64,000 nucleotides of DNA from NCBI RefSeq assembly GCF_016595235.1, contig NZ_JAENHL010000007.1, positions 62,001 through 126,000 of the forward strand. Reading direction: 5' to 3'. The notes beneath the pieces were generated by a model. It was not told where the DNA came from and ran no database searches. It saw only the letters and a list, made by a program, of their open reading frames with translations. Every line of letters begins with the position of its first letter. Positions within the stretch are counted from its first letter, which is position 1. Made by a program: the position numbers and the translations under genes. Origin of the DNA: Taklimakanibacter albus. GTDB lineage: Bacteria; Pseudomonadota; Alphaproteobacteria; Rhizobiales; Aestuariivirgaceae. Positions 1-64,000 of the stretch are shown here, piece by piece.

Positions 1-503
1 GGCGCCCCTTCGGTGGCGCCCAGGCTTTCGACGATGCGATAGCCGGTCACCCCTTTATTGGCGAAGAAGCGGCGCGTGAGATTGAGGTATTTGGTGGCGA
101 CGCGCAGGCGCCGCCCATGCCGCTTGTAGAAGCTCTCCGACACCTCATCGAGGTCGCTCATGCGCGCGACATCGAGCCAGGCTTCCGGCACCGCGACGAC
201 GACATTGGCGAAGCCGAAGCTTAAGCGCTCGAGCACATCGACGCGGTCGTCCTCGGGCCGCAGCGTCTCGCGCAGCAGATCCTCGCCGGTAACACCGAGA
301 TCGATCTTGCCTTCCTTCAGCGACGTCGCGATTTCCGACGCCGACAGGAAGGCGACGTCAACATCCTCGATGCCGCCGAGACGGCCGCGATAGAGCCGGT
401 CCGAACCGTTGCGTGTGAGCGCGAAGCCGGCCTTACCGAGGAGCGCTTCTGTCGCCTCCATCAGACGGCCCTTGGAGGGGATGCCGAGAACGAGCGCCGT
501 CAT
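1..503 (-). CDS. hisG: ATP phosphoribosyltransferase catalytic subunit HisG (partial, C-terminus outside window)
   Basis: Catalyses the first step of histidine synthesis, joining ATP and PRPP. About 167 N-terminal residues are visible, starting MTALVLGIPSKGRLME and including the GVTGEDLL segment typical of HisG. The ATG at 503 overlaps the hisZ stop by four bases (ATGA), so the two are translationally coupled. A HisZ neighbour means this should be the short form of HisG, which needs HisZ for activity. The 3' part lies beyond position 1. Confidence 0.93.
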   Translation of the reverse strand, partial: MTALVLGIPSKGRLMEATEALLGKAGFALTRNGSDRLYRGRLGGIEDVDVAFLSASEIATSLKEGKIDLGVTGEDLLRETLRPEDDRVDVLERLSFGFANVVVAVPEAWLDVARMSDLDEVSESFYKRHGRRLRVATKYLNLTRRFFANKGVTGYRIVESLGATEGA

Positions 504-1657
504 GACCGGCCTCCCATGGCGGCGAGAAGCTGCTCGGTGCCGATGGCGCAGCCGACTGCCGATACCGGCACAGGCGAGCCGATATCCGAGAGAAGATCGT
601 CATAACGCCCGCCACCCGCGACCTGCAGCGGCCCAAGTGCTGCATCCGCCTCGATCTGGAAGACGAAGCCTGTGTAATATTCGAGATTGCGCCCGAAGGG
701 TGCGGCGAAGAAGAAGTCCTCGGGCCTCAGTCCTTCAGCACGCATCGCCGCGATGCGCCGGCGGTAACGTTCGAGCGCCTCGCGATAAGTCTCGCTCCGC
801 GCCATGGTTTCGAGCTGGCGCAGCGCCGACGCCGCATCGCCTTCGATGGCGAGATAGGCGTTGATCGCATGCACCGCCTCTGGCGCCAGCGGATGGGCGG
901 ACCGGTCGGCCGCCTTGTCGGCGAGCCGCGCCGCGACGTCTTCCGCCGAACGGCCGGCGACCGGCGCCAGCCCGCGGCGCTCGCATTCGCTCTCGACCCA
1001 GCCCTGTGTGCCCTTCGCGTCCTTGTTCATCACCTGATCGACGAAGGGCGAGATGCTGGTGCGGCTCAGCTCTTCGCGCGCGGCAAAGCGGGCGAGCGTC
1101 TCGCGGAACGCCTGCGGCCGCCAGAACTGATGGATGAGACGCCGGCGCCAGCGCTCCGGCATGTCGAGCCCGTCGAGCAGCGCATGGAAGAGATTGAGAT
1201 CGCCGAGTTTCACGCGGAAACGCTTGAGCCCGGCCGCCTTGACGGCGGCGATGGCGAGCGCCAGCACCTTGGCCTCGGAGGCCTCTGAATCGGGCGCCGC
1301 GAGCCATTCGATGCCGGCTTGGCCGAATTCGCTGGGCGCGCGGCCGCCTTGCGTGAAGCGGAAGGCCGGCCCGCAATAACAATAACGCGCCTCGCTGTCG
1401 GGGCGCACCGCATGCATGAGGTGATAGCGGCAGGCCGGCACGGTGAGATCCGGGCGCAGGCACATTTCGGCCCCTTCCGGATCGGTGAAGACGTAGGAAT
1501 TGGCGCGGATATCCTCGCCCGAGCGTTCGAGGAAGATGTCGGCCGGCTGCAGGATGTCGGGCGCGATATGGTCGAAGCCCGCCCCTTCGAAGACGGCCAT
1601 CACGCGCTCATTCTGGGCGGCGAGCGCGACGCGCTCGGCCGAGGACCTACCGGACAT
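500..1657 (-). CDS. hisZ: ATP phosphoribosyltransferase regulatory subunit HisZ
   Basis: A 385-residue class II aminoacyl-tRNA-synthetase-like protein without aminoacylation function. In short-form HisG organisms it assembles with HisG into the active, histidine-inhibited complex. The synthetase-derived core is seen in LRPDLTVPACRYHL near residue 87 and [11 protein letters not shown] near the C-terminus. It sits between hisS (16 bp upstream) and hisG (4-bp overlap). It is shorter than HisS next door and lacks its C-terminal anticodon-binding region. Confidence 0.93.
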   Translation of the reverse strand: MSGRSSAERVALAAQNERVMAVFEGAGFDHIAPDILQPADIFLERSGEDIRANSYVFTDPEGAEMCLRPDLTVPACRYHLMHAVRPDSEARYCYCGPAFRFTQGGRAPSEFGQAGIEWLAAPDSEASEAKVLALAIAAVKAAGLKRFRVKLGDLNLFHALLDGLDMPERWRRRLIHQFWRPQAFRETLARFAAREELSRTSISPFVDQVMNKDAKGTQGWVESECERRGLAPVAGRSAEDVAARLADKAADRSAHPLAPEAVHAINAYLAIEGDAASALRQLETMARSETYREALERYRRRIAAMRAEGLRPEDFFFAAPFGRNLEYYTGFVFQIEADAALGPLQVAGGGRYDDLLSDIGSPVPVSAVGCAIGTEQLLAAMGGRS

Positions 1658-1672
1658 CGAAGACGCTTTCCC

Positions 1673-3157
1673 TCATCTGCGCGCCAGGGCCTCGCGCACC
1701 GCCGTCACGAGGTCGGCTTCCGGGACGGAGAATTGCGCCAGCCGCGCTTCCTTGTAATCGGTGCGGTTTTCGACGCTGCCGGCGAGCTCGGCGCCCAACA
1801 TCAGATCCTTGATCTGCACTTCGCCTTTCGCCTTCTCGTCACCGCCTTGGATGACGACAAGCGGACTGCCGCGCTTATCGGCATATTTCATCTGCGCCTT
1901 CATGCCGGAGGTACCGACATACATCTCGGCACGGATGCCGGCCGCGCGCAGGCTTCCGACCATGCGCTGATAATCGCCGATACGTTCGCGATCCATGACC
2001 AGCACGACGACCGGAGCCAGAGTCTTGCCCTCTTCGGTGCGGCCCAGAAGCTTGAGCGCCGAATAGAGCCTGGACACGCCGATCGAGAAGCCGGTGGCCG
2101 GCACCTGCTGGCCGGTGAAGCGGGCCACGAGATCGTCATAACGCCCGCCGCCGCCGACCGAGCCGAAGCGCACGAGCTGACCCTCTTCATTGCGCGCTTC
2201 CATCAGCAATTCGCATTCAAAGACAGGGCCGGTGTAATAGCCGAGCCCACGCACCACTGCCGGATCGATCTTGATGCGATCCTCGCCATAACCCGCCGCC
2301 TCGAAGAGCATCGACATTTCCGCGAGCTCGGCGACGCCGGCGCGGCCACGCTCGCTCGAGCTGACGAGATCGGCGAGCCGCTTCAATGTTTCGGCCCGCG
2401 TCGACGCTCCCGCATCGACGAAGCCGGCAAAACGGTCGATGGCGGCGGCATCGAGCTCGGCGCCCTTGGTGAAATCACCCGACTCGTCCTTGCGGCCCTT
2501 GCCGAGCAGCTCGCGCACACCGGCGACACCCAAGCGGTCGAGCTTGTCGATGGCGCGCAGCACCGTCATGCGCCGCGCCTCGTTCTCCGGGCCGGCCACG
2601 CCGATCGCTTCCAGGACACCGTCGAGGATCTTGCGGTTGTTGATCTTCATCACATAGGAGCCGCGCGCGATGCCGAGCTTCTCCATCGTGTCGGCGATCA
2701 TCATGCAGACTTCCGCATCCGACGACGGCGAGGCCGAGCCCACCGTGTCGGCGTCGAACTGCATGAACTGCCGGAAACGCCCCGGTCCCGGCTTCTCATT
2801 GCGGAACACCCAGCCCTGGCGATAGCCGCGATAGGGGGTGGGCAGCGCCTGCTGGTTCTCGGCCACATAACGGGCCAGAGGCGCGGTCAGGTCATAGCGC
2901 AGCGACAGCCATTGCTCGTCATCGTCCTGGAAGGAGAACACGCCTTCATTCGGCCGGTCCTGATCGGGCAGGAACTTGCCGAGCGCGTCGGTATATTCGA
3001 TGAACGGCACTTCAAGCGGCTCGAAGCCATAGGCCTCATAGACCTCCTCGATCACCCGCATCATGCGCTTGACGCCGCGCACCTCCTCAGGCCCGATATC
3101 GCGGAACCCCTTGGCGACGCGCGCTTTCGGGCGCTGTTGTTTGGTCTTGGCGGACAT
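1673..3157 (-). CDS. hisS: Histidyl-tRNA synthetase
   Basis: Charges tRNA-His. The 494-residue protein carries class II motif 2 ([20 protein letters not shown]), the histidine A motif region ([11 protein letters not shown]) and a motif 3 region (GFSIGVSRL), followed by an anticodon-binding domain. It is longer than the roughly 420-430 residues of the common bacterial enzyme. A tRNA-His with A73 and no encoded G-1 lies in the same window (49303-49379), and a clade of alphaproteobacteria is known in which a divergent HisRS goes with exactly such a tRNA. First gene of hisS-hisZ-hisG. Confidence 0.95.
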
Positions 3158-3273
3158 GACCGCTCCCTCAAAGATAAGTCGAGCGGGCTTGTAACGGATG
3201 CGTGCCGCTTCAGCAACTCTCCGGGAAATAATGGGGTTTTGCTGCGCGGGAAGCCATCGCCCGCGCTCTTTCG

Positions 3274-3327
3274 ATACACACTATTATACACACTTACCTT
3301 GACAAATCTCATCTCAATGTGTATTAA
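3274..3327 (+). promoter_or_regulatory. hicAB promoter with three-copy operator
   Basis: A sigma70-like promoter is readable: TTGACA at 3299-3304, a 17-bp spacer and TATTAA at 3322-3327. The heptamer ATACACA occurs at 3274-3280 and 3286-3292, 12 bp apart, and its reverse complement TGTGTAT lies at 3318-3324 across the -10 box. A repressor bound there would block the polymerase. HicB antitoxins of the ribbon-helix-helix type are known to autoregulate, so HicB is the obvious candidate, by inference. Confidence 0.6.
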
Positions 3328-3328
3328 T

Positions 3329-3517
3329 ATGCGCATGGAGCGCGACAGTAAGAAGATCGTCAAACGCCTCAAGGAAGACGGTTTCGAGCTGATCAGCGTC
3401 AAGGGCTCGCATCATAAGTTTCGCAAAGGTGCCCTGACAATCATCGTTCCGCATCCAAAGAAGGATCTGCCGATCGGTACTGCGCGTGAGATCGCCAAGC
3501 AGGCCGGTTGGCTCTGA
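3329..3517 (+). CDS. hicA: HicA-type mRNA interferase toxin
   Basis: A 62-residue HicA (YcfA-like, dsRBD-fold) toxin that cleaves mRNA until bound by HicB. The family signature GSHHKFRK holds the catalytic histidine, and the C-terminal PIGTAREIAKQAGW is typical. Two ATG codons compete, at 3329 and 3335. The predicted transcription start about 7 nt after the -10 box falls at 3334, so translation from 3335 would use a leaderless mRNA; no Shine-Dalgarno is seen for either. HicB follows 15 bp downstream. Confidence 0.88.
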   Translation: MRMERDSKKIVKRLKEDGFELISVKGSHHKFRKGALTIIVPHPKKDLPIGTAREIAKQAGWL

Positions 3518-3532
3518 CGGAGAATTCGAACA

Positions 3533-3925
3533 ATGCGTTATTATATCGCCGTGGTTCACAAGGATGAGGACTCCGCCTTCGGTGTCCACTTTCCCGATCT
3601 GCCGGGCTGCTTTTCTGGCGCAGACACTCTGGACGAGGTTGTTCCCAAAGCAACCGAAGCTCTCGCTCTTTATGGCGAGGATACCGACCTTCCTGAACCC
3701 AGGAGTCTTGACGCATTGCGCAAAGACAAGGACGTAGCGGCGCATCTCGCCGATGGCGCCATGCTGGTCGCCGTGCCCTATATCGAGAATGATGCGCGTG
3801 TCGAACGCGCCAATATCACCATGGAAGCCGGCCTGCTCCGCGCTGTGGATGCCGCCGCCAAGGCCAGAAAGTTGACACGGTCAGCGTTTCTGGCCCAGGC
3901 CGCGCGGCGCGAAATCGAACGGTGA
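3533..3925 (+). CDS. hicB: HicB-type antitoxin
   Basis: A 130-residue antitoxin. The N-terminal partial RNase-H fold shows the HicB signature FPDLPGCFSGADTLDEV near residues 20-36. The C-terminal segment (ANITMEAGLLRAVDAAAKARKL, then TRSAFLAQAARREI) looks like a ribbon-helix-helix DNA-binding domain, which suggests autoregulation through the repeats upstream of hicA. A GGAG ribosome-binding site lies at 3519-3522. The gene ends 5 bp before the end of convergent ureD. Confidence 0.9.
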   Translation: MRYYIAVVHKDEDSAFGVHFPDLPGCFSGADTLDEVVPKATEALALYGEDTDLPEPRSLDALRKDKDVAAHLADGAMLVAVPYIENDARVERANITMEAGLLRAVDAAAKARKLTRSAFLAQAARREIER

Positions 3926-3930
3926 TGATC

Positions 3931-4809
3931 TCATTTACGGCGCGCTGACGGCAACTGGCCAAAGGCGGCGAAAACGCTCGCTGAAAACAGCATCTCGGCC
4001 ACCCGGCGCGCGCTGACCGCATCGGCGGCAAGGCAGCGCACACCCCAGCCGGCGCTATTGGCGAGCGGGCTTACCCCCAAGACCGCCCCGGCGCCCGGAT
4101 CGAGGCCGGTCAGGACGTCCCGTTTGGGCAAGCGGGCTGGCGGTCCGAGAAACAGAAAGCTCGAAACGATGCGCCATTGACCAGTGGGCGATGCGGGGCC
4201 GGTAAGCTCGGCGCCCTGGACTCGGAAGCAGTCTCTGACCAGCAGGTGGTCCTCCGCGTCGCGGAGACTGACCTCCGAGGTGAGCTGGTCGAAAGGCTGA
4301 CCTTTCGCCTGCGGATCATGCAGAGCGAAGCTGTCGGCCAGTATAAGCACGGCGCTGGGCGCCAACCGGGCTTTCAGGACGGAAGCCACGGACGCGCCCG
4401 GAAACAGGACGAGCGGATCGGGAACCAGCGCCAGGAAAGCATCGTCCTCGAGCGTCACGTCGATGGCCTGCCGCGCCGGCTGACCATGGCAATCATGCAC
4501 GACGGTCGCCGCCTGGGTCGTGACATGGGCCGCGGCACCTGCCCCCAGATGATACCGGCAGGCGAGCGCGTCCGCCCGATAGAGGCCGCCCGAGGCCGAT
4601 TGCTGATAGACGGTCAGGAGAGACGGAATGGCGCCATCCAGGCAGAACGGCCGCGTGAGATGGAACGGATAGGAGACATGTTGGCGGCCGATCACCGTGC
4701 GCGGCCCATGGCGCATGAAATCGAGATCGAAACGCCCCTTCCGCTCCGGAGCCGAGCTGTCGGAAGCCGCTGCCGCCGGTGGCCAGGGCGATGGCCAGTG
4801 GCTGGTCAC
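3931..4809 (-). CDS. ureD: Urease accessory protein UreD
   Basis: UreD (UreH) is the scaffold that binds apo-urease and recruits UreF and UreG for nickel insertion. The 292-residue protein has the family features [14 protein letters not shown]..., [11 protein letters not shown] and [12 protein letters not shown]. The start is GTG at 4809, overlapping the ureG stop by four bases (GTGA). It is the last gene of the urt-ure locus, and its stop lies 5 bp from that of convergent hicB. Confidence 0.9.
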
Positions 4810-5438
4810 CGGAACAGCACGTCAGCCATGATGCGGTCGGCGACGGCGTCGATACCTTCCACCTTGCGGCAGTTGGTCAGCGCCATCGGGCGGCCGCGAC
4901 GCGTCGCCGCCGCTTCGGCCTCCATGCGGACGAGATCGACTCCGACATGCGGCGCGAGATCGGTCTTGTTGATGACCAGCAGATCGCATTTGAGCACACC
5001 CGGCCCGTTCTTGCGCGGAATGTCGTCGCCGCCTGCCACATCGATGACGAACATCCACCAGTCCACCAGATCGAGGGAGAAGGTCGAGGCGAGATTGTCG
5101 CCGCCGCTTTCGATGAGGATAAGCTCGACATCCGGGAAGCGCATCTCGAGCTCATCGGCGGCCGCGATATTGAGCGTCGGGTCCTCACGAATGACGGTAT
5201 GCGGACAGGCCCCCGCCTCGACCGCGGCGACGCGGGTCGGATCGATCAGGCCGGAGCGGCGGATGCGTTCGGCGTCCTCGGCGGTGACCAGGTCATTGGT
5301 GACGATGGCGAGCGAGACATTGCGGGCGGCAAAGGCCGGGATCAGACGCTCGATGAGCGCCGTCTTGCCTGAGCCGACCGGCCCGCCGATGCCGACGCGC
5401 GCCGCCCCGACACGGGCTTGAGTTTCCGCTGACATCAT
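4806..5438 (-). CDS. ureG: Urease accessory GTPase UreG
   Basis: SIMIBI-class GTPase that carries nickel and drives its insertion into urease. The P-loop GPVGSGKT sits near residue 19, the nickel-binding Cys-Pro-His is in [12 protein letters not shown], and NKTD is the guanine-specificity motif. Two ATG codons at 5438 and 5435 are equally possible. The gene begins just after the ureC stop and is coupled to ureD by a GTGA overlap. At 210 residues it matches the family. Confidence 0.95.
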
Positions 5439-5439
5439 A

Positions 5440-7152
5440 TCACCTCAACATATAGCGCTGCGCCAGCGGCAGCTCATGCGCCGGCTCGCAGGCCGCCAGC
5501 TTGCCGTCGACGAAGACATCGAAGGTCTGCGGATCGACGCGGATATCCGGGCAGAGATCATTATGCAGCATGTCCTTCTTGGACAGGCTGCGGCAGCCGC
5601 GCGATGGCAGCAGCGCCTTTTTCAGATCGAGCGTCGCGGCGAGATCGCGCTCGATCGCCGCCGGATTGACGAAACAGGCGGAGAGCGCCTGCTTGGCGCG
5701 CCCGAAGGCGCCCCATTGCGGCCTGAGCAGCAAGGGCTCGCAGGTCATGAGCGAAGCAGCGCTGTCGCCCATGGCACCCCAGGCGATGAAGCCGCCTTTG
5801 ATAACCAGCTCCGGCTTGATGCCGAAGAAGGCCGGACGCCAGATGACGATATCGGCCATCTTGCCGTCATCGAGCGACCCGATGTGCTCGGCGATGCCGA
5901 AAGTGCGCGCCGCATTGATCGTGTATTTGGCGACATAACGTTTGATGCGCTCATTGTCGCCGAAACGCGTCGCCTCCTCCGGCAATCGGCCGCGCTGCTT
6001 CTTCATCTTGTCGGCCAGTTGCCATGTCCGGCAGATGACCTCGTTGATGCGGCCCATGCCCTGGCTGTCGGAGCCCAGCATGGAAATGGCGCCGATATCA
6101 TGCAGGATATCCTCGGCGGCGATCGTCTGGGCGCGGATGCGGCTTTCGGCGAAGGCGACGTCCTCGGGGATCGCCGGATTGAGGTGATGGCACACCATCG
6201 TCATGTCGAGATGTTCGTCGAAAGTGTTGACCGTGTAGGGATTGGTCGGGTTGGTGGAGGACGGCAGGCACCAGGGGACGCCGGCCACGCGAATGATATC
6301 GGGTGCGTGGCCGCCGCCGGCCCCCTCGGTATGATACATGTGGATGGTGCGGCCCTTGATCGCCGCCAGCGTGTCCTCGACGAAGCCGCTCTCATTCAGC
6401 GTGTCCGTATGGATCTGCACTGGAAAGTCCAGGCGGTCGGCGACACTCAGGCAGGTGTCGATCGCCGCCGGCATGGTGCCCCAGTCCTCATGCAGTTTGA
6501 GGCCGAGGCAGCCCGTCTCGATCTGCTCGACAAGGGAAGCGGGCTTGTGTGAATTGCCCCGCCCGAGGAAGCCGAAATTGATCGGCCACTGCTCGGCCGC
6601 CTGCAGCATCTTGCCGACATTGAACGGACCGCCGCAATCGATTCCGACAGTGATCGGCCCGAGCGAGCCGCCGAGCATGGTGGTAATCCCCGACGCGATG
6701 GCATGCTCGCAGAGCTGGGCGCTGTCGAAATGGACATGCACGTCGATGGCACCCGCGGTGGCGATGAGGCCTTCGCAGTCGCGCACCGTGGTCGCCGCCG
6801 AGACGATGAGCCGCGGATCGACGCCATCCATCACATCGGGATTGCCAGCCTTGCCGATCCCGACGATGCGGCCGTCCTTGATGCCGATATCGCCTTTGAC
6901 GATCCCGACGACCGCATCGATGATCGTGGCATTGCAGAGGAGAAAGTCGAGCGCGCCCTCGGCGCTGGTGACGCCGGCGGTGAGTCCGGCGCCGTCGCGC
7001 AGTGTCTTGCCGCCGCCATGCAGGCATTCATCGCCATAGATCGCGAAATCCTTCTCGATAACGGCGACCAGCGACGTGTCACCGAGCCGGACGCCGTCGC
7101 CGGTGGTCGGCCCATACATCGCGGCATAGTCTCGGCGGGAAAGTGTGGCCAT
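5440..7152 (-). CDS. ureC: Urease alpha (catalytic) subunit, divergent lineage
   Basis: Hydrolyses urea to ammonia and carbamate at a dinickel centre. In 570 residues the metal ligands are present: His139 and His141, the carbamylated lysine Lys219 in [10 protein letters not shown], His248, His274, and the SDSQGMGR aspartate. The mobile-flap Cys321-His322-His323 is intact. The stretch after HVHF (residues 142-182) departs strongly from the usual IxPQQ...GGGTGP sequence, so this looks like a separate urease lineage. The subunit partner is the fused gamma-beta gene upstream. Confidence 0.94.
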
Positions 7153-7166
7153 GATTGAACTCCCTG

Positions 7167-7862
7167 TCAGGCGCCACGGAAACCGGCCGCGCGCGCCCGC
7201 TCGATTGCTGCTGATTTGGCTTTCGGATCTTCCGCCTGTCCGTCGGAAAGGTCGTTGAGGCCGGAAAGCCGCTGCTTTCCGCCGAAGCTGGTGAGGGGCA
7301 CGTCCTTCTCCTGCCCCGGCTCGAAACGCACAGCGGTGCCGGCCGCGATGTCGAGCCGCAGGCCGAAGGCCGCCGCGCGGTCGAAATCGAGCGCCTTGTT
7401 GACCTCGAAGAAATGATAGTGGGAGCCGATCTGCACCGGCCGGTCGCCGGTGTTGACGACGCGCAGCGTGACTTTGCGGCGCCCGGCATTGAGCTCGATC
7501 TCGCCCTCCTCGACGATCAGCTCGCCCGGATGGTCCGTGTCGACCTCCGAGCCGGCGGTGGGACGCAGCGGATCATGGACAGTGACGAGTTTGGTGCCGT
7601 CCCGGAAAGTGGCCTCCACCTGCAGCATCGGCAACATCGCGGCGACGCCCGGCATGACGTCCTTTTGGCTGAGGAGCTGTGAGCCGAGCGACATCAATTC
7701 GGCCACCGAGCGGCCTTCGCGCGCGCCTTCCAGGATCTCGTCGGAGATGAGCGCCACCGTCTCGGGATAGTTGAGCAGCAGCCCCTTGGCGCGGCGCTTA
7801 CGGGCAAGTTCTGCCGCGGTGTAGATGGTGAGACGTTCGAGCTCGGTCGGGGTCAGCAGCAT
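7167..7862 (-). CDS. ureAB: Fused urease gamma-beta subunit
   Basis: One 231-residue polypeptide joins the two small urease subunits. Residues 1 to about 100 are the gamma subunit ([35 protein letters not shown]). From about residue 110 comes the beta subunit ([42 protein letters not shown]). The gamma-beta fusion is known from some bacteria, while many rhizobia keep separate ureA and ureB. It precedes ureC by 14 bp. Confidence 0.95.
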
Positions 7863-7883
7863 GTTTTGCGGTCCTTCATATCG

Positions 7884-8570
7884 TCAGTTCGAGAACAGCC
7901 GCTGCCCGGTCACGCCATGCAGGGCGACCGCGATCTCGGCAAGCGGCACGAAAGAGCGAAGGGGCTCGTCCTCACCGACCGGCATCGCTCCCGCCGCTTC
8001 GATGACGGGCAGCATGCCGGCGACATGGCGCTGCGCCTCAATTGCCCCGATGAGTCCGAGGCGAATGGCGGCGGTCGCAAGCGAGGCGGCTGCCTGGTAG
8101 CCGCTGATCGCGACCGACGTCTTCTCATCGAGTCCGAGCGATCGCCACAGCATCCCCTGCACGACGGGAAGATGGCCCAAGGCCGCGCCGTCGCGGATCA
8201 TCGCCCGATAGGCATCCGCCCACGGCGTGCCGATCCGCGCATGGGTGGTGAGAAGCGCCATGCCGTTGCGCCGTGATCCGGCGCGCAACCCTTCGGCTAA
8301 GGTCGACGCCTCGACTTCGGAATCAAGCCGCGCGATAGCGTCGAGGTCATCGCCACACCGATGCGCCCGCACCAGCGCGACGCGGTCGGCCTCCGCCCAG
8401 CGATGCCTGATCTGCGCCTCCAGAAATCCGGCGAAGCTGAAGGCGCCGAGCTTGGAGACAAGCTGTGACGCAGCCTCGAGGCCTTGTGAAAAGGCGAAGC
8501 CGCCCGATGGGAACTGGCTATCGGCATGCTGCAGGGCGAGCAGCAGTCCGCTGCTGGTCAACGGGTTCAT
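7884..8570 (-). CDS. ureF: Urease accessory protein UreF
   Basis: UreF links UreD to UreG and gates GTP-dependent nickel delivery. The 228-residue protein shows the family start LLLALQHADSQFPSGGFAFSQGLE and GHLPVVQGMLWRSLGL. The ATG at 8570 overlaps the ureE stop (ATGA), so a longer reading frame upstream was not used as the start. It lies between ureE and the fused ureAB. Confidence 0.93.
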   Translation of the reverse strand: MNPLTSSGLLLALQHADSQFPSGGFAFSQGLEAASQLVSKLGAFSFAGFLEAQIRHRWAEADRVALVRAHRCGDDLDAIARLDSEVEASTLAEGLRAGSRRNGMALLTTHARIGTPWADAYRAMIRDGAALGHLPVVQGMLWRSLGLDEKTSVAISGYQAAASLATAAIRLGLIGAIEAQRHVAGMLPVIEAAGAMPVGEDEPLRSFVPLAEIAVALHGVTGQRLFSN

Positions 8571-9019
8571 TCGGTTGTCTCGGACATGGACACATGCCCG
8601 CCTTTGATCAGCGGCTCGATCCGCGCCGCATAGTTTTTCGCCGGACCATCGAGCGAGACCAGCAGGTCGTTCCCGTCGAAACGAACCCGCCAATGCAAAT
8701 TGCCGGCGTGATAGCCGAGCTCGAGTGCCGCCCGCGATGAAGCGGGTGAGAGCCGCAACCAGCGCTGCTCCCCTGCTCTGACCACGATGGCACGGGCGTC
8801 CTCCATCATCAGCACCGCACCGTCGAAGAGCTTCTGGTCGCGCGGCAAAGCGATCGCGATCTCCTCGCCCTTTTCGGTGCGCGCCAGGAGTCGCCGCCGG
8901 TCGAGATCGCCGAGTGCGATCGTCACCACCTCGACCGCGTGCCGGTGCTCCAGCCGATGGAGCCGCTCATGCAATCCGGGATCGGTGCGCGCGCCAAGGA
9001 TGGTGTTGACCTGAAGCAT
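8567..9019 (-). CDS. ureE: Urease accessory nickel chaperone UreE
   Basis: A 150-residue nickel metallochaperone. The N-terminal peptide-binding region contains ARTEKGEEIAIALPRDQKLFDGAVL and the metal-binding domain contains ALELGYHAGNLHWRVRFDG with its conserved histidine. There is no histidine-rich tail at the C-terminus, so it should bind few nickel ions. It lies 15 bp after urtE and overlaps ureF by four bases, tying transporter and urease genes into one unit. Confidence 0.92.
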   Translation of the reverse strand: MLQVNTILGARTDPGLHERLHRLEHRHAVEVVTIALGDLDRRRLLARTEKGEEIAIALPRDQKLFDGAVLMMEDARAIVVRAGEQRWLRLSPASSRAALELGYHAGNLHWRVRFDGNDLLVSLDGPAKNYAARIEPLIKGGHVSMSETTE

Positions 9020-9034
9020 CGCTTTGCTCCTTCT

Positions 9035-9730
9035 TCAAAGACTCATGTGTTTGCGGACGAGCTCATTGCTGAGCTCAGCTGCAGCGCCTGCAGCCGCGAC
9101 GCGCCCTTTTTCGAGAATGACGAAACGTTGCGCCGCCGTGCGGGCAAAACGGATCTTCTGCTCCACCAGGATGACCGTCAGGCCATGGTCCCGGTTGAGC
9201 GAGACGATCGCCTTTTCGATATCCGCCACCACATTGGGCTGGATGCCTTCCGTCGGCTCGTCGAGAACCAGGACACGCGGATCGGTGGCGAGCGCCCGGG
9301 CGATGGCGAGCTGCTGTTGCTGCCCGCCCGACAGGTTGGTGCCGCGCCGCGTCAGATGCTCCTTCAGGAACGGGAACAGCGTCCAGACCAGCGGCGGCAC
9401 GTCGCGGCGTCCATCCGAGCGCGCATTGCAGCCGAGCAGGATGTTCTCCAGCACATTCAGCCCCGGTACGATCTCGCGGCCTTGCGGCACATAGCCGATG
9501 CCAAATTGCGCCCGCTTGTAGGTCGGGGCCTCGCTGATATCGACGCCGTCGAGCTCGATCGAGCCGCGCGTGCGGGTGTCGATGCCGAGCAGGCTGCGCA
9601 GCAGCGTCGTCTTGCCGACGCCATTTCGCCCGAGAATGCAGAAGATCTCGCCTTTTCGCACATCGAGATCGAGATCGTGGATGATGTGGCTCGTTCCGTA
9701 ATAGGCGTTGAGTTTTCTGAGCTTAAGCAT
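9035..9730 (-). CDS. urtE: Urea ABC transporter ATP-binding protein UrtE
   Basis: A 231-residue ATPase of the LivF/UrtE type. Walker A is GRNGVGKTT near residue 34, the signature is LSGGQQQQLAIARAL, and Walker B is VLVLDEPTEGIQP. It pairs with UrtD to drive the UrtB/UrtC permease. The start codon lies inside the end of urtD (8-bp overlap). Confidence 0.93.
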   Translation of the reverse strand: MLKLRKLNAYYGTSHIIHDLDLDVRKGEIFCILGRNGVGKTTLLRSLLGIDTRTRGSIELDGVDISEAPTYKRAQFGIGYVPQGREIVPGLNVLENILLGCNARSDGRRDVPPLVWTLFPFLKEHLTRRGTNLSGGQQQQLAIARALATDPRVLVLDEPTEGIQPNVVADIEKAIVSLNRDHGLTVILVEQKIRFARTAAQRFVILEKGRVAAAGAAAELSNELVRKHMSL

Positions 9731-10487
9731 GGCTGAGCGTCGCCGATCCGAGATAGGCCTCGATCACCGCGGGATGATGCTCGATCTCCTGCGCGGTGCC
9801 TTCGGCCAGGATCGCTCCCTGGTGCAGCACGGTGATGGTCCGGCATATTGTGCGTACGAAGGCCATGTCGTGCTCGATGACCAGCACAGTGTGGCTGCCC
9901 GCAAGGTCGAGCAGCAGTTCCGCCGTCTTGTCCGTCTCGTCGGCGGTCATGCCGGCCGCCGGCTCGTCCAGAAGGATGATTTGTGGGTCCTGGCTGAGCA
10001 CCATGGCGAGCTCGAGCCACTGCAGCTGGCCATGCGACAGCTCCGAGGCCCGGTGCCGCATGACGCCGAGAAGGCCGGTCCGCGCCGCCACCGCCTCCTC
10101 CTTCTCGCTGGGCTTGCCGCTGAGCCGCGCAAAGATGTTCTCAAAAACCCGGACCTGCCGGTTGCTGGCGACCTGCAGATTCTCCAGCACCGTCATTTCC
10201 TTGAACACACTCGGCGTCTGGAATTTGCGGCCGATGCCGCTGCGCGCGATGGCGGCTTCGCCGATTCCCGTGATATTGCGGTCCCTGAGCCAGATCTCGC
10301 CGTCCGACGGCAGCACCCTTCCGCATAGGAGATCGAGAAGCGTCGACTTGCCGGCGCCATTGGCGCCGATGATCACCCGTAGCTCGCCGTCCGCGATCGA
10401 CAGGTCAACATCACGCACCACCGGAATCGAATCGAAGCGCACCGTGAGCCCGCGCGTCCGCAGAATGGGATTAGCGGCGGCACTCAT
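9723..10487 (-). CDS. urtD: Urea ABC transporter ATP-binding protein UrtD
   Basis: A 254-residue ATPase of the LivG/UrtD type. It has Walker A GANGAGKST, the signature-like LSHGQLQWLELAMVLS (SHGQ in place of SGGQ, usual for UrtD), and Walker B IILLDEPAAGMT. The start at 10487 was chosen because it overlaps the urtC stop (ATGA) and gives the family length; the open frame extends much further upstream in urtC without homology. Confidence 0.93.
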   Translation of the reverse strand: MSAAANPILRTRGLTVRFDSIPVVRDVDLSIADGELRVIIGANGAGKSTLLDLLCGRVLPSDGEIWLRDRNITGIGEAAIARSGIGRKFQTPSVFKEMTVLENLQVASNRQVRVFENIFARLSGKPSEKEEAVAARTGLLGVMRHRASELSHGQLQWLELAMVLSQDPQIILLDEPAAGMTADETDKTAELLLDLAGSHTVLVIEHDMAFVRTICRTITVLHQGAILAEGTAQEIEHHPAVIEAYLGSATLSHA

Positions 10488-11578
10488 GGATAGGCCTCCT
10501 CGCGGGCCGCATCCCTCTTCCGCCAGCGTTCGATCAGGCCTTTGCAGATACCCGCAAGGCCGTTCGGCATCACCAGGACCACGAAAATGAATAATCCCCC
10601 CAGGATGATCGGCCACACCGGCTGGAAGGCGGCGCTTTCGCTGGCGAGCGAGCCGACGAAATTCACAATCAAGGCGCCGATCGCCGCGCCAAGCAGCGAA
10701 GCCCGCCCGCCCGTCGCGGCCCAAATCACCATGGAGATGCTGAACGAGGTCGCCATCAGCGACGGCGAGGCGAATTCCGCCGTCACGGTGAACAGCATGC
10801 CGGCCAGGCCGGCGACACCCGCCGACAGGCAGAAGATGAAGAGCTTGTAGTTCTCGACGTCGTAACCGAGATAGCGTGCCCGCGCCTCGTCCTCGCGGAT
10901 CGCCTTCAGGATCTGGCCGATCCGCCCCGACAGCAGATAGCGGGCGATCAGGATCACCACGAGCAGCGTGACCGCCACGAGATAATAGACGCTCGGTCCA
11001 TAGGGATCGAATTCGAGGCCGGCGATATCGAGCAAGGCCAGATTGGCGAGACCGTTGAACCCGCCGGTCAGCGGCTGGTTGTTGATGATGAGCAGTTGGC
11101 CAATGAGCGCGAAAGCGAGGGTGATGATGCTGACATAGACGCCGGCGGTGCGGCGCTTGAACATCACGAAGCCGAGCGCCGCGGCGAGGACGATGGGCAC
11201 CACGATGGCGGCGATCATACCGACCGCCAGCGATCGGAAGGGAATCCATAGAAAGGAGCCCGGCGTCACGCAGCAGAGGTCGCGAACCGCGTCCGGCTCC
11301 ATATTGAGCAGCATGAGCTCCGGCACCGGATTGTTCTCGGGCAGTGCGAGGGTCAGCGACATCGCCAGCATATAGGCCCCGATGCCGAAGAAGAGCCCCT
11401 GCCCCAGATTGAGCACACCGGCATAGCCCCATGACATGCTGATCGCGACCGCGCAGATCGAATAGACCAGATAGATGGCGACGCGGTTGACCCAGAAGCC
11501 GTTGAGGAACAGGGGCAGCAGGAATATCAGGGCGAAGAACGCGATGTAGGCGGCGGCTGAGACGATCCGATATTTCAT
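10484..11578 (-). CDS. urtC: Urea ABC transporter permease UrtC
   Basis: A 364-residue inner-membrane permease of the LivM family with about nine to ten hydrophobic segments, among them YIAFFALIFLLPLFLNG at the N-terminus. An EAA-like loop is seen in IGQILKAIREDEARARYLGYDV. The ATG at 11578 is preferred over an in-frame TTG at 11596. It follows urtB closely and overlaps urtD by four bases. Confidence 0.92.
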   Translation of the reverse strand: MKYRIVSAAAYIAFFALIFLLPLFLNGFWVNRVAIYLVYSICAVAISMSWGYAGVLNLGQGLFFGIGAYMLAMSLTLALPENNPVPELMLLNMEPDAVRDLCCVTPGSFLWIPFRSLAVGMIAAIVVPIVLAAALGFVMFKRRTAGVYVSIITLAFALIGQLLIINNQPLTGGFNGLANLALLDIAGLEFDPYGPSVYYLVAVTLLVVILIARYLLSGRIGQILKAIREDEARARYLGYDVENYKLFIFCLSAGVAGLAGMLFTVTAEFASPSLMATSFSISMVIWAATGGRASLLGAAIGALIVNFVGSLASESAAFQPVWPIILGGLFIFVVLVMPNGLAGICKGLIERWRKRDAAREEAYP

Positions 11579-11599
11579 GTTTTGCCCATGTTCCAACCG

Positions 11600-12490
11600 T
11601 CAGCGGCTCTTGATCACGAAGAGGCCTTGCGGCCGGAAGAGGAGGATGAGGATCACGACCGCAAACAGGACGGTGCGGCCATAGACGTCGTTGAGCCAGG
11701 TCGCGACGAAGCTCTGCACCTCTCCCAATATGCCAGCGGACACGAATGTGCCGATGAGATTGCCGACACCGCCGGCGACGACCACCAGAAAGGCGTCGAC
11801 GACATAGGGCGTTCCCATGTCCGGCGAGACCGTCTTGAAACCGGAAACGAGTACGCCGGCGGCGCCGGCGAGCCCCGATCCATAAGCGAAGGCCAGCGCA
11901 TTGACGCGCTGATCATTGATGCCGCAGGCGGCCGCCATGTTGCGGGCGACGGAAACGGCGCGCAGCTGGTTGCCGAAGCGCGTCCGGTAGACGAGCCACC
12001 AGGTCACGGCCCCGAGCAGCACGGCGATGGTGAAGACGAAGGCCCGATAGGCCGGGATATTGGCCCCAAGAAAGCGGAAGGACTGCTGCAGCTCGATGGG
12101 CACCGGCACGTTCTGCAGATCGGAGCCCAGACCCTCGATCTGGATGCCGAACAGCGCCAGGCCGAAATGAATGCGAATGAGCTGCTGGAGAATGAGGGCG
12201 ATCCCCCAGGTCGCCAGCAACGTGTCAAGCAGCCTTCCATAGAGGCGGCGGACCACCGTGCGCTCGATGACGAGGCCGAAGGCGGCGGTGATGAGGAAGG
12301 CGAGAGGCAGGCACCAATAGAGGCTGAAGCCCAGGTGTTTGGTCGCCAGCACCGTGACATAGGCGCCGATCATGACCATTTCACCATGCGCCAGGTTGAT
12401 CACCTTCATCGTGCCGTAGATGATCGCCAGGCCCAGGGCGACCATGAACAGGATCGATGCGATGCTCAGCCCAATGACGAATGTTTCCAT
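11600..12490 (-). CDS. urtB: Urea ABC transporter permease UrtB
   Basis: A 296-residue permease of the LivH family. Typical segments are GLAIIYGTMKVINLAHGEMVMIGAY near the N-terminus and NQLRAVSVARNMAAACGIN in the cytoplasmic coupling loop. It forms the membrane channel with UrtC. It lacks the long N-terminal extension of some UrtB proteins. It lies 62 bp after urtA. Confidence 0.92.
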   Translation of the reverse strand: METFVIGLSIASILFMVALGLAIIYGTMKVINLAHGEMVMIGAYVTVLATKHLGFSLYWCLPLAFLITAAFGLVIERTVVRRLYGRLLDTLLATWGIALILQQLIRIHFGLALFGIQIEGLGSDLQNVPVPIELQQSFRFLGANIPAYRAFVFTIAVLLGAVTWWLVYRTRFGNQLRAVSVARNMAAACGINDQRVNALAFAYGSGLAGAAGVLVSGFKTVSPDMGTPYVVDAFLVVVAGGVGNLIGTFVSAGILGEVQSFVATWLNDVYGRTVLFAVVILILLFRPQGLFVIKSR

Positions 12491-12552
12491 GCCACCTCGC
12501 CCGAGAAGGGCCGGAGCGGCTCAGCCGCCCCGGCAAGGAGCCTGACGTTGTC

Positions 12553-13803
12553 TTACAGTGACGCGCCTTGCGTGGTGCAGATGCGCTTCTCCGCCGTTTC
12601 GCCGACGCTCGAATAAGGCAGCGGCAGGAGCGGCTCGGAATACTGATCGACGATATCGAGAAGTCCGTCGGACCGGGACTTGCCGATGCGGGGCGTCAGG
12701 TAGCTGTGGAGATTCTCTGGGTCGATGGTGACCTTGCCTTGCGGGGCATCGAAGGAAAGGCCGCCGGCATTGGCGATCACCGCCTCCGGCGCGACATCGC
12801 CGGCTTTGGCCGCGGCCATCGCCCACATGTTGATGCCGATATAGACCGCCTCCATGGCCGCATGCGTCACCGCATCGGTGCCGGCGACGGCCTTGAATGC
12901 CTCGACGAAGGTCTTGTTCTGCGGCGTGTCGACGGTTTGGAAATATGGCAGGGAAACATAGCTTCCTTGCGCATATTCCCCGCCCATCGCCTTGATCTCG
13001 ACTTCCGTCGTCGTCGAGGCGCATAGCGGCAGCTTGTCGAAGTCATAGCCCTGGTTGCGCAGCTCGCGGTAGAAGGCGACGATCGAATCACCGACCACAT
13101 TCGAGAAGATCACGTCGGCGCCGCTGGACCCGATCTTGGAGACGAGCGAGGCCCATTCGGTATGGCCGAGCGGCAGATATTCATCGCCCACCACTTCCAT
13201 GCCGATCTTCTGGCAGATAGTCTTCGATGTCTTGGCCATGCCGCGCGGGAATGCGTAGTCGGAACCGACGATGAAGAGCTTGTTCTTGCCGAGATTCTTC
13301 TTGAGCCACGGCAGCGAATTCTCGAGCTGCTGGTTGGGCACCGCGGAGCCGGCATAGAGCACGTTCTTGGAGCACTCCTCGCCCTCATACCATGTCGGCC
13401 ACACCAGGAGACCCTTGCGCCGCTCCACCACCGGCAGCACCGCCTTGCGGCTCGCCGTCGTATAGCAGCCGAAGATGACCGGCACCTGGTCCTCGATGAC
13501 GAGCTTGCGCGCTTTTTCGCTGTAGATGCGCGGTTCCGACGCCGGGTCCTCGATGATCGCCTTGAGCTGCTTGCCGAGCACGCCGCCCTTGGCGTTGATC
13601 TCGGCGATTGCCATCTGGGCGCATTGATTCATCGACTTCTCGACGATCGCCGTCGTCCCGGTCAGCGAATACATGATCCCGACCGGTATCTCCTCGGCCG
13701 CCCACGCTCTGTCGCCTAAACGCAAAATCTCCGGTGCGGCGAGCCCCGCGGCGGCGAAACCGGTGGCCTTGATGAAGGTACGCCTGCTTTGAAGTAGTTT
13801 CAT
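12553..13803 (-). CDS. urtA: Urea-binding periplasmic protein UrtA
   Basis: A 416-residue solute-binding protein of the UrtA/FmdD/AmiC family that captures urea or short-chain amides. The N-terminus has a Tat-type signal (SRRTFIK, then a hydrophobic stretch and a likely cleavage after AWAAE). Family motifs include GCYTTASRKAVLPVVER, YEGEECSKNVLYAG and FDAPQGKVTIDPEN. The GAGGAGGAA ribosome-binding site lies directly before the ATG. It is preceded by a 272-bp leader with a terminator and sits just downstream of the amiR-like gene. Confidence 0.93.
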   Translation of the reverse strand: MKLLQSRRTFIKATGFAAAGLAAPEILRLGDRAWAAEEIPVGIMYSLTGTTAIVEKSMNQCAQMAIAEINAKGGVLGKQLKAIIEDPASEPRIYSEKARKLVIEDQVPVIFGCYTTASRKAVLPVVERRKGLLVWPTWYEGEECSKNVLYAGSAVPNQQLENSLPWLKKNLGKNKLFIVGSDYAFPRGMAKTSKTICQKIGMEVVGDEYLPLGHTEWASLVSKIGSSGADVIFSNVVGDSIVAFYRELRNQGYDFDKLPLCASTTTEVEIKAMGGEYAQGSYVSLPYFQTVDTPQNKTFVEAFKAVAGTDAVTHAAMEAVYIGINMWAMAAAKAGDVAPEAVIANAGGLSFDAPQGKVTIDPENLHSYLTPRIGKSRSDGLLDIVDQYSEPLLPLPYSSVGETAEKRICTTQGASL

Positions 13804-13957
13804 TTCCTCCTCGCTTCCGCGCTTCGTGAGCGCTTATCTTTTTGAGATTTGCTTGGGTGCTGCGGGCACTACGCATCCTTCACGCAACCGATGAACGGCG
13901 GCGCAGCGCAGTAACCATCAACGGCATGCCAACGGCGCTGTCGGCATAGTCGGAAAC

Positions 13958-13994
13958 AAAAAAACCCGCCGGCTCCGATCACGGAGCTTGCGGG
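13958..13994 (-). terminator. Intrinsic terminator in the urtA leader
   Basis: On the minus strand CCCGC-AA-GCTCCG, a TGAT loop, CGGAGC-CG-GCGGG and then seven T form a strong rho-independent terminator. It ends 154 nt before the urtA start and follows the amiR-like gene, so it stops transcription before urtA unless a second structure forms. Confidence 0.88.
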
Positions 13995-14065
13995 CTTCCT
14001 AGCCTTGCGACGCAGACCGCGCTGTCTTGCGTCTCTTCGAGTTCAGCTTTTACTAAGCTTCAACT
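13990..14065 (-). promoter_or_regulatory. ANTAR-type antitermination leader (candidate)
   Basis: Read on the minus strand, three hairpins precede the terminator. At 14040-14065 AGTT/AACT and AGCTT/AAGCT enclose a five-base loop. At 14009-14033 a nine-pair stem with one bulged A closes the hexaloop AGCGCG, with A at loop position 1 and G at 4, the pattern known for ANTAR targets. At 13990-14008 GC/GC and GGCT/AGCC form a hairpin whose 3' side takes up the CCCGC of the terminator's 5' arm, so the two exclude each other. Its loop is AGGA, or TAGGAA if the top pair opens, a weaker match to the consensus. Confidence 0.65.
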
Positions 14066-14075
14066 AATTTTCATC

Positions 14076-14684
14076 TTAGGCACGACGATCTTTGAACGTC
14101 AAGAGTTCATGTGCGTTGATGATCGCCATTGCGAGATCATCCATCGGCACGCGCTTGGCCATCGCCTGCCGGCGAATGCTTTCATACGCTTCGGGCTCCG
14201 AAAGTCCCTGCGTCTCCATGAGAATGGCTTTCGCTTTCATGATGCGATTGTTGCCCGCGAGCTTGCGTTCGAGCTTGCGGATTCTCTTGCTCGCATTCTG
14301 CCGCTCGAGCCACAGCGCCCGCGCGATGGTGAGATTAGTCAGAAGGCCGAAGGGCCGGATCGGCCGCTCGATGACGGCGAGCGCGCCGCATTCCAGCACC
14401 ACTTGCAATGTGCCGGGATCCTCGAATGAAACGACGGCCAGCAAAGCGGGATCGGACGCCTGGTTCGGACGGAACAGCTTGAGGATCTTCTCACGATTTT
14501 CCTGCTCGATCGAAACCAGGATGACCGCCGCGGCCGGATTGACTTCCTCCGGCAGCGGCCATGTCGTCTCGCAGCTGCAGCCGACGCGCCGCAAGTGATC
14601 GACCAGCGCCAGCCCTTCCGAGTCGGGCGGGTGGATCACTTGAATGCGCAGTCCTTTCAGGTCGCGAAGAATGTTCATCGCCAC
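14076..14684 (-). CDS. amiR: ANTAR-domain antiterminator, AmiR-like
   Basis: A 202-residue RNA-binding regulator. The first 120 residues resemble the pseudo-receiver of AmiR, with no clear phosphoacceptor site. A helical segment rich in Arg and Lys follows (RKLERKLAGNN). The C-terminal ANTAR domain includes IMKAKAILMETQGLSEPEAY and LAMAIINAHELL. AmiR in Pseudomonas is held inactive by AmiC and, once released, prevents termination in the amidase leader. Here the AmiC-like gene is 9 bp upstream and a terminator leader before urtA is directly downstream. Confidence 0.9.
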   Translation of the reverse strand: MAMNILRDLKGLRIQVIHPPDSEGLALVDHLRRVGCSCETTWPLPEEVNPAAAVILVSIEQENREKILKLFRPNQASDPALLAVVSFEDPGTLQVVLECGALAVIERPIRPFGLLTNLTIARALWLERQNASKRIRKLERKLAGNNRIMKAKAILMETQGLSEPEAYESIRRQAMAKRVPMDDLAMAIINAHELLTFKDRRA

Positions 14685-14693
14685 GGGAAAGTC

Positions 14694-15881
14694 CTATGTC
14701 CGGCGTTTCATGCGCGGCGTTGACTCCATCCAGTCGTCGAAAGCGGAGGTGACGAAATAAGGATCGGGCTTCACCCGGGTCTCCGACTGCCAGACGATGT
14801 CGAACCGCCCCTGCGCATTGATGCGCCCGATCCGTGACCACAGCTCGGTGTGGTTGTTGTCGGGATCGACCCTTATGCGTCCCTGGGGCGCATCGAATTC
14901 GAGCCCGCGCAAATGCCGCGCCACCACATCCGGCTCATCGTCTCCCGCCATCTCCAAGGCCTTGGCGTAAAGATGGATCTGGCAATAGGCGGCTTCAGCG
15001 CTGGCGGTGACGGGTGCCGCATCGCCGAACCGGCGCTTGAAGGCCGAGACGAAACGGCGCGCTTCGGGCGTGTCCAAAGTCTCGAAGAACGAAGCGGCGG
15101 TCAGGTGGCCGACCGCGATTTCGGGCGCCATCTCGGCCAGCTCGGCCTCGGTCGTCGACAGGCTAGCGATCGGCATGGTGCGGGCATCGAAGCCCGCCTC
15201 CTTGTAGGCTTCATAGAGCAGCACCGCGCCGGTGCCGACGACATTGGAGACGACGACATCGGGCTTCAGCTTGCGGATCTGCCGGATGACCGGCTCGAAA
15301 TCCCGGCGCGTCGCCTCGACCGGAACATAGATCTCATCCGCGATGCTCCCCTTCCCCGACATCACGAGATCGGTCACGACCCGGTTATATTCGTAAGGGA
15401 ACACATAATTGGAGCCGACGAGCAGGAAACGCTTGCCGAATGTCTCCATCAGATAACGCGCCAGCTGCACGGCATTCTGATTGGACGAAGACCCGGCATA
15501 GAAACAGCGGGGCGAATATTCGAACCCTTCGTAGAAGGTCGGATAGAACAACAGGCCGCGATAGGCCTCGATTTCCGGAAGAACGGCTTTGCGCGCCGTC
15601 GACATGTAGCAGCCGACGACACTTCTGATCTTGTCCTCGGTGAGCAGGCGGACGGCGAGCTCGCGATATTTCTGCGGCGAGCATTCCGGGTCGTAGAATG
15701 TCGGGCGGATCGGCCGGCCGAGCACGCCGCCGCGCGCATTGATCTCCTCGACCGCCAGCAAGGCGGCATTGGCCTCGGCGATCTCGGCCGCCGCCGTCAC
15801 GCCGCTGCGTGAAAACAATATGCCGAGCCGCCAGTCACCGTTCGTCACGATCTTAGTCACCTGCCAAGAGACATCACTCAA
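14694..15881 (-). CDS. amiC: AmiC-like amide/urea sensor
   Basis: A 395-residue cytoplasmic relative of UrtA. It has no signal peptide: the N-terminus MSDVSWQVTKIVTNGDWRLG leads straight into the fold (LGILFSRSGVTA). Family motifs are VVGCYMSTARKAVLPEIE, YEGFEYSPRCFYAG, VVSNVVGTGAVLLYEAY and FDAPQGRIRVDPDNNH. AmiC binds short amides and releases AmiR. The gene order amiC-amiR-leader-urtA suggests that here the signal is urea or a related amide, which is inference. Confidence 0.9.
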   Translation of the reverse strand: MSDVSWQVTKIVTNGDWRLGILFSRSGVTAAAEIAEANAALLAVEEINARGGVLGRPIRPTFYDPECSPQKYRELAVRLLTEDKIRSVVGCYMSTARKAVLPEIEAYRGLLFYPTFYEGFEYSPRCFYAGSSSNQNAVQLARYLMETFGKRFLLVGSNYVFPYEYNRVVTDLVMSGKGSIADEIYVPVEATRRDFEPVIRQIRKLKPDVVVSNVVGTGAVLLYEAYKEAGFDARTMPIASLSTTEAELAEMAPEIAVGHLTAASFFETLDTPEARRFVSAFKRRFGDAAPVTASAEAAYCQIHLYAKALEMAGDDEPDVVARHLRGLEFDAPQGRIRVDPDNNHTELWSRIGRINAQGRFDIVWQSETRVKPDPYFVTSAFDDWMESTPRMKRRT

Positions 15882-16099
15882 CGATAGCGCCCGTCAGCAG
15901 CGTCTGCCGGATCAAGATCTGAACGGACGGGAAATGGAGAAACGCCACTGTTTCTCGGGGTCCCGTCAAACTATCCCGTTGGAATTGAAAACGCAACGTT
16001 GCCCGCCGAACGTGCGGTCACCGGCCTGTCATTAACGAAACTTAAGGTCCGCTCCAGCCGTCCTTCGGCGGCGGCATCGGAACAGCCTTGGGAGCCTTT
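15882..16099. promoter_or_regulatory. Divergent intergenic region between amiC and pstS-like gene
   Basis: This 218-bp stretch must hold the promoters for the amiC-ure unit (minus) and the pstS-like gene (plus). I looked for a sigma54 (NtrC-type) promoter; the nearest candidate, around 16000-16015, has the wrong spacing between the GG and GC elements. No clear Pho box was seen. Confidence 0.4.
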
Positions 16100-17149
16100 A
16101 TGAAGTCCGCCATGCTCGCTTTTCTAGCCGCCCTCTTCTACCTCGTCTCGGCCTTGCCGGCTCCCGCCGAACCCATCCATGGCGCGGGCTCCACCTTCGC
16201 CTATCCGGTGATCGCCAAATGGTCGGAAAGCTATCTGACCGATCGGGCCGGCGGCACCGACATCACCTTCATGGGCTCCGGCATCGACTATGAGCCGGTC
16301 GGCTCGCTGGCCGGCATCCTGCGCCTGACCCAGCCGGAGATGGATTTCGCCGCCAGCGACGCGCCGCTGGCCCCGGAAGACCTCGACAAATTCGGCTTCG
16401 TCCAGTTCCCGCTCGTCGTCGGCGGCATCGTTCCGGTGGTCAATCTCGACAATGTCGCGCCGGGCGGTCTTCAGCTGTCAGGCGAGGTGTTGGCCAATAT
16501 CTATCTGGGGAAGATCCAGAACTGGTCCGACCCTGCCATTCTCGCTCTCAATGACGGACTCAAGCTGCCCGATCTCAAGATCACCGTCATCCACCGCGCC
16601 GACGGCTCGGGCTCGACCTTCAACTGGACGAGCTTCCTCTCCGCCGCGAGCCCTGAGTGGAAGACCAAATATGGCGCCGACACGCTGATCACTTGGCCGC
16701 TCGGCACCAGCGTCGAGAGAAGCTCAGGTGTCGTCAGCGCCGTCAAGGCGACGAAGGGCGCTATCGGTTATATCGAATACGGCCAGGTGGTCCGCGCCGA
16801 GCTCACTTTCGCCACGGTGAAGAACCGCGCCGGCAAGTTCGTGCGGCCGGCGCCTGAAAGCTTCGCCATCGCCGCCGCCAAGGCGCCCTGGTCGCCCGCC
16901 AACGGCTTCCATCTGTCGCTCGTCGACAGCGCCGAGGCCGATGCCTGGCCGATCACGGCCGTGACCTACATCCTGATGCGCCGCGATCCCGATTCCACCT
17001 CGCGTGCGCGCCAGGCGCTCTGGTTCTTCAATCACGCTTTGACTGAAAGAGCGGCCGATGCCGAGGCGCTCTTCTATGTGCCGCTGCCCGGCTCTCTGGT
17101 CGAGCAGGTGAAGGCCTATTGGGCACGCGAGTTGAATTTCGGAAGTTGA
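16100..17149 (+). CDS. pstS: PstS-like phosphate-binding protein
   Basis: A 349-residue periplasmic protein with a signal peptide (hydrophobic to about residue 22, cut after PAPAEP). Phosphate-site motifs are GAGSTFAYPVIAKW, GSGIDYEP, ASDAPL and HRADGSGSTFNWTSFL. The ATG at 16100 has GGAG 5 bp upstream and is preferred to an in-frame TTG at 16088. The usual pstCAB and phoU genes are absent; a Na/Pi cotransporter follows 24 bp downstream, so it may serve that transporter or a Pst permease elsewhere. Confidence 0.88.
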   Translation: MKSAMLAFLAALFYLVSALPAPAEPIHGAGSTFAYPVIAKWSESYLTDRAGGTDITFMGSGIDYEPVGSLAGILRLTQPEMDFAASDAPLAPEDLDKFGFVQFPLVVGGIVPVVNLDNVAPGGLQLSGEVLANIYLGKIQNWSDPAILALNDGLKLPDLKITVIHRADGSGSTFNWTSFLSAASPEWKTKYGADTLITWPLGTSVERSSGVVSAVKATKGAIGYIEYGQVVRAELTFATVKNRAGKFVRPAPESFAIAAAKAPWSPANGFHLSLVDSAEADAWPITAVTYILMRRDPDSTSRARQALWFFNHALTERAADAEALFYVPLPGSLVEQVKAYWARELNFGS

Positions 17150-17173
17150 ATCAACGAGAAAGAAACGGCGAAC

Positions 17174-18907
17174 ATGGAAGCGGATATCTTCAAGGACATC
17201 ATCGTGCCGGTCATCGGCGGCCTGGGCATCTTCATGCTCGGCCTCGAATTCATGGCCAACGGCATCCAGGCCCTTTCCGTCAACCGCATGCGTGAATGGC
17301 TGGCGAGGATCGCCGGCACGCCCGCCAAGGGCGTCATCGCCGGCACGTTGATCACCGGCGTCATCCAATCCTCGACCGCCATGACGGTGATGGTCGTCGG
17401 TCTCGTCAATGCCGGCGTCATCGCGCTCCGACCCGCCATCAGCGTCATCATGGGCGCCAATATCGGCACCACGCTCGGCAACGGCCTCATCGCTTTGCCG
17501 CTCGGCCCCCTGGGGCTCCTGCTCGGTGGCATCTTCGCCCTGGTGTATGTCTTCGCCAAAAGCGAGAAGATCCGCAACATCGCGCTCGCCTGCATGGGTT
17601 TCGCCCTCATCTTCTACGGCCTGAACCTGATGACCGGGGGCTTGCGTCCCTTGCGCGGCATGCCGGAAGTGATGTCGATCATTTCAGGCCTGCATGCCGA
17701 AAGTTTTGTCGGCCTCGTCGTCTGCATCCTCATCGCCGCCCTCATCACAGCCCTCATCCACTCCTCCTCGGCCACCATCGGTATCGTGATGGGTCTCGGC
17801 GCGGCCGGCGTGCTCGACTGGCAGACGGCGGTCGCCTTCTCGCTCGGCGCCGATCGCGGCACCACCATCACCTCGTGGATGGCCTCGCTCAACCTGTCGA
17901 AGAACGCCAAACGCGCGGCTTACGCCCATATGTCGTTCAACTTCATCGGCGTGGCAGTGATGATCATATTGTTCTTCCCGGCCATCGAGATCCTGAAATT
18001 CGCCATGGGCTGGTTCGGCGGCGATCCGGGCGTGCCGGTCATGGTCGGCGGCAAGGAGACCTTCCCGCTGGTGCCGGTCGCCGTCGGTCTGTTCTCGACC
18101 GCCTTCAATGTCTTCAACACCGTGCTGCTCTTCCCCTTTGTCGGCGTCTTCGAGCAGGTCCTCTCGCGCATCGGTCGTACCGCGGCGGAGGACATCGAGG
18201 ACTATTCGGTGCCGAAATACCTGAAGCGCGAATTGACCAGCGACTTCACCAATTCGGTCAATGCCGTGCAGCAGGAGACTTTGCGCCATCTCAATGCCGG
18301 CGCCCTCTTCCTCGACATCGCGCGCGGCGTGAAGACGGCGCCGAGCGATCCCGGCGAGCACTATGTCGCGACCGACATATTGAGCCGCGATATCCGCTCC
18401 TTCTCGGCTGCCCTGTTCAAGGACAGCATGCCCTATGACCAACAGGATCTGGTGGGAAGCCTCATCGAGGAAGCGGATTTTTCGGCGAGCCTCGCCGAGA
18501 CGCTGCATCAGGTGGCGCGCCGGGTGAAGCGCGAGAAGTTCACCGCCGACGCCGAGAAGGTGGTGACCGCCGCCTTGACCCGGCTGGAGTTCCGCCTGCG
18601 CGAGATCCTGCCCGATTTCGGCGTGCCCAATCCCGCCGTGCCGACCGGCCATGTGAAGCTCAACTCCGTCGAGGAGCTGCGCGAAAAGGCCCTGCTGCTC
18701 GGTCCGCAAGTGTCTTCGGGCGAGCGCGGCGCCATCCTGGCGCTGCTCGGCAGTATCGAGCGCGCCGAGCTGCTGATCCGCCGCATCGACGCGGAGCGTC
18801 AGTCGGTGAACCGCGCCGAGGTCATCGCCCGCGCCAAAGCCACAATGACCAAGCCCGACCGTCGTCCCGATATCGACGGCAGCTTCAACCCCGCCCCGGC
18901 GGAGTAA
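17174..18907 (+). CDS. Na+/phosphate cotransporter with PhoU-like tail
   Basis: A 577-residue membrane protein of the NptA/YjbB (Na_Pi_cotrans) family. The two inverted repeat halves carry GVIQSSTAMTVMVVGLVNAG near residue 60 and ALIHSSSATIGIVMGLGAAG near residue 195, the QSS and SSSA motifs that line the phosphate and sodium sites. From about residue 350 a soluble helical region resembles PhoU and is likely regulatory. It is probably cotranscribed with the pstS-like gene. Confidence 0.88.
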   Translation: MEADIFKDIIVPVIGGLGIFMLGLEFMANGIQALSVNRMREWLARIAGTPAKGVIAGTLITGVIQSSTAMTVMVVGLVNAGVIALRPAISVIMGANIGTTLGNGLIALPLGPLGLLLGGIFALVYVFAKSEKIRNIALACMGFALIFYGLNLMTGGLRPLRGMPEVMSIISGLHAESFVGLVVCILIAALITALIHSSSATIGIVMGLGAAGVLDWQTAVAFSLGADRGTTITSWMASLNLSKNAKRAAYAHMSFNFIGVAVMIILFFPAIEILKFAMGWFGGDPGVPVMVGGKETFPLVPVAVGLFSTAFNVFNTVLLFPFVGVFEQVLSRIGRTAAEDIEDYSVPKYLKRELTSDFTNSVNAVQQETLRHLNAGALFLDIARGVKTAPSDPGEHYVATDILSRDIRSFSAALFKDSMPYDQQDLVGSLIEEADFSASLAETLHQVARRVKREKFTADAEKVVTAALTRLEFRLREILPDFGVPNPAVPTGHVKLNSVEELREKALLLGPQVSSGERGAILALLGSIERAELLIRRIDAERQSVNRAEVIARAKATMTKPDRRPDIDGSFNPAPAE

Positions 18908-18913
18908 ACGAAA

Positions 18914-18943
18914 AAGCCCTTCTCCCGCTTGCGGGAGAAGGGC
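18914..18943 (-). terminator. Terminator between convergent genes, rhizobial-type palindrome
   Basis: A near-perfect palindrome of two 13-base arms (AGCCCTTCTCCCG / CGGGAGAAGGGCT) around a CTTG loop. On the minus strand it is followed by TTTTTCG, so it can end the FAH-gene transcript. A partial relative, GCAAGCGGGAGAAGGG, is found near 57982, which marks it as a dispersed repeat. Confidence 0.8.
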
Positions 18944-18969
18944 TCAATTCGATCAGAATAGCCGCGCGC

Positions 18970-19815
18970 TTACTTATCGCGCACGACCTTCTGCTGCTGG
19001 ACGCCCAGGCCTTCGATGCCGATGCGCATGACGTCACCGGGTTTCAGGAAGCGCTGTGGCTTCATGCCCATGCCGACGCCCGGCGGCGTGCCGGTCGTGA
19101 TGATGTCGCCCGGCATCAAGGTGAAGAACTGCGACAGATAAGCGACGATATGGGCGACGCCGAACACCATGGTCGATGTCGAGCCGTCCTGCACTTTCTT
19201 GCCGTTGAGCTCGAGCCACAATTTGAGCTTCTGCGGGTCCTTGACCTCGTCCGTCGTCACCAGCCACGGGCCGATCGGGCCGAACGTGTCATAGGACTTG
19301 CCCTTGGTCCACTGGCCGGCGCGCTCGATCTGGAATTCGCGCTCGGACAGGTCGTTGATGGTGCAATAACCCGCCACATGGGCGAGCGCGTCCTTCTTCT
19401 TGATGTTCTTGGCGCGCGTGCCGATGATGACGCCGAGCTCGACTTCCCAGTCCGACTTCTTCGACTTGGGCGGGATGGTCACATCATCGTCCGGACCGGA
19501 AATGCAGCTCACATGTTTGGTGAAGACGACGGGCTCGGGCGGGACGGGCAGGTTCGATTCCGCCGCATGATCGGAATAGTTGAGGCCGATGGCGATGAAT
19601 TTCTGCGGATTGGCGACGCACGGTCCGATGCGCGGCGTGCCGCGCACCAAAGGCAGCGATTCCGGCTTGATCTTGGCGAGGCGCGTCAGGCTCTTCGGGC
19701 TGATCGTCTCGCCGCTGATGTCGGCGATGATGCCGGAGAGATCGCGGATACGGCCTTCCTTGTCGAGGACGCCCGGCTTCTCCTTGCCCTTCGCTCCATA
19801 ACGCAGCAGTTTCAT
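18970..19815 (-). CDS. Fumarylacetoacetate hydrolase family protein
   Basis: A 281-residue member of the FAH superfamily. The metal-binding region includes WEVELGVIIG near residue 123 and the family motifs GYCTINDLSEREFQ and TTGTPPGVGMGMKP. Related enzymes act on ureidoglycolate, acylpyruvates or 2-keto-4-pentenoates; the sequence alone does not decide which. It is the last gene of the chain starting with lutA and overlaps the preceding gene by four bases. Given the neighbours, a 2-keto acid substrate is plausible. Confidence 0.88.
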   Translation of the reverse strand: MKLLRYGAKGKEKPGVLDKEGRIRDLSGIIADISGETISPKSLTRLAKIKPESLPLVRGTPRIGPCVANPQKFIAIGLNYSDHAAESNLPVPPEPVVFTKHVSCISGPDDDVTIPPKSKKSDWEVELGVIIGTRAKNIKKKDALAHVAGYCTINDLSEREFQIERAGQWTKGKSYDTFGPIGPWLVTTDEVKDPQKLKLWLELNGKKVQDGSTSTMVFGVAHIVAYLSQFFTLMPGDIITTGTPPGVGMGMKPQRFLKPGDVMRIGIEGLGVQQQKVVRDK

Positions 19816-20417
19816 ATAATCCCCTTCCCCAATGATTGGACTGACGGATGCCAGCGTGGTTGAAAACCGCGCGCGAGAATGCCGACATAGAGTGCCGGAG
19901 TCAAAAGCTTAGCGCTCATGACTGGCCTGCGCGGAACGGCCAATTGGTAGCCCTCGAAGGACCATTTGAGCAGGCGATCGCCCAGAACCGCGAAAGGCCC
20001 CTCGCCGGCGTCGATCATGGCGCCATCGGGAAGTTTCGCCACCTCGATATCTGGCCTGGGGCTGCGCCTCTCCTTGTCGACGATGCGGTCGGCCTCGTCC
20101 GCCATGAGCGGCGGCGAGGCCAGCGACAGAAAGCGTTGCGCCTCCTTGCGCCGGCAATAGAAACAGGGCCGGTGCCCGGCCGCCAGCGCCGTCACCTCGT
20201 CGAGGAAGAACAGCGACGTATAGCCCTTGCCCATCGGCTCGTGATGAACGCCCTTCCAATAGAGATCGCAGCAGATCCAGTGCCGGCTCGCCCAGCGCCT
20301 TTTGCCGAGGGTCTGGTCGTCGCGATGGAACTTGCCGCCGCGATTGCCCATCATCGTCCCGCGCGCCGGGCTCGCGACGATCTCGCCATAAGGAGTGACG
20401 CGGTTCTGCAGGGTCAT
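19812..20417 (-). CDS. Conserved-looking hypothetical protein
   Basis: A 201-residue soluble protein that I do not recognise. It has a paired cysteine motif, CFYCRRKEAQRF near residue 85, and an N-terminal region rich in Gly and Arg (ASPARGTMMGNRG). The ATG at 20417 was preferred to an upstream in-frame start because it follows the preceding stop by one base. It overlaps the FAH gene by four bases, so it is probably translated with that operon. Confidence 0.6.
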   Translation of the reverse strand: MTLQNRVTPYGEIVASPARGTMMGNRGGKFHRDDQTLGKRRWASRHWICCDLYWKGVHHEPMGKGYTSLFFLDEVTALAAGHRPCFYCRRKEAQRFLSLASPPLMADEADRIVDKERRSPRPDIEVAKLPDGAMIDAGEGPFAVLGDRLLKWSFEGYQLAVPRRPVMSAKLLTPALYVGILARGFQPRWHPSVQSLGKGII

Positions 20418-20418
20418 G

Positions 20419-20964
20419 TCAGCGTTCCCTAGGCGGGACTTCGGCGCAGCCCTTGGCGCCATGCGGGTTGTCCTTGTCGCAGGCCAGCGCCCGACGCAGA
20501 TATTCCGGAAATATCGTTGGTCGCTCGGCGCATTCGATGAGCGCCACCCCCTTGCCTTTCTTGTCCTTTACCTCGACGCCGGCCTCGCCGTCCATCGCCT
20601 CCGCCGGCGCCTCATCGCCTTCCCAGCGGGCGACGGAATAGACTCGATAAGTGTAGCCGGCATTCCGGAAGCGGACATTGACCGTGTAGCTGCGCGCGCC
20701 CCGCACATGTGAGAAGAACAGCTTCTTCGCCCCTTCCGCCGCATCGGCCGGATAGACGAGTTCGTTCTTCTCCTCGTTTCCGAAGCGATACTGGATGTCC
20801 CGCCAGGACTGGCCCGGTTCCGCCTCGACGGCACAGATCTCGATATATTTGCCGGCGGCGCCGGTTTCACAGACGAAAAGCGGCGCTTCGTTGCGGTCGC
20901 TCATGCAGGCTTGCGCCGCCGCAGGCAAAAGCAGAAGGACGAGAGCCGCCGCCACGTATCTCAT
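20419..20964 (-). CDS. Secreted hypothetical protein
   Basis: A 181-residue protein with a clear Sec signal peptide (MRYVAAALVLLLLPAAAQA, cut before CMSDR or after AQA). Several cysteines in the mature part (C20, C30, C43) suggest disulfides or, since a Cys follows the hydrophobic stretch, perhaps a lipoprotein, though the preceding AQA is not a typical lipobox. The start overlaps the stop of the glycolipid-binding-like gene. Function unknown. Confidence 0.65.
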   Translation of the reverse strand: MRYVAAALVLLLLPAAAQACMSDRNEAPLFVCETGAAGKYIEICAVEAEPGQSWRDIQYRFGNEEKNELVYPADAAEGAKKLFFSHVRGARSYTVNVRFRNAGYTYRVYSVARWEGDEAPAEAMDGEAGVEVKDKKGKGVALIECAERPTIFPEYLRRALACDKDNPHGAKGCAEVPPRER

Positions 20965-21515
20965 GCGACGCGCCGGAACAGGCCGGGATAATCCGAGACG
21001 AGCCCGAAGTCGTCGAAAACGATCTCGGCCTCGAAGGCGCCATCCGTTGCTTCATAATGGAAGCGCCGTCCGGGCTCGCGGCAGGTGTAACGCTGGCCGT
21101 CGACGAAGGGGTCGAGCGTATCGGTGGGCATCCACAACATGGCGAATTCATGCGCCTGCCCCTTGGCGAACGCCATCCGCCTGACGGGCAGGCTGTTGGT
21201 GAAGCAGGTAAAGGAGAGATCGATGTCAATGCAGCCGTCGAAGACGGGCAGCCTGTTGCCATTGCCGTCCTCCCAGCGCCCCGGCGCCGGGGAGCGGAAC
21301 TCGCGCCGGCGTCCGTCGACTGAATCGACCGTGAAGCTCAAAGTGCGCCAGCTTTTGTTGAGATCGATCGCGTAAGAAACGGCAAAGGACGGGCCGATCA
21401 CATTGCTACGCACGCTGTAGCCGTCGGGCGTCGCGCGGAGGATGAGATGTTCGAGGCCTTCGCCCTCCTCGGGCCGCCAGCGCGCGACGATCTCTTCCAC
21501 CTTCTTCCACATCAT
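20961..21515 (-). CDS. Putative glycolipid-binding protein (DUF1089 type)
   Basis: A 184-residue protein resembling the putative glycolipid-binding family (PF06475). Matching parts are LEHLILRATPDGYSVRSNVIG, the segment CIDIDLSFTCFTNSLPVRRM, and the C-terminal FGLVSDYPGLFRRV. The biochemical role of the family is poorly known. It overlaps lutC by four bases and the secreted-protein gene by four bases. Confidence 0.72.
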   Translation of the reverse strand: MMWKKVEEIVARWRPEEGEGLEHLILRATPDGYSVRSNVIGPSFAVSYAIDLNKSWRTLSFTVDSVDGRRREFRSPAPGRWEDGNGNRLPVFDGCIDIDLSFTCFTNSLPVRRMAFAKGQAHEFAMLWMPTDTLDPFVDGQRYTCREPGRRFHYEATDGAFEAEIVFDDFGLVSDYPGLFRRVA

Positions 21516-22189
21516 GGCCGCCTGACGATGATCACATGCATGTCCTTGGGCCCATGCGCCGGACGCACGATCGTCTGCTCGATATCGCCGGTGCGCGAGG
21601 GGCCCGAGATCATGTTCACGGTGCGCGGCATCTGACCGGGCCCGTAGATGTCGCGCAGGCGCGTCCAGACCTCTTCATAGCTCGCGGTGATGTCCTTGGC
21701 CTCGAGCAGCACGATGTGCGCCTCGGGCATGAAATTGAGCGTCGTCGGGTTGTCGACGCCTGAGAGCTGGACGACGGTGCCCGTTTCGGCGACGCCGGCA
21801 AAGGCATGAGTGAGCGACGCGGTGTCGGCGTCCTCCGCCCGCCCCTCCTTTACGGTGAGCGTCTGGGCACGGTGCCAGGGGAGATTGGCGAGATATTCGT
21901 CGCGGCCACGCCGGATCATCGCCGGCCGGTTCGTATTGCGCAGATAGGTGGCGACCGAAGCCGGCACGTCGTTCAGGTCGCGCAGAATTTCGACCGTGCC
22001 GCCGACCGCTTCCATCATGCGGACAAAGACCTCGATGCGGTGCGCCTCATCACCCTGGCCGCGTTCCGGCACCAGATTGCGCTGCGGATGCTGGAGACGC
22101 GCTTCGACGGCAGCGACGCGAGCGGTTTCATCACCCTTGTCTGCCGAGCTGCGGATACGCGCGAAAATGCGAGAGCGGGCATTATCCAT
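21512..22189 (-). CDS. lutC: Lactate utilization protein LutC
   Basis: A 225-residue LUD-domain (YkgG) protein, a subunit of the LutABC complex that oxidises L-lactate. Family features are the N-terminal ARSRIFARIR, AGVAETGTVVQLSG and NMISGPSRTGDIEQTIVRPAHGP. The start lies 8 bp inside lutB, and it overlaps the next gene by four bases. Confidence 0.9.
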   Translation of the reverse strand: MDNARSRIFARIRSSADKGDETARVAAVEARLQHPQRNLVPERGQGDEAHRIEVFVRMMEAVGGTVEILRDLNDVPASVATYLRNTNRPAMIRRGRDEYLANLPWHRAQTLTVKEGRAEDADTASLTHAFAGVAETGTVVQLSGVDNPTTLNFMPEAHIVLLEAKDITASYEEVWTRLRDIYGPGQMPRTVNMISGPSRTGDIEQTIVRPAHGPKDMHVIIVRRP

Positions 22190-23600
22190 GACGGCGCTCC
22201 TTCCACATCGCCTGGAAGGTCTTGCCCTGCGGCGCCGGCATGTCGCGATAACGTGTCCAGCCCTGGGCGAGAGGCAGGCTGGCGAGCCTGCCCTTCTTGC
22301 CGCTCATGACACTGAGAAGGCGCGCCGCAACCCGCGTGCCGAATTGATAGAGCTTCGGCCGTTTGGCGAAGTAGGCCCAGACGCCGAGGCCTGTGCGCAC
22401 CGCGCCGGGGGTCAGATGTTTTTCGAACTCCTTCTCGCGCCAATGCCGCAGCAGACGCGGCAAGGGAATGCGCATCGGACAGACTTCTTCGCAACGTCCG
22501 CAGAAGGTCGAGGCGTTGGGCAAATGCTTCGCCTTCTCGATGCCGATGAGCGCCGGTGTCACCACTGAGCCGATGGGGCCCGGATAGACCCAGCCATAGG
22601 CATGGCCGCCCACCGCCTGGTAGACCGGACAGTGATTGAGGCAGGCGCCGCAGCGTATGCAGCGCAGCATGTCCTGGAATTCAGTGCCGAGCACATTCGA
22701 TCGGCCATTGTCGAGGATGACGACATGATATTCGCCGGGGCCGTCCGGATCTTCCGGCCGCCTGGGTCCGGTCGAGAAGGTCGTATAGTTGGAGAAATCC
22801 TGCCCCGTCGCCGAGCGCGCCAGCACACGCAAGATAGTCGTCGCATCCTCGAGCGTCGGCACGATTTTTTCGATCGAGGCAATGACGATATGCGCCTTGG
22901 GCAAGGTCTGGGTCAGGTCACCATTGCCCTCATTGGTGACGATGATCGAGGTGCCGGTCTCGGCAATGAGGAAATTGGCACCGGTGATGCCGACATCGGC
23001 ATCAAGATATTTCTGGCGCAGCACGGTGCGCGCCTCTTCGACCAGCGTCGGGATCTCGGTGAGATCGCGATTGGGGTCGAGATGCGTGTGGGCTTTGCGG
23101 AAGTCGGCCTCGATCTGGTCGCGCGTCAGATGCACGGCGGGCGCGATGATGTGGCTCGGCGGCTCATTGCGCAACTGGATCAGATATTCGCCGAGATCGG
23201 TCTCGACCGGCGTCACCCCGGCCGCTTCCAACGCCTGGTTGAGGCCGATCTCTTCCGAGATCATCGACTTGCCCTTGGTGGCGAGCTTGGCATCGAGCTT
23301 GCGGCAGATGCCAAGAATGGCGGCACGCGCCTCCTCCGCCGTCTCCGCCCAATGGACATGGCCGCCGCTTTCCACGACTTTCGCCTCATAGCGCTCGAGA
23401 TAGAGATCGAGATGAGCGAGCACATGGTCCTTGATGTCGCGCGCCTGGTCGCGCAGGGCATCGAATTCCGGCAGGCCGGCCCGGGCCTTGGCGCGCTTCT
23501 CGATGAAACGCGGTCCGGTTTCGGTCATCGTCCCTTGCAACTGGCTGTCGGCGATGGCGCGCGCCACATTGCTGGTGAATTCAGCGGTCTTGGCCTCCAT
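22182..23600 (-). CDS. lutB: Lactate utilization iron-sulfur protein LutB
   Basis: A 472-residue protein with an N-terminal LUD domain and C-terminal ferredoxin-like clusters: CIRCGACLNHCPVY near residue 313 and CGRCEEVCPMRIPLP near residue 363, enough for two 4Fe-4S centres. The LUD part shows AETGTSIIVTNEGNG. The ATG at 23600 overlaps the lutA stop (TAATG). A longer frame runs upstream through lutA but has no homology. Confidence 0.92.
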   Translation of the reverse strand: MEAKTAEFTSNVARAIADSQLQGTMTETGPRFIEKRAKARAGLPEFDALRDQARDIKDHVLAHLDLYLERYEAKVVESGGHVHWAETAEEARAAILGICRKLDAKLATKGKSMISEEIGLNQALEAAGVTPVETDLGEYLIQLRNEPPSHIIAPAVHLTRDQIEADFRKAHTHLDPNRDLTEIPTLVEEARTVLRQKYLDADVGITGANFLIAETGTSIIVTNEGNGDLTQTLPKAHIVIASIEKIVPTLEDATTILRVLARSATGQDFSNYTTFSTGPRRPEDPDGPGEYHVVILDNGRSNVLGTEFQDMLRCIRCGACLNHCPVYQAVGGHAYGWVYPGPIGSVVTPALIGIEKAKHLPNASTFCGRCEEVCPMRIPLPRLLRHWREKEFEKHLTPGAVRTGLGVWAYFAKRPKLYQFGTRVAARLLSVMSGKKGRLASLPLAQGWTRYRDMPAPQGKTFQAMWKERRHG

Positions 23601-24373
23601 TATTCGCCCTCCGCGATGGGGGGCGTCGCCGTATCGCCGGCGAGGATTTCGGCGACATGGCGAGCTTTGAGGGTCGAGCCTTCGCGCTTGAGCTTGCCGG
23701 CCATGTTCATGAGGCAGCCGAGATCGCCGGCGAGCAGCAGATCGGCGCCGGTGGCCGCGATCTTTTTCGTCTTCTTGGCGACCATGACATTGGAGATGTC
23801 GGGATATTTCACGCAGAACGTGCCGCCGAAGCCGCAGCACACTTCGGCATCCTCCATCTCGACGAGATCGAGCCCTTCGACAGTCCGCAGCAGCTTGCGC
23901 GGTTCCGCCTTGACACCGAGCTCACGCAGGCCCGAGCAGGAATCGTGATAGGTGGCCGAGCCGTCGAAACGCGCGGCGACCTTTTCCTGCTTCATGACCC
24001 GAACTAGGAAGGAGACCAGCTCATAGGTCTTCGCCGCCAGGGCATCGGCGGCCGCACGGTCGGGCGAGCCCGTCGCGAAGAGTTCGGGATAATGGGCCTT
24101 GATCATGCCGGCGCAGGAACCGGACGGGGCCACGACATAGTCGTAAGGAGAGAAGGCCTTGATGACGGCGCGGGCGATGTCGGCGGTATCCTTGCGGTCG
24201 CCCGAATTGAAGGCCGGCTGGCCGCAGCAGGTCTGGCTTTCCGGAACCTCGACCACGCAGCCCGCCTCTTCCAGAAGCTTGACGGTGGCGAAGCCGACCG
24301 ACGGCCGGAATAGATCGACGAGGCAAGTCACGAAAAGGCCGACGCGCGGCCGGGTCAGCTCCATCAGGCGCAT
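23600..24373 (-). CDS. lutA: Lactate utilization protein LutA
   Basis: A 257-residue CCG-domain protein. The two Cys-rich motifs are TCCGQPAFNSG near residue 50 and VCCGFGGTF near residue 190, each probably helping bind an Fe-S cluster, as in the HdrB and GlcF families. ATG codons at 24373 and 24364 both fit. It is the first gene of a seven-gene overlapping chain and diverges from glcD across about 106 bp; no GntR-type operator was recognised there. Confidence 0.9.
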   Translation of the reverse strand: MRLMELTRPRVGLFVTCLVDLFRPSVGFATVKLLEEAGCVVEVPESQTCCGQPAFNSGDRKDTADIARAVIKAFSPYDYVVAPSGSCAGMIKAHYPELFATGSPDRAAADALAAKTYELVSFLVRVMKQEKVAARFDGSATYHDSCSGLRELGVKAEPRKLLRTVEGLDLVEMEDAEVCCGFGGTFCVKYPDISNVMVAKKTKKIAATGADLLLAGDLGCLMNMAGKLKREGSTLKARHVAEILAGDTATPPIAEGE

Positions 24374-24479
24374 CCCAATATTATCCGGGCCTGTCTTATG
24401 GCGCGAGGCATGCCTGCCCCGCAAGTATTTATGTGATAAAATGGATTGAGCAATCCGCCGCAGTATGGGACTAAGAGCC

Positions 24480-25970
24480 ATGGTTGCAATGCCTTTACCC
24501 GACAAGACGGCCCTCGCCCGGCGGCGTGAGATCGCCGCCGCCTTGCGTCAATTCGTACCGGGCGAAGGCGTCATCGAGGCCCCCGTCGAGATGCGGGCCT
24601 ACGAGACCGACGGCCTCACCGCCTATCGCCAGATGCCGCTGGTCGTGGTGCTGCCCGAGACCACGGCGCAAGTGAGCGCCGTCCTCAAATATTGTCACGA
24701 ACAGAACATCAAGGTGGTGCCGCGCGGGGCCGGCACCTCTTTGTCGGGCGGCGCCCTGCCGCTCGCCGACGGCGTGCTCCTCGGCCTCGGCAAGTTCAAC
24801 CGCATTCTCGATATCGATTACGCCAATCGCTGTGTCGTCACCCAGCCGGGTGTGACCAACCTCGCCATCACCCAGGCGGTGCAGCACAAGGGCTTCTATT
24901 ACGCGCCCGACCCCTCCTCACAGATCGCCTGCACCATCGGCGGCAATGTCGCGGAGAATTCAGGCGGCGTGCATTGCCTCAAATATGGGCTCACCGCCAA
25001 TAATGTGCTGGGCATCGAGATGGTGCTGATCACCGGCGAGGTGATCCGGCTCGGCGGCAAGCATCTCGACAGCGAGGCCTATGACCTCCTGGGCGTCATG
25101 ACCGGCTCCGAAGGCCTGCTCGGCGTAGTCACCGAGGTCACGGTGCGCATCCTGCAGAAACCCGAGACGGCGCGCGCCGTGCTGATCGGCTTTCCCTCCA
25201 ATGAGGACGCCGGCAAATGCGTGGCCGATGTCATTTCCGCCGGCATCATTCCGGGCGGCATGGAGATGATGGACCGCCCCGCCATCCACGCGGCGGAGGA
25301 ATTCGTCCATGCCGGCTATCCGCTCGAGGCGGAAGCGCTGCTCATCATCGAGCTCGATGGCTGCGCCGCCGAGATCGATCACCTGATCGAGCGGGTCGTC
25401 ACGATCGCCGAAGCCAACCGCTCGAATTCCTGCCGCGTATCGCAATCGGAAGACGAGCGCCTGGTTTTCTGGGCCGGTCGCAAGGCAGCCTTCCCGGCGG
25501 TCGGCCGCATCTCGCCCGATTATCTGTGCATGGACGGCACCATCCCGCGCCGGCGCCTGCCGGAAGTGCTGCAGGGCATGGAAGATCTGTCGCGCCATTA
25601 TGGCCTGCGGGTTGCCAATGTCTTCCATGCCGGCGACGGCAATCTCCATCCGCTCATCCTGTTCGATGCCAATGATCCGGACGAGCTCGAACGCGCCGAA
25701 AAATTCGGCGCGGATATATTGCGGCTTTGTGTGAAGGTGGGCGGCGTGCTCACCGGCGAGCATGGCGTCGGCATCGAGAAGCGCGACCTGATGCCGGAAA
25801 TGTTCTCCGAGGCCGATCTCAACCAGCAGCAACGGCTCAAATGCGCTTTCGACGCCAAGGGCCTGCTCAATCCGGGCAAGGTCTTCCCGGTGCTGCATCG
25901 CTGCGCCGAGCTTGGCCGCATGGTGGTGCGCGGCGGCAAGCTGCCCCATGCCGATCTTCCGAGGTTCTGA
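24480..25970 (+). CDS. glcD: Glycolate oxidase FAD subunit GlcD
   Basis: Oxidises glycolate to glyoxylate. The 496-residue protein has the PCMH-type FAD domain (VVPRGAGTSLSGGALPL near residue 77, TIGGNVAENSGGVHCLKYG) and the C-terminal FAD-oxidase domain (HAGDGNLHPLILFD, TGEHGVGIEKR). The start at 24480 is preceded by GGGA; an ATG at 24465 is in frame. First gene of glcDEF-aceB, and GTG of glcE follows its stop immediately. Confidence 0.94.
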   Translation: MVAMPLPDKTALARRREIAAALRQFVPGEGVIEAPVEMRAYETDGLTAYRQMPLVVVLPETTAQVSAVLKYCHEQNIKVVPRGAGTSLSGGALPLADGVLLGLGKFNRILDIDYANRCVVTQPGVTNLAITQAVQHKGFYYAPDPSSQIACTIGGNVAENSGGVHCLKYGLTANNVLGIEMVLITGEVIRLGGKHLDSEAYDLLGVMTGSEGLLGVVTEVTVRILQKPETARAVLIGFPSNEDAGKCVADVISAGIIPGGMEMMDRPAIHAAEEFVHAGYPLEAEALLIIELDGCAAEIDHLIERVVTIAEANRSNSCRVSQSEDERLVFWAGRKAAFPAVGRISPDYLCMDGTIPRRRLPEVLQGMEDLSRHYGLRVANVFHAGDGNLHPLILFDANDPDELERAEKFGADILRLCVKVGGVLTGEHGVGIEKRDLMPEMFSEADLNQQQRLKCAFDAKGLLNPGKVFPVLHRCAELGRMVVRGGKLPHADLPRF

Positions 25971-27152
25971 GTGACCAGCCTGAAGCCAGCCACTGAAGCC
26001 GAACTCGTCGACATGGTGCAGGACGCCCTCGCTCAGAGGACGCCGCTTGATGTCACCGGAACCGGCACCAAGAAGGGCATCGGCCGCCCGATGCAGACGG
26101 CCGCCACGCTGGACCTGTCGGGCTTCTCCGAGATCGCGCTCTATGAGCCCGAGGAACTGGTGATCACCGCCGGCGCCGGCGCACGTCTCGACGACGTCCG
26201 CAAGCTACTCGACGACAAGGGCCAGGAATTCGCCTTCGAGCCACCTGATCTCTCGCGGCTCCTGGGCGCTCCGCATTCCGGCACGCTGGGCGGCATGCTC
26301 GCCTGCAACCTGTGCGGGCCGCGCCGGCTCAAGGCGGGCGCCGCGCGCGATCACATATTGGGTGTCGCCGGCGTGTCGGGCCGCGGCGAGGCCTTCAAGG
26401 CCGGCGGCCGCGTCGTGAAGAACGTGACGGGCTATGATTTGCCGAAGCTGATGGCGAGTTCCTATGGCACGCTCGCCGCCCTCACCACCGTCACCTTCAA
26501 GGCCCTGCCCAAGGCCGAAAGCGAGGAGACACTGGTTCTCGAGGGCTTGAGCGATGAAGACGCGGTGGCGGCGATGAGTCTCGCCATGCAGTCCTCCTGC
26601 GAAGTATCGGGCGCGGCGCATCTGCCTTCCGCTTTGGCCGATGGCACCGCCAAAACCTTCCTGCGCCTCGAAGGCGTGCCGCCTTCCATCGCCTATCGGC
26701 GCGACAAGCTCGCCAAGCTGCTGACCGCGTCCGGGTCACATTTGCTGGCGACCGACGCCTCGCGGGCACAGTGGGTGGCCCTGCGCGACGTCCATCCGCT
26801 CGCCGCGCCGGATGGACGCTGCGTGTGGCGCCTGTCGGTGGCGCCGATGGAGGGCGCCAAGCTCGTCGCAGCGCTCAAGCCGCATATCGACATGCGCTGG
26901 TTCTATGACTGGGCCGGCGGTCTCGTCTGGCTCGCCGTCCCGCCCGAAAATGGCGCTTCGGCCGATGCCATTCGCGCCGCCCTCCCCTCCGGCCACGCGA
27001 CGCTGATCCGTGCCGATGAGAGCTTGCGTGGCCAGGTCCCGGTCTTTCAACCGCAGGCTCCGGCGCTCGCCGCTCTGGCGCGCCGCGTCAAGGCCTCCTT
27101 CGATCCCGTCGGCATCTTCAATCCCGGCCGCATGCAGCAGGAAAGCGCCTAA
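25971..27152 (+). CDS. glcE: Glycolate oxidase FAD-binding subunit GlcE
   Basis: A 393-residue FAD-binding subunit shorter than GlcD. It shows GTGTKKGIGRPM in place of the usual PxGxGT, GAPHSGTLGGMLACNLCGPRR, and GGRVVKNVTGYDLPKLMASS. The C-terminus ends with the family FDPVGIFNPGRM. The start is GTG, directly after the glcD stop, and the stop overlaps the glcF ATG (TAATG). Confidence 0.93.
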   Translation: MTSLKPATEAELVDMVQDALAQRTPLDVTGTGTKKGIGRPMQTAATLDLSGFSEIALYEPEELVITAGAGARLDDVRKLLDDKGQEFAFEPPDLSRLLGAPHSGTLGGMLACNLCGPRRLKAGAARDHILGVAGVSGRGEAFKAGGRVVKNVTGYDLPKLMASSYGTLAALTTVTFKALPKAESEETLVLEGLSDEDAVAAMSLAMQSSCEVSGAAHLPSALADGTAKTFLRLEGVPPSIAYRRDKLAKLLTASGSHLLATDASRAQWVALRDVHPLAAPDGRCVWRLSVAPMEGAKLVAALKPHIDMRWFYDWAGGLVWLAVPPENGASADAIRAALPSGHATLIRADESLRGQVPVFQPQAPALAALARRVKASFDPVGIFNPGRMQQESA

Positions 27153-28453
27153 TGCAAACGAGTTTCACGGCTGAGCAATTGCGCGACCCGCATATCGCGA
27201 CGGCCAACCAGATTCTGCGCAAATGCGTCCATTGCGGCTTCTGCACCGCCACCTGTCCCACCTATGTGCTCTTGGGCGACGAGCTCGACAGCCCGCGCGG
27301 CCGCATCTATCTCATCAAGAACATGCTCGAACGCGGCGAAGCGGCGACACCCGAAACGGTGAAACATATCGACCGCTGCCTCTCCTGCCTGTCCTGCATG
27401 ACGACCTGCCCGTCGGGTGTGCATTACATGCATCTCATCGACGATGCCCGCGCCCATGTCGAAAAGACCTATAAGCGCCCGCTCGTCGAACGCCTGCTGC
27501 GTCACGTCCTGGCTTTCCTGATGCCGCGTCCCGGCCTCTTCAAGGCCGCCTTGATCCTGTCGTCGCTCGTCCGGCCTCTGGCGCCCTTGATCGAAAAGCT
27601 GGGCGACAAGCGGCTCTCGTCGCTTCTTGCTCTGATCCCTAAGGAAACGCCGCCTCCGGAGATCATCGGCCAGCCCGGCCTTTATCCGGCGGAAGGCGAG
27701 AAGCGCATGCGCGTCGCCCTCCTGCGCGGCTGCGTGCAGAGCGTTCTCGATCCCGGCATCAATGCCGCCGCCATCCGGCTTATGAATCGCCAGGGCATCG
27801 AGGTCGTGGTCGCCGACGGCTCATCCTGTTGTGGCTCCCTCACGCATCACATGGGCAAGGAAGCGGACGCGCTCGCCCGCGCCCGCCAGATGGTCGATGC
27901 CTGGAGCGCCGCCGGCGTCGATCGCGTGATCATCACCGCCTCGGGCTGCGGCACGACGATCAAGGATTACGGCCATATGCTCAGGCTCGATCCGGCCTAT
28001 CGGGAAAAGGCGGAGCGTGTTTCGGCCATGGCCCGCGACATCACCGAATTCCTGGTTGAGATCGATCTGCCCAAGGTTTCGCCGCCGAAACTCCTGCGCG
28101 TCGCCTATCATTCGGCCTGCTCGATGCAGCACGGCCAGAAAATCAAGACCGAACCGCGCCGATTGCTCGAAGGCGCCGGCTTCACGGTGAGCGACGTGCC
28201 TGAGGGCCATCTCTGCTGCGGCTCCGCCGGCACCTACAACATCCTCCAGCCCGACATCGCCGTAAAGCTACGCGACCGCAAGGTGGCCAATATCCGCTCG
28301 GTCGCGCCCGACATCATCGCCACCGGCAATATCGGTTGCATCACCCAGATCGGTCAGGCTACGGAAATTCCCATCCTCCATACGGTCGAACTCTTGGACT
28401 GGGCTCATGGCGGACACGAACCTGAAATCTTAAGACAATCATCTAAAGGGTAG
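27152..28453 (+). CDS. glcF: Glycolate oxidase iron-sulfur subunit GlcF
   Basis: A 433-residue electron-transfer subunit. The N-terminal part has two 4Fe-4S motifs, CVHCGFCTATCPTY near residue 27 and CLSCLSCMTTCPSG near residue 75. Two CCG-type domains follow (SSCCGSLTHHMG, HLCCGSAGTYN). It passes electrons from GlcD to the respiratory chain. Malate synthase starts 6 bp downstream. Confidence 0.94.
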   Translation: MQTSFTAEQLRDPHIATANQILRKCVHCGFCTATCPTYVLLGDELDSPRGRIYLIKNMLERGEAATPETVKHIDRCLSCLSCMTTCPSGVHYMHLIDDARAHVEKTYKRPLVERLLRHVLAFLMPRPGLFKAALILSSLVRPLAPLIEKLGDKRLSSLLALIPKETPPPEIIGQPGLYPAEGEKRMRVALLRGCVQSVLDPGINAAAIRLMNRQGIEVVVADGSSCCGSLTHHMGKEADALARARQMVDAWSAAGVDRVIITASGCGTTIKDYGHMLRLDPAYREKAERVSAMARDITEFLVEIDLPKVSPPKLLRVAYHSACSMQHGQKIKTEPRRLLEGAGFTVSDVPEGHLCCGSAGTYNILQPDIAVKLRDRKVANIRSVAPDIIATGNIGCITQIGQATEIPILHTVELLDWAHGGHEPEILRQSSKG

Positions 28454-28459
28454 GAATTA

Positions 28460-30052
28460 ATGGCGAAATTGCCGAAAGGTGTGACCTTCACCGAGGCGGT
28501 CAAGAAGGGTTACGAGCGGATCCTGACGCCGGAGGCCGTGGCCTTCGTGGCGAGCCTTCATCGCGCCTTCGAGGATCGCCGCCGCGCTCTGATCAAAGCC
28601 CGGGCTGAACGCCAGAAGCTTTTCGACAACGGCGTCCTGCCCGACTTCCTCCCCGAAACGAAGGCCATCCGCGATGGCAGCTGGACCGTGGCGCCGATCC
28701 CGGCCGACCTGCAGGACCGCCGCGTCGAGATCACCGGCCCGACCGACCGCAAGATGGTGATCAACGCGCTCAATTCCGGCGCCAAGGTCTTCATGACCGA
28801 TTTCGAGGATTCCAATTCACCGACCTGGGACAACATGATCCAGGGCCAGATCAATCTGATGGACCGCTGGGCCAGGAAGCTCGATTACACCGATTCCGTC
28901 AGCGGCAAATCCTACAAGCTCGGCAAGGAGCCCGCCGTCCTTCTGGTGCGTCCGCGCGGCTGGCATCTTCTCGAGGAGCATATGAGGGTGGACGGCGCGC
29001 CCGTGTCTGGCGCCCTTTTCGATTTCGGCCTCTATTTCTTCCACAATGCCAAGGCGGCGCTCGCCGCCAAATCCGGCCCCTATTTCTATCTGCCCAAGAT
29101 GGAGAGCCACCACGAGGCGCGGCTGTGGAACGATGCTTTCATCCAGGCCGAAAGCGCGCTCGGCCTGCCGCTCGGCACCATCAAGGCGACCGTCCTCATC
29201 GAGACGCTGCCGGCCGCTTTCGAGATGGACGAGATCCTGTTCGAATTGCGTGACCATATTGTCGGCCTCAATTGCGGCCGCTGGGATTACATCTTCTCCT
29301 TCATCAAGACCTTCGCCAACAACAAGCACTTCGTGCTGCCGGACCGCAGCCAGGTGGTGATGTCGAAGGCCTTCCTCGCCAATTATTCGGCGCTCCTCAT
29401 CCAGACCTGTCACAAGCGCCGCGCTTTCGCGATGGGCGGCATGGCGGCGCAGATTCCGAACCGCAAGGACGAGGAAGCCAACCGGCTCGCTTTCGAGAAG
29501 GTCCGCGCCGACAAGGAACGTGAGGCCAAGAACGGCCATGACGGCACCTGGGTGGCGCATCCCGATCTCGTGCCGGTGGCGCGCGACATATTCGACGCGC
29601 TGATGCCGACGCCGAACCAGCTTTATGTCAAGCGCGAGGACGTGGCGGTTGGCCAGAAGGAGCTGCTCCAGGTCCATGAAGGCACCAAGACCGAGGCCGG
29701 CTTCCGCGAGAATATTCGCGTCGGCGTGCAGTATATCGAAGCGTGGCTCCGGGGCCGTGGCGCCGTGCCGATCTACAATCTGATGGAAGACGCGGCGACC
29801 GCCGAGATCTCACGCTCGCAGATCTGGCAATGGCTCAAATTCGGCGCCAGGCTCGAAGGCGGCCAGAAGGTCACCAAGCCCTTCTTCGAGAAATGCGTGA
29901 AGGAGGAGATGGCGCGCGTGGCCCAGGAAGTGGGTCCGGAGGCCTATAAGAAAGGCCGTTTCCGCGAGGCCGTCGCCATCTTCCGCAAGATGTCGACCTC
30001 CGCCCGGTTTGAAACCTTCCTCACCTTGCCGGCTTACAAGAAGATTGTGTGA
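28460..30052 (+). CDS. aceB: Malate synthase A
   Basis: Condenses glyoxylate with acetyl-CoA to malate. The 530-residue length and the motifs VFMTDFEDSNSPTWDN, VRPRGWHLLEEHM, LPKMESHHEARLWNDAF and CGRWDYIFSFIKTF identify the A form. The C-terminal region includes NLMEDAATAEISRSQIWQWL with the catalytic aspartate. Placed after glcDEF, it uses the glyoxylate those genes produce. Isocitrate lyase is not in the window. Confidence 0.95.
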   Translation: MAKLPKGVTFTEAVKKGYERILTPEAVAFVASLHRAFEDRRRALIKARAERQKLFDNGVLPDFLPETKAIRDGSWTVAPIPADLQDRRVEITGPTDRKMVINALNSGAKVFMTDFEDSNSPTWDNMIQGQINLMDRWARKLDYTDSVSGKSYKLGKEPAVLLVRPRGWHLLEEHMRVDGAPVSGALFDFGLYFFHNAKAALAAKSGPYFYLPKMESHHEARLWNDAFIQAESALGLPLGTIKATVLIETLPAAFEMDEILFELRDHIVGLNCGRWDYIFSFIKTFANNKHFVLPDRSQVVMSKAFLANYSALLIQTCHKRRAFAMGGMAAQIPNRKDEEANRLAFEKVRADKEREAKNGHDGTWVAHPDLVPVARDIFDALMPTPNQLYVKREDVAVGQKELLQVHEGTKTEAGFRENIRVGVQYIEAWLRGRGAVPIYNLMEDAATAEISRSQIWQWLKFGARLEGGQKVTKPFFEKCVKEEMARVAQEVGPEAYKKGRFREAVAIFRKMSTSARFETFLTLPAYKKIV

Positions 30053-30064
30053 CCAGACCGTAGT

Positions 30065-30087
30065 GCACCTGCTTCCAAAGCAGGTGC
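30065..30087. terminator. Hairpin between convergent malate synthase and glycerate kinase genes
   Basis: Ten-base arms GCACCTGCTT / AAGCAGGTGC around a CCA loop, between the stops of the two converging genes. There is no T-run on either strand, so it may be a weak or bidirectional terminator or a small dispersed repeat. Confidence 0.5.
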
Positions 30088-30088
30088 G

Positions 30089-31339
30089 CTACTCGATCAG
30101 GATCGCCCGGAAGTCATTGACATTGGTGCGCGTCGGCCCGGTGACGACGAGATCGCCGATGCTGGCGAAGAAGCCATAGGCGTCATTATTGGCGAGACAG
30201 GCCTCCGCATCGATGCCCTTGGCCTTGGCGCGCGCCAGCGTGTCGGGCATGACCAGAGCCCCGGCATTGTCCTCCGATCCGTCGATGCCGTCAGTATCGC
30301 CGGCGATTGCCGAGATATTCGCCTTGCCATCGAGTGCCAAGGCGAGCGCCAGCGCATATTCGGCATTGCGGCCGCCCCGCCCTTTGCCTTTAAGCGTCAC
30401 CGTGGTTTCTCCGCCCGACAGGATGACGGCCGGCCCTTTGGTGGCGAGCGCCTGCGCCGCCTGCGCACGCGCCACATCACGCGCCTCGCCTTCGATCCGG
30501 TCGCCCAAATCGATCACCCGGTAACCGGCCTCGGCGGCGATTTTCGCTGCGGCAGCAAGCGACTGCGCCGGCGCCGCAATCATCTCGGTCCTGACCTTGG
30601 CGAAGCGTGGATCGCCGGGCTTCGGCGTCTCGGCCGCCTCGGTCTCGAGGAAAGCCCAGACATGCGCCGGCAGGTCGAATTTGTATTTGCGCAGGATCGC
30701 CAATGCCTCCTGCCGCGTCGTCGGATCAGCCACCGTTGGACCGGAGGCGACGATCGCCGGATCATCGCCCGGCACGTCAGAAATGACGAGCGAGACGATT
30801 TGCGCCGGCCACGCCGCCGCCGCGAGCCTGCCGCCTTTCAGCGCCGAAAGATGCTTGCGCACACAGTTCATCTCGGAGATCGGCGCACCGCAAGAGAGCA
30901 GCTGCCGGTTCACATTCTGCTTGTCCGCGAGCGTCAGTCCCGGCGCGGGGGCTGCGAGCAGCGCCGAGCCGCCGCCGGAAATGAGGCAGAGGACGAGATC
31001 GTCGGTGGTGAGCCCCTTGACCAGCTCACCCATCCGCAGCGCCGCGTCACGTCCACTGGCGTCAGGAACGGGATGCGAAGCCTCGACGATTTCGATCTTC
31101 TTGCAGGGGGCGCCATGGCCGTAGCGGGTGATGACGAGGCCGGACAAAGGGCCTTGCCAATGGTCCTCGACGGCGAGCGCCATGGCGGCGCTGGCTTTGC
31201 CGGCGCCGACGACCAAGGTGCGGCCTTTGGGCGGCTTCGGCAGGTAGGGCGGCACTCTGAGGGCAGGATCGGCGGCGGCGACCGCGGTGGAGAACAGATC
31301 TTTCAGCAGCATGAGGCGGCGAAGTCCCCGGTTTGTCAT
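30089..31339 (-). CDS. gckA: Glycerate 2-kinase (GckA/TtuD, MOFRL type)
   Basis: Phosphorylates D-glycerate to 2-phosphoglycerate. In 416 residues the N-terminal domain has GRTLVVGAGKASAAMALAVE and VLCLISGGGSALL. The C-terminal MOFRL domain has ILSGGETTVTLKGKGRGGRNAEYALA and AGDTDGIDGSEDNAGA. It lies next to the glycolate and malate synthase genes, fitting the glycerate branch of glyoxylate metabolism, although it is transcribed the other way. Confidence 0.93.
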   Translation of the reverse strand: MTNRGLRRLMLLKDLFSTAVAAADPALRVPPYLPKPPKGRTLVVGAGKASAAMALAVEDHWQGPLSGLVITRYGHGAPCKKIEIVEASHPVPDASGRDAALRMGELVKGLTTDDLVLCLISGGGSALLAAPAPGLTLADKQNVNRQLLSCGAPISEMNCVRKHLSALKGGRLAAAAWPAQIVSLVISDVPGDDPAIVASGPTVADPTTRQEALAILRKYKFDLPAHVWAFLETEAAETPKPGDPRFAKVRTEMIAAPAQSLAAAAKIAAEAGYRVIDLGDRIEGEARDVARAQAAQALATKGPAVILSGGETTVTLKGKGRGGRNAEYALALALALDGKANISAIAGDTDGIDGSEDNAGALVMPDTLARAKAKGIDAEACLANNDAYGFFASIGDLVVTGPTRTNVNDFRAILIE

Positions 31340-31392
31340 TGCCCTGCCAATCGATTATAGCCGCCTTTCTGTCAATCTTTTAAACAGGCCGA

Positions 31393-32457
31393 ATGTCCCA
31401 TCCCCGCATCTGGCTTCTGACCGGCGCCAAGCACGGCGACAATGCCCAGGCCGAGCGTCTTATAGAGGCCACGGGACTGGCTTTCGAACGGCGGAGCATC
31501 GTCCTCAAGCCCGGTTTCGATCTCGCCAAGCCGCGCGTCGAGGCGTCGCTGCATCATGTCGACCGCGAAAAATCGGACCCGCTGACGCCAGCTTGGCCAG
31601 ACCTGGTCCTCACCGTCGGCCGGCGCCTGGCGATGGTGGCCTTGTGGATCAAGGAGCAGTCGCAGGGCCGCACGAAGATCGCCCTGATCGGAACCCCCAA
31701 GGGCGACAGCGAGAAGGCCGATCTGTTCATCGTGCCTTATCAGTACCGCGCCGCCGACGCGCCCAATATCTTCCGCATCGGCCTGCCGCTGGTCGGCATC
31801 GATCCGAAGCGCGTCGCCGCCGAGGCCGAACGCTGGCGGGACACTTTTGCGCAACTGCCGCGCCCCCTCACCGTCCTTCTCTGTGGCGGGTCCATTGGCA
31901 GCCACGCTTTTGATCCCCAGACGGCGCGCGCCGTCCTCGCCACGCTGGAGCGGATGAAGGATGGCGGCAGCCTCCAGATCACGACATCCAGGCGCACCCC
32001 ACCCGAGACCGTGGCCGCCATCGAGAAGGCCTTGCCCGCCGGCGCCCAGCTCTATCGGTGGGACAGATTGGGCGGCGACAATCCCTATGTCGGCCTCCTC
32101 GCCCATGGCGACCGCTTCGTGGTGACGGGCGACAGCATTTCCATGGCCGTCGAAGTGGCCCGCCTCGGCAAACCCCTGGCCATCGCGCCCTTGCGGCAGG
32201 CGAACCGCACCGTTTCCCAGGGTCTGCGGCGGCTGGGCCTCTCCGATGACCTTGCTTATTGGACCGCAGCCAGGGCGCAGAACCTGCTCAGCCGGCTCGG
32301 CGCCGACGCGACCTCGCGTGATTTTACGCTGCTCCATGACCACATGTATGAAAAGGGCTGGGCGGTGCCGCTGGGCCAGCCCTTGGTGACGCCCCCGGCG
32401 CTCCCCGCCGACGACACCGCCCTCGCCGCGGCAAGGTTGCGCGCGCTGGTTATATAA
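31393..32457 (+). CDS. ELM1-like (mitochondrial fission ELM1 family) protein
   Basis: A 354-residue soluble protein of the family named after plant ELM1 and common in alphaproteobacteria. The start IWLLTGAKHGDNAQAERLIEA and the middle segment LLCGGSIGSHAFD resemble glycosyltransferase-B-like Rossmann folds. RFVVTGDSISMAVEVARLGKPLAI is the strongest family match. The bacterial role is not established. It stands at the left edge of the glycan island and could belong to it. Confidence 0.82.
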   Translation: MSHPRIWLLTGAKHGDNAQAERLIEATGLAFERRSIVLKPGFDLAKPRVEASLHHVDREKSDPLTPAWPDLVLTVGRRLAMVALWIKEQSQGRTKIALIGTPKGDSEKADLFIVPYQYRAADAPNIFRIGLPLVGIDPKRVAAEAERWRDTFAQLPRPLTVLLCGGSIGSHAFDPQTARAVLATLERMKDGGSLQITTSRRTPPETVAAIEKALPAGAQLYRWDRLGGDNPYVGLLAHGDRFVVTGDSISMAVEVARLGKPLAIAPLRQANRTVSQGLRRLGLSDDLAYWTAARAQNLLSRLGADATSRDFTLLHDHMYEKGWAVPLGQPLVTPPALPADDTALAAARLRALVI

Positions 32458-32500
32458 TTGATTTTAAATGAAAAAATGAATTCACCATGTCTCCGCACCC

Positions 32501-33475
32501 TCAATCCGGATTGCGCGCGCTCCAATCCCGCGACAGCATCCGTTGATACAGCTGTCGTGAAATCGGACTGATCTCCTGCTCGCTTCCGTCGGTGTCCGCC
32601 GACCCGGCCCCCATCAGATGCAGGATCAGGATGTGAGACCAATAAGCGCGTGGCAGGTCGATGAGGGCGAGCGCCGGCTCGAGCTCGGCCATGCGCCATC
32701 CCTGCTGTTGCGCCGAGAACACACATTCGAGCAGATTGTCGAACATTCTGGCTTGTATGTACTTGCCAGCGAACATCAGTATGTCTATCGAAACGATGCG
32801 ATCGACATCGCAAGATTTGAGATCGATCAGGATTGGCTTCCCACCGGCATCCTGCATGACGTTGTAGACGTGAAGGTCCTGATGAGAGACGCCTATCCGC
32901 AATTGTCGCGCGAAACAGTCGCGGATCGCGCTTTCCGAAGCGAAGCTCGCCGGCAGCTCGCCACCACAGGCCAGGCGCCCGAGCCTGATGCCCGCCTCGA
33001 CCGTCGGTGGCAGCGCCCCCGGGATAGTTGGCTTGGCCGCCGCCATGAGCGCCCGCATGATCGGCACCGTCATCGCGACCTGATCATCCATCTCGATCTG
33101 CCGCAACATCCCCGTTTCGAGCGCAACGCCCCGCCCGCAGGTGCTGAGCACGATCGACGGCTGCACCATGTCCGTCAATCCGCGCTCGCGCAGCAGATGC
33201 CACATGGCGTGTTCTTTTTGCAGCTTAGCCACGGATTTGGGTTTGGTCGTGTAGCGAATAAAACGCGCACCCGCGGCGATCGACCAGATTCCCTGCTTGT
33301 GCAGGATCACCCGCGCCTGCCGCCGATCGGTCCCCAGTTGGCGGGCAAGCGGCGACGGCTGGCCAAAGCGCAGCAGCATCGTCAGCCAGGGCAGTTTCGC
33401 CTGGTTCTTCCACAAACGGCCCAGCTTATAAATTCGGTAGAGATGGCGTGGAAGAATAAATTGCTTCCACTTCAT
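32501..33475 (-). CDS. Kinase-like protein (APH/LPS-kinase fold), paralogue 1
   Basis: A 324-residue predicted small-molecule or sugar kinase. The catalytic loop GVSHQDLHVYNVMQD has the H-x-D-x-x-x-x-N pattern, and LIDLKSCD gives the metal-binding aspartate. A lysine-containing N-terminal lobe is seen in VILHKQGIWSIAAGARFIRY. It is clearly paralogous to the protein at 44456-45424, with near-identical blocks such as SFASES and LIDLKSC. Both diverge from a large methyltransferase gene, here across 88 bp. The substrate is unknown; a glycan sugar is my inference. Confidence 0.72.
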   Translation of the reverse strand: MKWKQFILPRHLYRIYKLGRLWKNQAKLPWLTMLLRFGQPSPLARQLGTDRRQARVILHKQGIWSIAAGARFIRYTTKPKSVAKLQKEHAMWHLLRERGLTDMVQPSIVLSTCGRGVALETGMLRQIEMDDQVAMTVPIMRALMAAAKPTIPGALPPTVEAGIRLGRLACGGELPASFASESAIRDCFARQLRIGVSHQDLHVYNVMQDAGGKPILIDLKSCDVDRIVSIDILMFAGKYIQARMFDNLLECVFSAQQQGWRMAELEPALALIDLPRAYWSHILILHLMGAGSADTDGSEQEISPISRQLYQRMLSRDWSARNPD

Positions 33476-33563
33476 GGACGCCCCCGGAGAGATTATCGCG
33501 GTACCAGCCACACGTGTTAGAGTACTGCAAAGCTCACAGCAAGTTTTGATAAGGTCAGATATT

Positions 33564-34832
33564 ATGGATTCGACTGCCTCCCCGCCGACAACCTGGTCAC
33601 GCAACCAGATCGAACAGCTGCTGCGTTCGGAGTCCTTCGACTATCAGTCGATCCCCCTGCCCTACGGACTCAGCACCGGCACCGGCCATGATCGTTCGGC
33701 CACGGCCAAGGTCATCCTGCCCGATGATATGAGCGGACAGAGTTTCGTCGATATCGGATGCTCCCTCGGCTTCTTCTGCTTCGAAGCGAAGCGCCGTGGC
33801 GCCAGCCGCTCGGTGGGGCTCGATTTCGCCTCGGAGAATGTCCGCCGCGGCCGCATCCTGGCCGACGTCCTGGGCTTGCCGGTCGAATTCCGCAAATACG
33901 ATATCGACCACGAGTCGATCGACGAGACTTTCGATCATGTGATTTGCCTGAATGTCCTCCATCATCTGGTCAATCCCATCCTGGGCCTGGACCGTTTGAT
34001 CGCCGCTACCCGGCACAAGCTCACGCTCGAACTCGCGACCTTTGGCGCGCATGACCGCCGCAAGCTCGGCATCGGCTGGTTGCAGCAGAGATTCCTGTCG
34101 CGCTCCCCCTCCGTACTCGTCGCCAGCGGCACGGCGGGCGAAGGCGTCAAGCAGTTCTACATAACGCAAGCGGCAATCGAGAATCTGCTGCGCTTCCGTC
34201 GCGGCTGTTTCGCCTCCGTCGAGATCATTCCCTCACCGTTCAAGGAGCGTTTCCTCGTCGTCGCCCATAAGCGTCACATCAAGGATCTGATGATCATTGG
34301 CTTTCCAGGCCTCGAAGTCGCGGCCCCGATCGTCAAGGGAATTCACCAGCGCGCCTATCAGAGCGCGGCCGACTTCCTCGGCGATATCGCCGGAGCATCC
34401 GTACTGAACGCCGATGCTTACCACGAGCCGCGGAAGGCCGAGGATGACAAGCTGATCTTCGACTACAATGTCATGCGTCCGGAAATCAGCGGCGCCATCG
34501 CCTTCGAGCATGATCCCGCCGTGGAAATAATCTCCACCGCCACGCGCAAGCGGGCCATAACCATCTGGCTTCCGCCTCACGAGATGAGCCAAGGTATCCG
34601 CACCGAAATGACTGCGGTGAGCGAAAAGGCACGCAAGAAGCTATCCGCGCTGCTGGCCATGTCCGAGGACGGCAAACAATTGGTCAGGCACTATCGCATG
34701 TGGGCGGAATATCTCGCCCGGACACAAGTCGAGCATCGGATATTGGCGGTGCAGGCGTCCGGCCCAGTGCTCCTGACGCCGGAAGAGTGGGAACGGGACA
34801 TCGCACTTCCTTTGCTCGATGGACGAAGCTAA
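33564..34832 (+). CDS. CmoB-like methyltransferase with decayed P-loop domain, paralogue 1
   Basis: A 422-residue two-domain protein. Residues 1 to about 230 form a class I SAM methyltransferase with motif I FVDIGCSLGFFCFEA and the acidic VGLDFA; the flanking TWSRNQIEQLL and GHDRSATAKVILPDD recall the CmoB group. The C-terminal half corresponds to the P-loop domain of the third paralogue (46847-48181), but the Walker A site reads GFPGLEVAAPIVK, without the Gly-Lys. YNVMRP is kept. The ATG at 33564 has AAGG upstream. The glycosyltransferase gene follows after 11 bp. Confidence 0.75.
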   Translation: MDSTASPPTTWSRNQIEQLLRSESFDYQSIPLPYGLSTGTGHDRSATAKVILPDDMSGQSFVDIGCSLGFFCFEAKRRGASRSVGLDFASENVRRGRILADVLGLPVEFRKYDIDHESIDETFDHVICLNVLHHLVNPILGLDRLIAATRHKLTLELATFGAHDRRKLGIGWLQQRFLSRSPSVLVASGTAGEGVKQFYITQAAIENLLRFRRGCFASVEIIPSPFKERFLVVAHKRHIKDLMIIGFPGLEVAAPIVKGIHQRAYQSAADFLGDIAGASVLNADAYHEPRKAEDDKLIFDYNVMRPEISGAIAFEHDPAVEIISTATRKRAITIWLPPHEMSQGIRTEMTAVSEKARKKLSALLAMSEDGKQLVRHYRMWAEYLARTQVEHRILAVQASGPVLLTPEEWERDIALPLLDGRS

Positions 34833-34843
34833 GGGAGCGGCAT

Positions 34844-35836
34844 ATGGAAACACGGACCTCTCCTCTCGTTACAGTTGCGATCACCGCCTATGAACGGATT
34901 GATCTATTCCGCCTCTCGCTCAGCTCCGTCTGTCGACAGACCTATCGGAACCTGGAGATCTATGTTCTGGACAACTCCAACTCGGACGATGTGCAGAACT
35001 GCGTGAGGGAGATGGCCGATGACCGCATCCATTACTCTCGTAACGCTCCGAATATCCGCGACAATATCGTCATCAATCATCAGAAGGCCTTTCTGCCGCG
35101 CTCGGGCGTCTATCATTACGTTCTATCAAGCGACTGCTCCCTCAACGAACGAACCATCGAGCGCATGGTCACCGCTCTTGACGCCGATCCTTCGATTTGC
35201 GCGATTGCCTCCAGCGAATGCTGGGTCAATCCGGCGACGGGTGAGCATTCGCCGCGCAATCCGCGGTTTCAAGGTTATACATCGAGCGAGATTCCGGGTT
35301 CGCATGAACGGCTGGACGCACGCCGGATGATCGAAGACGCCTTCTTCGACTTGAAGGGACTCGGCGTCGCCTATCACACATTGATGGTCTCCGACATCTT
35401 GGCCTACGCCGGTCTTGAGCCTGTATATCTGAGCCCTGGGCACGAGCATCATATGGGACTCGAGATTCTCATGCAGAAGCCGGATTTCGGGTTCATAAGA
35501 CAGGAATTCCTCCAGGAGCTCATCAACGACAGGCGTTATGCAGGAGAAGGTTTCCGCAAGCATCGCCGCTTCATGGAAGCTATGGCGCGCAAGCGTTTCC
35601 TGGACAAGAATTATCAGGCGCTGTTGGCGCGCAATTTCAACGTCACCCGGCTCCAGATCGGGCTGGCATGGCTCTTCGCCAAATGCACATATCAGCGGGA
35701 CGAACGCCCGTTCGACGCCGCCCAGCAGGTTGTGCGGCTGACGGCTCCACTGGCTTTAGCGTCTGTTCTCGCGCCGATATATTTCGTCGTAGGCCTAGTG
35801 CATCACTTGCGCGGACGCTTCGGACGAAAGCGCTGA
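34844..35836 (+). CDS. Glycosyltransferase family 2 protein
   Basis: A 330-residue GT-A glycosyltransferase. The N-terminus VTVAITAYERIDLFRLSLSSV and the following VLDNSNSDDV are typical of GT2. The usual DxD position reads LSSDCS. A hydrophobic stretch near the C-terminus (ALASVLAPIYFVVGLVHHL) may anchor it to the inner membrane. A strong AAGGGAG ribosome-binding site lies 7 bp before the ATG. It is cotranscribed with the methyltransferase before it. Confidence 0.83.
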   Translation: METRTSPLVTVAITAYERIDLFRLSLSSVCRQTYRNLEIYVLDNSNSDDVQNCVREMADDRIHYSRNAPNIRDNIVINHQKAFLPRSGVYHYVLSSDCSLNERTIERMVTALDADPSICAIASSECWVNPATGEHSPRNPRFQGYTSSEIPGSHERLDARRMIEDAFFDLKGLGVAYHTLMVSDILAYAGLEPVYLSPGHEHHMGLEILMQKPDFGFIRQEFLQELINDRRYAGEGFRKHRRFMEAMARKRFLDKNYQALLARNFNVTRLQIGLAWLFAKCTYQRDERPFDAAQQVVRLTAPLALASVLAPIYFVVGLVHHLRGRFGRKR

Positions 35837-35838
35837 AG

Positions 35839-36618
35839 TCAAGCCGTTCGTTTCAAAAAGCCGCCGGGAACCGCCGTCACTAGTAGCTTGTTCTCCATGT
35901 CGGTATCGACCTCGAATTCCGGATGGCCCATGAGGAATTGCCGGACCGCGGTCTTCGGATTATTGCCGACGTCCCAAGGCCGGTCGGCGAAGAAGCCCTT
36001 CGGCATGTCTTCGACGAAAGTGTCGAACACCACGCAGTAGCTGCCTTTCGACACCAGCGGCGAATAGGCCTCAAGCTCGGCCAGCACGTGGTCATGCGTA
36101 TGCATTGAATCGAGAAACACCATCACGTTCCGGAACGCCTCAGCTTGCTTCCTGACCTCCTCGATGACTGCATCCGAAATCGAGGAGCCTTCGATCAGCG
36201 AGATCTTCCCGGCAAGCGGATGCTTTTCGATGGCGACGCGGTTATGGGCTCTGATGTCGATATCGATACCGATGACCCGGCGCGATGGTCGCCGGGGATC
36301 GACGACGACACCCCTTTCAGCTGCCTCGCAATATTCGAGCATCGTCAGGAGCGAGGCGCTGAGGATCAATGAGCCACCATGCGCGATGCCGGTCTCGATG
36401 ATCAGATCCGGCCTCACCTTCCAGATCAGCTCCTGGACGGCGAACATGTCCTGCGTGTACTGGATGATCGGGCGGCCGAGCCAATCGAAATTGTAGATGT
36501 ATTTGCGGTCCATCGAGGCTTCGAGCCAGTCGCGCGAAAGCACCCGGAAAACCTCGTCACTGGCGAACGCTTCTATGCGCTGCCGCCGCTCTTCTGCGAA
36601 CTTCTCGTTCGGATCCAT
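35839..36618 (-). CDS. CmcI-like methyltransferase (cephalosporin hydroxylase family)
   Basis: A 259-residue SAM-dependent O-methyltransferase of the CmcI/rhamnosyl O-methyltransferase family (PF04989). Motifs are LIIETGIAHGGSLILSAS near residue 73, VIGIDIDIRAHN, LIEGSSIS and FLDSMHTHDHVLAELEAY with the metal-binding Asp and His. In other glycan clusters such enzymes methylate sugar hydroxyls. It is the last gene of the minus-strand CDP-sugar unit and converges on the GT2 gene with 2 bp between stops. Confidence 0.85.
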   Translation of the reverse strand: MDPNEKFAEERRQRIEAFASDEVFRVLSRDWLEASMDRKYIYNFDWLGRPIIQYTQDMFAVQELIWKVRPDLIIETGIAHGGSLILSASLLTMLEYCEAAERGVVVDPRRPSRRVIGIDIDIRAHNRVAIEKHPLAGKISLIEGSSISDAVIEEVRKQAEAFRNVMVFLDSMHTHDHVLAELEAYSPLVSKGSYCVVFDTFVEDMPKGFFADRPWDVGNNPKTAVRQFLMGHPEFEVDTDMENKLLVTAVPGGFLKRTA

Positions 36619-36639
36619 GAAACTCCCCCAAGCTGGATG

Positions 36640-37779
36640 TCAGCGCCTCGCCGGAGAGGCGAAGAAACGCGTGATGGTATCGATCACCTGGGCCGCCGCT
36701 TCCGGCGCCATGCAGGAATGGAACGGAATGGTCACGATCTCCCGGCCGATACGTTCGGTCACCGGCAGATCATCCTTGCGGCAATCCTTGAACAAGGTGA
36801 AGCCATGCGCCGGCTGCCAGTGGATGCCGGTGTCGACGCCATTTTCGGTCAGGAATTCTCTAAAATCTTCGCGGCGGCCACCGAGGACGCGCAGATAGAA
36901 GATGAAGGGAACGATCCCCGCCATGTCGCCGCCGGGTACCTTGAGACCGGAGATCGGCGAGAACGCCTCCTGATACCGCTTGAACAGCGCTTGCCGCGTG
37001 CTCGCGATGGTGTCGAATTTCGCCAGCTGAGCGAGCCCTAAGGCCGCATGCAGATTGGCGAGGTGATAGCGGAAGCCGAGCCGCTCGACGTCATAGCTCC
37101 AGGCGCGGGTGTTTCCATACAGTGTGCGGGTCGCCTGCTTCATACCGATCAGCCGCATCTCGTGAAGTTGCTTGAGCTCTTCCTCCGAGCGCACGATGAT
37201 AGCGCCGCCATCGAGCGTCGTAATGGTCTTGATCGGGTCGAAGCTGAACACCGTCATGTCGGCGAAGGACCCGATCGGCTTGCCCTGAGATGTGCTGCCG
37301 ACCGAATGCGCGGCGTCGTGGATGATCCGGATATTGTGGCGCCGGGCGATCTCCGCCACCCGGTCGTGATCGCAGAGATGGCAGGCATAGTCCATCACGA
37401 TCAAGACCTTGGTCTTGGGCCCGATCAGCCTTTCGGCGGAGTCGAGGTCGAGGCAGAGCGTGTCGTCCAGGACATCGCAGAAGACCGGCTTCGCTCCGGT
37501 CGCGACGATGGCCTGCATATCCGCGATGTTGTTGAAGGACGGCGTGATCACTTCGTCGCCGGGTCCGCAACCGGCCAGCAGAAGCGAGAGATGCAGAGCC
37601 GCATGGCCGGTGCTCACCGCCGCGACATGACGGTCATCCGCACCACACAGCTTCTTCAGCGTCTCCTCGAACTGTCCGACATAACTTCCCATGCCGAGCC
37701 AACCCAATTCGAGCGCAGCGCGGGCAGCTTCGAATTCCTCCGCCGCCAGGAGTGGTTTGAACACTGGAATTTGCGTCAT
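36640..37779 (-). CDS. DegT/DnrJ/EryC1 family sugar aminotransferase
   Basis: A 379-residue PLP enzyme. The catalytic lysine is in SFDPIKTITTLDGG (Lys184), with IHDAAHSVGS for the PLP-binding Asp and TGHAALHLSLLLAG for the phosphate site. The lysine makes it a true aminotransferase rather than the E1 dehydrase (RfbH) of the classical CDP-3,6-dideoxyhexose pathway, which has a histidine there. Its likely substrate is a nucleotide-linked keto-6-deoxy sugar made by rfbF and rfbG upstream. The ATG at 37779 is preferred to TTG at 37782. Confidence 0.88.
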   Translation of the reverse strand: MTQIPVFKPLLAAEEFEAARAALELGWLGMGSYVGQFEETLKKLCGADDRHVAAVSTGHAALHLSLLLAGCGPGDEVITPSFNNIADMQAIVATGAKPVFCDVLDDTLCLDLDSAERLIGPKTKVLIVMDYACHLCDHDRVAEIARRHNIRIIHDAAHSVGSTSQGKPIGSFADMTVFSFDPIKTITTLDGGAIIVRSEEELKQLHEMRLIGMKQATRTLYGNTRAWSYDVERLGFRYHLANLHAALGLAQLAKFDTIASTRQALFKRYQEAFSPISGLKVPGGDMAGIVPFIFYLRVLGGRREDFREFLTENGVDTGIHWQPAHGFTLFKDCRKDDLPVTERIGREIVTIPFHSCMAPEAAAQVIDTITRFFASPARR

Positions 37780-37821
37780 CAAGGATCCATGAAAAGTGAG
37801 AATTGGCGGTATTGGGCTTGG

Positions 37822-38427
37822 TTATTTCTGAAACAGATACCAGTTCGTATCGTAGCCCGGAAAGACGGGATCGATCTTCGAACGGAAACCATAGGCGAGC
37901 AGCTTCAGCCCCAGGCGGTTCATGATCTCGCGCCCGAAGTCGCGTTTGAACAGCACGCCGTCCTGTCCCATATAGCCGTCGATGGGCACCGGAACCGGCG
38001 AGAAGAACTCATCGATCAATATGTATTTGCCGGACAGTTGTCCCATCCGGTCATAGACATCGTTCAGGCGCTCCGGATTGATGTGCACGAGCACACCGCG
38101 CGTGAAGACGAGGTCGAATGGGCGCTTGCTCCCGATTTCGAAGATCGAGCAGAGGTCGATGTCGTACCCTTTGGCCTTGCTGATGCCTACCGCCTGCTCG
38201 TTGATGTCACAGCCGGCGATTTCGATATTCGGATTGAGAGCCTTGATCGCATCGAGATTGAGGCCGGCATTGGCGCCGACTTCATAGACGGATCCGACAT
38301 CCGGCACGCGCCTCAATATATCGCTGAAGAAATGAATCTGGCTGCCGACATGCGGACCACTGTTCTTCTGGGTATAGGCATCCCCGCGCTCGCCCGCCCA
38401 GAAGGCGTCCTGTTGCGTCACCGACAT
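37822..38427 (-). CDS. SAM methyltransferase (pseudaminic-acid-associated methylase type)
   Basis: A 201-residue class I methyltransferase. The N-terminus QQDAFWAGERGDAYTQKN is characteristic of the methylases found with pseudaminic acid and other sugar loci. Motif I is VYEVGANAGLNLDAIK and the acidic strand IAGCDIN. FDLVFTRGVLVHINPE matches the post-II region. It sits between the epimerase and aminotransferase genes, so it probably acts on the same sugar or its glycan. Confidence 0.82.
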   Translation of the reverse strand: MSVTQQDAFWAGERGDAYTQKNSGPHVGSQIHFFSDILRRVPDVGSVYEVGANAGLNLDAIKALNPNIEIAGCDINEQAVGISKAKGYDIDLCSIFEIGSKRPFDLVFTRGVLVHINPERLNDVYDRMGQLSGKYILIDEFFSPVPVPIDGYMGQDGVLFKRDFGREIMNRLGLKLLAYGFRSKIDPVFPGYDTNWYLFQK

Positions 38428-38454
38428 GTCGATTAAATCCTCACTGTTTCATAT

Positions 38455-39027
38455 TCAGGCCGCATCGAGCTTCATCCCCTCGAACGCATCCGTTACATGA
38501 GGCTGGCCTGCGTCACGCGCCGAAATCGTGCTGACCGGCAGCGGCCAGTCGATTCCGATACGCGGATCAAGCGGGTTGAGCCCGCCCTCGGCCTCCGCGG
38601 TGAATGGCGATGAAACGCTGTAGAGAAGCGCCACATCGTCGGTCAGCGCCTGAAAGCCATGCGCGAAGCCTTCCGGGACGAGAACACTGCAATGATTGTC
38701 TTCCGATAGCTCGACCGAGAACCATTTCAGGAACGTGGCCGACCCAGCCCTGAGATCCACAACCACATCCAGCACTCGTCCGGAGACGCAGGCCACGAGC
38801 TTCATTTCCGCGAAAGGCGCTCTTTGATAGTGCATGCCGCGGATCGTTCCGCGCAGCGTCGTCCGGGTGAAATTGATCTGCGCGATCGGGGATTTCCACC
38901 CCGCCGCCGCGAGCTCATTTGCGCAGAACATGCGGTGGAAGGAGCCGCGCTCATCCCCGACGATCCTGCGTTCCAGGATCTTCAGTCCGTCGAAGGAGGT
39001 TGGTACGACCGTAAACCGGCTGCTCAT
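38455..39027 (-). CDS. dTDP-4-dehydrorhamnose 3,5-epimerase-like enzyme
   Basis: A 190-residue RmlC-type cupin. The catalytic region is RGMHYQRAPFAEMKLVACVSGRVLDVVVDLR, with the conserved His, and VLVPEGFAHGFQALTD follows. In this cluster the substrate should be CDP- rather than dTDP-4-keto-6-deoxyglucose, by inference from rfbF and rfbG. The ATG overlaps the rfbG stop (ATGA). Confidence 0.88.
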   Translation of the reverse strand: MSSRFTVVPTSFDGLKILERRIVGDERGSFHRMFCANELAAAGWKSPIAQINFTRTTLRGTIRGMHYQRAPFAEMKLVACVSGRVLDVVVDLRAGSATFLKWFSVELSEDNHCSVLVPEGFAHGFQALTDDVALLYSVSSPFTAEAEGGLNPLDPRIGIDWPLPVSTISARDAGQPHVTDAFEGMKLDAA

Positions 39028-40103
39028 TGAATAGTCTCGAAGTGATCTATATCGGCCTCACAGAGTCCACGCGGGTCAGCGCCGTCCTGCTGCCGGCGAT
39101 ACCAACGGATCGTACGCTCGAGCGCGGTGGCGGCATCCCATCGGGGCGCTACCCCGAGCTCGACCCGAGCCTTGCTGTTATCCAGGCTGAGCCAGCGTGT
39201 TTCATGCGGCCCCTCTTCCCTCGCACCCCACGCCACATCGCCGGCGCCATATATCCGGCGCGCCATCTCGACGATGGTCCGCACAGTGACTTCTTCATGG
39301 GGCGGCGGCCCGAAATTCCACGCGCGAGCAAGCTGAGGCGCGTCCCACAGGCGCTCCGCCAGCACCAAATAACCGGTCAGTGTCTCGATGACATGGTTCC
39401 ATGGCCGCACCGAAGACGGTCTGCGGACATTGAGCGTTCCACCCGCCGACCACGCCCGGATGACATCGGGGATCAGTCGGTCCTGCGCCCAGTCGCCGCC
39501 GCCAATGACATTGCCGGCCCGTGCTGTGGCGACCGCCACCCCTTTTTCCTTGAGATAGGAGGAGCGATAAGCGGCGACAACGAGCTCGGATGCCGCCTTG
39601 CTGGCGCTGTAAGGGTCATGGCCGCCGAGTGTATCGGACTCCCGAAACGGACTTTGCTGCTGGGTGTCTAGATAGACCTTGTCGGTCGTCACCATCACCA
39701 CGGCGCGCAAGCTTTCGCTCATACGCGCCGCCTCCAGGATATTGACGGTCCCCATCACATTCGTGCCGAAGGTGCTGGCGGGATCGGCATAGCTCGCGCG
39801 CACCAGCGGCTGGGCGGCAAGATGCAGGATGATCTCCGGCTGGTGCGCGGCGCACAGGCGCGCAACGAGAGCCTGGTCCCGAATATCGCCGAAATGCCCG
39901 TCCACCAGCTCCGCGACTTGGGCCAGGTCGAACAGGCTGGGCTCGGTGCTCGGCCGGAGCGAAACGCCACCGATTTCGGCACCGAGCCGCTTCAGCCAGA
40001 TGGCGAGCCAGCTTCCCTTGAAGCCGGTATGACCGGTCAGGAATACACGCTTGCCGCGCCAGAAGGAGGGATCAGGCAAGGCGCTCTGCCGGCCGGTCGT
40101 CAC
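39024..40103 (-). CDS. rfbG: CDP-glucose 4,6-dehydratase
   Basis: Converts CDP-glucose to CDP-4-keto-6-deoxyglucose. The 359-residue extended SDR protein has [18 protein letters not shown] for NAD binding, [20 protein letters not shown] with the Thr-Asp-Lys, and YSASKAASE with Tyr-x-x-x-Lys. The GTG at 40103 was chosen because it overlaps the rfbF stop (GTGA) and gives the family length. Confidence 0.92.
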
Positions 40104-40870
40104 CACACTTTCCACGGTGCCCTGCCGCTGTCCCACAGGCTTTCGAGATAGATCTTGTCGCGCAACGTATCCATCGGCTGCCAGAAGCCGGTATGGACGA
40201 AAGCCTTCATCTGGCGGTCGAGTGCCAGCCGCTCGAGCGGTCCCACTTCCCAGGGCGTCGCGTCACCTTCGATATAATCGATGACGCGGGGCGACAGAAC
40301 GAAATAACCGCCATTCACGAACCCGCCGTCGCCCGGGGGCTTTTCGCTGAATCCCATGACTTCCTCTTCGTCGATCGCCAGCGAGCCATAGCGGCCCGGC
40401 GGCCGCACCGCGGTCACTGTCGCGAGCCGTCCGTGCTCCTTGTGAAATGCAATCGACGCCGTGATATCCACATTCGCCACGCCGTCGCCATAGGTGAAGC
40501 AGAAGCACTCTTCGTTGCGGAAATAGTCAGCCACACGTTTGAGGCGGCCTCCCGTCATGGTCTCTTCACCGGTCTCGACCAGCGTGACCTTCCACGGCTC
40601 GACCTTGCGCTGATGGATAGACATGTTGTTCGCCTGCAGGTCGAAGGTGATATCCGACATATGCAGGGCGTAGTTGGCAAAATACTCCTTGATGATATAG
40701 CCCTTGTAACCGCAGCATATGATGAAGTCAGTGACCCCATGGGCCGAATAGCTCTTCATGATATGCCAGAGGATCGGCTTGTGCCCGATCTCGACCATCG
40801 GCTTGGGCCTGAGGTGGGTTTCCTCGGATATCCGAGTTCCCAGCCCACCGGCCAGAATTACCGCTTTCAT
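40100..40870 (-). CDS. rfbF: Glucose-1-phosphate cytidylyltransferase
   Basis: Makes CDP-glucose from CTP and glucose 1-phosphate. The 256-residue protein starts [24 protein letters not shown] and has [13 protein letters not shown] and [12 protein letters not shown], all diagnostic. It is the first gene of the minus-strand sugar unit (rfbF-rfbG-epimerase-methylase-aminotransferase-CmcI). A gene-free region of about 640 bp lies upstream and should hold its promoter. Confidence 0.94.
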
Positions 40871-41510
40871 GCTTATTCCGCCCCTCCAGTCCCCTGGGCT
40901 TGCTCGGCCCAGGCGACCCATCGCAGCTCGGCTCAATCCCCAAACCGGCGTGTATTCGTAGATATCAGGGCGCTCCGTCCATACGTTCCCTGCCAACGTT
41001 GTTTGACACCAGCCACCGAAGAGTGCCCGCGATGCGCGAGAAAAGAACCCTCCAAATGGGAGTAGTCGCCCGCCGTCAATTGATCACAGCCAATCTCCCT
41101 GTCAATCCTTGAACACGCTGTATCTGGCATGCACCATGGCGGTTTTCGGCTCAGTTTCACACCTGCGACGGCCTGACGCAGCATCACCACGGGCCGCAGA
41201 AACAATCTTGAAACATTGTATCGACATCAGAAACATTGTTTCGGAAAGTTCGTGGCAGCCATGGAACAGGCACTCGACCGGTTACTTTATTGCACCGACA
41301 AAACGGATGGATGACAATTCTGAAGGCGACCGTCTCGGTGCGTCACCACTCCTGACCAAAGGGTTCGATTATGCGACAGCGGCCGGACTGATGACTTCAA
41401 AGCTCGGATTGCCGACGGCACGCCCCCTAACGCCGTCGCGTTGCTGGATAGCGTGGGATCTCAAATAATGAGAAAACTGCCTGGCGCTGCGAAAGCTGGC
41501 CGTCGCTCGT
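40871..41510. other. Gene-free region upstream of rfbF
   Basis: I see no convincing gene in these 640 bases; a 119-codon open frame at 41109-41468 has no recognisable features. The composition is more AT-rich than the flanking genes. The only clear structure is the pair of palindromes at 41210-41242. The region probably carries the promoter and control sites for rfbF. Confidence 0.55.
41210..41242. promoter_or_regulatory. Tandem palindromic operator candidate
   Basis: Two copies of a 13-bp palindrome: GAAACATTGTATC at 41210-41222 (one mismatch) and the perfect GAAACATTGTTTC at 41230-41242. They start exactly 20 bp apart, about two helical turns. A further half site, GAAACAAT, starts at 41199. 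This layout fits a dimeric regulator bound cooperatively. I do not recognise the regulator. Confidence 0.55.
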
Positions 41511-42452
41511 TCAGGAATTTGTGATCTTGCGGCTAAGCGCGAGGGCTGAGCCGAGAAAGACCTCTTGCGGGAAATCATCCGTCGCCCAGATGGGCTCCAG
41601 GCCATAATCGCGCATTTCGGCGATCGAGCCGCGGAAATAGTCTCGGCTCGCCACGTTGAGGCGCCGCAACAAATCGGCATTGACATCGCGGAATGGCTCC
41701 AGCGACAACAAATGTCCGCCGGTCACCCTGGCGATCTCGGTCAGCGCCTCTTTGCGGACCTGCTCCATCTGCTCGACGGATAACACGGTCATCACCAGGT
41801 CGAAGGAGCCGGTTTCGAACGGCATGGCGCAGGCATTGCCCTGCACGAAGGAAATTCGCTTGAACGCCTGGCCGTCCTTTTGCGGCAGCGGCGCATAAGA
41901 AAGGAGATGCTCCGGCAGTACCGCGCCGGCCTGCAGCTTCAAGGCCTCGTTATGGCCCGTGCTCGTCAACTCCAGCCCGGTGAAGGACACGTCGGGAAAG
42001 GCGCCGGCAAGGAGGAACATGTTGATGCCTTCGCCGCAACCGACCTCTAGCACCCGCTTCGGCTTGAGCGCGCGGATCACCGCGCCGAACATGATATTGC
42101 GCATCCGCGCCGATCCGGCCGCGTCGACCAGGATATCCTTGTCCCGCCAGCGCCAGGGCGTGAAGCTTTGCGGGCCGCGGGTGACGTCATAGCGCGTATG
42201 GCCGGCCTGCCAGGCCGCTTCATATTCGTTGAGAATCCGGTCCGTCGATCGCACCTGGCGAAACCAACCGTTACCAATCCGCTTGATCAGCCGCTTTCGC
42301 AGATTCTTACGCCGGAGCCGCATTTCGGTGTCGAACCGTCCGGCTTCCGGATTCTGGGTCACGAACGGACGCAAGGCCTCGAACACCGCCTCGCCATCGA
42401 CGCCGAGCCCCAATTCGCCGAGGGGCTTCAGTTTGATGTCCGGTCCGTTCAT
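41511..42452 (-). CDS. SAM-dependent class I methyltransferase
   Basis: A 313-residue methyltransferase. Motif I is VLEVGCGEGINMFLLAG near residue 130, followed by FTGLELTSTGHNEA; the ubiE-like segment GNACAMPFETGSFDLVMTVLSVEQM is clear. The start at 42452 (MNGPDIKLKPLGE) was preferred to a longer upstream frame. It diverges from the first sulfotransferase gene. Its target is unknown, but its place in the island suggests a glycan or lipid. Confidence 0.8.
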   Translation of the reverse strand: MNGPDIKLKPLGELGLGVDGEAVFEALRPFVTQNPEAGRFDTEMRLRRKNLRKRLIKRIGNGWFRQVRSTDRILNEYEAAWQAGHTRYDVTRGPQSFTPWRWRDKDILVDAAGSARMRNIMFGAVIRALKPKRVLEVGCGEGINMFLLAGAFPDVSFTGLELTSTGHNEALKLQAGAVLPEHLLSYAPLPQKDGQAFKRISFVQGNACAMPFETGSFDLVMTVLSVEQMEQVRKEALTEIARVTGGHLLSLEPFRDVNADLLRRLNVASRDYFRGSIAEMRDYGLEPIWATDDFPQEVFLGSALALSRKITNS

Positions 42453-42544
42453 GAATTGTCCATGCCAGTCTGTGATTGCCACTTAAGGAGGGTCAAGCTA
42501 TATCCCCGCACTTCCCTCAACATATCGCGGATGTCAATCAAGGA

Positions 42545-43483
42545 ATGTCGATAGGCCATAAAGTTCGCGTCGCCCTGCGCCAGGGCATAGCCATGGCGAG
42601 CTCGGTGACCATGCCCCGCGACAAGAGTCTCAAGCTGGAGCGCTACCTGCGCGGCCAGGAAGACGCCCGCATGCTCGCCCAGTCCGACTACGCCGTCGTG
42701 TCCTACGGAAAGAGCGGCCGCACCTGGCTGTGCGTGCTTTTGTCGCGTTATTTCCAGCTGCGCTACAAGCTGCCGGCCGACCGGCTGCTGCAATATGACA
42801 GCCTGCATGTGCTCGATCGGGCCGTTCCGCGGGTGATGTTCACCCACGACAACTATCTGGGCGACTATACCGGTACGCAGGATTCGAAAGCGGATTATGC
42901 CGGCAGCCGCGTCGTGCTGCTGGCCCGCCACCCCGCCGACACTGCCGTGTCGCAGTTTTTCCAGTGGAAGCACCGGATGCGCGACCGCAAGAAGTACATC
43001 AACAACTATCCCGATCCCAAGGACGACGTGCCGCTCATCGACTTCGTGCTCGGCGAAAGCGCCGGCATCCCGAAGATCATCCGCTTCATGAACCTGTGGG
43101 CGGCCGAATTCGACAAGCTGAAGGCCATACGCGTGGTGCGCTACGAGACGCTGAGGCGCGACACCGCCAAGACGCTCGGCAATGTCCTCGAATTCATGAA
43201 TGAGATGGCGACCGACACCGAACTCGCTCAGTGCGTCGAATTCGCTTCCGTCGAGAACATGCGCAAGATGGAGAAGGATACTTTCTTCAAGGGCGTCGGC
43301 GATCGCATGACGCCGGGCGATGCCAGCAACCCCGACAGCTACAAGGTGCGCCGCGCCAAAGTCGGCGGCTACCGTGACTATTTCACCGAAGACGAGGTCG
43401 CCCGGATCGACGAGCTCGTCGCCCGCACCTTGTCGCCGGCCTACGGCTACAGCGAAGCCCCGCCCGATCCCCGGGTCGTGTGA
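42545..43483 (+). CDS. Sulfotransferase family protein 1
   Basis: A 312-residue PAPS-dependent sulfotransferase. The 5'-phosphosulfate loop is YGKSGRTWLCVLLSRY near residue 53, and the 3'-phosphate region is VVLLARHPADTAVSQFFQWK. The C-terminus has KVRRAKVGGYRDYFTEDEV. The start is uncertain among ATGs at 42545, 42593 and 42611, the first having AGGA too close. It is followed by a glycosyltransferase-like gene. Glycan sulfation is the likely role. Confidence 0.83.
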   Translation: MSIGHKVRVALRQGIAMASSVTMPRDKSLKLERYLRGQEDARMLAQSDYAVVSYGKSGRTWLCVLLSRYFQLRYKLPADRLLQYDSLHVLDRAVPRVMFTHDNYLGDYTGTQDSKADYAGSRVVLLARHPADTAVSQFFQWKHRMRDRKKYINNYPDPKDDVPLIDFVLGESAGIPKIIRFMNLWAAEFDKLKAIRVVRYETLRRDTAKTLGNVLEFMNEMATDTELAQCVEFASVENMRKMEKDTFFKGVGDRMTPGDASNPDSYKVRRAKVGGYRDYFTEDEVARIDELVARTLSPAYGYSEAPPDPRVV

Positions 43484-43533
43484 TGAGCCATTGTTGAAAG
43501 GGCGCTGCTTGGCTGCCCATCGGAGACGGAAAA

Positions 43534-44451
43534 ATGAAACACTGCATTTTCATTCACACCAACGAGAAGCAGATCATCGGCGCGCTCGTTTCGAAATATT
43601 CCTTCGAGCGCTTCGCCTCGAAGAAGGACCTCTTCGACGTCAAGCTGGTCGACACGCGCGATTATCCTTTCTTCCAGGCCTATGAAGGCAAGAAATATCT
43701 GCGCGACGGCCTGCAGCGCGAATGGCGCAACGAGGATTTGCAGTCCTTCACCGTCCTGCGCTTCGCGCCGCCCGAGGAGATGGGTTATGAGGGCCGCTCC
43801 GTCGTCGTCGATCCGGATGTGTTCTGCGTCGCGGACGTGGTGCCGCTGCTCGAGCGCGACATGGGCGGCAAGGCGATCATGGCGCGCCGGCGCAAGGGCG
43901 GCTCCAAGGACAGCGACTTCGCCTCGAGCGTCATGCTGCTCGACAATGCCAGGCTCAAGCACTGGCAGCTCCAGAACAATTTCGCCGAGATGTTCGCCTC
44001 CAAGCGCGACTACGCCCAGTGGATCGCGCTCAAGCTCGAGAACGACGACACGATCGGGGTTCTCGAGCCGACCTGGAATGATTTCGACCGCCTGGCGCCC
44101 GATACCCGTCTCATCCACAACACTCACCGCAACACGCAGCCCTGGAAGACGGGCCTCCCCGTCGATTACCGTCCGCCGCAGAAGGCCGGGTCCCTCAAGC
44201 CCGCCAATATCTGGCACCGCGTCCGCCGCTCGCTGTTCGGCGAATATGCCTTCCTCGGCCAGTATAAGAAGCATCCCGACTCCAACCAGGAGCGGCTGTT
44301 CTTCGCGCTCCTGAAAGAGTGTGTCGAGAAGGGCATCGTGACCCGCGACATGATCGAGGATCAGATGCGCAAGAACCATGTCCGCCATGATGCGCTCGAT
44401 GTGATCGCGCGCACGTCGACGCTGGTCGAACGCCCGCTCTTCGCCGCCTGA
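43534..44451 (+). CDS. Possible glycosyltransferase with DxD motif
   Basis: A 305-residue soluble protein. The N-terminus KHCIFIHTNEKQIIGALVSKYS and, near residue 93, the strand VVVDPDVFCVADVVPLLE carry a Asp-Pro-Asp that looks like the metal-binding DxD of GT-A enzymes. No closer family was recognised. It lies 50 bp after sulfotransferase 1 and ends 4 bp before the convergent kinase-like gene. The assignment rests on one motif and context. Confidence 0.5.
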   Translation: MKHCIFIHTNEKQIIGALVSKYSFERFASKKDLFDVKLVDTRDYPFFQAYEGKKYLRDGLQREWRNEDLQSFTVLRFAPPEEMGYEGRSVVVDPDVFCVADVVPLLERDMGGKAIMARRRKGGSKDSDFASSVMLLDNARLKHWQLQNNFAEMFASKRDYAQWIALKLENDDTIGVLEPTWNDFDRLAPDTRLIHNTHRNTQPWKTGLPVDYRPPQKAGSLKPANIWHRVRRSLFGEYAFLGQYKKHPDSNQERLFFALLKECVEKGIVTRDMIEDQMRKNHVRHDALDVIARTSTLVERPLFAA

Positions 44452-44455
44452 CGCC

Positions 44456-45424
44456 CTACCGGATCGGCGATCGCCAATCCTTGGCCAGAATGCGCAGGAA
44501 CAAAGCGCGCGAGAAGGGATCCACCTCCTCGCCGCTTTTGCGCTTCGTGGCGTGAAGGCCGATGACGTTGAGCAGATAGATCTGCCCCCAGAGCGGCCGG
44601 GGAAGATCGACGAGCGCCAGGATCGGCTCCAGTTCGCTGACGCGCCAGTTGCGCTGCTGTGCGGCGAAAGCCGCATCCACCAGGGTCTGCTTCCCCTGCG
44701 CCTGCAGATTCTTGCAGGCGAGTGCCAGGAGGTCGATCGCGACGACGCGCTCGGGCTCGCAGGATTTGAGATCGATCAGCACCGGCTTGCCCTGATCGTC
44801 GCGCATCACATTGCGATAATGCAGGTCCTTGTGCGAGATGCCGGTCATCAATGGGCGCGCGAAGGCGTCGCGGATGTCGCTTTCGCTGGCGAAGGACTGG
44901 GGCAGCGCGCCGCCGGAAATCTGTCGGGCGAAAGCGAGCCCCGCCTCGATTGTCGCCGGCAGGCCACTCGGGACGACCGGCCGGGCTTTGCTGAGCAGCG
45001 CCTGGACGATCGGCAAGGCCACCGCTGCATGGTCTTCCTTGGCGATCGGCCGCAGCCTGTCGCTCTCGAGGATCTTGCCGCCGGGGACATCGTGGAGCGC
45101 CATGCTATGGGGCAGGATGGCGGCGAGCCCTTCGCCGCGCAGCGCTTGCCACATGTCATATTCGCGCCCGAGCTTGGCCATGGCGCGGGGCTCGGCGGCG
45201 AAACGCACGAACCGGTCGCCGGCCACGGCATAGACGATCCCCTGCTTCTTCCGGACGACCTGGCTGCCATGGCGTAACGCCCCCAGATACCGCGCCAGGG
45301 GCGCCGGCCGGCCGAGCCGGAGCCGCCCCGTCAGCCAGGGTTTCGCCAGCGCCGTCTTGGCTCGACGGGCGCGCTTGAAGGCGCTATGGACGGCGCGCGG
45401 AAAGAGCAGCTGCTTCCAGTTCAT
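44456..45424 (-). CDS. Kinase-like protein (APH/LPS-kinase fold), paralogue 2
   Basis: A 322-residue paralogue of the protein at 32501-33475. The catalytic loop is HKDLHYRNVM at residues 198-207 (Asp200, Asn205), and IDLKSC at 217-222 holds the metal-binding aspartate. Both start M-x-WKQ-x-x-x-PR and share the PLAR and SFASES blocks. It diverges from methyltransferase paralogue 2 across 102 bp, repeating the arrangement at 32501-34832. A sugar or lipid-A-core substrate is possible but not shown by the sequence. Confidence 0.72.
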   Translation of the reverse strand: MNWKQLLFPRAVHSAFKRARRAKTALAKPWLTGRLRLGRPAPLARYLGALRHGSQVVRKKQGIVYAVAGDRFVRFAAEPRAMAKLGREYDMWQALRGEGLAAILPHSMALHDVPGGKILESDRLRPIAKEDHAAVALPIVQALLSKARPVVPSGLPATIEAGLAFARQISGGALPQSFASESDIRDAFARPLMTGISHKDLHYRNVMRDDQGKPVLIDLKSCEPERVVAIDLLALACKNLQAQGKQTLVDAAFAAQQRNWRVSELEPILALVDLPRPLWGQIYLLNVIGLHATKRKSGEEVDPFSRALFLRILAKDWRSPIR

Positions 45425-45526
45425 CGCTGGTCTGCCGAGGCTTGATATGAAGGCCGCCCTGACGCATTAAACAACGAAATTCCCCTCCTTTTCGAACAAC
45501 GCGGCATAGCTAGCACGAGGCCCCCG

Positions 45527-46783
45527 ATGACTGAAGTTTCCGCACCCGCCAGCACGTCCTGGTCGCGCGAAAAGATCGAAGAATTGCTCCGTTCGGAGCC
45601 CTTCAACTACCAGGCCATTCCCCTGCCCTATGGGCTCAGCACCGGCGGCCATGACCGTTCAAGCACAGCCAAGGCTATTCTGCCAGACGATATGACGGGC
45701 CAGAGCTTCCTCGATGTCGGCTGCGCGCTCGGCTATTTCTGCTTCGAGGCGCGCCGCCGCGGCGCCGGCCGCGTGGTCGGCTTCGACCTCGAGATCGACA
45801 ATGTCCGCAAGGGCAGGCTTCTTGCCGACATATTGGGACAGCCGGTCGAATTCACGCTCGGCGACATCGAGCACGGACCGATCGGCGAGAGCTTCGACCA
45901 TGTCATCTGCCTGAACGTGCTGCATCACCTGGCCGACCCGATCCAGGGCCTCGACCGGCTGATCGCCGCGACCCGCCGCCGCCTCATCCTTGAGCTCGCG
46001 ACCTTCGGCGCCCATGACCGCCGCAAGCTCGGCATGACCTTGCTGCAGCAGCGCACCCTGGTGCGCCTGCCGGCTCTGCTCGTCGGGCGCGGCACCGCCG
46101 GCGAAGGCGTCAAGCAGTTCTACATCACCAAATCGGCGATCGAGAATCTGCTGCGTTATCGGCGCGGCTGCTTCGCTTCGGTAGAAATCGTGCCATCTAC
46201 CTTCAAGGAGCGCTTCCTGGTCATCGCCACCAAGCGCCAGATCGACAAATTGATGATCGTCGGCTCGCCCACCTCTTCCGCGATGACGCCGTTCGTCCAG
46301 AAGGTCATCGCCGGCCAGCAGACGGAGGCCGCGCGCTTCCTCGGTCTTGAGGGCAAAGTTCCGGTGCTGCGCGCCGAGGACTATCACGAGCCGCAGACGC
46401 CGCATCAGCCGGCGCTCGCCTTCGACTACGATTTCATGCGCCCCTTCACCAGCGGCGCCGGCACCTTCGAGCACGACCCGGCGCTCGATGTCATCGACAC
46501 CGCCCAGGCGACGCGCGCCGTGACCGTCTGGCTGCCGCGCGATCAGCTCATCAAGGCGGCTGAGGCCGATATCGGCAAGAGCGACGGAAAGCGGCGCAAG
46601 CAGCTCGTCAATCTCCTCGGCCAGTATGAAAACCCGAAGCACCTGGCCAAGCATTACCGCGCCTGGTTCCAGTATCTGGCCCGCAAGAATGTCGACCACC
46701 GCATCCTGTGGATCAAGCCGGAAGGCCCGATGCTGCTGACTGTCGAGGAGTGGGAGCGCGACGTCGCCGCCGCACTCGTCTAA
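45527..46783 (+). CDS. CmoB-like methyltransferase with decayed P-loop domain, paralogue 2
   Basis: A 418-residue protein very close to the one at 33564-34832, from TWSREKIEELL to the end VEEWERDVA. Motif I is FLDVGCALGYFCFEA and the acidic residue follows in VGFDLEI. In the C-terminal domain the Walker A position reads GSPTSSAMTPFVQ: the Pro-Thr-Ser-Ser of the third paralogue is kept but the Gly-Lys is gone. YDFMRP is conserved. It converges on the third paralogue with a dispersed repeat between them. Confidence 0.75.
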   Translation: MTEVSAPASTSWSREKIEELLRSEPFNYQAIPLPYGLSTGGHDRSSTAKAILPDDMTGQSFLDVGCALGYFCFEARRRGAGRVVGFDLEIDNVRKGRLLADILGQPVEFTLGDIEHGPIGESFDHVICLNVLHHLADPIQGLDRLIAATRRRLILELATFGAHDRRKLGMTLLQQRTLVRLPALLVGRGTAGEGVKQFYITKSAIENLLRYRRGCFASVEIVPSTFKERFLVIATKRQIDKLMIVGSPTSSAMTPFVQKVIAGQQTEAARFLGLEGKVPVLRAEDYHEPQTPHQPALAFDYDFMRPFTSGAGTFEHDPALDVIDTAQATRAVTVWLPRDQLIKAAEADIGKSDGKRRKQLVNLLGQYENPKHLAKHYRAWFQYLARKNVDHRILWIKPEGPMLLTVEEWERDVAAALV

Positions 46784-46784
46784 A

Positions 46785-46830
46785 GCGTCGGACCGAGAAG
46801 TGCATGCGGTTCTCGGGCAAGCTGATGCGC
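46785..46830. repeat. Dispersed alphaproteobacterial palindromic repeat, copy 1
   Basis: GCGTCGGACCGAGAAGTGC, then GCGGTTCTCGG and a distal GATGCGC. It is a diverged copy of the element at 56862-56909, with the same order of blocks. It lies between the convergent methyltransferase genes. Confidence 0.7.
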
Positions 46831-46846
46831 AAAATCAAATAGCGCG

Positions 46847-48181
46847 CTAGCGCGGGACGTATTCGTCGGCCGGGAACAGCTTGAACTCGGTCGGCGACGT
46901 CATCTCGATCATCCAGTGTGTATCGGAGTGCTGTTTGGCGAAGTCGATCCAGGTCGAATAGATCTCCTTCACTTTCGCCGGATCCTGATACATTTCGCGG
47001 ATGCGCAGATGGCGGTTCTTCGCCTTGCCTGAGCGCGCGAATTTCTTGTCGATCTCCGCCGCGGTGATCTGCTTGAACAGTCTTTCGCTCGGGGTCGCAA
47101 CGGTGAGGAAGGTGATCTTCTTGGCGCAGGACAGGAGATCCATCGCCTCGTCCCGCTCATAGACGCGGGTCGAGCGCATGAACGGGCGCATGATGTCGTA
47201 ATGCAGCATGACATGCGAGCGCACCGGCTGGTCGTCCGGCTTGTCGAGATGGTTGGCGTTCAACCGCTCGCCCCACACGGTGGCGTCGGGCGTGCCCAGG
47301 GCCTTGGCGAGCTCGGGCATCTGATTGCTCATGAACCGCGCCATGATCGTCTTCTTGCCGGAGGAAGTCGGTCCGCCGACCACCAGCAGATGATCGATCT
47401 GCCGCTTATGGGCGATGGCGACAAAGCGACCCTTGTGGCCGGACGGCTTCAGCTCGACCTTCGCGAAGACACCGCGATGCACCTTCAGAATGTTGAAGAT
47501 CGCCTTCTCGCTCATATAGAAGCGCTGCACTTCCCGCTTGCCGCGCGTGCCGGTGGCGGTGACGAAGATGATCGGGAAGCGGCTGAGCCAGTTGCAGATG
47601 AAGGCGGGAAGCCCGACCTTGCGCTTGTCATGCGCGCCGAACGTCGCGACTTCGAGGATGAGCTTCTCCTTGGTGATGTCGATCAGGCGGTTGAGCGCCG
47701 CGATCGGATCATGCAGATGGTGCAGCACGTTGAGGCAGAACACCTGGTCGAACTTGCGGTCGAGATAGGTGCTTTCGAGATTGCCGACGACGAACTGCGC
47801 CTGCGAGCCCTTCATTTCGGCGAGGAGACGCGCCTTGCGCACCGACTCGGGATGGACGTCGATGCCCACGACATCGGTGGCGCCGCGCTTCTCGGCCTCG
47901 AAGCAGAAGAAGCCCAGACTTGCCCCTACATCAAGGACGGATTTGCCGGCGAGATCGTCGCCGAAGATCTCGGCCGCCGTCGATGAGCGGTCATGCCCCT
48001 CGGTCGCCAGACCAAAGGGCAGCGGCACGCGCTGATAGTCGAAGCGCTCCAGCTTGAGCTGCTGCTCGATCGCCTCGCGCGTCCAGGTCCGGGCGGGCTC
48101 GGCTTGCGATTTCAGCGTCTGTGCGTCGGAGGTTTTGGCGCTAATGCTTGTTTTAGCGGTGTTTTCTTTGAGGGAACTCAT
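46847..48181 (-). CDS. CmoB-like methyltransferase fused to a P-loop NTPase-like domain, paralogue 3
   Basis: A 444-residue protein with a long polar N-terminus (about 30 residues), a SAM methyltransferase domain (motif I VLDVGASLGFF at about residues 82-92, VVGIDVHPES, QVFCLNVLHHLHDP) and a C-terminal domain with a Walker-A-like GGPTSSGKKT at about residues 269-278. A possible Walker B is VMLHYDIMRP. Paralogues 1 and 2 have lost the Gly-Lys. The extra Lys after GK departs from the strict consensus, so NTP binding is likely but unproven. The ATG at 48181 is used. Confidence 0.75.
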   Translation of the reverse strand: MSSLKENTAKTSISAKTSDAQTLKSQAEPARTWTREAIEQQLKLERFDYQRVPLPFGLATEGHDRSSTAAEIFGDDLAGKSVLDVGASLGFFCFEAEKRGATDVVGIDVHPESVRKARLLAEMKGSQAQFVVGNLESTYLDRKFDQVFCLNVLHHLHDPIAALNRLIDITKEKLILEVATFGAHDKRKVGLPAFICNWLSRFPIIFVTATGTRGKREVQRFYMSEKAIFNILKVHRGVFAKVELKPSGHKGRFVAIAHKRQIDHLLVVGGPTSSGKKTIMARFMSNQMPELAKALGTPDATVWGERLNANHLDKPDDQPVRSHVMLHYDIMRPFMRSTRVYERDEAMDLLSCAKKITFLTVATPSERLFKQITAAEIDKKFARSGKAKNRHLRIREMYQDPAKVKEIYSTWIDFAKQHSDTHWMIEMTSPTEFKLFPADEYVPR

Positions 48182-48433
48182 GGTCAACAGATGTCACAAA
48201 TCCGTTATCAAATCAACCTGAAGCTGCAGGTTGCAGAGCCGTCCGGTTACGCATTTGTCCGCATGGCGCGGCGTTTTGCGATTGTAGCCGAAAGGATACA
48301 AATTGGAGCCGCGATCGTCATGCAACCGTCACGTTATGGTCAAATCCCGCCGAATAATGTTCGTGAGATTCTCAAGGTTTCCGTTTGGTCGGAGTCTTGA
48401 TGGAGCAGAGGTGCAGCCGGAGGGGGTAACGTA
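48182..48433. promoter_or_regulatory. Divergent intergenic region between methyltransferase 3 and sulfotransferase 2
   Basis: About 250 bases, more AT-rich than the genes around it, with no convincing gene. It should carry two back-to-back promoters. A strong ribosome-binding site (GGAGGGGG) lies before the sulfotransferase ATG at 48434. No operator was recognised. Confidence 0.4.
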
Positions 48434-49270
48434 ATGATCGATCAGTCTGTGCTGGGACCAGGCATGATCGGCGGCATCAAGTTGTGGCGCAGGCAGTACA
48501 AGGAACATGTGCAGTCCTGGGGCGACAAGGTGCTCGTCGTCTCCTACCCCAAGAGCGGACGCACCTGGCATCGCGTGCTGCTGGCCCATTACATCAACTC
48601 CACCTTCCTCGGTCAGGAAACACGCTCGCTCGACACCAAGAAGCTGACGCGCAAGGCCGGGCTGCCGCAGATTTCCTATACGCATGCCGGCGCCAATTTT
48701 CTCAACGCGATATCGCCGTGGCATCCGTTCAACGGCTCGGCTGCGAGCTGGCGCGGACGTAGAGTCATCCTGCTCACCCGCGATCCCAAGGATGTCCTCG
48801 TCTCCGCCTATATGCATGCCTGCTTCCGCTCGAAGTCGTTCAGCGGCTCGCTGTCGGAATTCGTCAGGCATCCCTTCACCGGCATCGAGAAGCTGCTCGT
48901 CGCCCATAATCGCTGGGCCTCCTACATGCCTTATGCGCGCGAGGTTTTGTGGCAGCGTTACGAGACCATCCACGACGATCCGGCGCAGGCGCTGCGTGAG
49001 ACCCTGGAGTTCTGCGACATCGGTGTCGATCCCCTCGCCGTCAAGGCCTCCGTCGATTTCGGGCACATCGACAATCTGAAGGAGAAGGAGCGTTCGGGCT
49101 TCTTCGAGTCGGGCGCCATGCGCTCAGAAGCCCGCGACAAGAATGCGATGAAGGTGCGCGACGGCAAGATCGGCTCCCACAAGCAGCGCATGAGCGCCGA
49201 GGATATCGACTATATCGAAAGCGCCATAGCGAGGATCGGCTATCCGTTCCAGGCGCAGTCCGCCTCTTAG
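48434..49270 (+). CDS. Sulfotransferase family protein 2
   Basis: A 278-residue sulfotransferase. The PAPS 5'-loop is VSYPKSGRTWHRVLLAHY near residue 37, and the 3'-phosphate motif is VILLTRDPKDVLVSAYMHA near residue 112. The C-terminal FFESGAMRSEARDKNAMKVRDGKIG resembles the RKG-type PAPS contact. It is more typical than the protein at 42545, which has YGKSG in place of YPKSG. It closes the glycan island, 32 bp from tRNA-His. Confidence 0.87.
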   Translation: MIDQSVLGPGMIGGIKLWRRQYKEHVQSWGDKVLVVSYPKSGRTWHRVLLAHYINSTFLGQETRSLDTKKLTRKAGLPQISYTHAGANFLNAISPWHPFNGSAASWRGRRVILLTRDPKDVLVSAYMHACFRSKSFSGSLSEFVRHPFTGIEKLLVAHNRWASYMPYAREVLWQRYETIHDDPAQALRETLEFCDIGVDPLAVKASVDFGHIDNLKEKERSGFFESGAMRSEARDKNAMKVRDGKIGSHKQRMSAEDIDYIESAIARIGYPFQAQSAS

Positions 49271-49302
49271 AATCGAATTATCACTGGGTGGAAAAAATCG
49301 AG

Positions 49303-49379
49303 TGGTACAGCTGCCTGGTCTCGAACCAGGGACCTTCGGATCCACAATCCGACGCTCTAACCAACTGAGCTACAGCTGC
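49303..49379 (-). tRNA. tRNA-His (GTG)
   Basis: A complete cloverleaf on the minus strand with encoded CCA. The anticodon loop TTGTGGA gives GTG, for histidine. The acceptor stem GCAGCTG pairs with CAGCTGT, making a G1-U72 pair, and the discriminator base is A73. The base before G1 is T, so no G-1 is encoded. Most bacterial tRNA-His have G-1 and C73; the pattern here is the one known from a clade of alphaproteobacteria. Confidence 0.96.
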
Positions 49380-49437
49380 ACGGTTCCTCGAAACGGGCGC
49401 AAACTAGTCTGAAGCGGTTTGTAATTCAACAGGAAAA

Positions 49438-49459
49438 GGCCTGTTCTCGCGAGCAGGCC
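49438..49459 (-). terminator. Phasin gene terminator
   Basis: On the minus strand GGCCTGC...CAGGCC with the loop TCGCGAGAA, then TTTTCC. It lies about 26 bp after the phasin stop. Confidence 0.75.
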
Positions 49460-49485
49460 CGATCCGTTGCAAATGCTCTGTGAAA

Positions 49486-49926
49486 TCAGACGTCGAAGGT
49501 CTTGCCGAGATCGCCGAACGACTTCAGCACGCTCTCCTGCACCGGCTTCACCGTCTCCTGGGCGAGGAGCAGCGATAGCTCGCCGAGCTCGTTCACCTGG
49601 CGCGTATAGGCGGCGAACTGGTCGCGCGCGAAATCCTGGTTGAGGGTCACGAACTCGGTCGGATCCGTCACCGCGAAAGCCTTGCGCATATAGGTGAAGG
49701 CCGAATTCATGTTGATCTGGGCGATCTCCATGGCCTTGAGGTGGATGTCGGTCGTGCGCGCCTTGAAGGCGCCGGCAACGGCGTCGACATACTGCATGTT
49801 GGAATGGGCGAGATCGCTCGCCTTGTCGAAGGCGGCCTGCGCCTGATCGACCGATTTCTGGGCGAATTCAGTGACCTCGGCCGCCACTTCCGGGGTGTTC
49901 CGGACAAGCTTCAGCTTCTTGCTCAT
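49486..49926 (-). CDS. Phasin family protein
   Basis: A 146-residue, almost wholly helical protein of the phasin_2 type that coats polyhydroxyalkanoate granules. The helical part FAQKSVDQAQAAFDKASDLAHS and the segment EFVTLNQDFARDQFAAYTRQVNELGEL are typical. AAAGGAGA lies before the ATG. An inverted repeat upstream (49999-50025) may bind a PHA-responsive repressor. The acetoacetyl-CoA synthetase gene nearby also belongs to C4 storage metabolism. Confidence 0.85.
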   Translation of the reverse strand: MSKKLKLVRNTPEVAAEVTEFAQKSVDQAQAAFDKASDLAHSNMQYVDAVAGAFKARTTDIHLKAMEIAQINMNSAFTYMRKAFAVTDPTEFVTLNQDFARDQFAAYTRQVNELGELSLLLAQETVKPVQESVLKSFGDLGKTFDV

Positions 49927-49998
49927 GTCACGTCTCCTTTTCGGGCGGACCGAGGCCCGCCAGTGACCACAATCTGTCCATGATAGGCGCGATCATTG

Positions 49999-50025
49999 TG
50001 CATCGCAACATTATTTTGCGACGCA
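49999..50025. promoter_or_regulatory. Inverted repeat upstream of the phasin gene
   Basis: Arms TGCATCGCAA and TTGCGACGCA with a 7-bp spacer and one mismatch, about 73 bp before the phasin ATG. PhaR-type repressors of phasin genes bind TGC-rich dyads, so this is a candidate operator. Confidence 0.45.
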
Positions 50026-50133
50026 GCAAGAGCCTGTGGAGAACTGACAGTCAGGACGTGAACTCAAGTGAGTCGCCCTGTAGACTGGGGAAAGGCCGTT
50101 AAGCTTAATAAAAGATTGATGAATTGTACTCAT

Positions 50134-50148
50134 TTAACATTGCTTTAT
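50134..50148. promoter_or_regulatory. Possible CtrA box upstream of the PdhS-like kinase gene
   Basis: TTAA-N7-TTAT, one base short of the CtrA consensus TTAA-N7-TTAA, 82 bp before the kinase start. The 303-bp gap between the phasin and kinase genes holds no gene. Confidence 0.35.
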
Positions 50149-50229
50149 AGACAAAATGCCGGAACGCGCGATTCTGCCGGGACGGTGTGGAGCAAGGGGC
50201 CGCGGGCAGCCAAGCCTGCGGCAGGATGA

Positions 50230-52842
50230 GTGAATCAGGCCGTTTTGCCAACGCTCGAGGATCTGCGGAGCCTCCCCCAGCCATCCTGGCTGTGGGACAG
50301 CGATCGTGCGCGCATCGTCTGGGCGAATAGAGCCGGCATCGCCTATTTCGGCGGCGAGACCTTGTTCGACCTGCTCGACCGCCCCTTCGACCGGACTGAG
50401 CCCGGCGTGGAAAATCTGGGCGCCCTGGCGCGCCGTCTGCGGCGCGGTGAGCTGCGCAAGGCGCTGCTCCATTTCCCCTCGACCGGCAATGCGACGGCGC
50501 TTGCCTGTCACTGCGCCCTGCACACCCTTCCCGATGGCCGAACCGGACTTCTGGTGGCGGGAATCGCCGAGGCCGAAGAGACCGCCAGCCAATCGGGTGA
50601 GCTGGCGCGGGCCTTCAGCGATCTGCCCTTCCCGGCCCTCCTCCTCACGCAAGGCATGGTCGCTTTCGCCAATGCCGCCGCCGAGCGCCTGTTCATGCCG
50701 GAGCAGCGCCGCTACGCCCACCGGCTTCTGGGCAGCGTCGAGGCCTTCGAGGAGTTCCAGCAGCGGGTGATCTCCGCCGGCACGCTGGGCCTCACCCGCA
50801 AGCTCGACACGCTGTTCGGTGAGCGTGATATCCGCCTCACCGCCAAGCTGATGGCGGGCGAAAAGAGCGCCGATCCCGCCATCCTCGTCATCTGCGAAGA
50901 CGTCACCGATCGCCGGGCGCTGGAGCGCCATCTGGGCGAGAGCGAAGCGGCCGCGGCGCCGGCCCCTGCGCCCAAGCTCAGCGAGCCCAGGCTGTCGCCC
51001 CAGGAGGCCGAGACCTTCGAGGCCCTCGGCAAATCGCTGCGCGCTGAAAAGCAAAAGACGGCCGAGCCCATCCAGGTGAATGTCCAGGCGGTGCCGATAA
51101 ACATCCCGCCCGGCCTGCCGCCGATCGTCACCCGCAAGATCGATTCCTTCGCCCATCCCGTCATCATCGTGCAGGACGGCAAGATCCAATATGCCAATCC
51201 CGCCGCGCTGAAGCTGTTGCGGTATGCCGGCTCCGAAAGCCTGCGCGACAAGATCGCTTTTTCCGGCCTGCCGCCGCGCGGCACCAGCACCGCGAGATTG
51301 GTGACCGGTGACGGCGCGCCAATCACCGTCAATCTCACCGTCCTCCCCATTGCCTGGCGCGGCGGCCCGGCCTTGCAGGTGACGCTCGCCGAGATCGCCC
51401 AGGCGGTCGAAGCCGAGCCGGCACCGGTGCCGGCTGCGCCACCCAAAGCGGAACTACCCGCGGCCCCGCTGAAGGTCGAAGCGCCGGCGCCGCGTCTCGT
51501 CCATCCATCACCTTCGGCCGAGCCCCAGATCGTCGCCAAGCCGCCTCAGGACGAGAAGCCGGCCAAGGCCGAGCTCGTCATCGACCTGCCGCGCGAAGAG
51601 CCGCCGCCACCGGCCGAGCCCGCAAGCCCGCCCGCCCCCGTCCAGGCCGAAGCACCGCAGCCCAAGCCCGCCGCTGTACCCGCACCAGCCCCACTCCCCC
51701 CGCAGCCGAATGCGCGCGCGGAGGAGGACGAGGAGCTGCGCAACATCCTCGACACCGCGGCCGACGGCATCATCACGCTCGACACCAGCGGCCAGATCCG
51801 CAGCTTCAGCGCCGGCGCCGAAGCCATCTTCGGCTATCGCATCGCCGAGGTGATCGACAAGCCGCTCGCCACGCTGCTGGCACCCGACAGCCGCCGCGTT
51901 CTGCGCGACTATCTCTCCGCATTGCAAGGTCCCGGCCTCGCCGCCGTCTTCAATGACGGGCGCGAGGTGACGGCGGTCGTCAAGCAGGGCGGCGTCGTGC
52001 CGCTCTTCCTCACCATCGGGCGCCTCCATTCGACGCGCGAGAACAGCGCCTCGTTCTGCGCCGTGCTGCGCGACATCACCCAGTGGAAGCGCACCGAGGC
52101 CGAGTTGCGCGAGGCCAAGGACGCCGCCGAGCAGGCGAGCAAGCAGAAGTCGGAGTTCCTCGCCAAGATCAGCCATGAATTGCGCACGCCGCTCAACGCC
52201 ATTCTCGGCTTCTCGGAGGTGATGCGCATGGAGCGCTTCGGCGAGATCCGCAACGACAAGTATCGCGGCTATGTGAACGACATCCATTCCAGCGGCGCGC
52301 ATCTTTTGTCGCTCATCAACGACCTGCTCGATCTCTCCAAGGTCGAGGCCGGCAAGCTCGAGCTCAATTTCACGTCCGTGGCGCTGCCCGATGTCGTCGA
52401 CCAGGCGATCAAGATGGTGCAGGAGCAGGCGACCGCCGCGCGCGTCATCCTGCGCCGCACGATGCCCGGCGATCTTCCCAATGTGGTCGCCGACCAGCGC
52501 TCGATGAGCCAGGTGATGCTCAATCTCTTGAGCAACGCGATCAAATTCACCGAGCCCGGCGGCCAGGTGATCATCTCGGCGCAGCTCACCAAAGCGGGCG
52601 AGTTGAAATTGCGCGTCAAGGACACCGGTCTCGGCATGACCGAAGCCGAGATCAAGGAAGCGCTCGAGCCGTTCCGGCGCATCACCACCGACGGCCGCAA
52701 CGTGCCGGGCACCGGCCTGGGCCTCCCGCTCACCAAGGCGCTCGCCGAAGCCAACCGCGCCCAGTTCGACATTTCGAGCGAACCGCGCAAAGGCACGCTG
52801 GTCGAGATCACTTTCCCCACCACCCGCGTGCTGGCGGTCTAA
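50230..52842 (+). CDS. pdhS: PdhS-like PAS sensor histidine kinase
   Basis: An 870-residue soluble kinase. After two or three PAS-like regions in the first 400 residues comes a Pro/Ala/Glu-rich linker (about 395-495), a clear PAS domain (about 500-620), the H-box FLAKISHELRTPLNAILGFSE with His649, and the HATPase domain with NLLSNAIKFTEPGG, DTGLGMT and GTGLGLPL. The architecture resembles PdhS of Brucella and relatives, which acts on DivK in cell-cycle control. The start is GTG at 50230. No membrane segment is visible. Confidence 0.78.
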   Translation: MNQAVLPTLEDLRSLPQPSWLWDSDRARIVWANRAGIAYFGGETLFDLLDRPFDRTEPGVENLGALARRLRRGELRKALLHFPSTGNATALACHCALHTLPDGRTGLLVAGIAEAEETASQSGELARAFSDLPFPALLLTQGMVAFANAAAERLFMPEQRRYAHRLLGSVEAFEEFQQRVISAGTLGLTRKLDTLFGERDIRLTAKLMAGEKSADPAILVICEDVTDRRALERHLGESEAAAAPAPAPKLSEPRLSPQEAETFEALGKSLRAEKQKTAEPIQVNVQAVPINIPPGLPPIVTRKIDSFAHPVIIVQDGKIQYANPAALKLLRYAGSESLRDKIAFSGLPPRGTSTARLVTGDGAPITVNLTVLPIAWRGGPALQVTLAEIAQAVEAEPAPVPAAPPKAELPAAPLKVEAPAPRLVHPSPSAEPQIVAKPPQDEKPAKAELVIDLPREEPPPPAEPASPPAPVQAEAPQPKPAAVPAPAPLPPQPNARAEEDEELRNILDTAADGIITLDTSGQIRSFSAGAEAIFGYRIAEVIDKPLATLLAPDSRRVLRDYLSALQGPGLAAVFNDGREVTAVVKQGGVVPLFLTIGRLHSTRENSASFCAVLRDITQWKRTEAELREAKDAAEQASKQKSEFLAKISHELRTPLNAILGFSEVMRMERFGEIRNDKYRGYVNDIHSSGAHLLSLINDLLDLSKVEAGKLELNFTSVALPDVVDQAIKMVQEQATAARVILRRTMPGDLPNVVADQRSMSQVMLNLLSNAIKFTEPGGQVIISAQLTKAGELKLRVKDTGLGMTEAEIKEALEPFRRITTDGRNVPGTGLGLPLTKALAEANRAQFDISSEPRKGTLVEITFPTTRVLAV

Positions 52843-52853
52843 GTCCTCAAATC

Positions 52854-52913
52854 CCTCACGCTGAGGTGCCCGCCGAAGGCGGGCCTCGAAGCGTCCGTCA
52901 GGATAGGATGAGG
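52854..52913. repeat. Rhizobial-type intergenic palindrome
   Basis: CCTCACGCTGAGG, then the hairpin GCCCGCC-GAA-GGCGGGC at 52868-52884, CCTCGAAG and a closing GATGAGG. This block order is common in intergenic repeats of rhizobia. It lies between the convergent kinase and acetoacetyl-CoA synthetase genes and may act as a terminator. Confidence 0.65.
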
Positions 52914-52923
52914 CTGGCCCGGT

Positions 52924-54888
<1,965 letters not shown>

Positions 54889-55008
54889 CAATCACCCTCC
54901 CTTTATCTGTCCGGCACGATCATGCCGCATTTCCATGCTCCCAAGGCCCCGAATATGGCCTGTAAGTCAACTCTTGACTTGTCGGCCCCAATTCCTTGCA
55001 AGGGAACG

Positions 55009-56835
55009 ATGCGTAAGATCATACTGGCCTGCCTCGCCGTCGCCGCCGTCCTGATTGTCGCGGCAGGAATTCTTTTGACCAACCGCATCCGGGCGGTGTC
55101 CGCCGACTTGGCCCAGAGGGTCGAGCGCCAGACGGGTGTCGCGGTCACGTCTTCCGGCCTGCCCGGCCTCTCCTTCTGGCCGCGCTTCTCGGTCTCCCTC
55201 GGCAATGTCGTGATCCCCGCCCCCAAAGGCTCGACCTCGGCGCCGCTCGCCACCATCGAGACGATGCGCATCGTGCCGGCCGACGGCCTGTTCGGCTGGG
55301 GCGAAAACGGCATCGCCGAGATCGTGATCGAGAAACCCAGCATCAATCTGGTCATCGGCGCCGACGGCCATGCCAATTGGGACTATGCCGCCCCGGCCGC
55401 GGCCGGCGAAACGGAAGGTCTTCCGCTGCGTATCACCAATGGCCGCGTCGCCTTTCTCGACGAACGCACCGGCACCGCCGTGGCCCTCTCCGATGTCGAG
55501 GCACAGACCTCGCTCTCCGGCCCCGCCGATGAGTTGAACGCCAAGGGTGCTTTCGTCTGGAACGAACGGCGCGCCGGCTTCACCTTGTTCCTTAAATCGC
55601 CGCAACGTGTCGCCGAGGACGGTTCACCCGCCGACGTCACCTTGCAGGCGCCGGGCCTCGACTTTCAGTTCTCCGGCCGCGCCGCCCTCATCAAAGGCTT
55701 CGAGCTCGACGGCCAGGCCGGCATCAAGGGCACCGATCTCGGCATGGCAGCATCCTGGTTCGGCGCATCCTTGCCCGAGGGCATGAACGGCGCCCGCTTC
55801 GAGCTGGCGGGTGCGGTCGATTCATCGGCGCAGGGTCTGCTCTTCACCAACGCCCAATTCGCTCTCGACGATATGCGCGGCCAGGGCGATATCGGCCTGG
55901 CGCTCGGCAAGGGCCGGCCGAAGCTCGATGCCGACGTCACCGTCCAGACCATCGATCTCACCCGCTACAGCGGCTCGACCGCGGTGAACAAGGCCTTCCT
56001 CGCCAATCCGTGGGCCACCTCGCGCATCGATCTCTCGGTGCTGCGCAGCCTCGATGTGATTCTCAAAGTGGGCACCAATGCCTTCGCCTATGGCGCCTTC
56101 CGCACCGGACCTGCCGAGCTCACCGCCAATCTCGCCGATGGCATCCTCGATCTAAAGATCGCCAAGGCGGCCTATGCCGACGGCACTCTCGATCTCGCTT
56201 TGAAGATCGACGGCAAGGCGGCGACGCCCAGCCTCCAGTTCAGCGCCAATGGCGAGAACATCGCGGCCGACAGGGCGCTGCTCGCCGCGGTGGGCTTCGG
56301 CGACCTCACAGGCCGGCTCTCGCCCAGCCTCTCGCTGCAGGCCAGCGGCCCGACGCTCGCCGATCTCGTATCTACGCTGAAGGGACAGGCCTCGTTCCGC
56401 GCCGTATCCGGGACCCTGACCGGCATCGACCTGCCGGCCGCCTTCGGCAAGGTCTCGACGGCGATTCTCGAAGGCTGGGGCCGCGACGAGCGCCAGAGCA
56501 CCACCTTCGACGCTTTGTCGGCGACCTTCGCCATTTCCGACGGCATCGCGGAGACGACCAATCTCATCCTGTCGAGCCCGGCTCTGACCTTCACCGGCAA
56601 GGGCGAAGTCGATCTCCTGCGCCAGGCGCTCGATCTCAAGGTGGATCCGCAGCTGGCGGTTTCGGCGGCAACGTCGGCGACCGCTCCCGCCCCCCTCGCC
56701 ACCTTCCCTGTCGCCATCCAGGTCAAGGGCCCGTGGATGGCGCCGCGCATCTATCCCGACATGCCGGGAATCCTCGAGGATCCGGCCGGCGCCTATGCGG
56801 CGCTCAAGAAGCTGGGGCTCGGCGCGCCCGATTGA
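55009..56835 (+). CDS. AsmA family protein
   Basis: A 608-residue protein with one N-terminal transmembrane segment (IILACLAVAAVLIVAAGILL) and a long beta-rich periplasmic part. The start VERQTGVAVTSSGLPGLSFWPRFSVSLGNVVI and the C-terminal repeat-like segments (LRQALDLKVDPQL) match AsmA/TamB-like lipid-transport proteins, which act between the inner and outer membranes. AAGGGA precedes the ATG at 55009. The open frame extends 1 kb upstream antisense to aacS, but that part is not coding. Confidence 0.83.
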   Translation: MRKIILACLAVAAVLIVAAGILLTNRIRAVSADLAQRVERQTGVAVTSSGLPGLSFWPRFSVSLGNVVIPAPKGSTSAPLATIETMRIVPADGLFGWGENGIAEIVIEKPSINLVIGADGHANWDYAAPAAAGETEGLPLRITNGRVAFLDERTGTAVALSDVEAQTSLSGPADELNAKGAFVWNERRAGFTLFLKSPQRVAEDGSPADVTLQAPGLDFQFSGRAALIKGFELDGQAGIKGTDLGMAASWFGASLPEGMNGARFELAGAVDSSAQGLLFTNAQFALDDMRGQGDIGLALGKGRPKLDADVTVQTIDLTRYSGSTAVNKAFLANPWATSRIDLSVLRSLDVILKVGTNAFAYGAFRTGPAELTANLADGILDLKIAKAAYADGTLDLALKIDGKAATPSLQFSANGENIAADRALLAAVGFGDLTGRLSPSLSLQASGPTLADLVSTLKGQASFRAVSGTLTGIDLPAAFGKVSTAILEGWGRDERQSTTFDALSATFAISDGIAETTNLILSSPALTFTGKGEVDLLRQALDLKVDPQLAVSAATSATAPAPLATFPVAIQVKGPWMAPRIYPDMPGILEDPAGAYAALKKLGLGAPD

Positions 56836-56861
56836 ACCGAAGCGTCATTCTTGGCACAATG

Positions 56862-56909
56862 GCATCGGACCGAAAAGTGCGAAGCGGTTTTCGGATAATC
56901 TGATGCGAG
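56862..56909. repeat. Dispersed alphaproteobacterial palindromic repeat, copy 2
   Basis: GCATCGGACCGAAAAGTGC, then GAAGCGGTTTTCGG and ATAATCTGATGCGAG. Its outer GCATC/GATGC and inner CCGAAAA/TTTTCGG blocks can pair. It lies directly before moaE and matches the element at 46785-46830. Confidence 0.75.
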
Positions 56910-56924
56910 ATATTGAAGATCATC

Positions 56925-57377
56925 ATGATCCGCGTGCAGGACATAGCTTTCGACGCAGCCGCTGAATTGAAGGCGTTTCAGGCCGCCAACCGGTCGAGCG
57001 GCGCCACCGTCATGTTCATCGGTACCGTGCGGGAAATGAGCGAAGGTGCCCGCATCGAGCGCATGACGCTCGAGCATTATCCAGGCATGACCGAAAAGGC
57101 GCTGGCCGGCATCGAGGCCGAAGCGCTCGCGCGCTGGCCGCTCGAGGCGAGCCTCGTCATCCACCGCTACGGGCCACTTGAACCTGGCGACGACATCGTG
57201 CTGGTGCTCACCGCCTCATCCCACCGGCAGGCCGCGTTCGAGGCGTGCGCATTCCTGATGGACTGGCTCAAGACCAAGGCGCCCTTCTGGAAGCTCGAGG
57301 AAACCGGCGGCGAAACGCGCTGGGTCGACGCCAAGGACAAGGACGATCAGGCGGCGCGGCGCTGGGACCGGCCGTGA
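56925..57377 (+). CDS. moaE: Molybdopterin synthase catalytic subunit MoaE
   Basis: Adds sulfur to precursor Z to give molybdopterin, using MoaD thiocarboxylate. The 150-residue protein has GATVMFIGTVR near residue 26, LEHYPGM, VIHRYGPLEPGDDIVLV and the active-site region LKTKAPFWKLE with both lysines. MoaD is usually adjacent but is not next to it here. The ATG at 56925 is preferred to TTG at 56913. The next gene starts in its stop (GTGA). Confidence 0.92.
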   Translation: MIRVQDIAFDAAAELKAFQAANRSSGATVMFIGTVREMSEGARIERMTLEHYPGMTEKALAGIEAEALARWPLEASLVIHRYGPLEPGDDIVLVLTASSHRQAAFEACAFLMDWLKTKAPFWKLEETGGETRWVDAKDKDDQAARRWDRP

Positions 57378-57949
57378 ACTACCGCCGCTATGGACGCCGG
57401 CGGCCGTCACGGCCGCCACGTTCATTGGCGCGCAGTCTCGTCGACACGGGAATGTTCATCGTCGCTGCGGGCCTCGTCCTCATAACATTGCGCGTCTTCA
57501 ACCAGGTGACCCTCACCCCCGGCGCCGCCGACATCATCGACGGTGATTCCTTCCGGCTCGGCAAGGATGAGATCAGGCTCAACGGCATCGACGCGCCGGA
57601 ATACCGGCAGATCTGTCGTGACGAGAGGAACCGCGACTGGAATTGCGGCCGTGACGCCGCCGACGCCTTGCGCCGGCTCGTGCGTGGCCGAGAGGTCGAG
57701 TGCAAGGGCCTCGATGCCGATCGTTACGGCCGCCTCGTCTCGCGCTGCAGCGCCGGCGGCGTCCAGCTCAACGCCGAAATGGTCCGTCTCGGCTGGGCCG
57801 TCGCCTATACCCGTCACGGTACCTTCTATGTCGACGAGGAAGTCGCAGCGCGTAACGAGCGTCGCGGCATCTGGCGTGGCACCTTCGACCTGCCCGAGGA
57901 CTGGCGCGAGATCCACCGCCCCAATCTCCACCGCGCCCCGCACGATTGA
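57374..57949 (+). CDS. Membrane-anchored thermonuclease-like protein
   Basis: A 191-residue staphylococcal-nuclease-fold protein. A basic N-terminus (RRYGRRRPSRPPRS) precedes a hydrophobic anchor (TGMFIVAAGLVLITLRVF). The nuclease core has IIDGDSFRLG, IRLNGIDAPEYRQ with the catalytic Arg and Glu, and DRYGRLVSRC. The start is GTG overlapping the moaE stop. It should act in the periplasm or at the membrane, on an unknown nucleic acid. Confidence 0.85.
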   Translation: MNYRRYGRRRPSRPPRSLARSLVDTGMFIVAAGLVLITLRVFNQVTLTPGAADIIDGDSFRLGKDEIRLNGIDAPEYRQICRDERNRDWNCGRDAADALRRLVRGREVECKGLDADRYGRLVSRCSAGGVQLNAEMVRLGWAVAYTRHGTFYVDEEVAARNERRGIWRGTFDLPEDWREIHRPNLHRAPHD

Positions 57950-57964
57950 CCCTTCGCCCGCTTC

Positions 57965-57998
57965 CACCGTGCTTCCCCTCCTGCAAGCGGGAGAAGGG
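57965..57998. repeat. Partial copy of the CTTCTCCCGC/GCGGGAGAAG palindrome
   Basis: GCTTCCCCTCCTGCAAGCG runs into GGGAGAAGGG. It is a degenerate relative of the perfect palindrome at 18914-18943 and lies between the convergent nuclease and cyclase genes. Confidence 0.55.
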
Positions 57999-58013
57999 AA
58001 ATGAGATTAGCCC

Positions 58014-58778
58014 TCAATCCAACCGCTTACGGAAAAGCGCTATCGACCGCAACGCGTAGAGAAGCAAAATGGCGAGCGACGGCCAGATAGCCCACAAGGG
58101 CGACCCGGTCGCCAGGTTGAGCAGGAAGAAAAACGCGATGAAGGTTCCAGCCGTCGCCGTGCTGACCCTGAATTTGTGCCGGCGCACTTCACGCGGATCC
58201 GGTCCTGCCCGGGAAGCCGCGGCGGGCATCTCGTCCGGTGCCGGCTTGACGCCGCCCTCGAGCAGCACGCGATAGACCGACACTTGCGCCGGGATATTCT
58301 TGACCGCCTTGGCGCCGAGCGCATCGAAGCCTACCGCGAGCTTGTCCTTCACATGATCGAAGACGGTGCCCGAGATGAGAATGCCGCCGGGCTCGGCCAT
58401 GGCCTGGAGCCGCGCCGCCACATTGACGCCGTCACCGAACAGATCGCCCTTGTCGACCATGACGTCGCCGAGATTGAGGCCGACGCGGAACCACATGCGT
58501 TTGTCGGGGCTCAACGCCGCGTTGCGTTCGGCGATCGCGCGTTGGATATCGATGGCGCATTCGACCGCCCGGACGACGCTCGGAAAGTCGGCGAGGATGC
58601 TGTCGCCCGCTGTATTTACGATCTGGCCGCGATGGGCCGCGATTCGCTCGGCGGTGAGCTCGCGATAGGCCTTGAGCGTGGCGAAGGTGCCGCTCTCGTC
58701 CTGTCCCATCAGGCGGCTATAGCCGACGGCATCGGCCGACAGGATGGTCGTAAGTTTACGTTCGGTGATCGCGTTCAT
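58014..58778 (-). CDS. Class III adenylate/guanylate cyclase
   Basis: A 254-residue cyclase. The catalytic domain (about residues 8-170) has LTTILSADAVGYSRLMG with the metal-binding Asp, NTAGDSILADFPS, and VGLNLGDVMVDKGDLFGDGVNVAARLQ. Two hydrophobic segments near the C-terminus (TFIAFFFLLNLA, LWAIWPSLAILLLYAL) form a hairpin membrane anchor, an unusual tail for this family. ATG at 58778 used. The signal it answers to is unknown. Confidence 0.88.
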   Translation of the reverse strand: MNAITERKLTTILSADAVGYSRLMGQDESGTFATLKAYRELTAERIAAHRGQIVNTAGDSILADFPSVVRAVECAIDIQRAIAERNAALSPDKRMWFRVGLNLGDVMVDKGDLFGDGVNVAARLQAMAEPGGILISGTVFDHVKDKLAVGFDALGAKAVKNIPAQVSVYRVLLEGGVKPAPDEMPAAASRAGPDPREVRRHKFRVSTATAGTFIAFFFLLNLATGSPLWAIWPSLAILLLYALRSIALFRKRLD

Positions 58779-58956
58779 GGGCGCCAAAAGACATATTCCA
58801 TCCCGCCAAGGTAGACAAGCCGGTGACATCGCTCAGTTGCGGTTGCAGCCGCGATGACATTTGCGTGCGCAGCCCTGCGCATACCGTTGCAATCAGCCAA
58901 CATTCATGTAGTTTTTTGGCCACTCAACCCTCTTTCGAATCCATTGGCGTGTTCAC

Positions 58957-59658
58957 ATGAAGAAAATACTCGTCGCCCTGCTCGCCACGGTCGCGCTCAC
59001 CCCGCTTTCACCCGCTTCGGCTGCGGACGTCGAAGCACCCGCCGCCTATGACTGGACCGGCTTCTATCTCGGCGTCCATGGCGGTTATGGCTGGGGAAAA
59101 TCGCAGACCAATGATCTCTATGCCTACGACCTGGAGCCGGATGGCTGGGTCGGCGGCGCACAGGCAGGCTACAATTACCAGCTCCCCAGCAATATCGTAC
59201 TCGGCGTCGAAGCGGATGTCTCACTAGGCAATCTGAAGGATGACAGCCTTGATCTGACCCAGATCGGCAACTCGGTGATTCCAACGGAAGCCGAAGCCAA
59301 GGTCACGTCATTCGGCAGCGTCAGGGCACGCGCAGGTTATGCCTTCGACCGCGTGCTGCCCTATGTCACCGGCGGTCTCGGTTGGGCCAGGCAGGAGGTG
59401 GATTATTTCCAGGATTACCTGCCCGCTTTGCCCGGCACATTCGTCAACAACCTCAACGAAAGCCAGACCTATTTCGGCTGGACGGTCGGCGCCGGCATCG
59501 AGGCCGCGCTTACCGACAACATCACGGCCAAAGTCGAATATCTCTATTCCGATCTGGGCACCCAGAAATATGCCGGCAACGCCATCGGCATAGATTATGA
59601 AGAGAATATCGAACTTGAGGTCCAAACGGTCAGGCTGGGACTCAATTACAAATTCTGA
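58957..59658 (+). CDS. Outer-membrane beta-barrel protein (Omp25/Omp31 type)
   Basis: A 233-residue barrel with a Sec signal (MKKILVALLATVAL, cut after ASAAD). The mature start YDWTGFYLGVHGGYGWG and the periodic strands ending in LRLNYKF-like TVRLGLNYKF, with a terminal Phe, match the small eight-stranded porin-like proteins of rhizobia and Brucella. Confidence 0.9.
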   Translation: MKKILVALLATVALTPLSPASAADVEAPAAYDWTGFYLGVHGGYGWGKSQTNDLYAYDLEPDGWVGGAQAGYNYQLPSNIVLGVEADVSLGNLKDDSLDLTQIGNSVIPTEAEAKVTSFGSVRARAGYAFDRVLPYVTGGLGWARQEVDYFQDYLPALPGTFVNNLNESQTYFGWTVGAGIEAALTDNITAKVEYLYSDLGTQKYAGNAIGIDYEENIELEVQTVRLGLNYKF

Positions 59659-59672
59659 GACACCAGGATCGT

Positions 59673-59708
59673 AATGAACGGCGCGTCCCGACAGGGTGCG
59701 CCGTCATT
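59673..59708. terminator. Hairpin after the outer-membrane protein gene
   Basis: Arms AATGA(A)CGGCGC and GCGCCGTCATT with an 11-base loop, followed on the plus strand by CATTT. It reaches the stop of the convergent Rap1a-like gene, so it can serve both. Confidence 0.6.
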
Positions 59709-60055
59709 CATTTGGGGCACGGCCACGCCTCCTTGATGGCGGTCAGCGCGATATAGACGGCGGGCTCACCTCGGCCTTGCGGATAGTCCTTCAATTGCTT
59801 GAGAACGATATCGCGAAGCTGCCGAAGGCTCCTTCCTTCCGGAAAGCAAACCGCCGCGCTTGGCAAGACAACGCCCATTTCCTTCGCCGCCATATCGGCA
59901 AGCCCGGCGAGATAGGCATCGCAAAGCTTCGTCGCCTCCCGGCATTCCGCGAAGAGCTTGTTGCCGTCCCAGTATCCCTCGGCCCTGCTCCCGGTGGAGC
60001 ACAGGAACACGAAGATCCCTGTCAGAGCGAAAAATCTAAGCCACGACCTGAGCAT
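59708..60055 (-). CDS. Rap1a/Tai-like secreted protein
   Basis: A 115-residue protein with a Sec signal (LRFFALTGIFVFLCSTGSRAEG). The mature part has the family layout: LFAECREATKLCDAYLAGLAD, then VCFPEGRSLRQLRDIV and AIKEAWPCPK, with paired cysteines. Rap1a and Tai proteins were described as periplasmic immunity proteins against type VI amidase effectors, but many genomes carry lone copies. No effector gene is seen here. Confidence 0.72.
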   Translation of the reverse strand: MLRSWLRFFALTGIFVFLCSTGSRAEGYWDGNKLFAECREATKLCDAYLAGLADMAAKEMGVVLPSAAVCFPEGRSLRQLRDIVLKQLKDYPQGRGEPAVYIALTAIKEAWPCPK

Positions 60056-60092
60056 CTCAATCCTATGGCGATTAAGGTCAGCCTTCTCGAGG

Positions 60093-60389
60093 TCACGACC
60101 TGTTGCTGCCCAACCATCGCCAGTAAAGATAGAGAGAAAGCAAGGCTGCCGGAATCTGCAGATAGAGTATCTCATCGGAGCATTCGTGCCGCGTTCTCCA
60201 ATTTGGAACAATAACGGAGATGAGGTCCGTGGGGTAACGATACTCGCAGATTCCCTTAGGGTTTTGGCTGCATCCGCCAAGAAGGGTGGCGCATAGAATC
60301 ACGACCCTGACTTGGCCACGCGCGGCTAGACGCCTGCCGGCAGAAAAAGCCCGATAGAGCTTTCTCGCGGAGCGTGACCGGAACATCAT
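60093..60389 (-). CDS. Possible small lipoprotein
   Basis: A 98-codon frame with a basic N-terminus, a short hydrophobic stretch and the lipobox-like LLGGC followed by SQN. A second hydrophobic segment (IPAALLSLYLYWRW) is at the end. It lies just upstream of the Rap1a-like gene on the same strand. No ribosome-binding site was recognised, so it may not be real. Confidence 0.3.
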   Translation of the reverse strand: MMFRSRSARKLYRAFSAGRRLAARGQVRVVILCATLLGGCSQNPKGICEYRYPTDLISVIVPNWRTRHECSDEILYLQIPAALLSLYLYWRWLGSNRS

Positions 60390-60495
60390 CGCGGCGGGCA
60401 AGTCCTCATGTCTCATGCCAGTCCTTTTTTTACCAACAGCGGGTAAAAAGACTAACAATGACAGAAGGTTATTTGATCTGAATTGGAGGGGAAAC

Positions 60496-60570
<75 letters not shown>

Positions 60571-60713
60571 GCCGGGGCTCCCTATGCCCGCAAGCTTTCA
60601 GGAAATCAACTGCTTCTGTTTCCCCAGGCAAAATAAGCGGTTAAGGTCCCCGAGGGGTAAAGGCTGGCAGATTTGCCGATGTCTCGCGTCACTCACCCCT
60701 CTACACTGCCCCC

Positions 60714-61628
60714 ATGCATGACGGCCACGGACACGCCCTCCCCAAATCAGGCTCGGCCGCCAGCCGGCACAAATCCCGGCTTGCCTTGGCCCTGGCCCTC
60801 ACCGCCACTTACATGGTCGCCGAGGTGGTCGGCGGCCTTCTGACCGGCAGCCTGGCGCTCCTCGCCGACGCCGCCCATATGCTGACCGATGCTGGCGGCC
60901 TCGCTCTGGCCCTCATCGCCATCCGATTCGCCGAGCGCCCGGCCACGCCGCAGAAGACCTATGGCTATGTCCGCGCCGAGGTGCTCTCGGCGCTCGCCAA
61001 TGCCGTCGTCCTGCTGCTCCTCACCATCTACATCCTCTACGAAGCCTATGAGCGCTTCATCAACCCGCCCGAGATCCTGAGCGGGCCGATGCTCGCCGTC
61101 GCCCTCATCGGCATCGTCGTCAATCTCATCTCCATGCGCCTCCTGGCCTCGGGCTCGAGCGAAAGCCTCAATGTCCGCGGCGCTTATTTCGAGGTGCTGA
61201 GCGACCTTCTGGGCTCCTTCGGCGTCGTCATCGCCGCCCTCATCGTCATGACCACCGGCTGGACACTCGCCGACCCGATCGTCGGCGCCGGCATCGGCCT
61301 CTTCATCGTGCCGCGCACCTGGCGGCTCCTCAAGGAGGCCGTCCATATCCTGCTCGAAGGTGTCCCGGCCGAGATCGACCTCACATTGCTGGAGCGTGTC
61401 CTGAAGGAGATACCGGGTGTCTCGGCCGTGCATGACCTGCATGTCTGGACTCTGACGTCCGGTCTCGATTCGATGAGCGGCCATATCGTGGTGAACGACA
61501 TGGCCGACGCCCGCCGGGTGCTGGAGACGGCCCGCAACCTGATGAAGGAGAAATTCGGCCTCGAGCATGTCACCATCCAGATCGAGGACGCGGCACTTGC
61601 CGCTGCGGAAGCGAAACTCCCGGTCTGA
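60714..61628 (+). CDS. Cation diffusion facilitator (zinc exporter type)
   Basis: A 304-residue CDF protein with six transmembrane segments. Metal-binding motifs are LLADAAHMLTDAGG (HxxxD) in TM2 and EVLSDLLGSFGVV in TM5. The N-terminus MHDGHGHALPK is His-rich. The cytoplasmic C-terminal domain includes VHDLHVWTLTSGLDSMSGHI. It most likely exports Zn2+ against protons. Confidence 0.93.
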   Translation: MHDGHGHALPKSGSAASRHKSRLALALALTATYMVAEVVGGLLTGSLALLADAAHMLTDAGGLALALIAIRFAERPATPQKTYGYVRAEVLSALANAVVLLLLTIYILYEAYERFINPPEILSGPMLAVALIGIVVNLISMRLLASGSSESLNVRGAYFEVLSDLLGSFGVVIAALIVMTTGWTLADPIVGAGIGLFIVPRTWRLLKEAVHILLEGVPAEIDLTLLERVLKEIPGVSAVHDLHVWTLTSGLDSMSGHIVVNDMADARRVLETARNLMKEKFGLEHVTIQIEDAALAAAEAKLPV

Positions 61629-61667
61629 TCGCTTGACCGCAAGTCTCTCCCGCCCGACAAGAACGCC

Positions 61668-61817
61668 ATGGCCAGACCGCCGGAAAAGCCCAAAAAACCC
61701 GCCACCCGCCAAGCCCGCCTCGCCGAGGCTCTGAGGGCCAATCTCAAGCGCCGCAAGGCCCAGGCTCGCGTCAGAGCCGAGCCCAAGTCCGGCCCGGATG
61801 AGACCAAAGGCGGATAG
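61668..61817 (+). CDS. Small conserved-looking basic protein upstream of murA
   Basis: A 49-residue protein, MARPPEKPKKPATRQARLAE and so on, with a central LAEALRANLKRRKAQARVRA helix rich in Arg and Lys. Short proteins with an LRENLKRRKAQ-like core are, as far as I know, common next to murA in rhizobia. It lies 39 bp after the CDF gene and 95 bp before murA. Function unknown. Confidence 0.7.
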   Translation: MARPPEKPKKPATRQARLAEALRANLKRRKAQARVRAEPKSGPDETKGG

Positions 61818-61912
61818 GGTTGCCCTGACCCTGCCACTTATGCTTGTTAAGCGCCTCCTTGGGTGCCGCAACGGCGCTCTTCCAGGGGAAAATCAGGGGA
61901 ACCGACACTTAG

Positions 61913-63205
61913 ATGGATCGCATCCGTATCCGCGGCGGCAATACGCTCAACGGCACCATTCACATCAGCGGTGCCAAGAATGCCGCCCTTCCCCTGATGA
62001 TCGCCTCGCTGCTGACGGATGAAACCCTGACGCTGCACCGCGTGCCGCGCCTCGCCGATGTCCGCCTCCTCCAGCGCATCCTGCAGAATCACGGCGTCGA
62101 CATCACCATCGCCGGCAAGCGCGCCGGCCAGAACGGCCATGACGGCGAGACCATGCGCATCTCGGCCAAGACCATCGCCGACACTACCGCACCCTATGAG
62201 CTCGTCTCCAAGATGCGCGCCAGCTTCTGGGTCCTGGCCCCTCTCCTCGCCCGCTGCGGCGAGGCGCGCGTCTCGCTGCCCGGCGGCTGCGCCATCGGCA
62301 CGCGTCCAGTCGATCTCCATATCCTCGCCATGGAAAAGCTCGGCGTCCAGATTTCGATCGACGGCGGCTATGTCGTGGCGAAGGCGCCCAAGGGTTTCAC
62401 CGGCGGCCATATCAACTTCCCGAAAGTATCGGTCGGCGCCACCCATGCAGCGCTCATGGGCGCCGTCACCGCCAAGGGCGATACGCTCATCGAAAACGCC
62501 GCGCGTGAACCCGAGATCACCGACGTCGCCGAATGCTTGGTGAAGATGGGCGCGAAGATCGACGGTATCGGCTCGGCCACCATCCGCATCGCCGGCGTGC
62601 CGCGCCTCCATGGTGCCGAGCACTCGGTCATCGCCGATCGCATAGAAGCCGGTACCTATGCCATGGCCGCCGCCATGACCGGCGGCACGGTGACGCTCGC
62701 CGGCGCCCGCCTCGACACGCTCGATGAGGTTATGAACATCATGCGCACCTCGGGCGTCGACATCGAGGCGGCCAATGACGGCCTGAAGATCAAGCGCAAC
62801 GGCGCCGGCCTTTCCGCCATCAAGGTCGATACCGAACCCTATCCGGGCTTCCCGACCGATCTCCAGGCACAGCTGATGGCGCTCACGACCAGGGCGAAGG
62901 GCACCTCGATCATCCGCGAGACCATCTTCGAGAATCGCTTCATGCATGTGCAGGAACTCGCCCGTTTCGGCGCCGACATCCAACTCCATGGCGACACCGC
63001 CGAGATCCGCGGCGTCGAGCGCCTCACCGGCGCGCAAGTGATGGCGACAGATCTCCGGGCCTCCGTCTCGCTCGTCATCGCGGCGCTTGCCGCCGATGGT
63101 GAAACGACACTTCACCGCGTCTATCATCTCGACCGCGGCTTCGAGACGCTGGAGGATAAACTCAAAGCCTGCGGCGCCGATATCGAGCGCCTCTCCGGCC
63201 ACTGA
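61913..63205 (+). CDS. murA: UDP-N-acetylglucosamine 1-carboxyvinyltransferase MurA
   Basis: First committed step of peptidoglycan synthesis. The 430-residue protein has Lys22 and Asn23 in SGAKNAALP and the catalytic Cys126 in [15 protein letters not shown], the fosfomycin target. [16 protein letters not shown] and [15 protein letters not shown] complete the family pattern. The DUF2948 gene follows 2 bp later. Confidence 0.96.
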
Positions 63206-63207
63206 CC

Positions 63208-63624
63208 ATGCTCAAACTCAGCGCCCTCGACCCCGCCGATCTCGAGATCATCTCCGCCCATATGCAGGACGCGGTGATCACCATCGGCGATATCCGTTAT
63301 CTCAAGGCGGCGGAGAAATTCGCCCTCATCGGCAACCGTTTCCTGTGGCAAACGCAGAAACCGCCTTATGAGCGCCGGCGCACCGGCCTGTCCTTCGATC
63401 GTGTGCTCGCCGCGCAATCGCACCATATCCGTCAGGGCGCCGATGATGCGATCCTGTCGCTGCTGTCGATTTCCTTCACCCCCGATGAGGAGCCCTCCGG
63501 CACCGTCACGCTCACCTTCTCGGGTGGCGGCGCCATCAGCCTCAAGGTCGAATGCATCGAGGCGCGCCTCGAGGATCTGGGCCCCGCCTGGGAGACGAAG
63601 AACCTCCCCACGCATGAGCGTTGA
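63208..63624 (+). CDS. DUF2948 family protein
   Basis: A 138-residue protein of the alphaproteobacterial DUF2948 family: LKLSALDPADLEIISAHMQDAV, KFALIGNRFLWQ and LTFSGGGAISLKVECIEARLEDLGPAWET. The gene is commonly found behind murA and before hisD in rhizobia; here hisD does not follow directly. Role unknown. Confidence 0.88.
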   Translation: MLKLSALDPADLEIISAHMQDAVITIGDIRYLKAAEKFALIGNRFLWQTQKPPYERRRTGLSFDRVLAAQSHHIRQGADDAILSLLSISFTPDEEPSGTVTLTFSGGGAISLKVECIEARLEDLGPAWETKNLPTHER

Positions 63625-63654
63625 GTCTGCGCGGGCGAACCCGATGCGCTTCAA

Positions 63655-63854
63655 CTCTCCCTCCGCCACCGAAGGTGGGGAGGGTGGCGCGCGGAACGCG
63701 CGACGGGTGGGGTCTCTCCGCGAGGAGGATCTCCGAGCAAAATTTGCTCGCGCTTCGTTCGAGCCCCGTTGATGAATACCGGTCGGTTGAGAGACCCCAC
63801 CCGTCCGCCCTTCGGGCGGCCACCCTCCCCGCGCTTCGCGCGGCGGAGGGAGAG
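63655..63854. repeat. Large intergenic inverted repeat
   Basis: Two arms of about 65 bases (63655-63718 and 63789-63854) begin CTCTCCCTCCGCC and end GGTCTCTC, and their complements follow in reverse. The loop of about 70 bases has its own small palindrome, GAGCAAAATTTGCTC. Each arm contains a nested hairpin (GGCGCGCGGAACGCGCG; CCGCCCTTCGGGCGG). Similar mosaics are common between genes in rhizobia. Confidence 0.8.
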
Positions 63855-63908
63855 CGTTCTTTTCGGCGAAATGTTTCCCAACACCCGGAAGCACGCTAGG
63901 TTGACGTC

Positions 63909-64000
63909 ATGACCGCCAAGGATGCGCCAGATACCAATCGCCTCGCCGCCGTCGATCTCGACGACAGCATCGGCTCGGCGCTCAGCGCCGATGCCGATCA
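63909..64000 (+). CDS. Possible UPF0262-family protein (partial, C-terminus outside window)
   Basis: Thirty codons are visible: MTAKDAPDTNRLAAVDLDDS and on. The NRLAAVDLDDSIGSA part resembles the RLIAVTLDExSI start of UPF0262 proteins, which are found near murA and hisD in rhizobia. Too little is visible to be sure. Confidence 0.4.
   Translation, partial: MTAKDAPDTNRLAAVDLDDSIGSALSADAD

Follow-up and report, generated by a model that had tools for sequence, protein, structure and literature searches.

A putative AmiC/AmiR-type antitermination circuit in front of urea transporter and urease genes in Taklimakanibacter albus

Genes for an AmiC-like sensor and an AmiR-like antiterminator, together with a leader RNA, stand in front of urt-like transporter and urease genes in a window of 64,000 nucleotides from Taklimakanibacter albus (the whole stretch of DNA analysed here), and it is quite likely that AmiC/AmiR-type antitermination controls this urtABCDE-ure operon, a grading that applies to the mechanism and not to the ligand. 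Antitermination is supported because of the kinship of both proteins with AmiC and AmiR, the gene order, the leader motif, its covariation and a conserved promoter-like site. Such a circuit had been proposed in the earlier note on this DNA, and the anatomy of the locus, covariation in the RNA and conservation now support the proposal. Comparison of sequences gives good support to the view that the AmiC/AmiR ANTAR parts are of an already known kind, whereas a urt-ure target, for which we found no report, and extra RNA elements are added here.

In the proposed circuit, the cytoplasmic AmiC-like protein would hold the AmiR-like protein without ligand, and a promoter in the 3'-terminal part of amiR would give a short leader RNA that stops at position 13958, at the terminator. 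When ligand is present, by homology to AmiC/AmiR and EutV, AmiR would be freed from AmiC and would bind the hexaloop of a first hairpin (P1) and then that of a second (P2). P2 and the 5' arm of the terminator overlap and cannot form together, so polymerase would, by the same homology, read into the transporter and urease genes.

Sensor, regulator and target genes

The features of the window are as follows.

3931..4809, minus strand: ureD
4806..5438, minus strand: ureG (profile search)
5440..7152, minus strand: ureC (profile search)
7167..7862, minus strand: ureAB, fused gamma/beta urease subunit (profile search)
7884..8693, minus strand: ureF, long ORF (profile search)
8567..9019, minus strand: ureE (profile search)
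9035..9730, minus strand: urtE ATPase (308.5 bits, cut-off 285.8)
9723..10487, minus strand: urtD ATPase (305.9 bits, cut-off 304.1)
10484..11596 (ORF bounds), minus strand: urtC permease (332.9 bits, cut-off 296.2)
11600..12490, minus strand: urtB permease (322.5 bits, cut-off 250.3)
12553..13803, minus strand: urtA-like periplasmic binding protein with a non-canonical pocket (profile search, pocket residues)
13925..13948, minus strand: P3, TATGCCGAC[AGCGCC]GTTGGCATG, the third hairpin with an ANTAR-type hexaloop; it lies downstream of the terminator and its stem has 9 bp
13958..13995, minus strand: intrinsic terminator with seven T (fold, covariance model)
13993..14004, minus strand: P2 hexaloop GGC[TAGGAA]GCC, overlapping the 5' arm of the terminator
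14009..14033, minus strand: P1 hairpin, hexaloop AGCGCG with A1 and G4 (pattern, fold, alignment)
14073..14102, minus strand: sigma-70-like promoter TTGACG-N18-TAAGAT in the 3' end of amiR (motif scan, conservation)
14076..14684, minus strand: amiR-like antiterminator (AmiR_N and ANTAR domains)
14694..15848, minus strand: amiC-like cytoplasmic sensor
15926..15967, minus strand: hairpin before amiC, hexaloop GAGAAAC[AGTGGC]GTTTCTC (15956-15937), outer stem GACGGG/CCCGTC

The product of the amiC-like gene carries PF13433/PF13458 domains in a profile search, and its best solved relative is AmiC of P. aeruginosa (1pea, E 9.6e-99). The earlier note had recognised this gene, and the gene itself stood, while its start did not: the TTG at 15881 is probably too early and the start is probably GTG 15848, because relatives share that start (VTNGDW / MANGDW). 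From this GTG, no hydrophobic or twin-arginine stretch was seen by eye at the N-terminus, in contrast to the UrtA-like protein, which starts with MKLLQSRRTFIK. The sensor and the UrtA of the window are homologous (37% identity), so that the earlier description of one homologue without signal peptide in the cytoplasm and one in the periplasm agrees with the domains, the solved relative and the N-termini. The expected ANTAR gene does follow after 9 bp; its product matches AmiR_N (E 2.4e-33) and ANTAR (E 7.3e-17) in a profile search and has AmiR (1qo0_D) as best solved relative. Thus, an AmiC homologue without signal peptide, as judged by eye, adjoins an AmiR_N-ANTAR protein.

The order on the minus strand is amiC-amiR-leader-urtABCDE-ureE-F-AB-C-G-D, comprising ureAB, ureC and accessory genes of urease. 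UrtB, C, D and E all score above their NCBIfam equivalog cut-offs. Among hydrolases, only urease was recognised in this cluster; an amidase was not. The listed start of urtC is TTG and the true start may lie six codons in, at ATG; that of ureF is probably inside the long ORF. A UrtC-UrtD fusion at 9723-11432 was rejected, its first part being out of frame (UrtC 10484-11596, UrtD start 10487). Beyond ureD, two tandem histidyl-tRNA-synthetase-like genes occupy 500-3157, the second of which we take to be possibly a HisZ-type paralogue.

Leader RNA and promoter

The leader between the amiR-like and urtA-like genes spans 14075-13804 on the minus strand (272 nt). The earlier note had described a leader of this length with a strong terminator before urtA, which was borne out: the region 13951-14076 folds at -49.7 kcal/mol (z -3.52, 0/200 shuffles as low), with the terminator dominating. 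A simple terminator scan did not list the terminator at 13995-13958, probably owing to the internal loop in its stem, and Rfam at gathering threshold reported only two tRNAs in the window. P1 of the window is AGAC[AGCGCG]GTCT inside a longer bulged stem, and the 3' arm of P2 is the first part of the terminator 5' arm. P2 is the weaker of these elements in RNAfold, where without the 3' arm of the terminator it folds as a tetraloop, GGCU[AGGA]AGCC, instead.

We compared this leader with those of 80 named loci, the best-ranking among 117 found. A pattern of P2 plus terminator that demanded no loop base was present in 65 of 81 loci (80 named plus the window), and loop position 4 of P2 was G in 65/65, with row L090 re-registered by hand. 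On the other hand, loop position 1 of P2 varied among these 65 leaders (T 31, A 20, G 14; U1 in the window). Once the 13 leaders of the Rhizobium group were set aside, a C[RNNGNN]G loop stood 12-15 nt before P2 in 52/52 of the remaining P2/terminator leaders (51 distinct) versus 6.4% of dinucleotide shuffles, with A in 38 and G in 14 at loop position 1 (A1 in the window). The weak P1 rule was also satisfied by 12/13 Rhizobium-type leaders, without a clear long P1 stem. P1 of the window clade requires a bulge, and the bulged register pairs in 85/90 cells of 10 window-type rows.

In an alignment of 35 of the 51 distinct leaders, the covariation score was 0.400 versus 0.170 (sd 0.014) in shuffles, with 0/500 as high, a figure that is no probability since these are kin sequences. 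Covariation was best in register (slid partners at most 0.236), compensatory changes were seen in P1 and in the terminator stem, and G4 of P1 was present in 35/35, having been required when the P1 rows were picked. A covariance model holding P1, the terminator stem and the U tract, trained on the window and 34 of the 80 named loci, scored the window at 63.6 bits (E 4.7e-15 over 1.68 Mb; the window is among the 35 training sequences). It found the leader directly after amiR in 77/80 named loci, plus the window, and missed it in L096, L099 and L146. In L067 and L099, ureE directly follows amiR and the leader is missing; L080 has no model match, and a terminator with a U tract was not seen there by eye. 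Among 30 loci of more distant AmiR genes, 20 had a leader match at E < 0.1, with some places counted more than once. A match on the reverse strand at 13920-14000 (18.1 bits), without the full T run, was rejected as terminator symmetry.

On these comparative grounds, we regard the leader as a genuine ANTAR-type target. The constant G4 with variable A1 agrees with the EutV-RNA structure, in which G4 makes the only base-specific contact (PMC8934654); earlier ANTAR work kept both A1 and G4 (PMC3369931). The same structure paper holds a single hexaloop to be enough for ANTAR binding, which would suit hairpins that affect translation or RNA stability and not termination, and by eye P3 and the hairpin before amiC of the window have no terminator of their own. 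However, the model that includes terminator stem and U tract matches after amiR in nearly all named loci, and GGC and GCC of P2 are invariant in the 35 aligned leaders, so that we consider such a role in place of termination most improbable.

Sequence comparison shows the promoter-like site at the amiR 3' end to be conserved. It is the only sigma-70-like site that a scan found in 12000-18000 (starting at 14102), which means little alone because shuffles give 1.4 such sites on average. However, the Leu codon of amiR at the -35 position is TTG in 74/81 loci versus 219/1904 other Leu codons in these genes, and TTGnnn-N16-18-T[AT]nnnT fits 67/81 loci. Genes commonly end in a terminator, and this one might merely close the amiCR transcript, leaving urt-ure under a separate promoter, e.g. 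of the NtrC/sigma-54 type; upstream of urease genes, predicted sigma-54 promoters are known mainly from alpha- and betaproteobacteria (PMC12316311). The earlier note had seen the circuit as acting in place of or on top of NtrC control and had named a separate urtA promoter downstream of the terminator, carrying all expression, as speaking against it, but neither a sigma-70-like nor a sigma-54-like site (the latter with up to 2 mismatches) was found in 13804-13957, between the terminator and urtA. Nor did the same sigma-54 search find a site in the leader or before amiC. Separate transcription also fits poorly with a conserved, covarying P1 and terminator and with a conserved promoter-like site upstream of the terminator, and we judge it highly unlikely.

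Related cassettes and further hairpins

Within the order, AmiR-like matches reaching E 1e-20 were obtained in 38/397 genomes. We sorted the 80 named loci by same-strand downstream matches, up to 10 kb, with UrtB as the marker of the transporter. Urease without amiE follows amiR in 19/80 (the available DNA ends early in four of them, L083, L084, L141 and L142, and L093 has amiE on the opposite strand ~9 kb on), amiE with urease in 26/80 and amiE without urease seen in 15/80, so that amiE lies within the cassette in 41/80; a nitrilase-type enzyme is found in 15/80 and none of these was seen in 5/80. The earlier note had suggested a comparison of synteny, and the window-type order amiC-amiR-urt-ure indeed recurs in Mesorhizobium, Aminobacter, Labrys and a Hyphomicrobium MAG. 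In a quick tree of AmiC, at least three changes, in either direction, are needed to account for the loci with urease but no amiE. Because of these 19 relatives and at least three changes, the joining of AmiC/AmiR to urease without amiE is, on the sequences compared, not special to the T. albus genome. In a Rhizobium/Agrobacterium version of the cassette, L145 15770-17521 encodes a 583-aa protein with two tandem nitrilase-type stretches.

The same T. albus genome has two further AmiC-AmiR-transporter-hydrolase cassettes. One (L023 4604-16123) has genes for a urt-like transporter, AmiE, CbbQ, a VWA protein and a MIP channel, its aliphatic amidase scoring 719.6 bits (cut-off 427). The other (L022 5009-12515) combines a related ABC transporter with an enzyme of the nitrilase family, and its leader scores 21.7 bits when searched directly with the RNA model. 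A second urease cluster (L024, C8) has an adjoining LysR-like gene, seen by eye. Direct searches of L023 and L024 with the RNA model gave no match, and a search of the whole genome, lossy in that 150/4724 first-look candidates were scored, gave no other target at E < 0.1 and did not list the L022 leader either.

P3-type hairpins were found in 45/78 loci versus 3.1% of dinucleotide shuffles, and a looser count gave 48/78 versus 6.5% of mononucleotide shuffles. The picking rule required G4, R1, a C-G closing pair and four pairs, which partly forces the inner pairs and hence the covariation seen in 28/37 distinct aligned sequences. By pattern, P3 is absent in 33/78 loci, including all 21 of Bradyrhizobium/Rhodopseudomonas as well as L090-L092, L141 and L159 of the urease-without-amiE loci.

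The region 15920-15970 before amiC also folds stably (z -3.52), and a hairpin with AGTGGC or AGTGCC is present there in seven close relatives (Mesorhizobium ephedrae and 6 Aminobacter loci). With at least six pairs, it occurs in 10/80 rows versus 6.8% in shuffles, so that it stands out as a clade trait only, 8/10 rows being the window and close kin; two of the full set of 80 rows (L102 and L113) are anchored on the wrong gene. It is possibly an autoregulatory AmiR site. Full leader copies stand before amiC in the relatives L076, L094, L095 and L097 (E 1.3e-6 to 9.7e-5). Copies also stand before cbbQ-like genes at L065 233-315 (E 4.8e-6) and L139 15074-15156 (0.0044), with weaker ones at L135 14834-14909 (0.0085) and L138 15382-15457 (0.038, from the match score alone), and these cbbQ-linked copies are likely a second target in trans. 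Together, the copies before amiC and cbbQ suggest autoregulation and small regulons. A weak leader-model match (20.9 bits) was also seen at L101 139-199, far from amiR.

A fuller scheme can be sketched, tentatively and at less than even odds: a cytoplasmic sensor of the AmiC type would respond to urea and control its uptake and urease through antitermination, P1 and P2 would decide termination, and P3, present in read-through RNA only, and the hairpin before amiC would be additional AmiR sites, holding or titrating AmiR as feedback.

Known systems, ligand and meaning

The closest known system is the amidase operon of P. aeruginosa with its homologous sensor and ANTAR protein, whose leader terminator has two hexaloops (PMC3369931). 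The window differs in that its targets are a urt-like transporter and urease with no amidase, its leader comes directly after amiR and not before amiE (PMC3369936), and its P2 loop starts with U where the known loops start with A. A search of the phylum with P. aeruginosa AmiR returned no close Pseudomonas (best 33-36% identity), and the amiE leader is known here by description. EutV/EutW and NasR likewise have a two-hexaloop antiterminator overlapping a terminator, with G4 in the loop (PMC8934654), but the sensor of the window is a homologue of a binding protein and not a kinase or NIT domain. Among titles, beginnings of abstracts and top-ranked full-text matches, with subscription papers mostly outside, we found no report joining AmiC/AmiR or ANTAR control to urease. 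The nearest case found in this way is the amiC-amiR-ABC transporter-amiE operon of a Klebsiella plasmid, in which a sensor pair of this kind accompanies an ABC transporter and a hydrolase; by its description it is set apart by AmiE in place of urease (PMC13209695). The amide/urea transporter FmdDEF of Methylophilus, compared by description, is linked to formamidase (PMC10781810).

With regard to the ligand, characterised UrtA binds urea via S122, Q144, Y190 and N246 and needs W120 (PMC10392092). The transporter of the window resembles UrtABCDE in UrtB to UrtE, but its UrtA lies below the TIGR03407 cut-off (407.7 versus 492.75 bits) and has Y, W and V in place of W120, Q144 and N246: its pocket is Y120, T122, W141, W144 and V246 (Prochlorococcus numbering), and that of AmiC is Y120, S122, F144 and V246. 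Apart from two reference structures, W120 or N246 occurs in no aligned row, and Q144 in four Bradyrhizobium AmiCs. The UrtA signature T122/W141/W144/D189/F192 is present in 14/14 (the window and all 13 named window-type loci), while UrtAs linked to amiE carry S/Y/Y/N/Y at positions 122/141/144/189/192, as do L141 and L142 among the urease-without-amiE loci; UrtA of the amiE cassette in the same genome has S/Y/L/N/Y. UrtAs linked to nitrilase have H120 and H144 in 15/15 and their AmiCs H120 in 14/15, so that sensor and transporter pockets shift together in this group. These shifts fit cassette-specific ligands, and urea in the window cassette. AmiC position 274 was tried as a marker of urease-only clusters; it held in 18 loci plus the window, a set in which row L068_AmiC is really UrtA, and broke in a larger set, and none of the AmiC positions examined cleanly separates urease-only from amiE clusters.

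Urea is the likeliest ligand, given that the window cluster has no recognised hydrolase besides urease; we favour it somewhat on the sequences, with formamide, acetamide or a related small amide as the other candidates. The earlier note had urea or a short amide as the switch, and urea is here a probable signal only, in view of the absent canonical residues and the amiE-bearing relatives. For the same two reasons a short amide may serve: it is conceivable, though we think it rather doubtful, that the same circuit has formamide, acetamide or an amide together with urea as inducer and imported substrate, urease being carried along since urea and amides co-occur or since the transporter is broad. 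The pockets of UrtA and AmiC, like AmiC and unlike canonical UrtA, and the low UrtA score point in this direction. On the other hand, no amidase is recognised in the window cluster, the same genome has its separate AmiC-AmiR-urt-like-AmiE cassette, and the UrtA signature of the window clade is unlike the amiE-linked ones.

Finally, control of urease is usually described in terms of DNA-binding and nitrogen-stress controls. If urea is the ligand, the circuit would add to these controls a response of urease to urea at the level of RNA. Moreover, the presence of P3 beyond the terminator raises the question of a role of the ANTAR protein after the termination decision. The set of cassettes with urease, with AmiE with or without urease, or with nitrilase-type enzymes, together with their pocket shifts, may be a natural series on how one fold changes its ligand.
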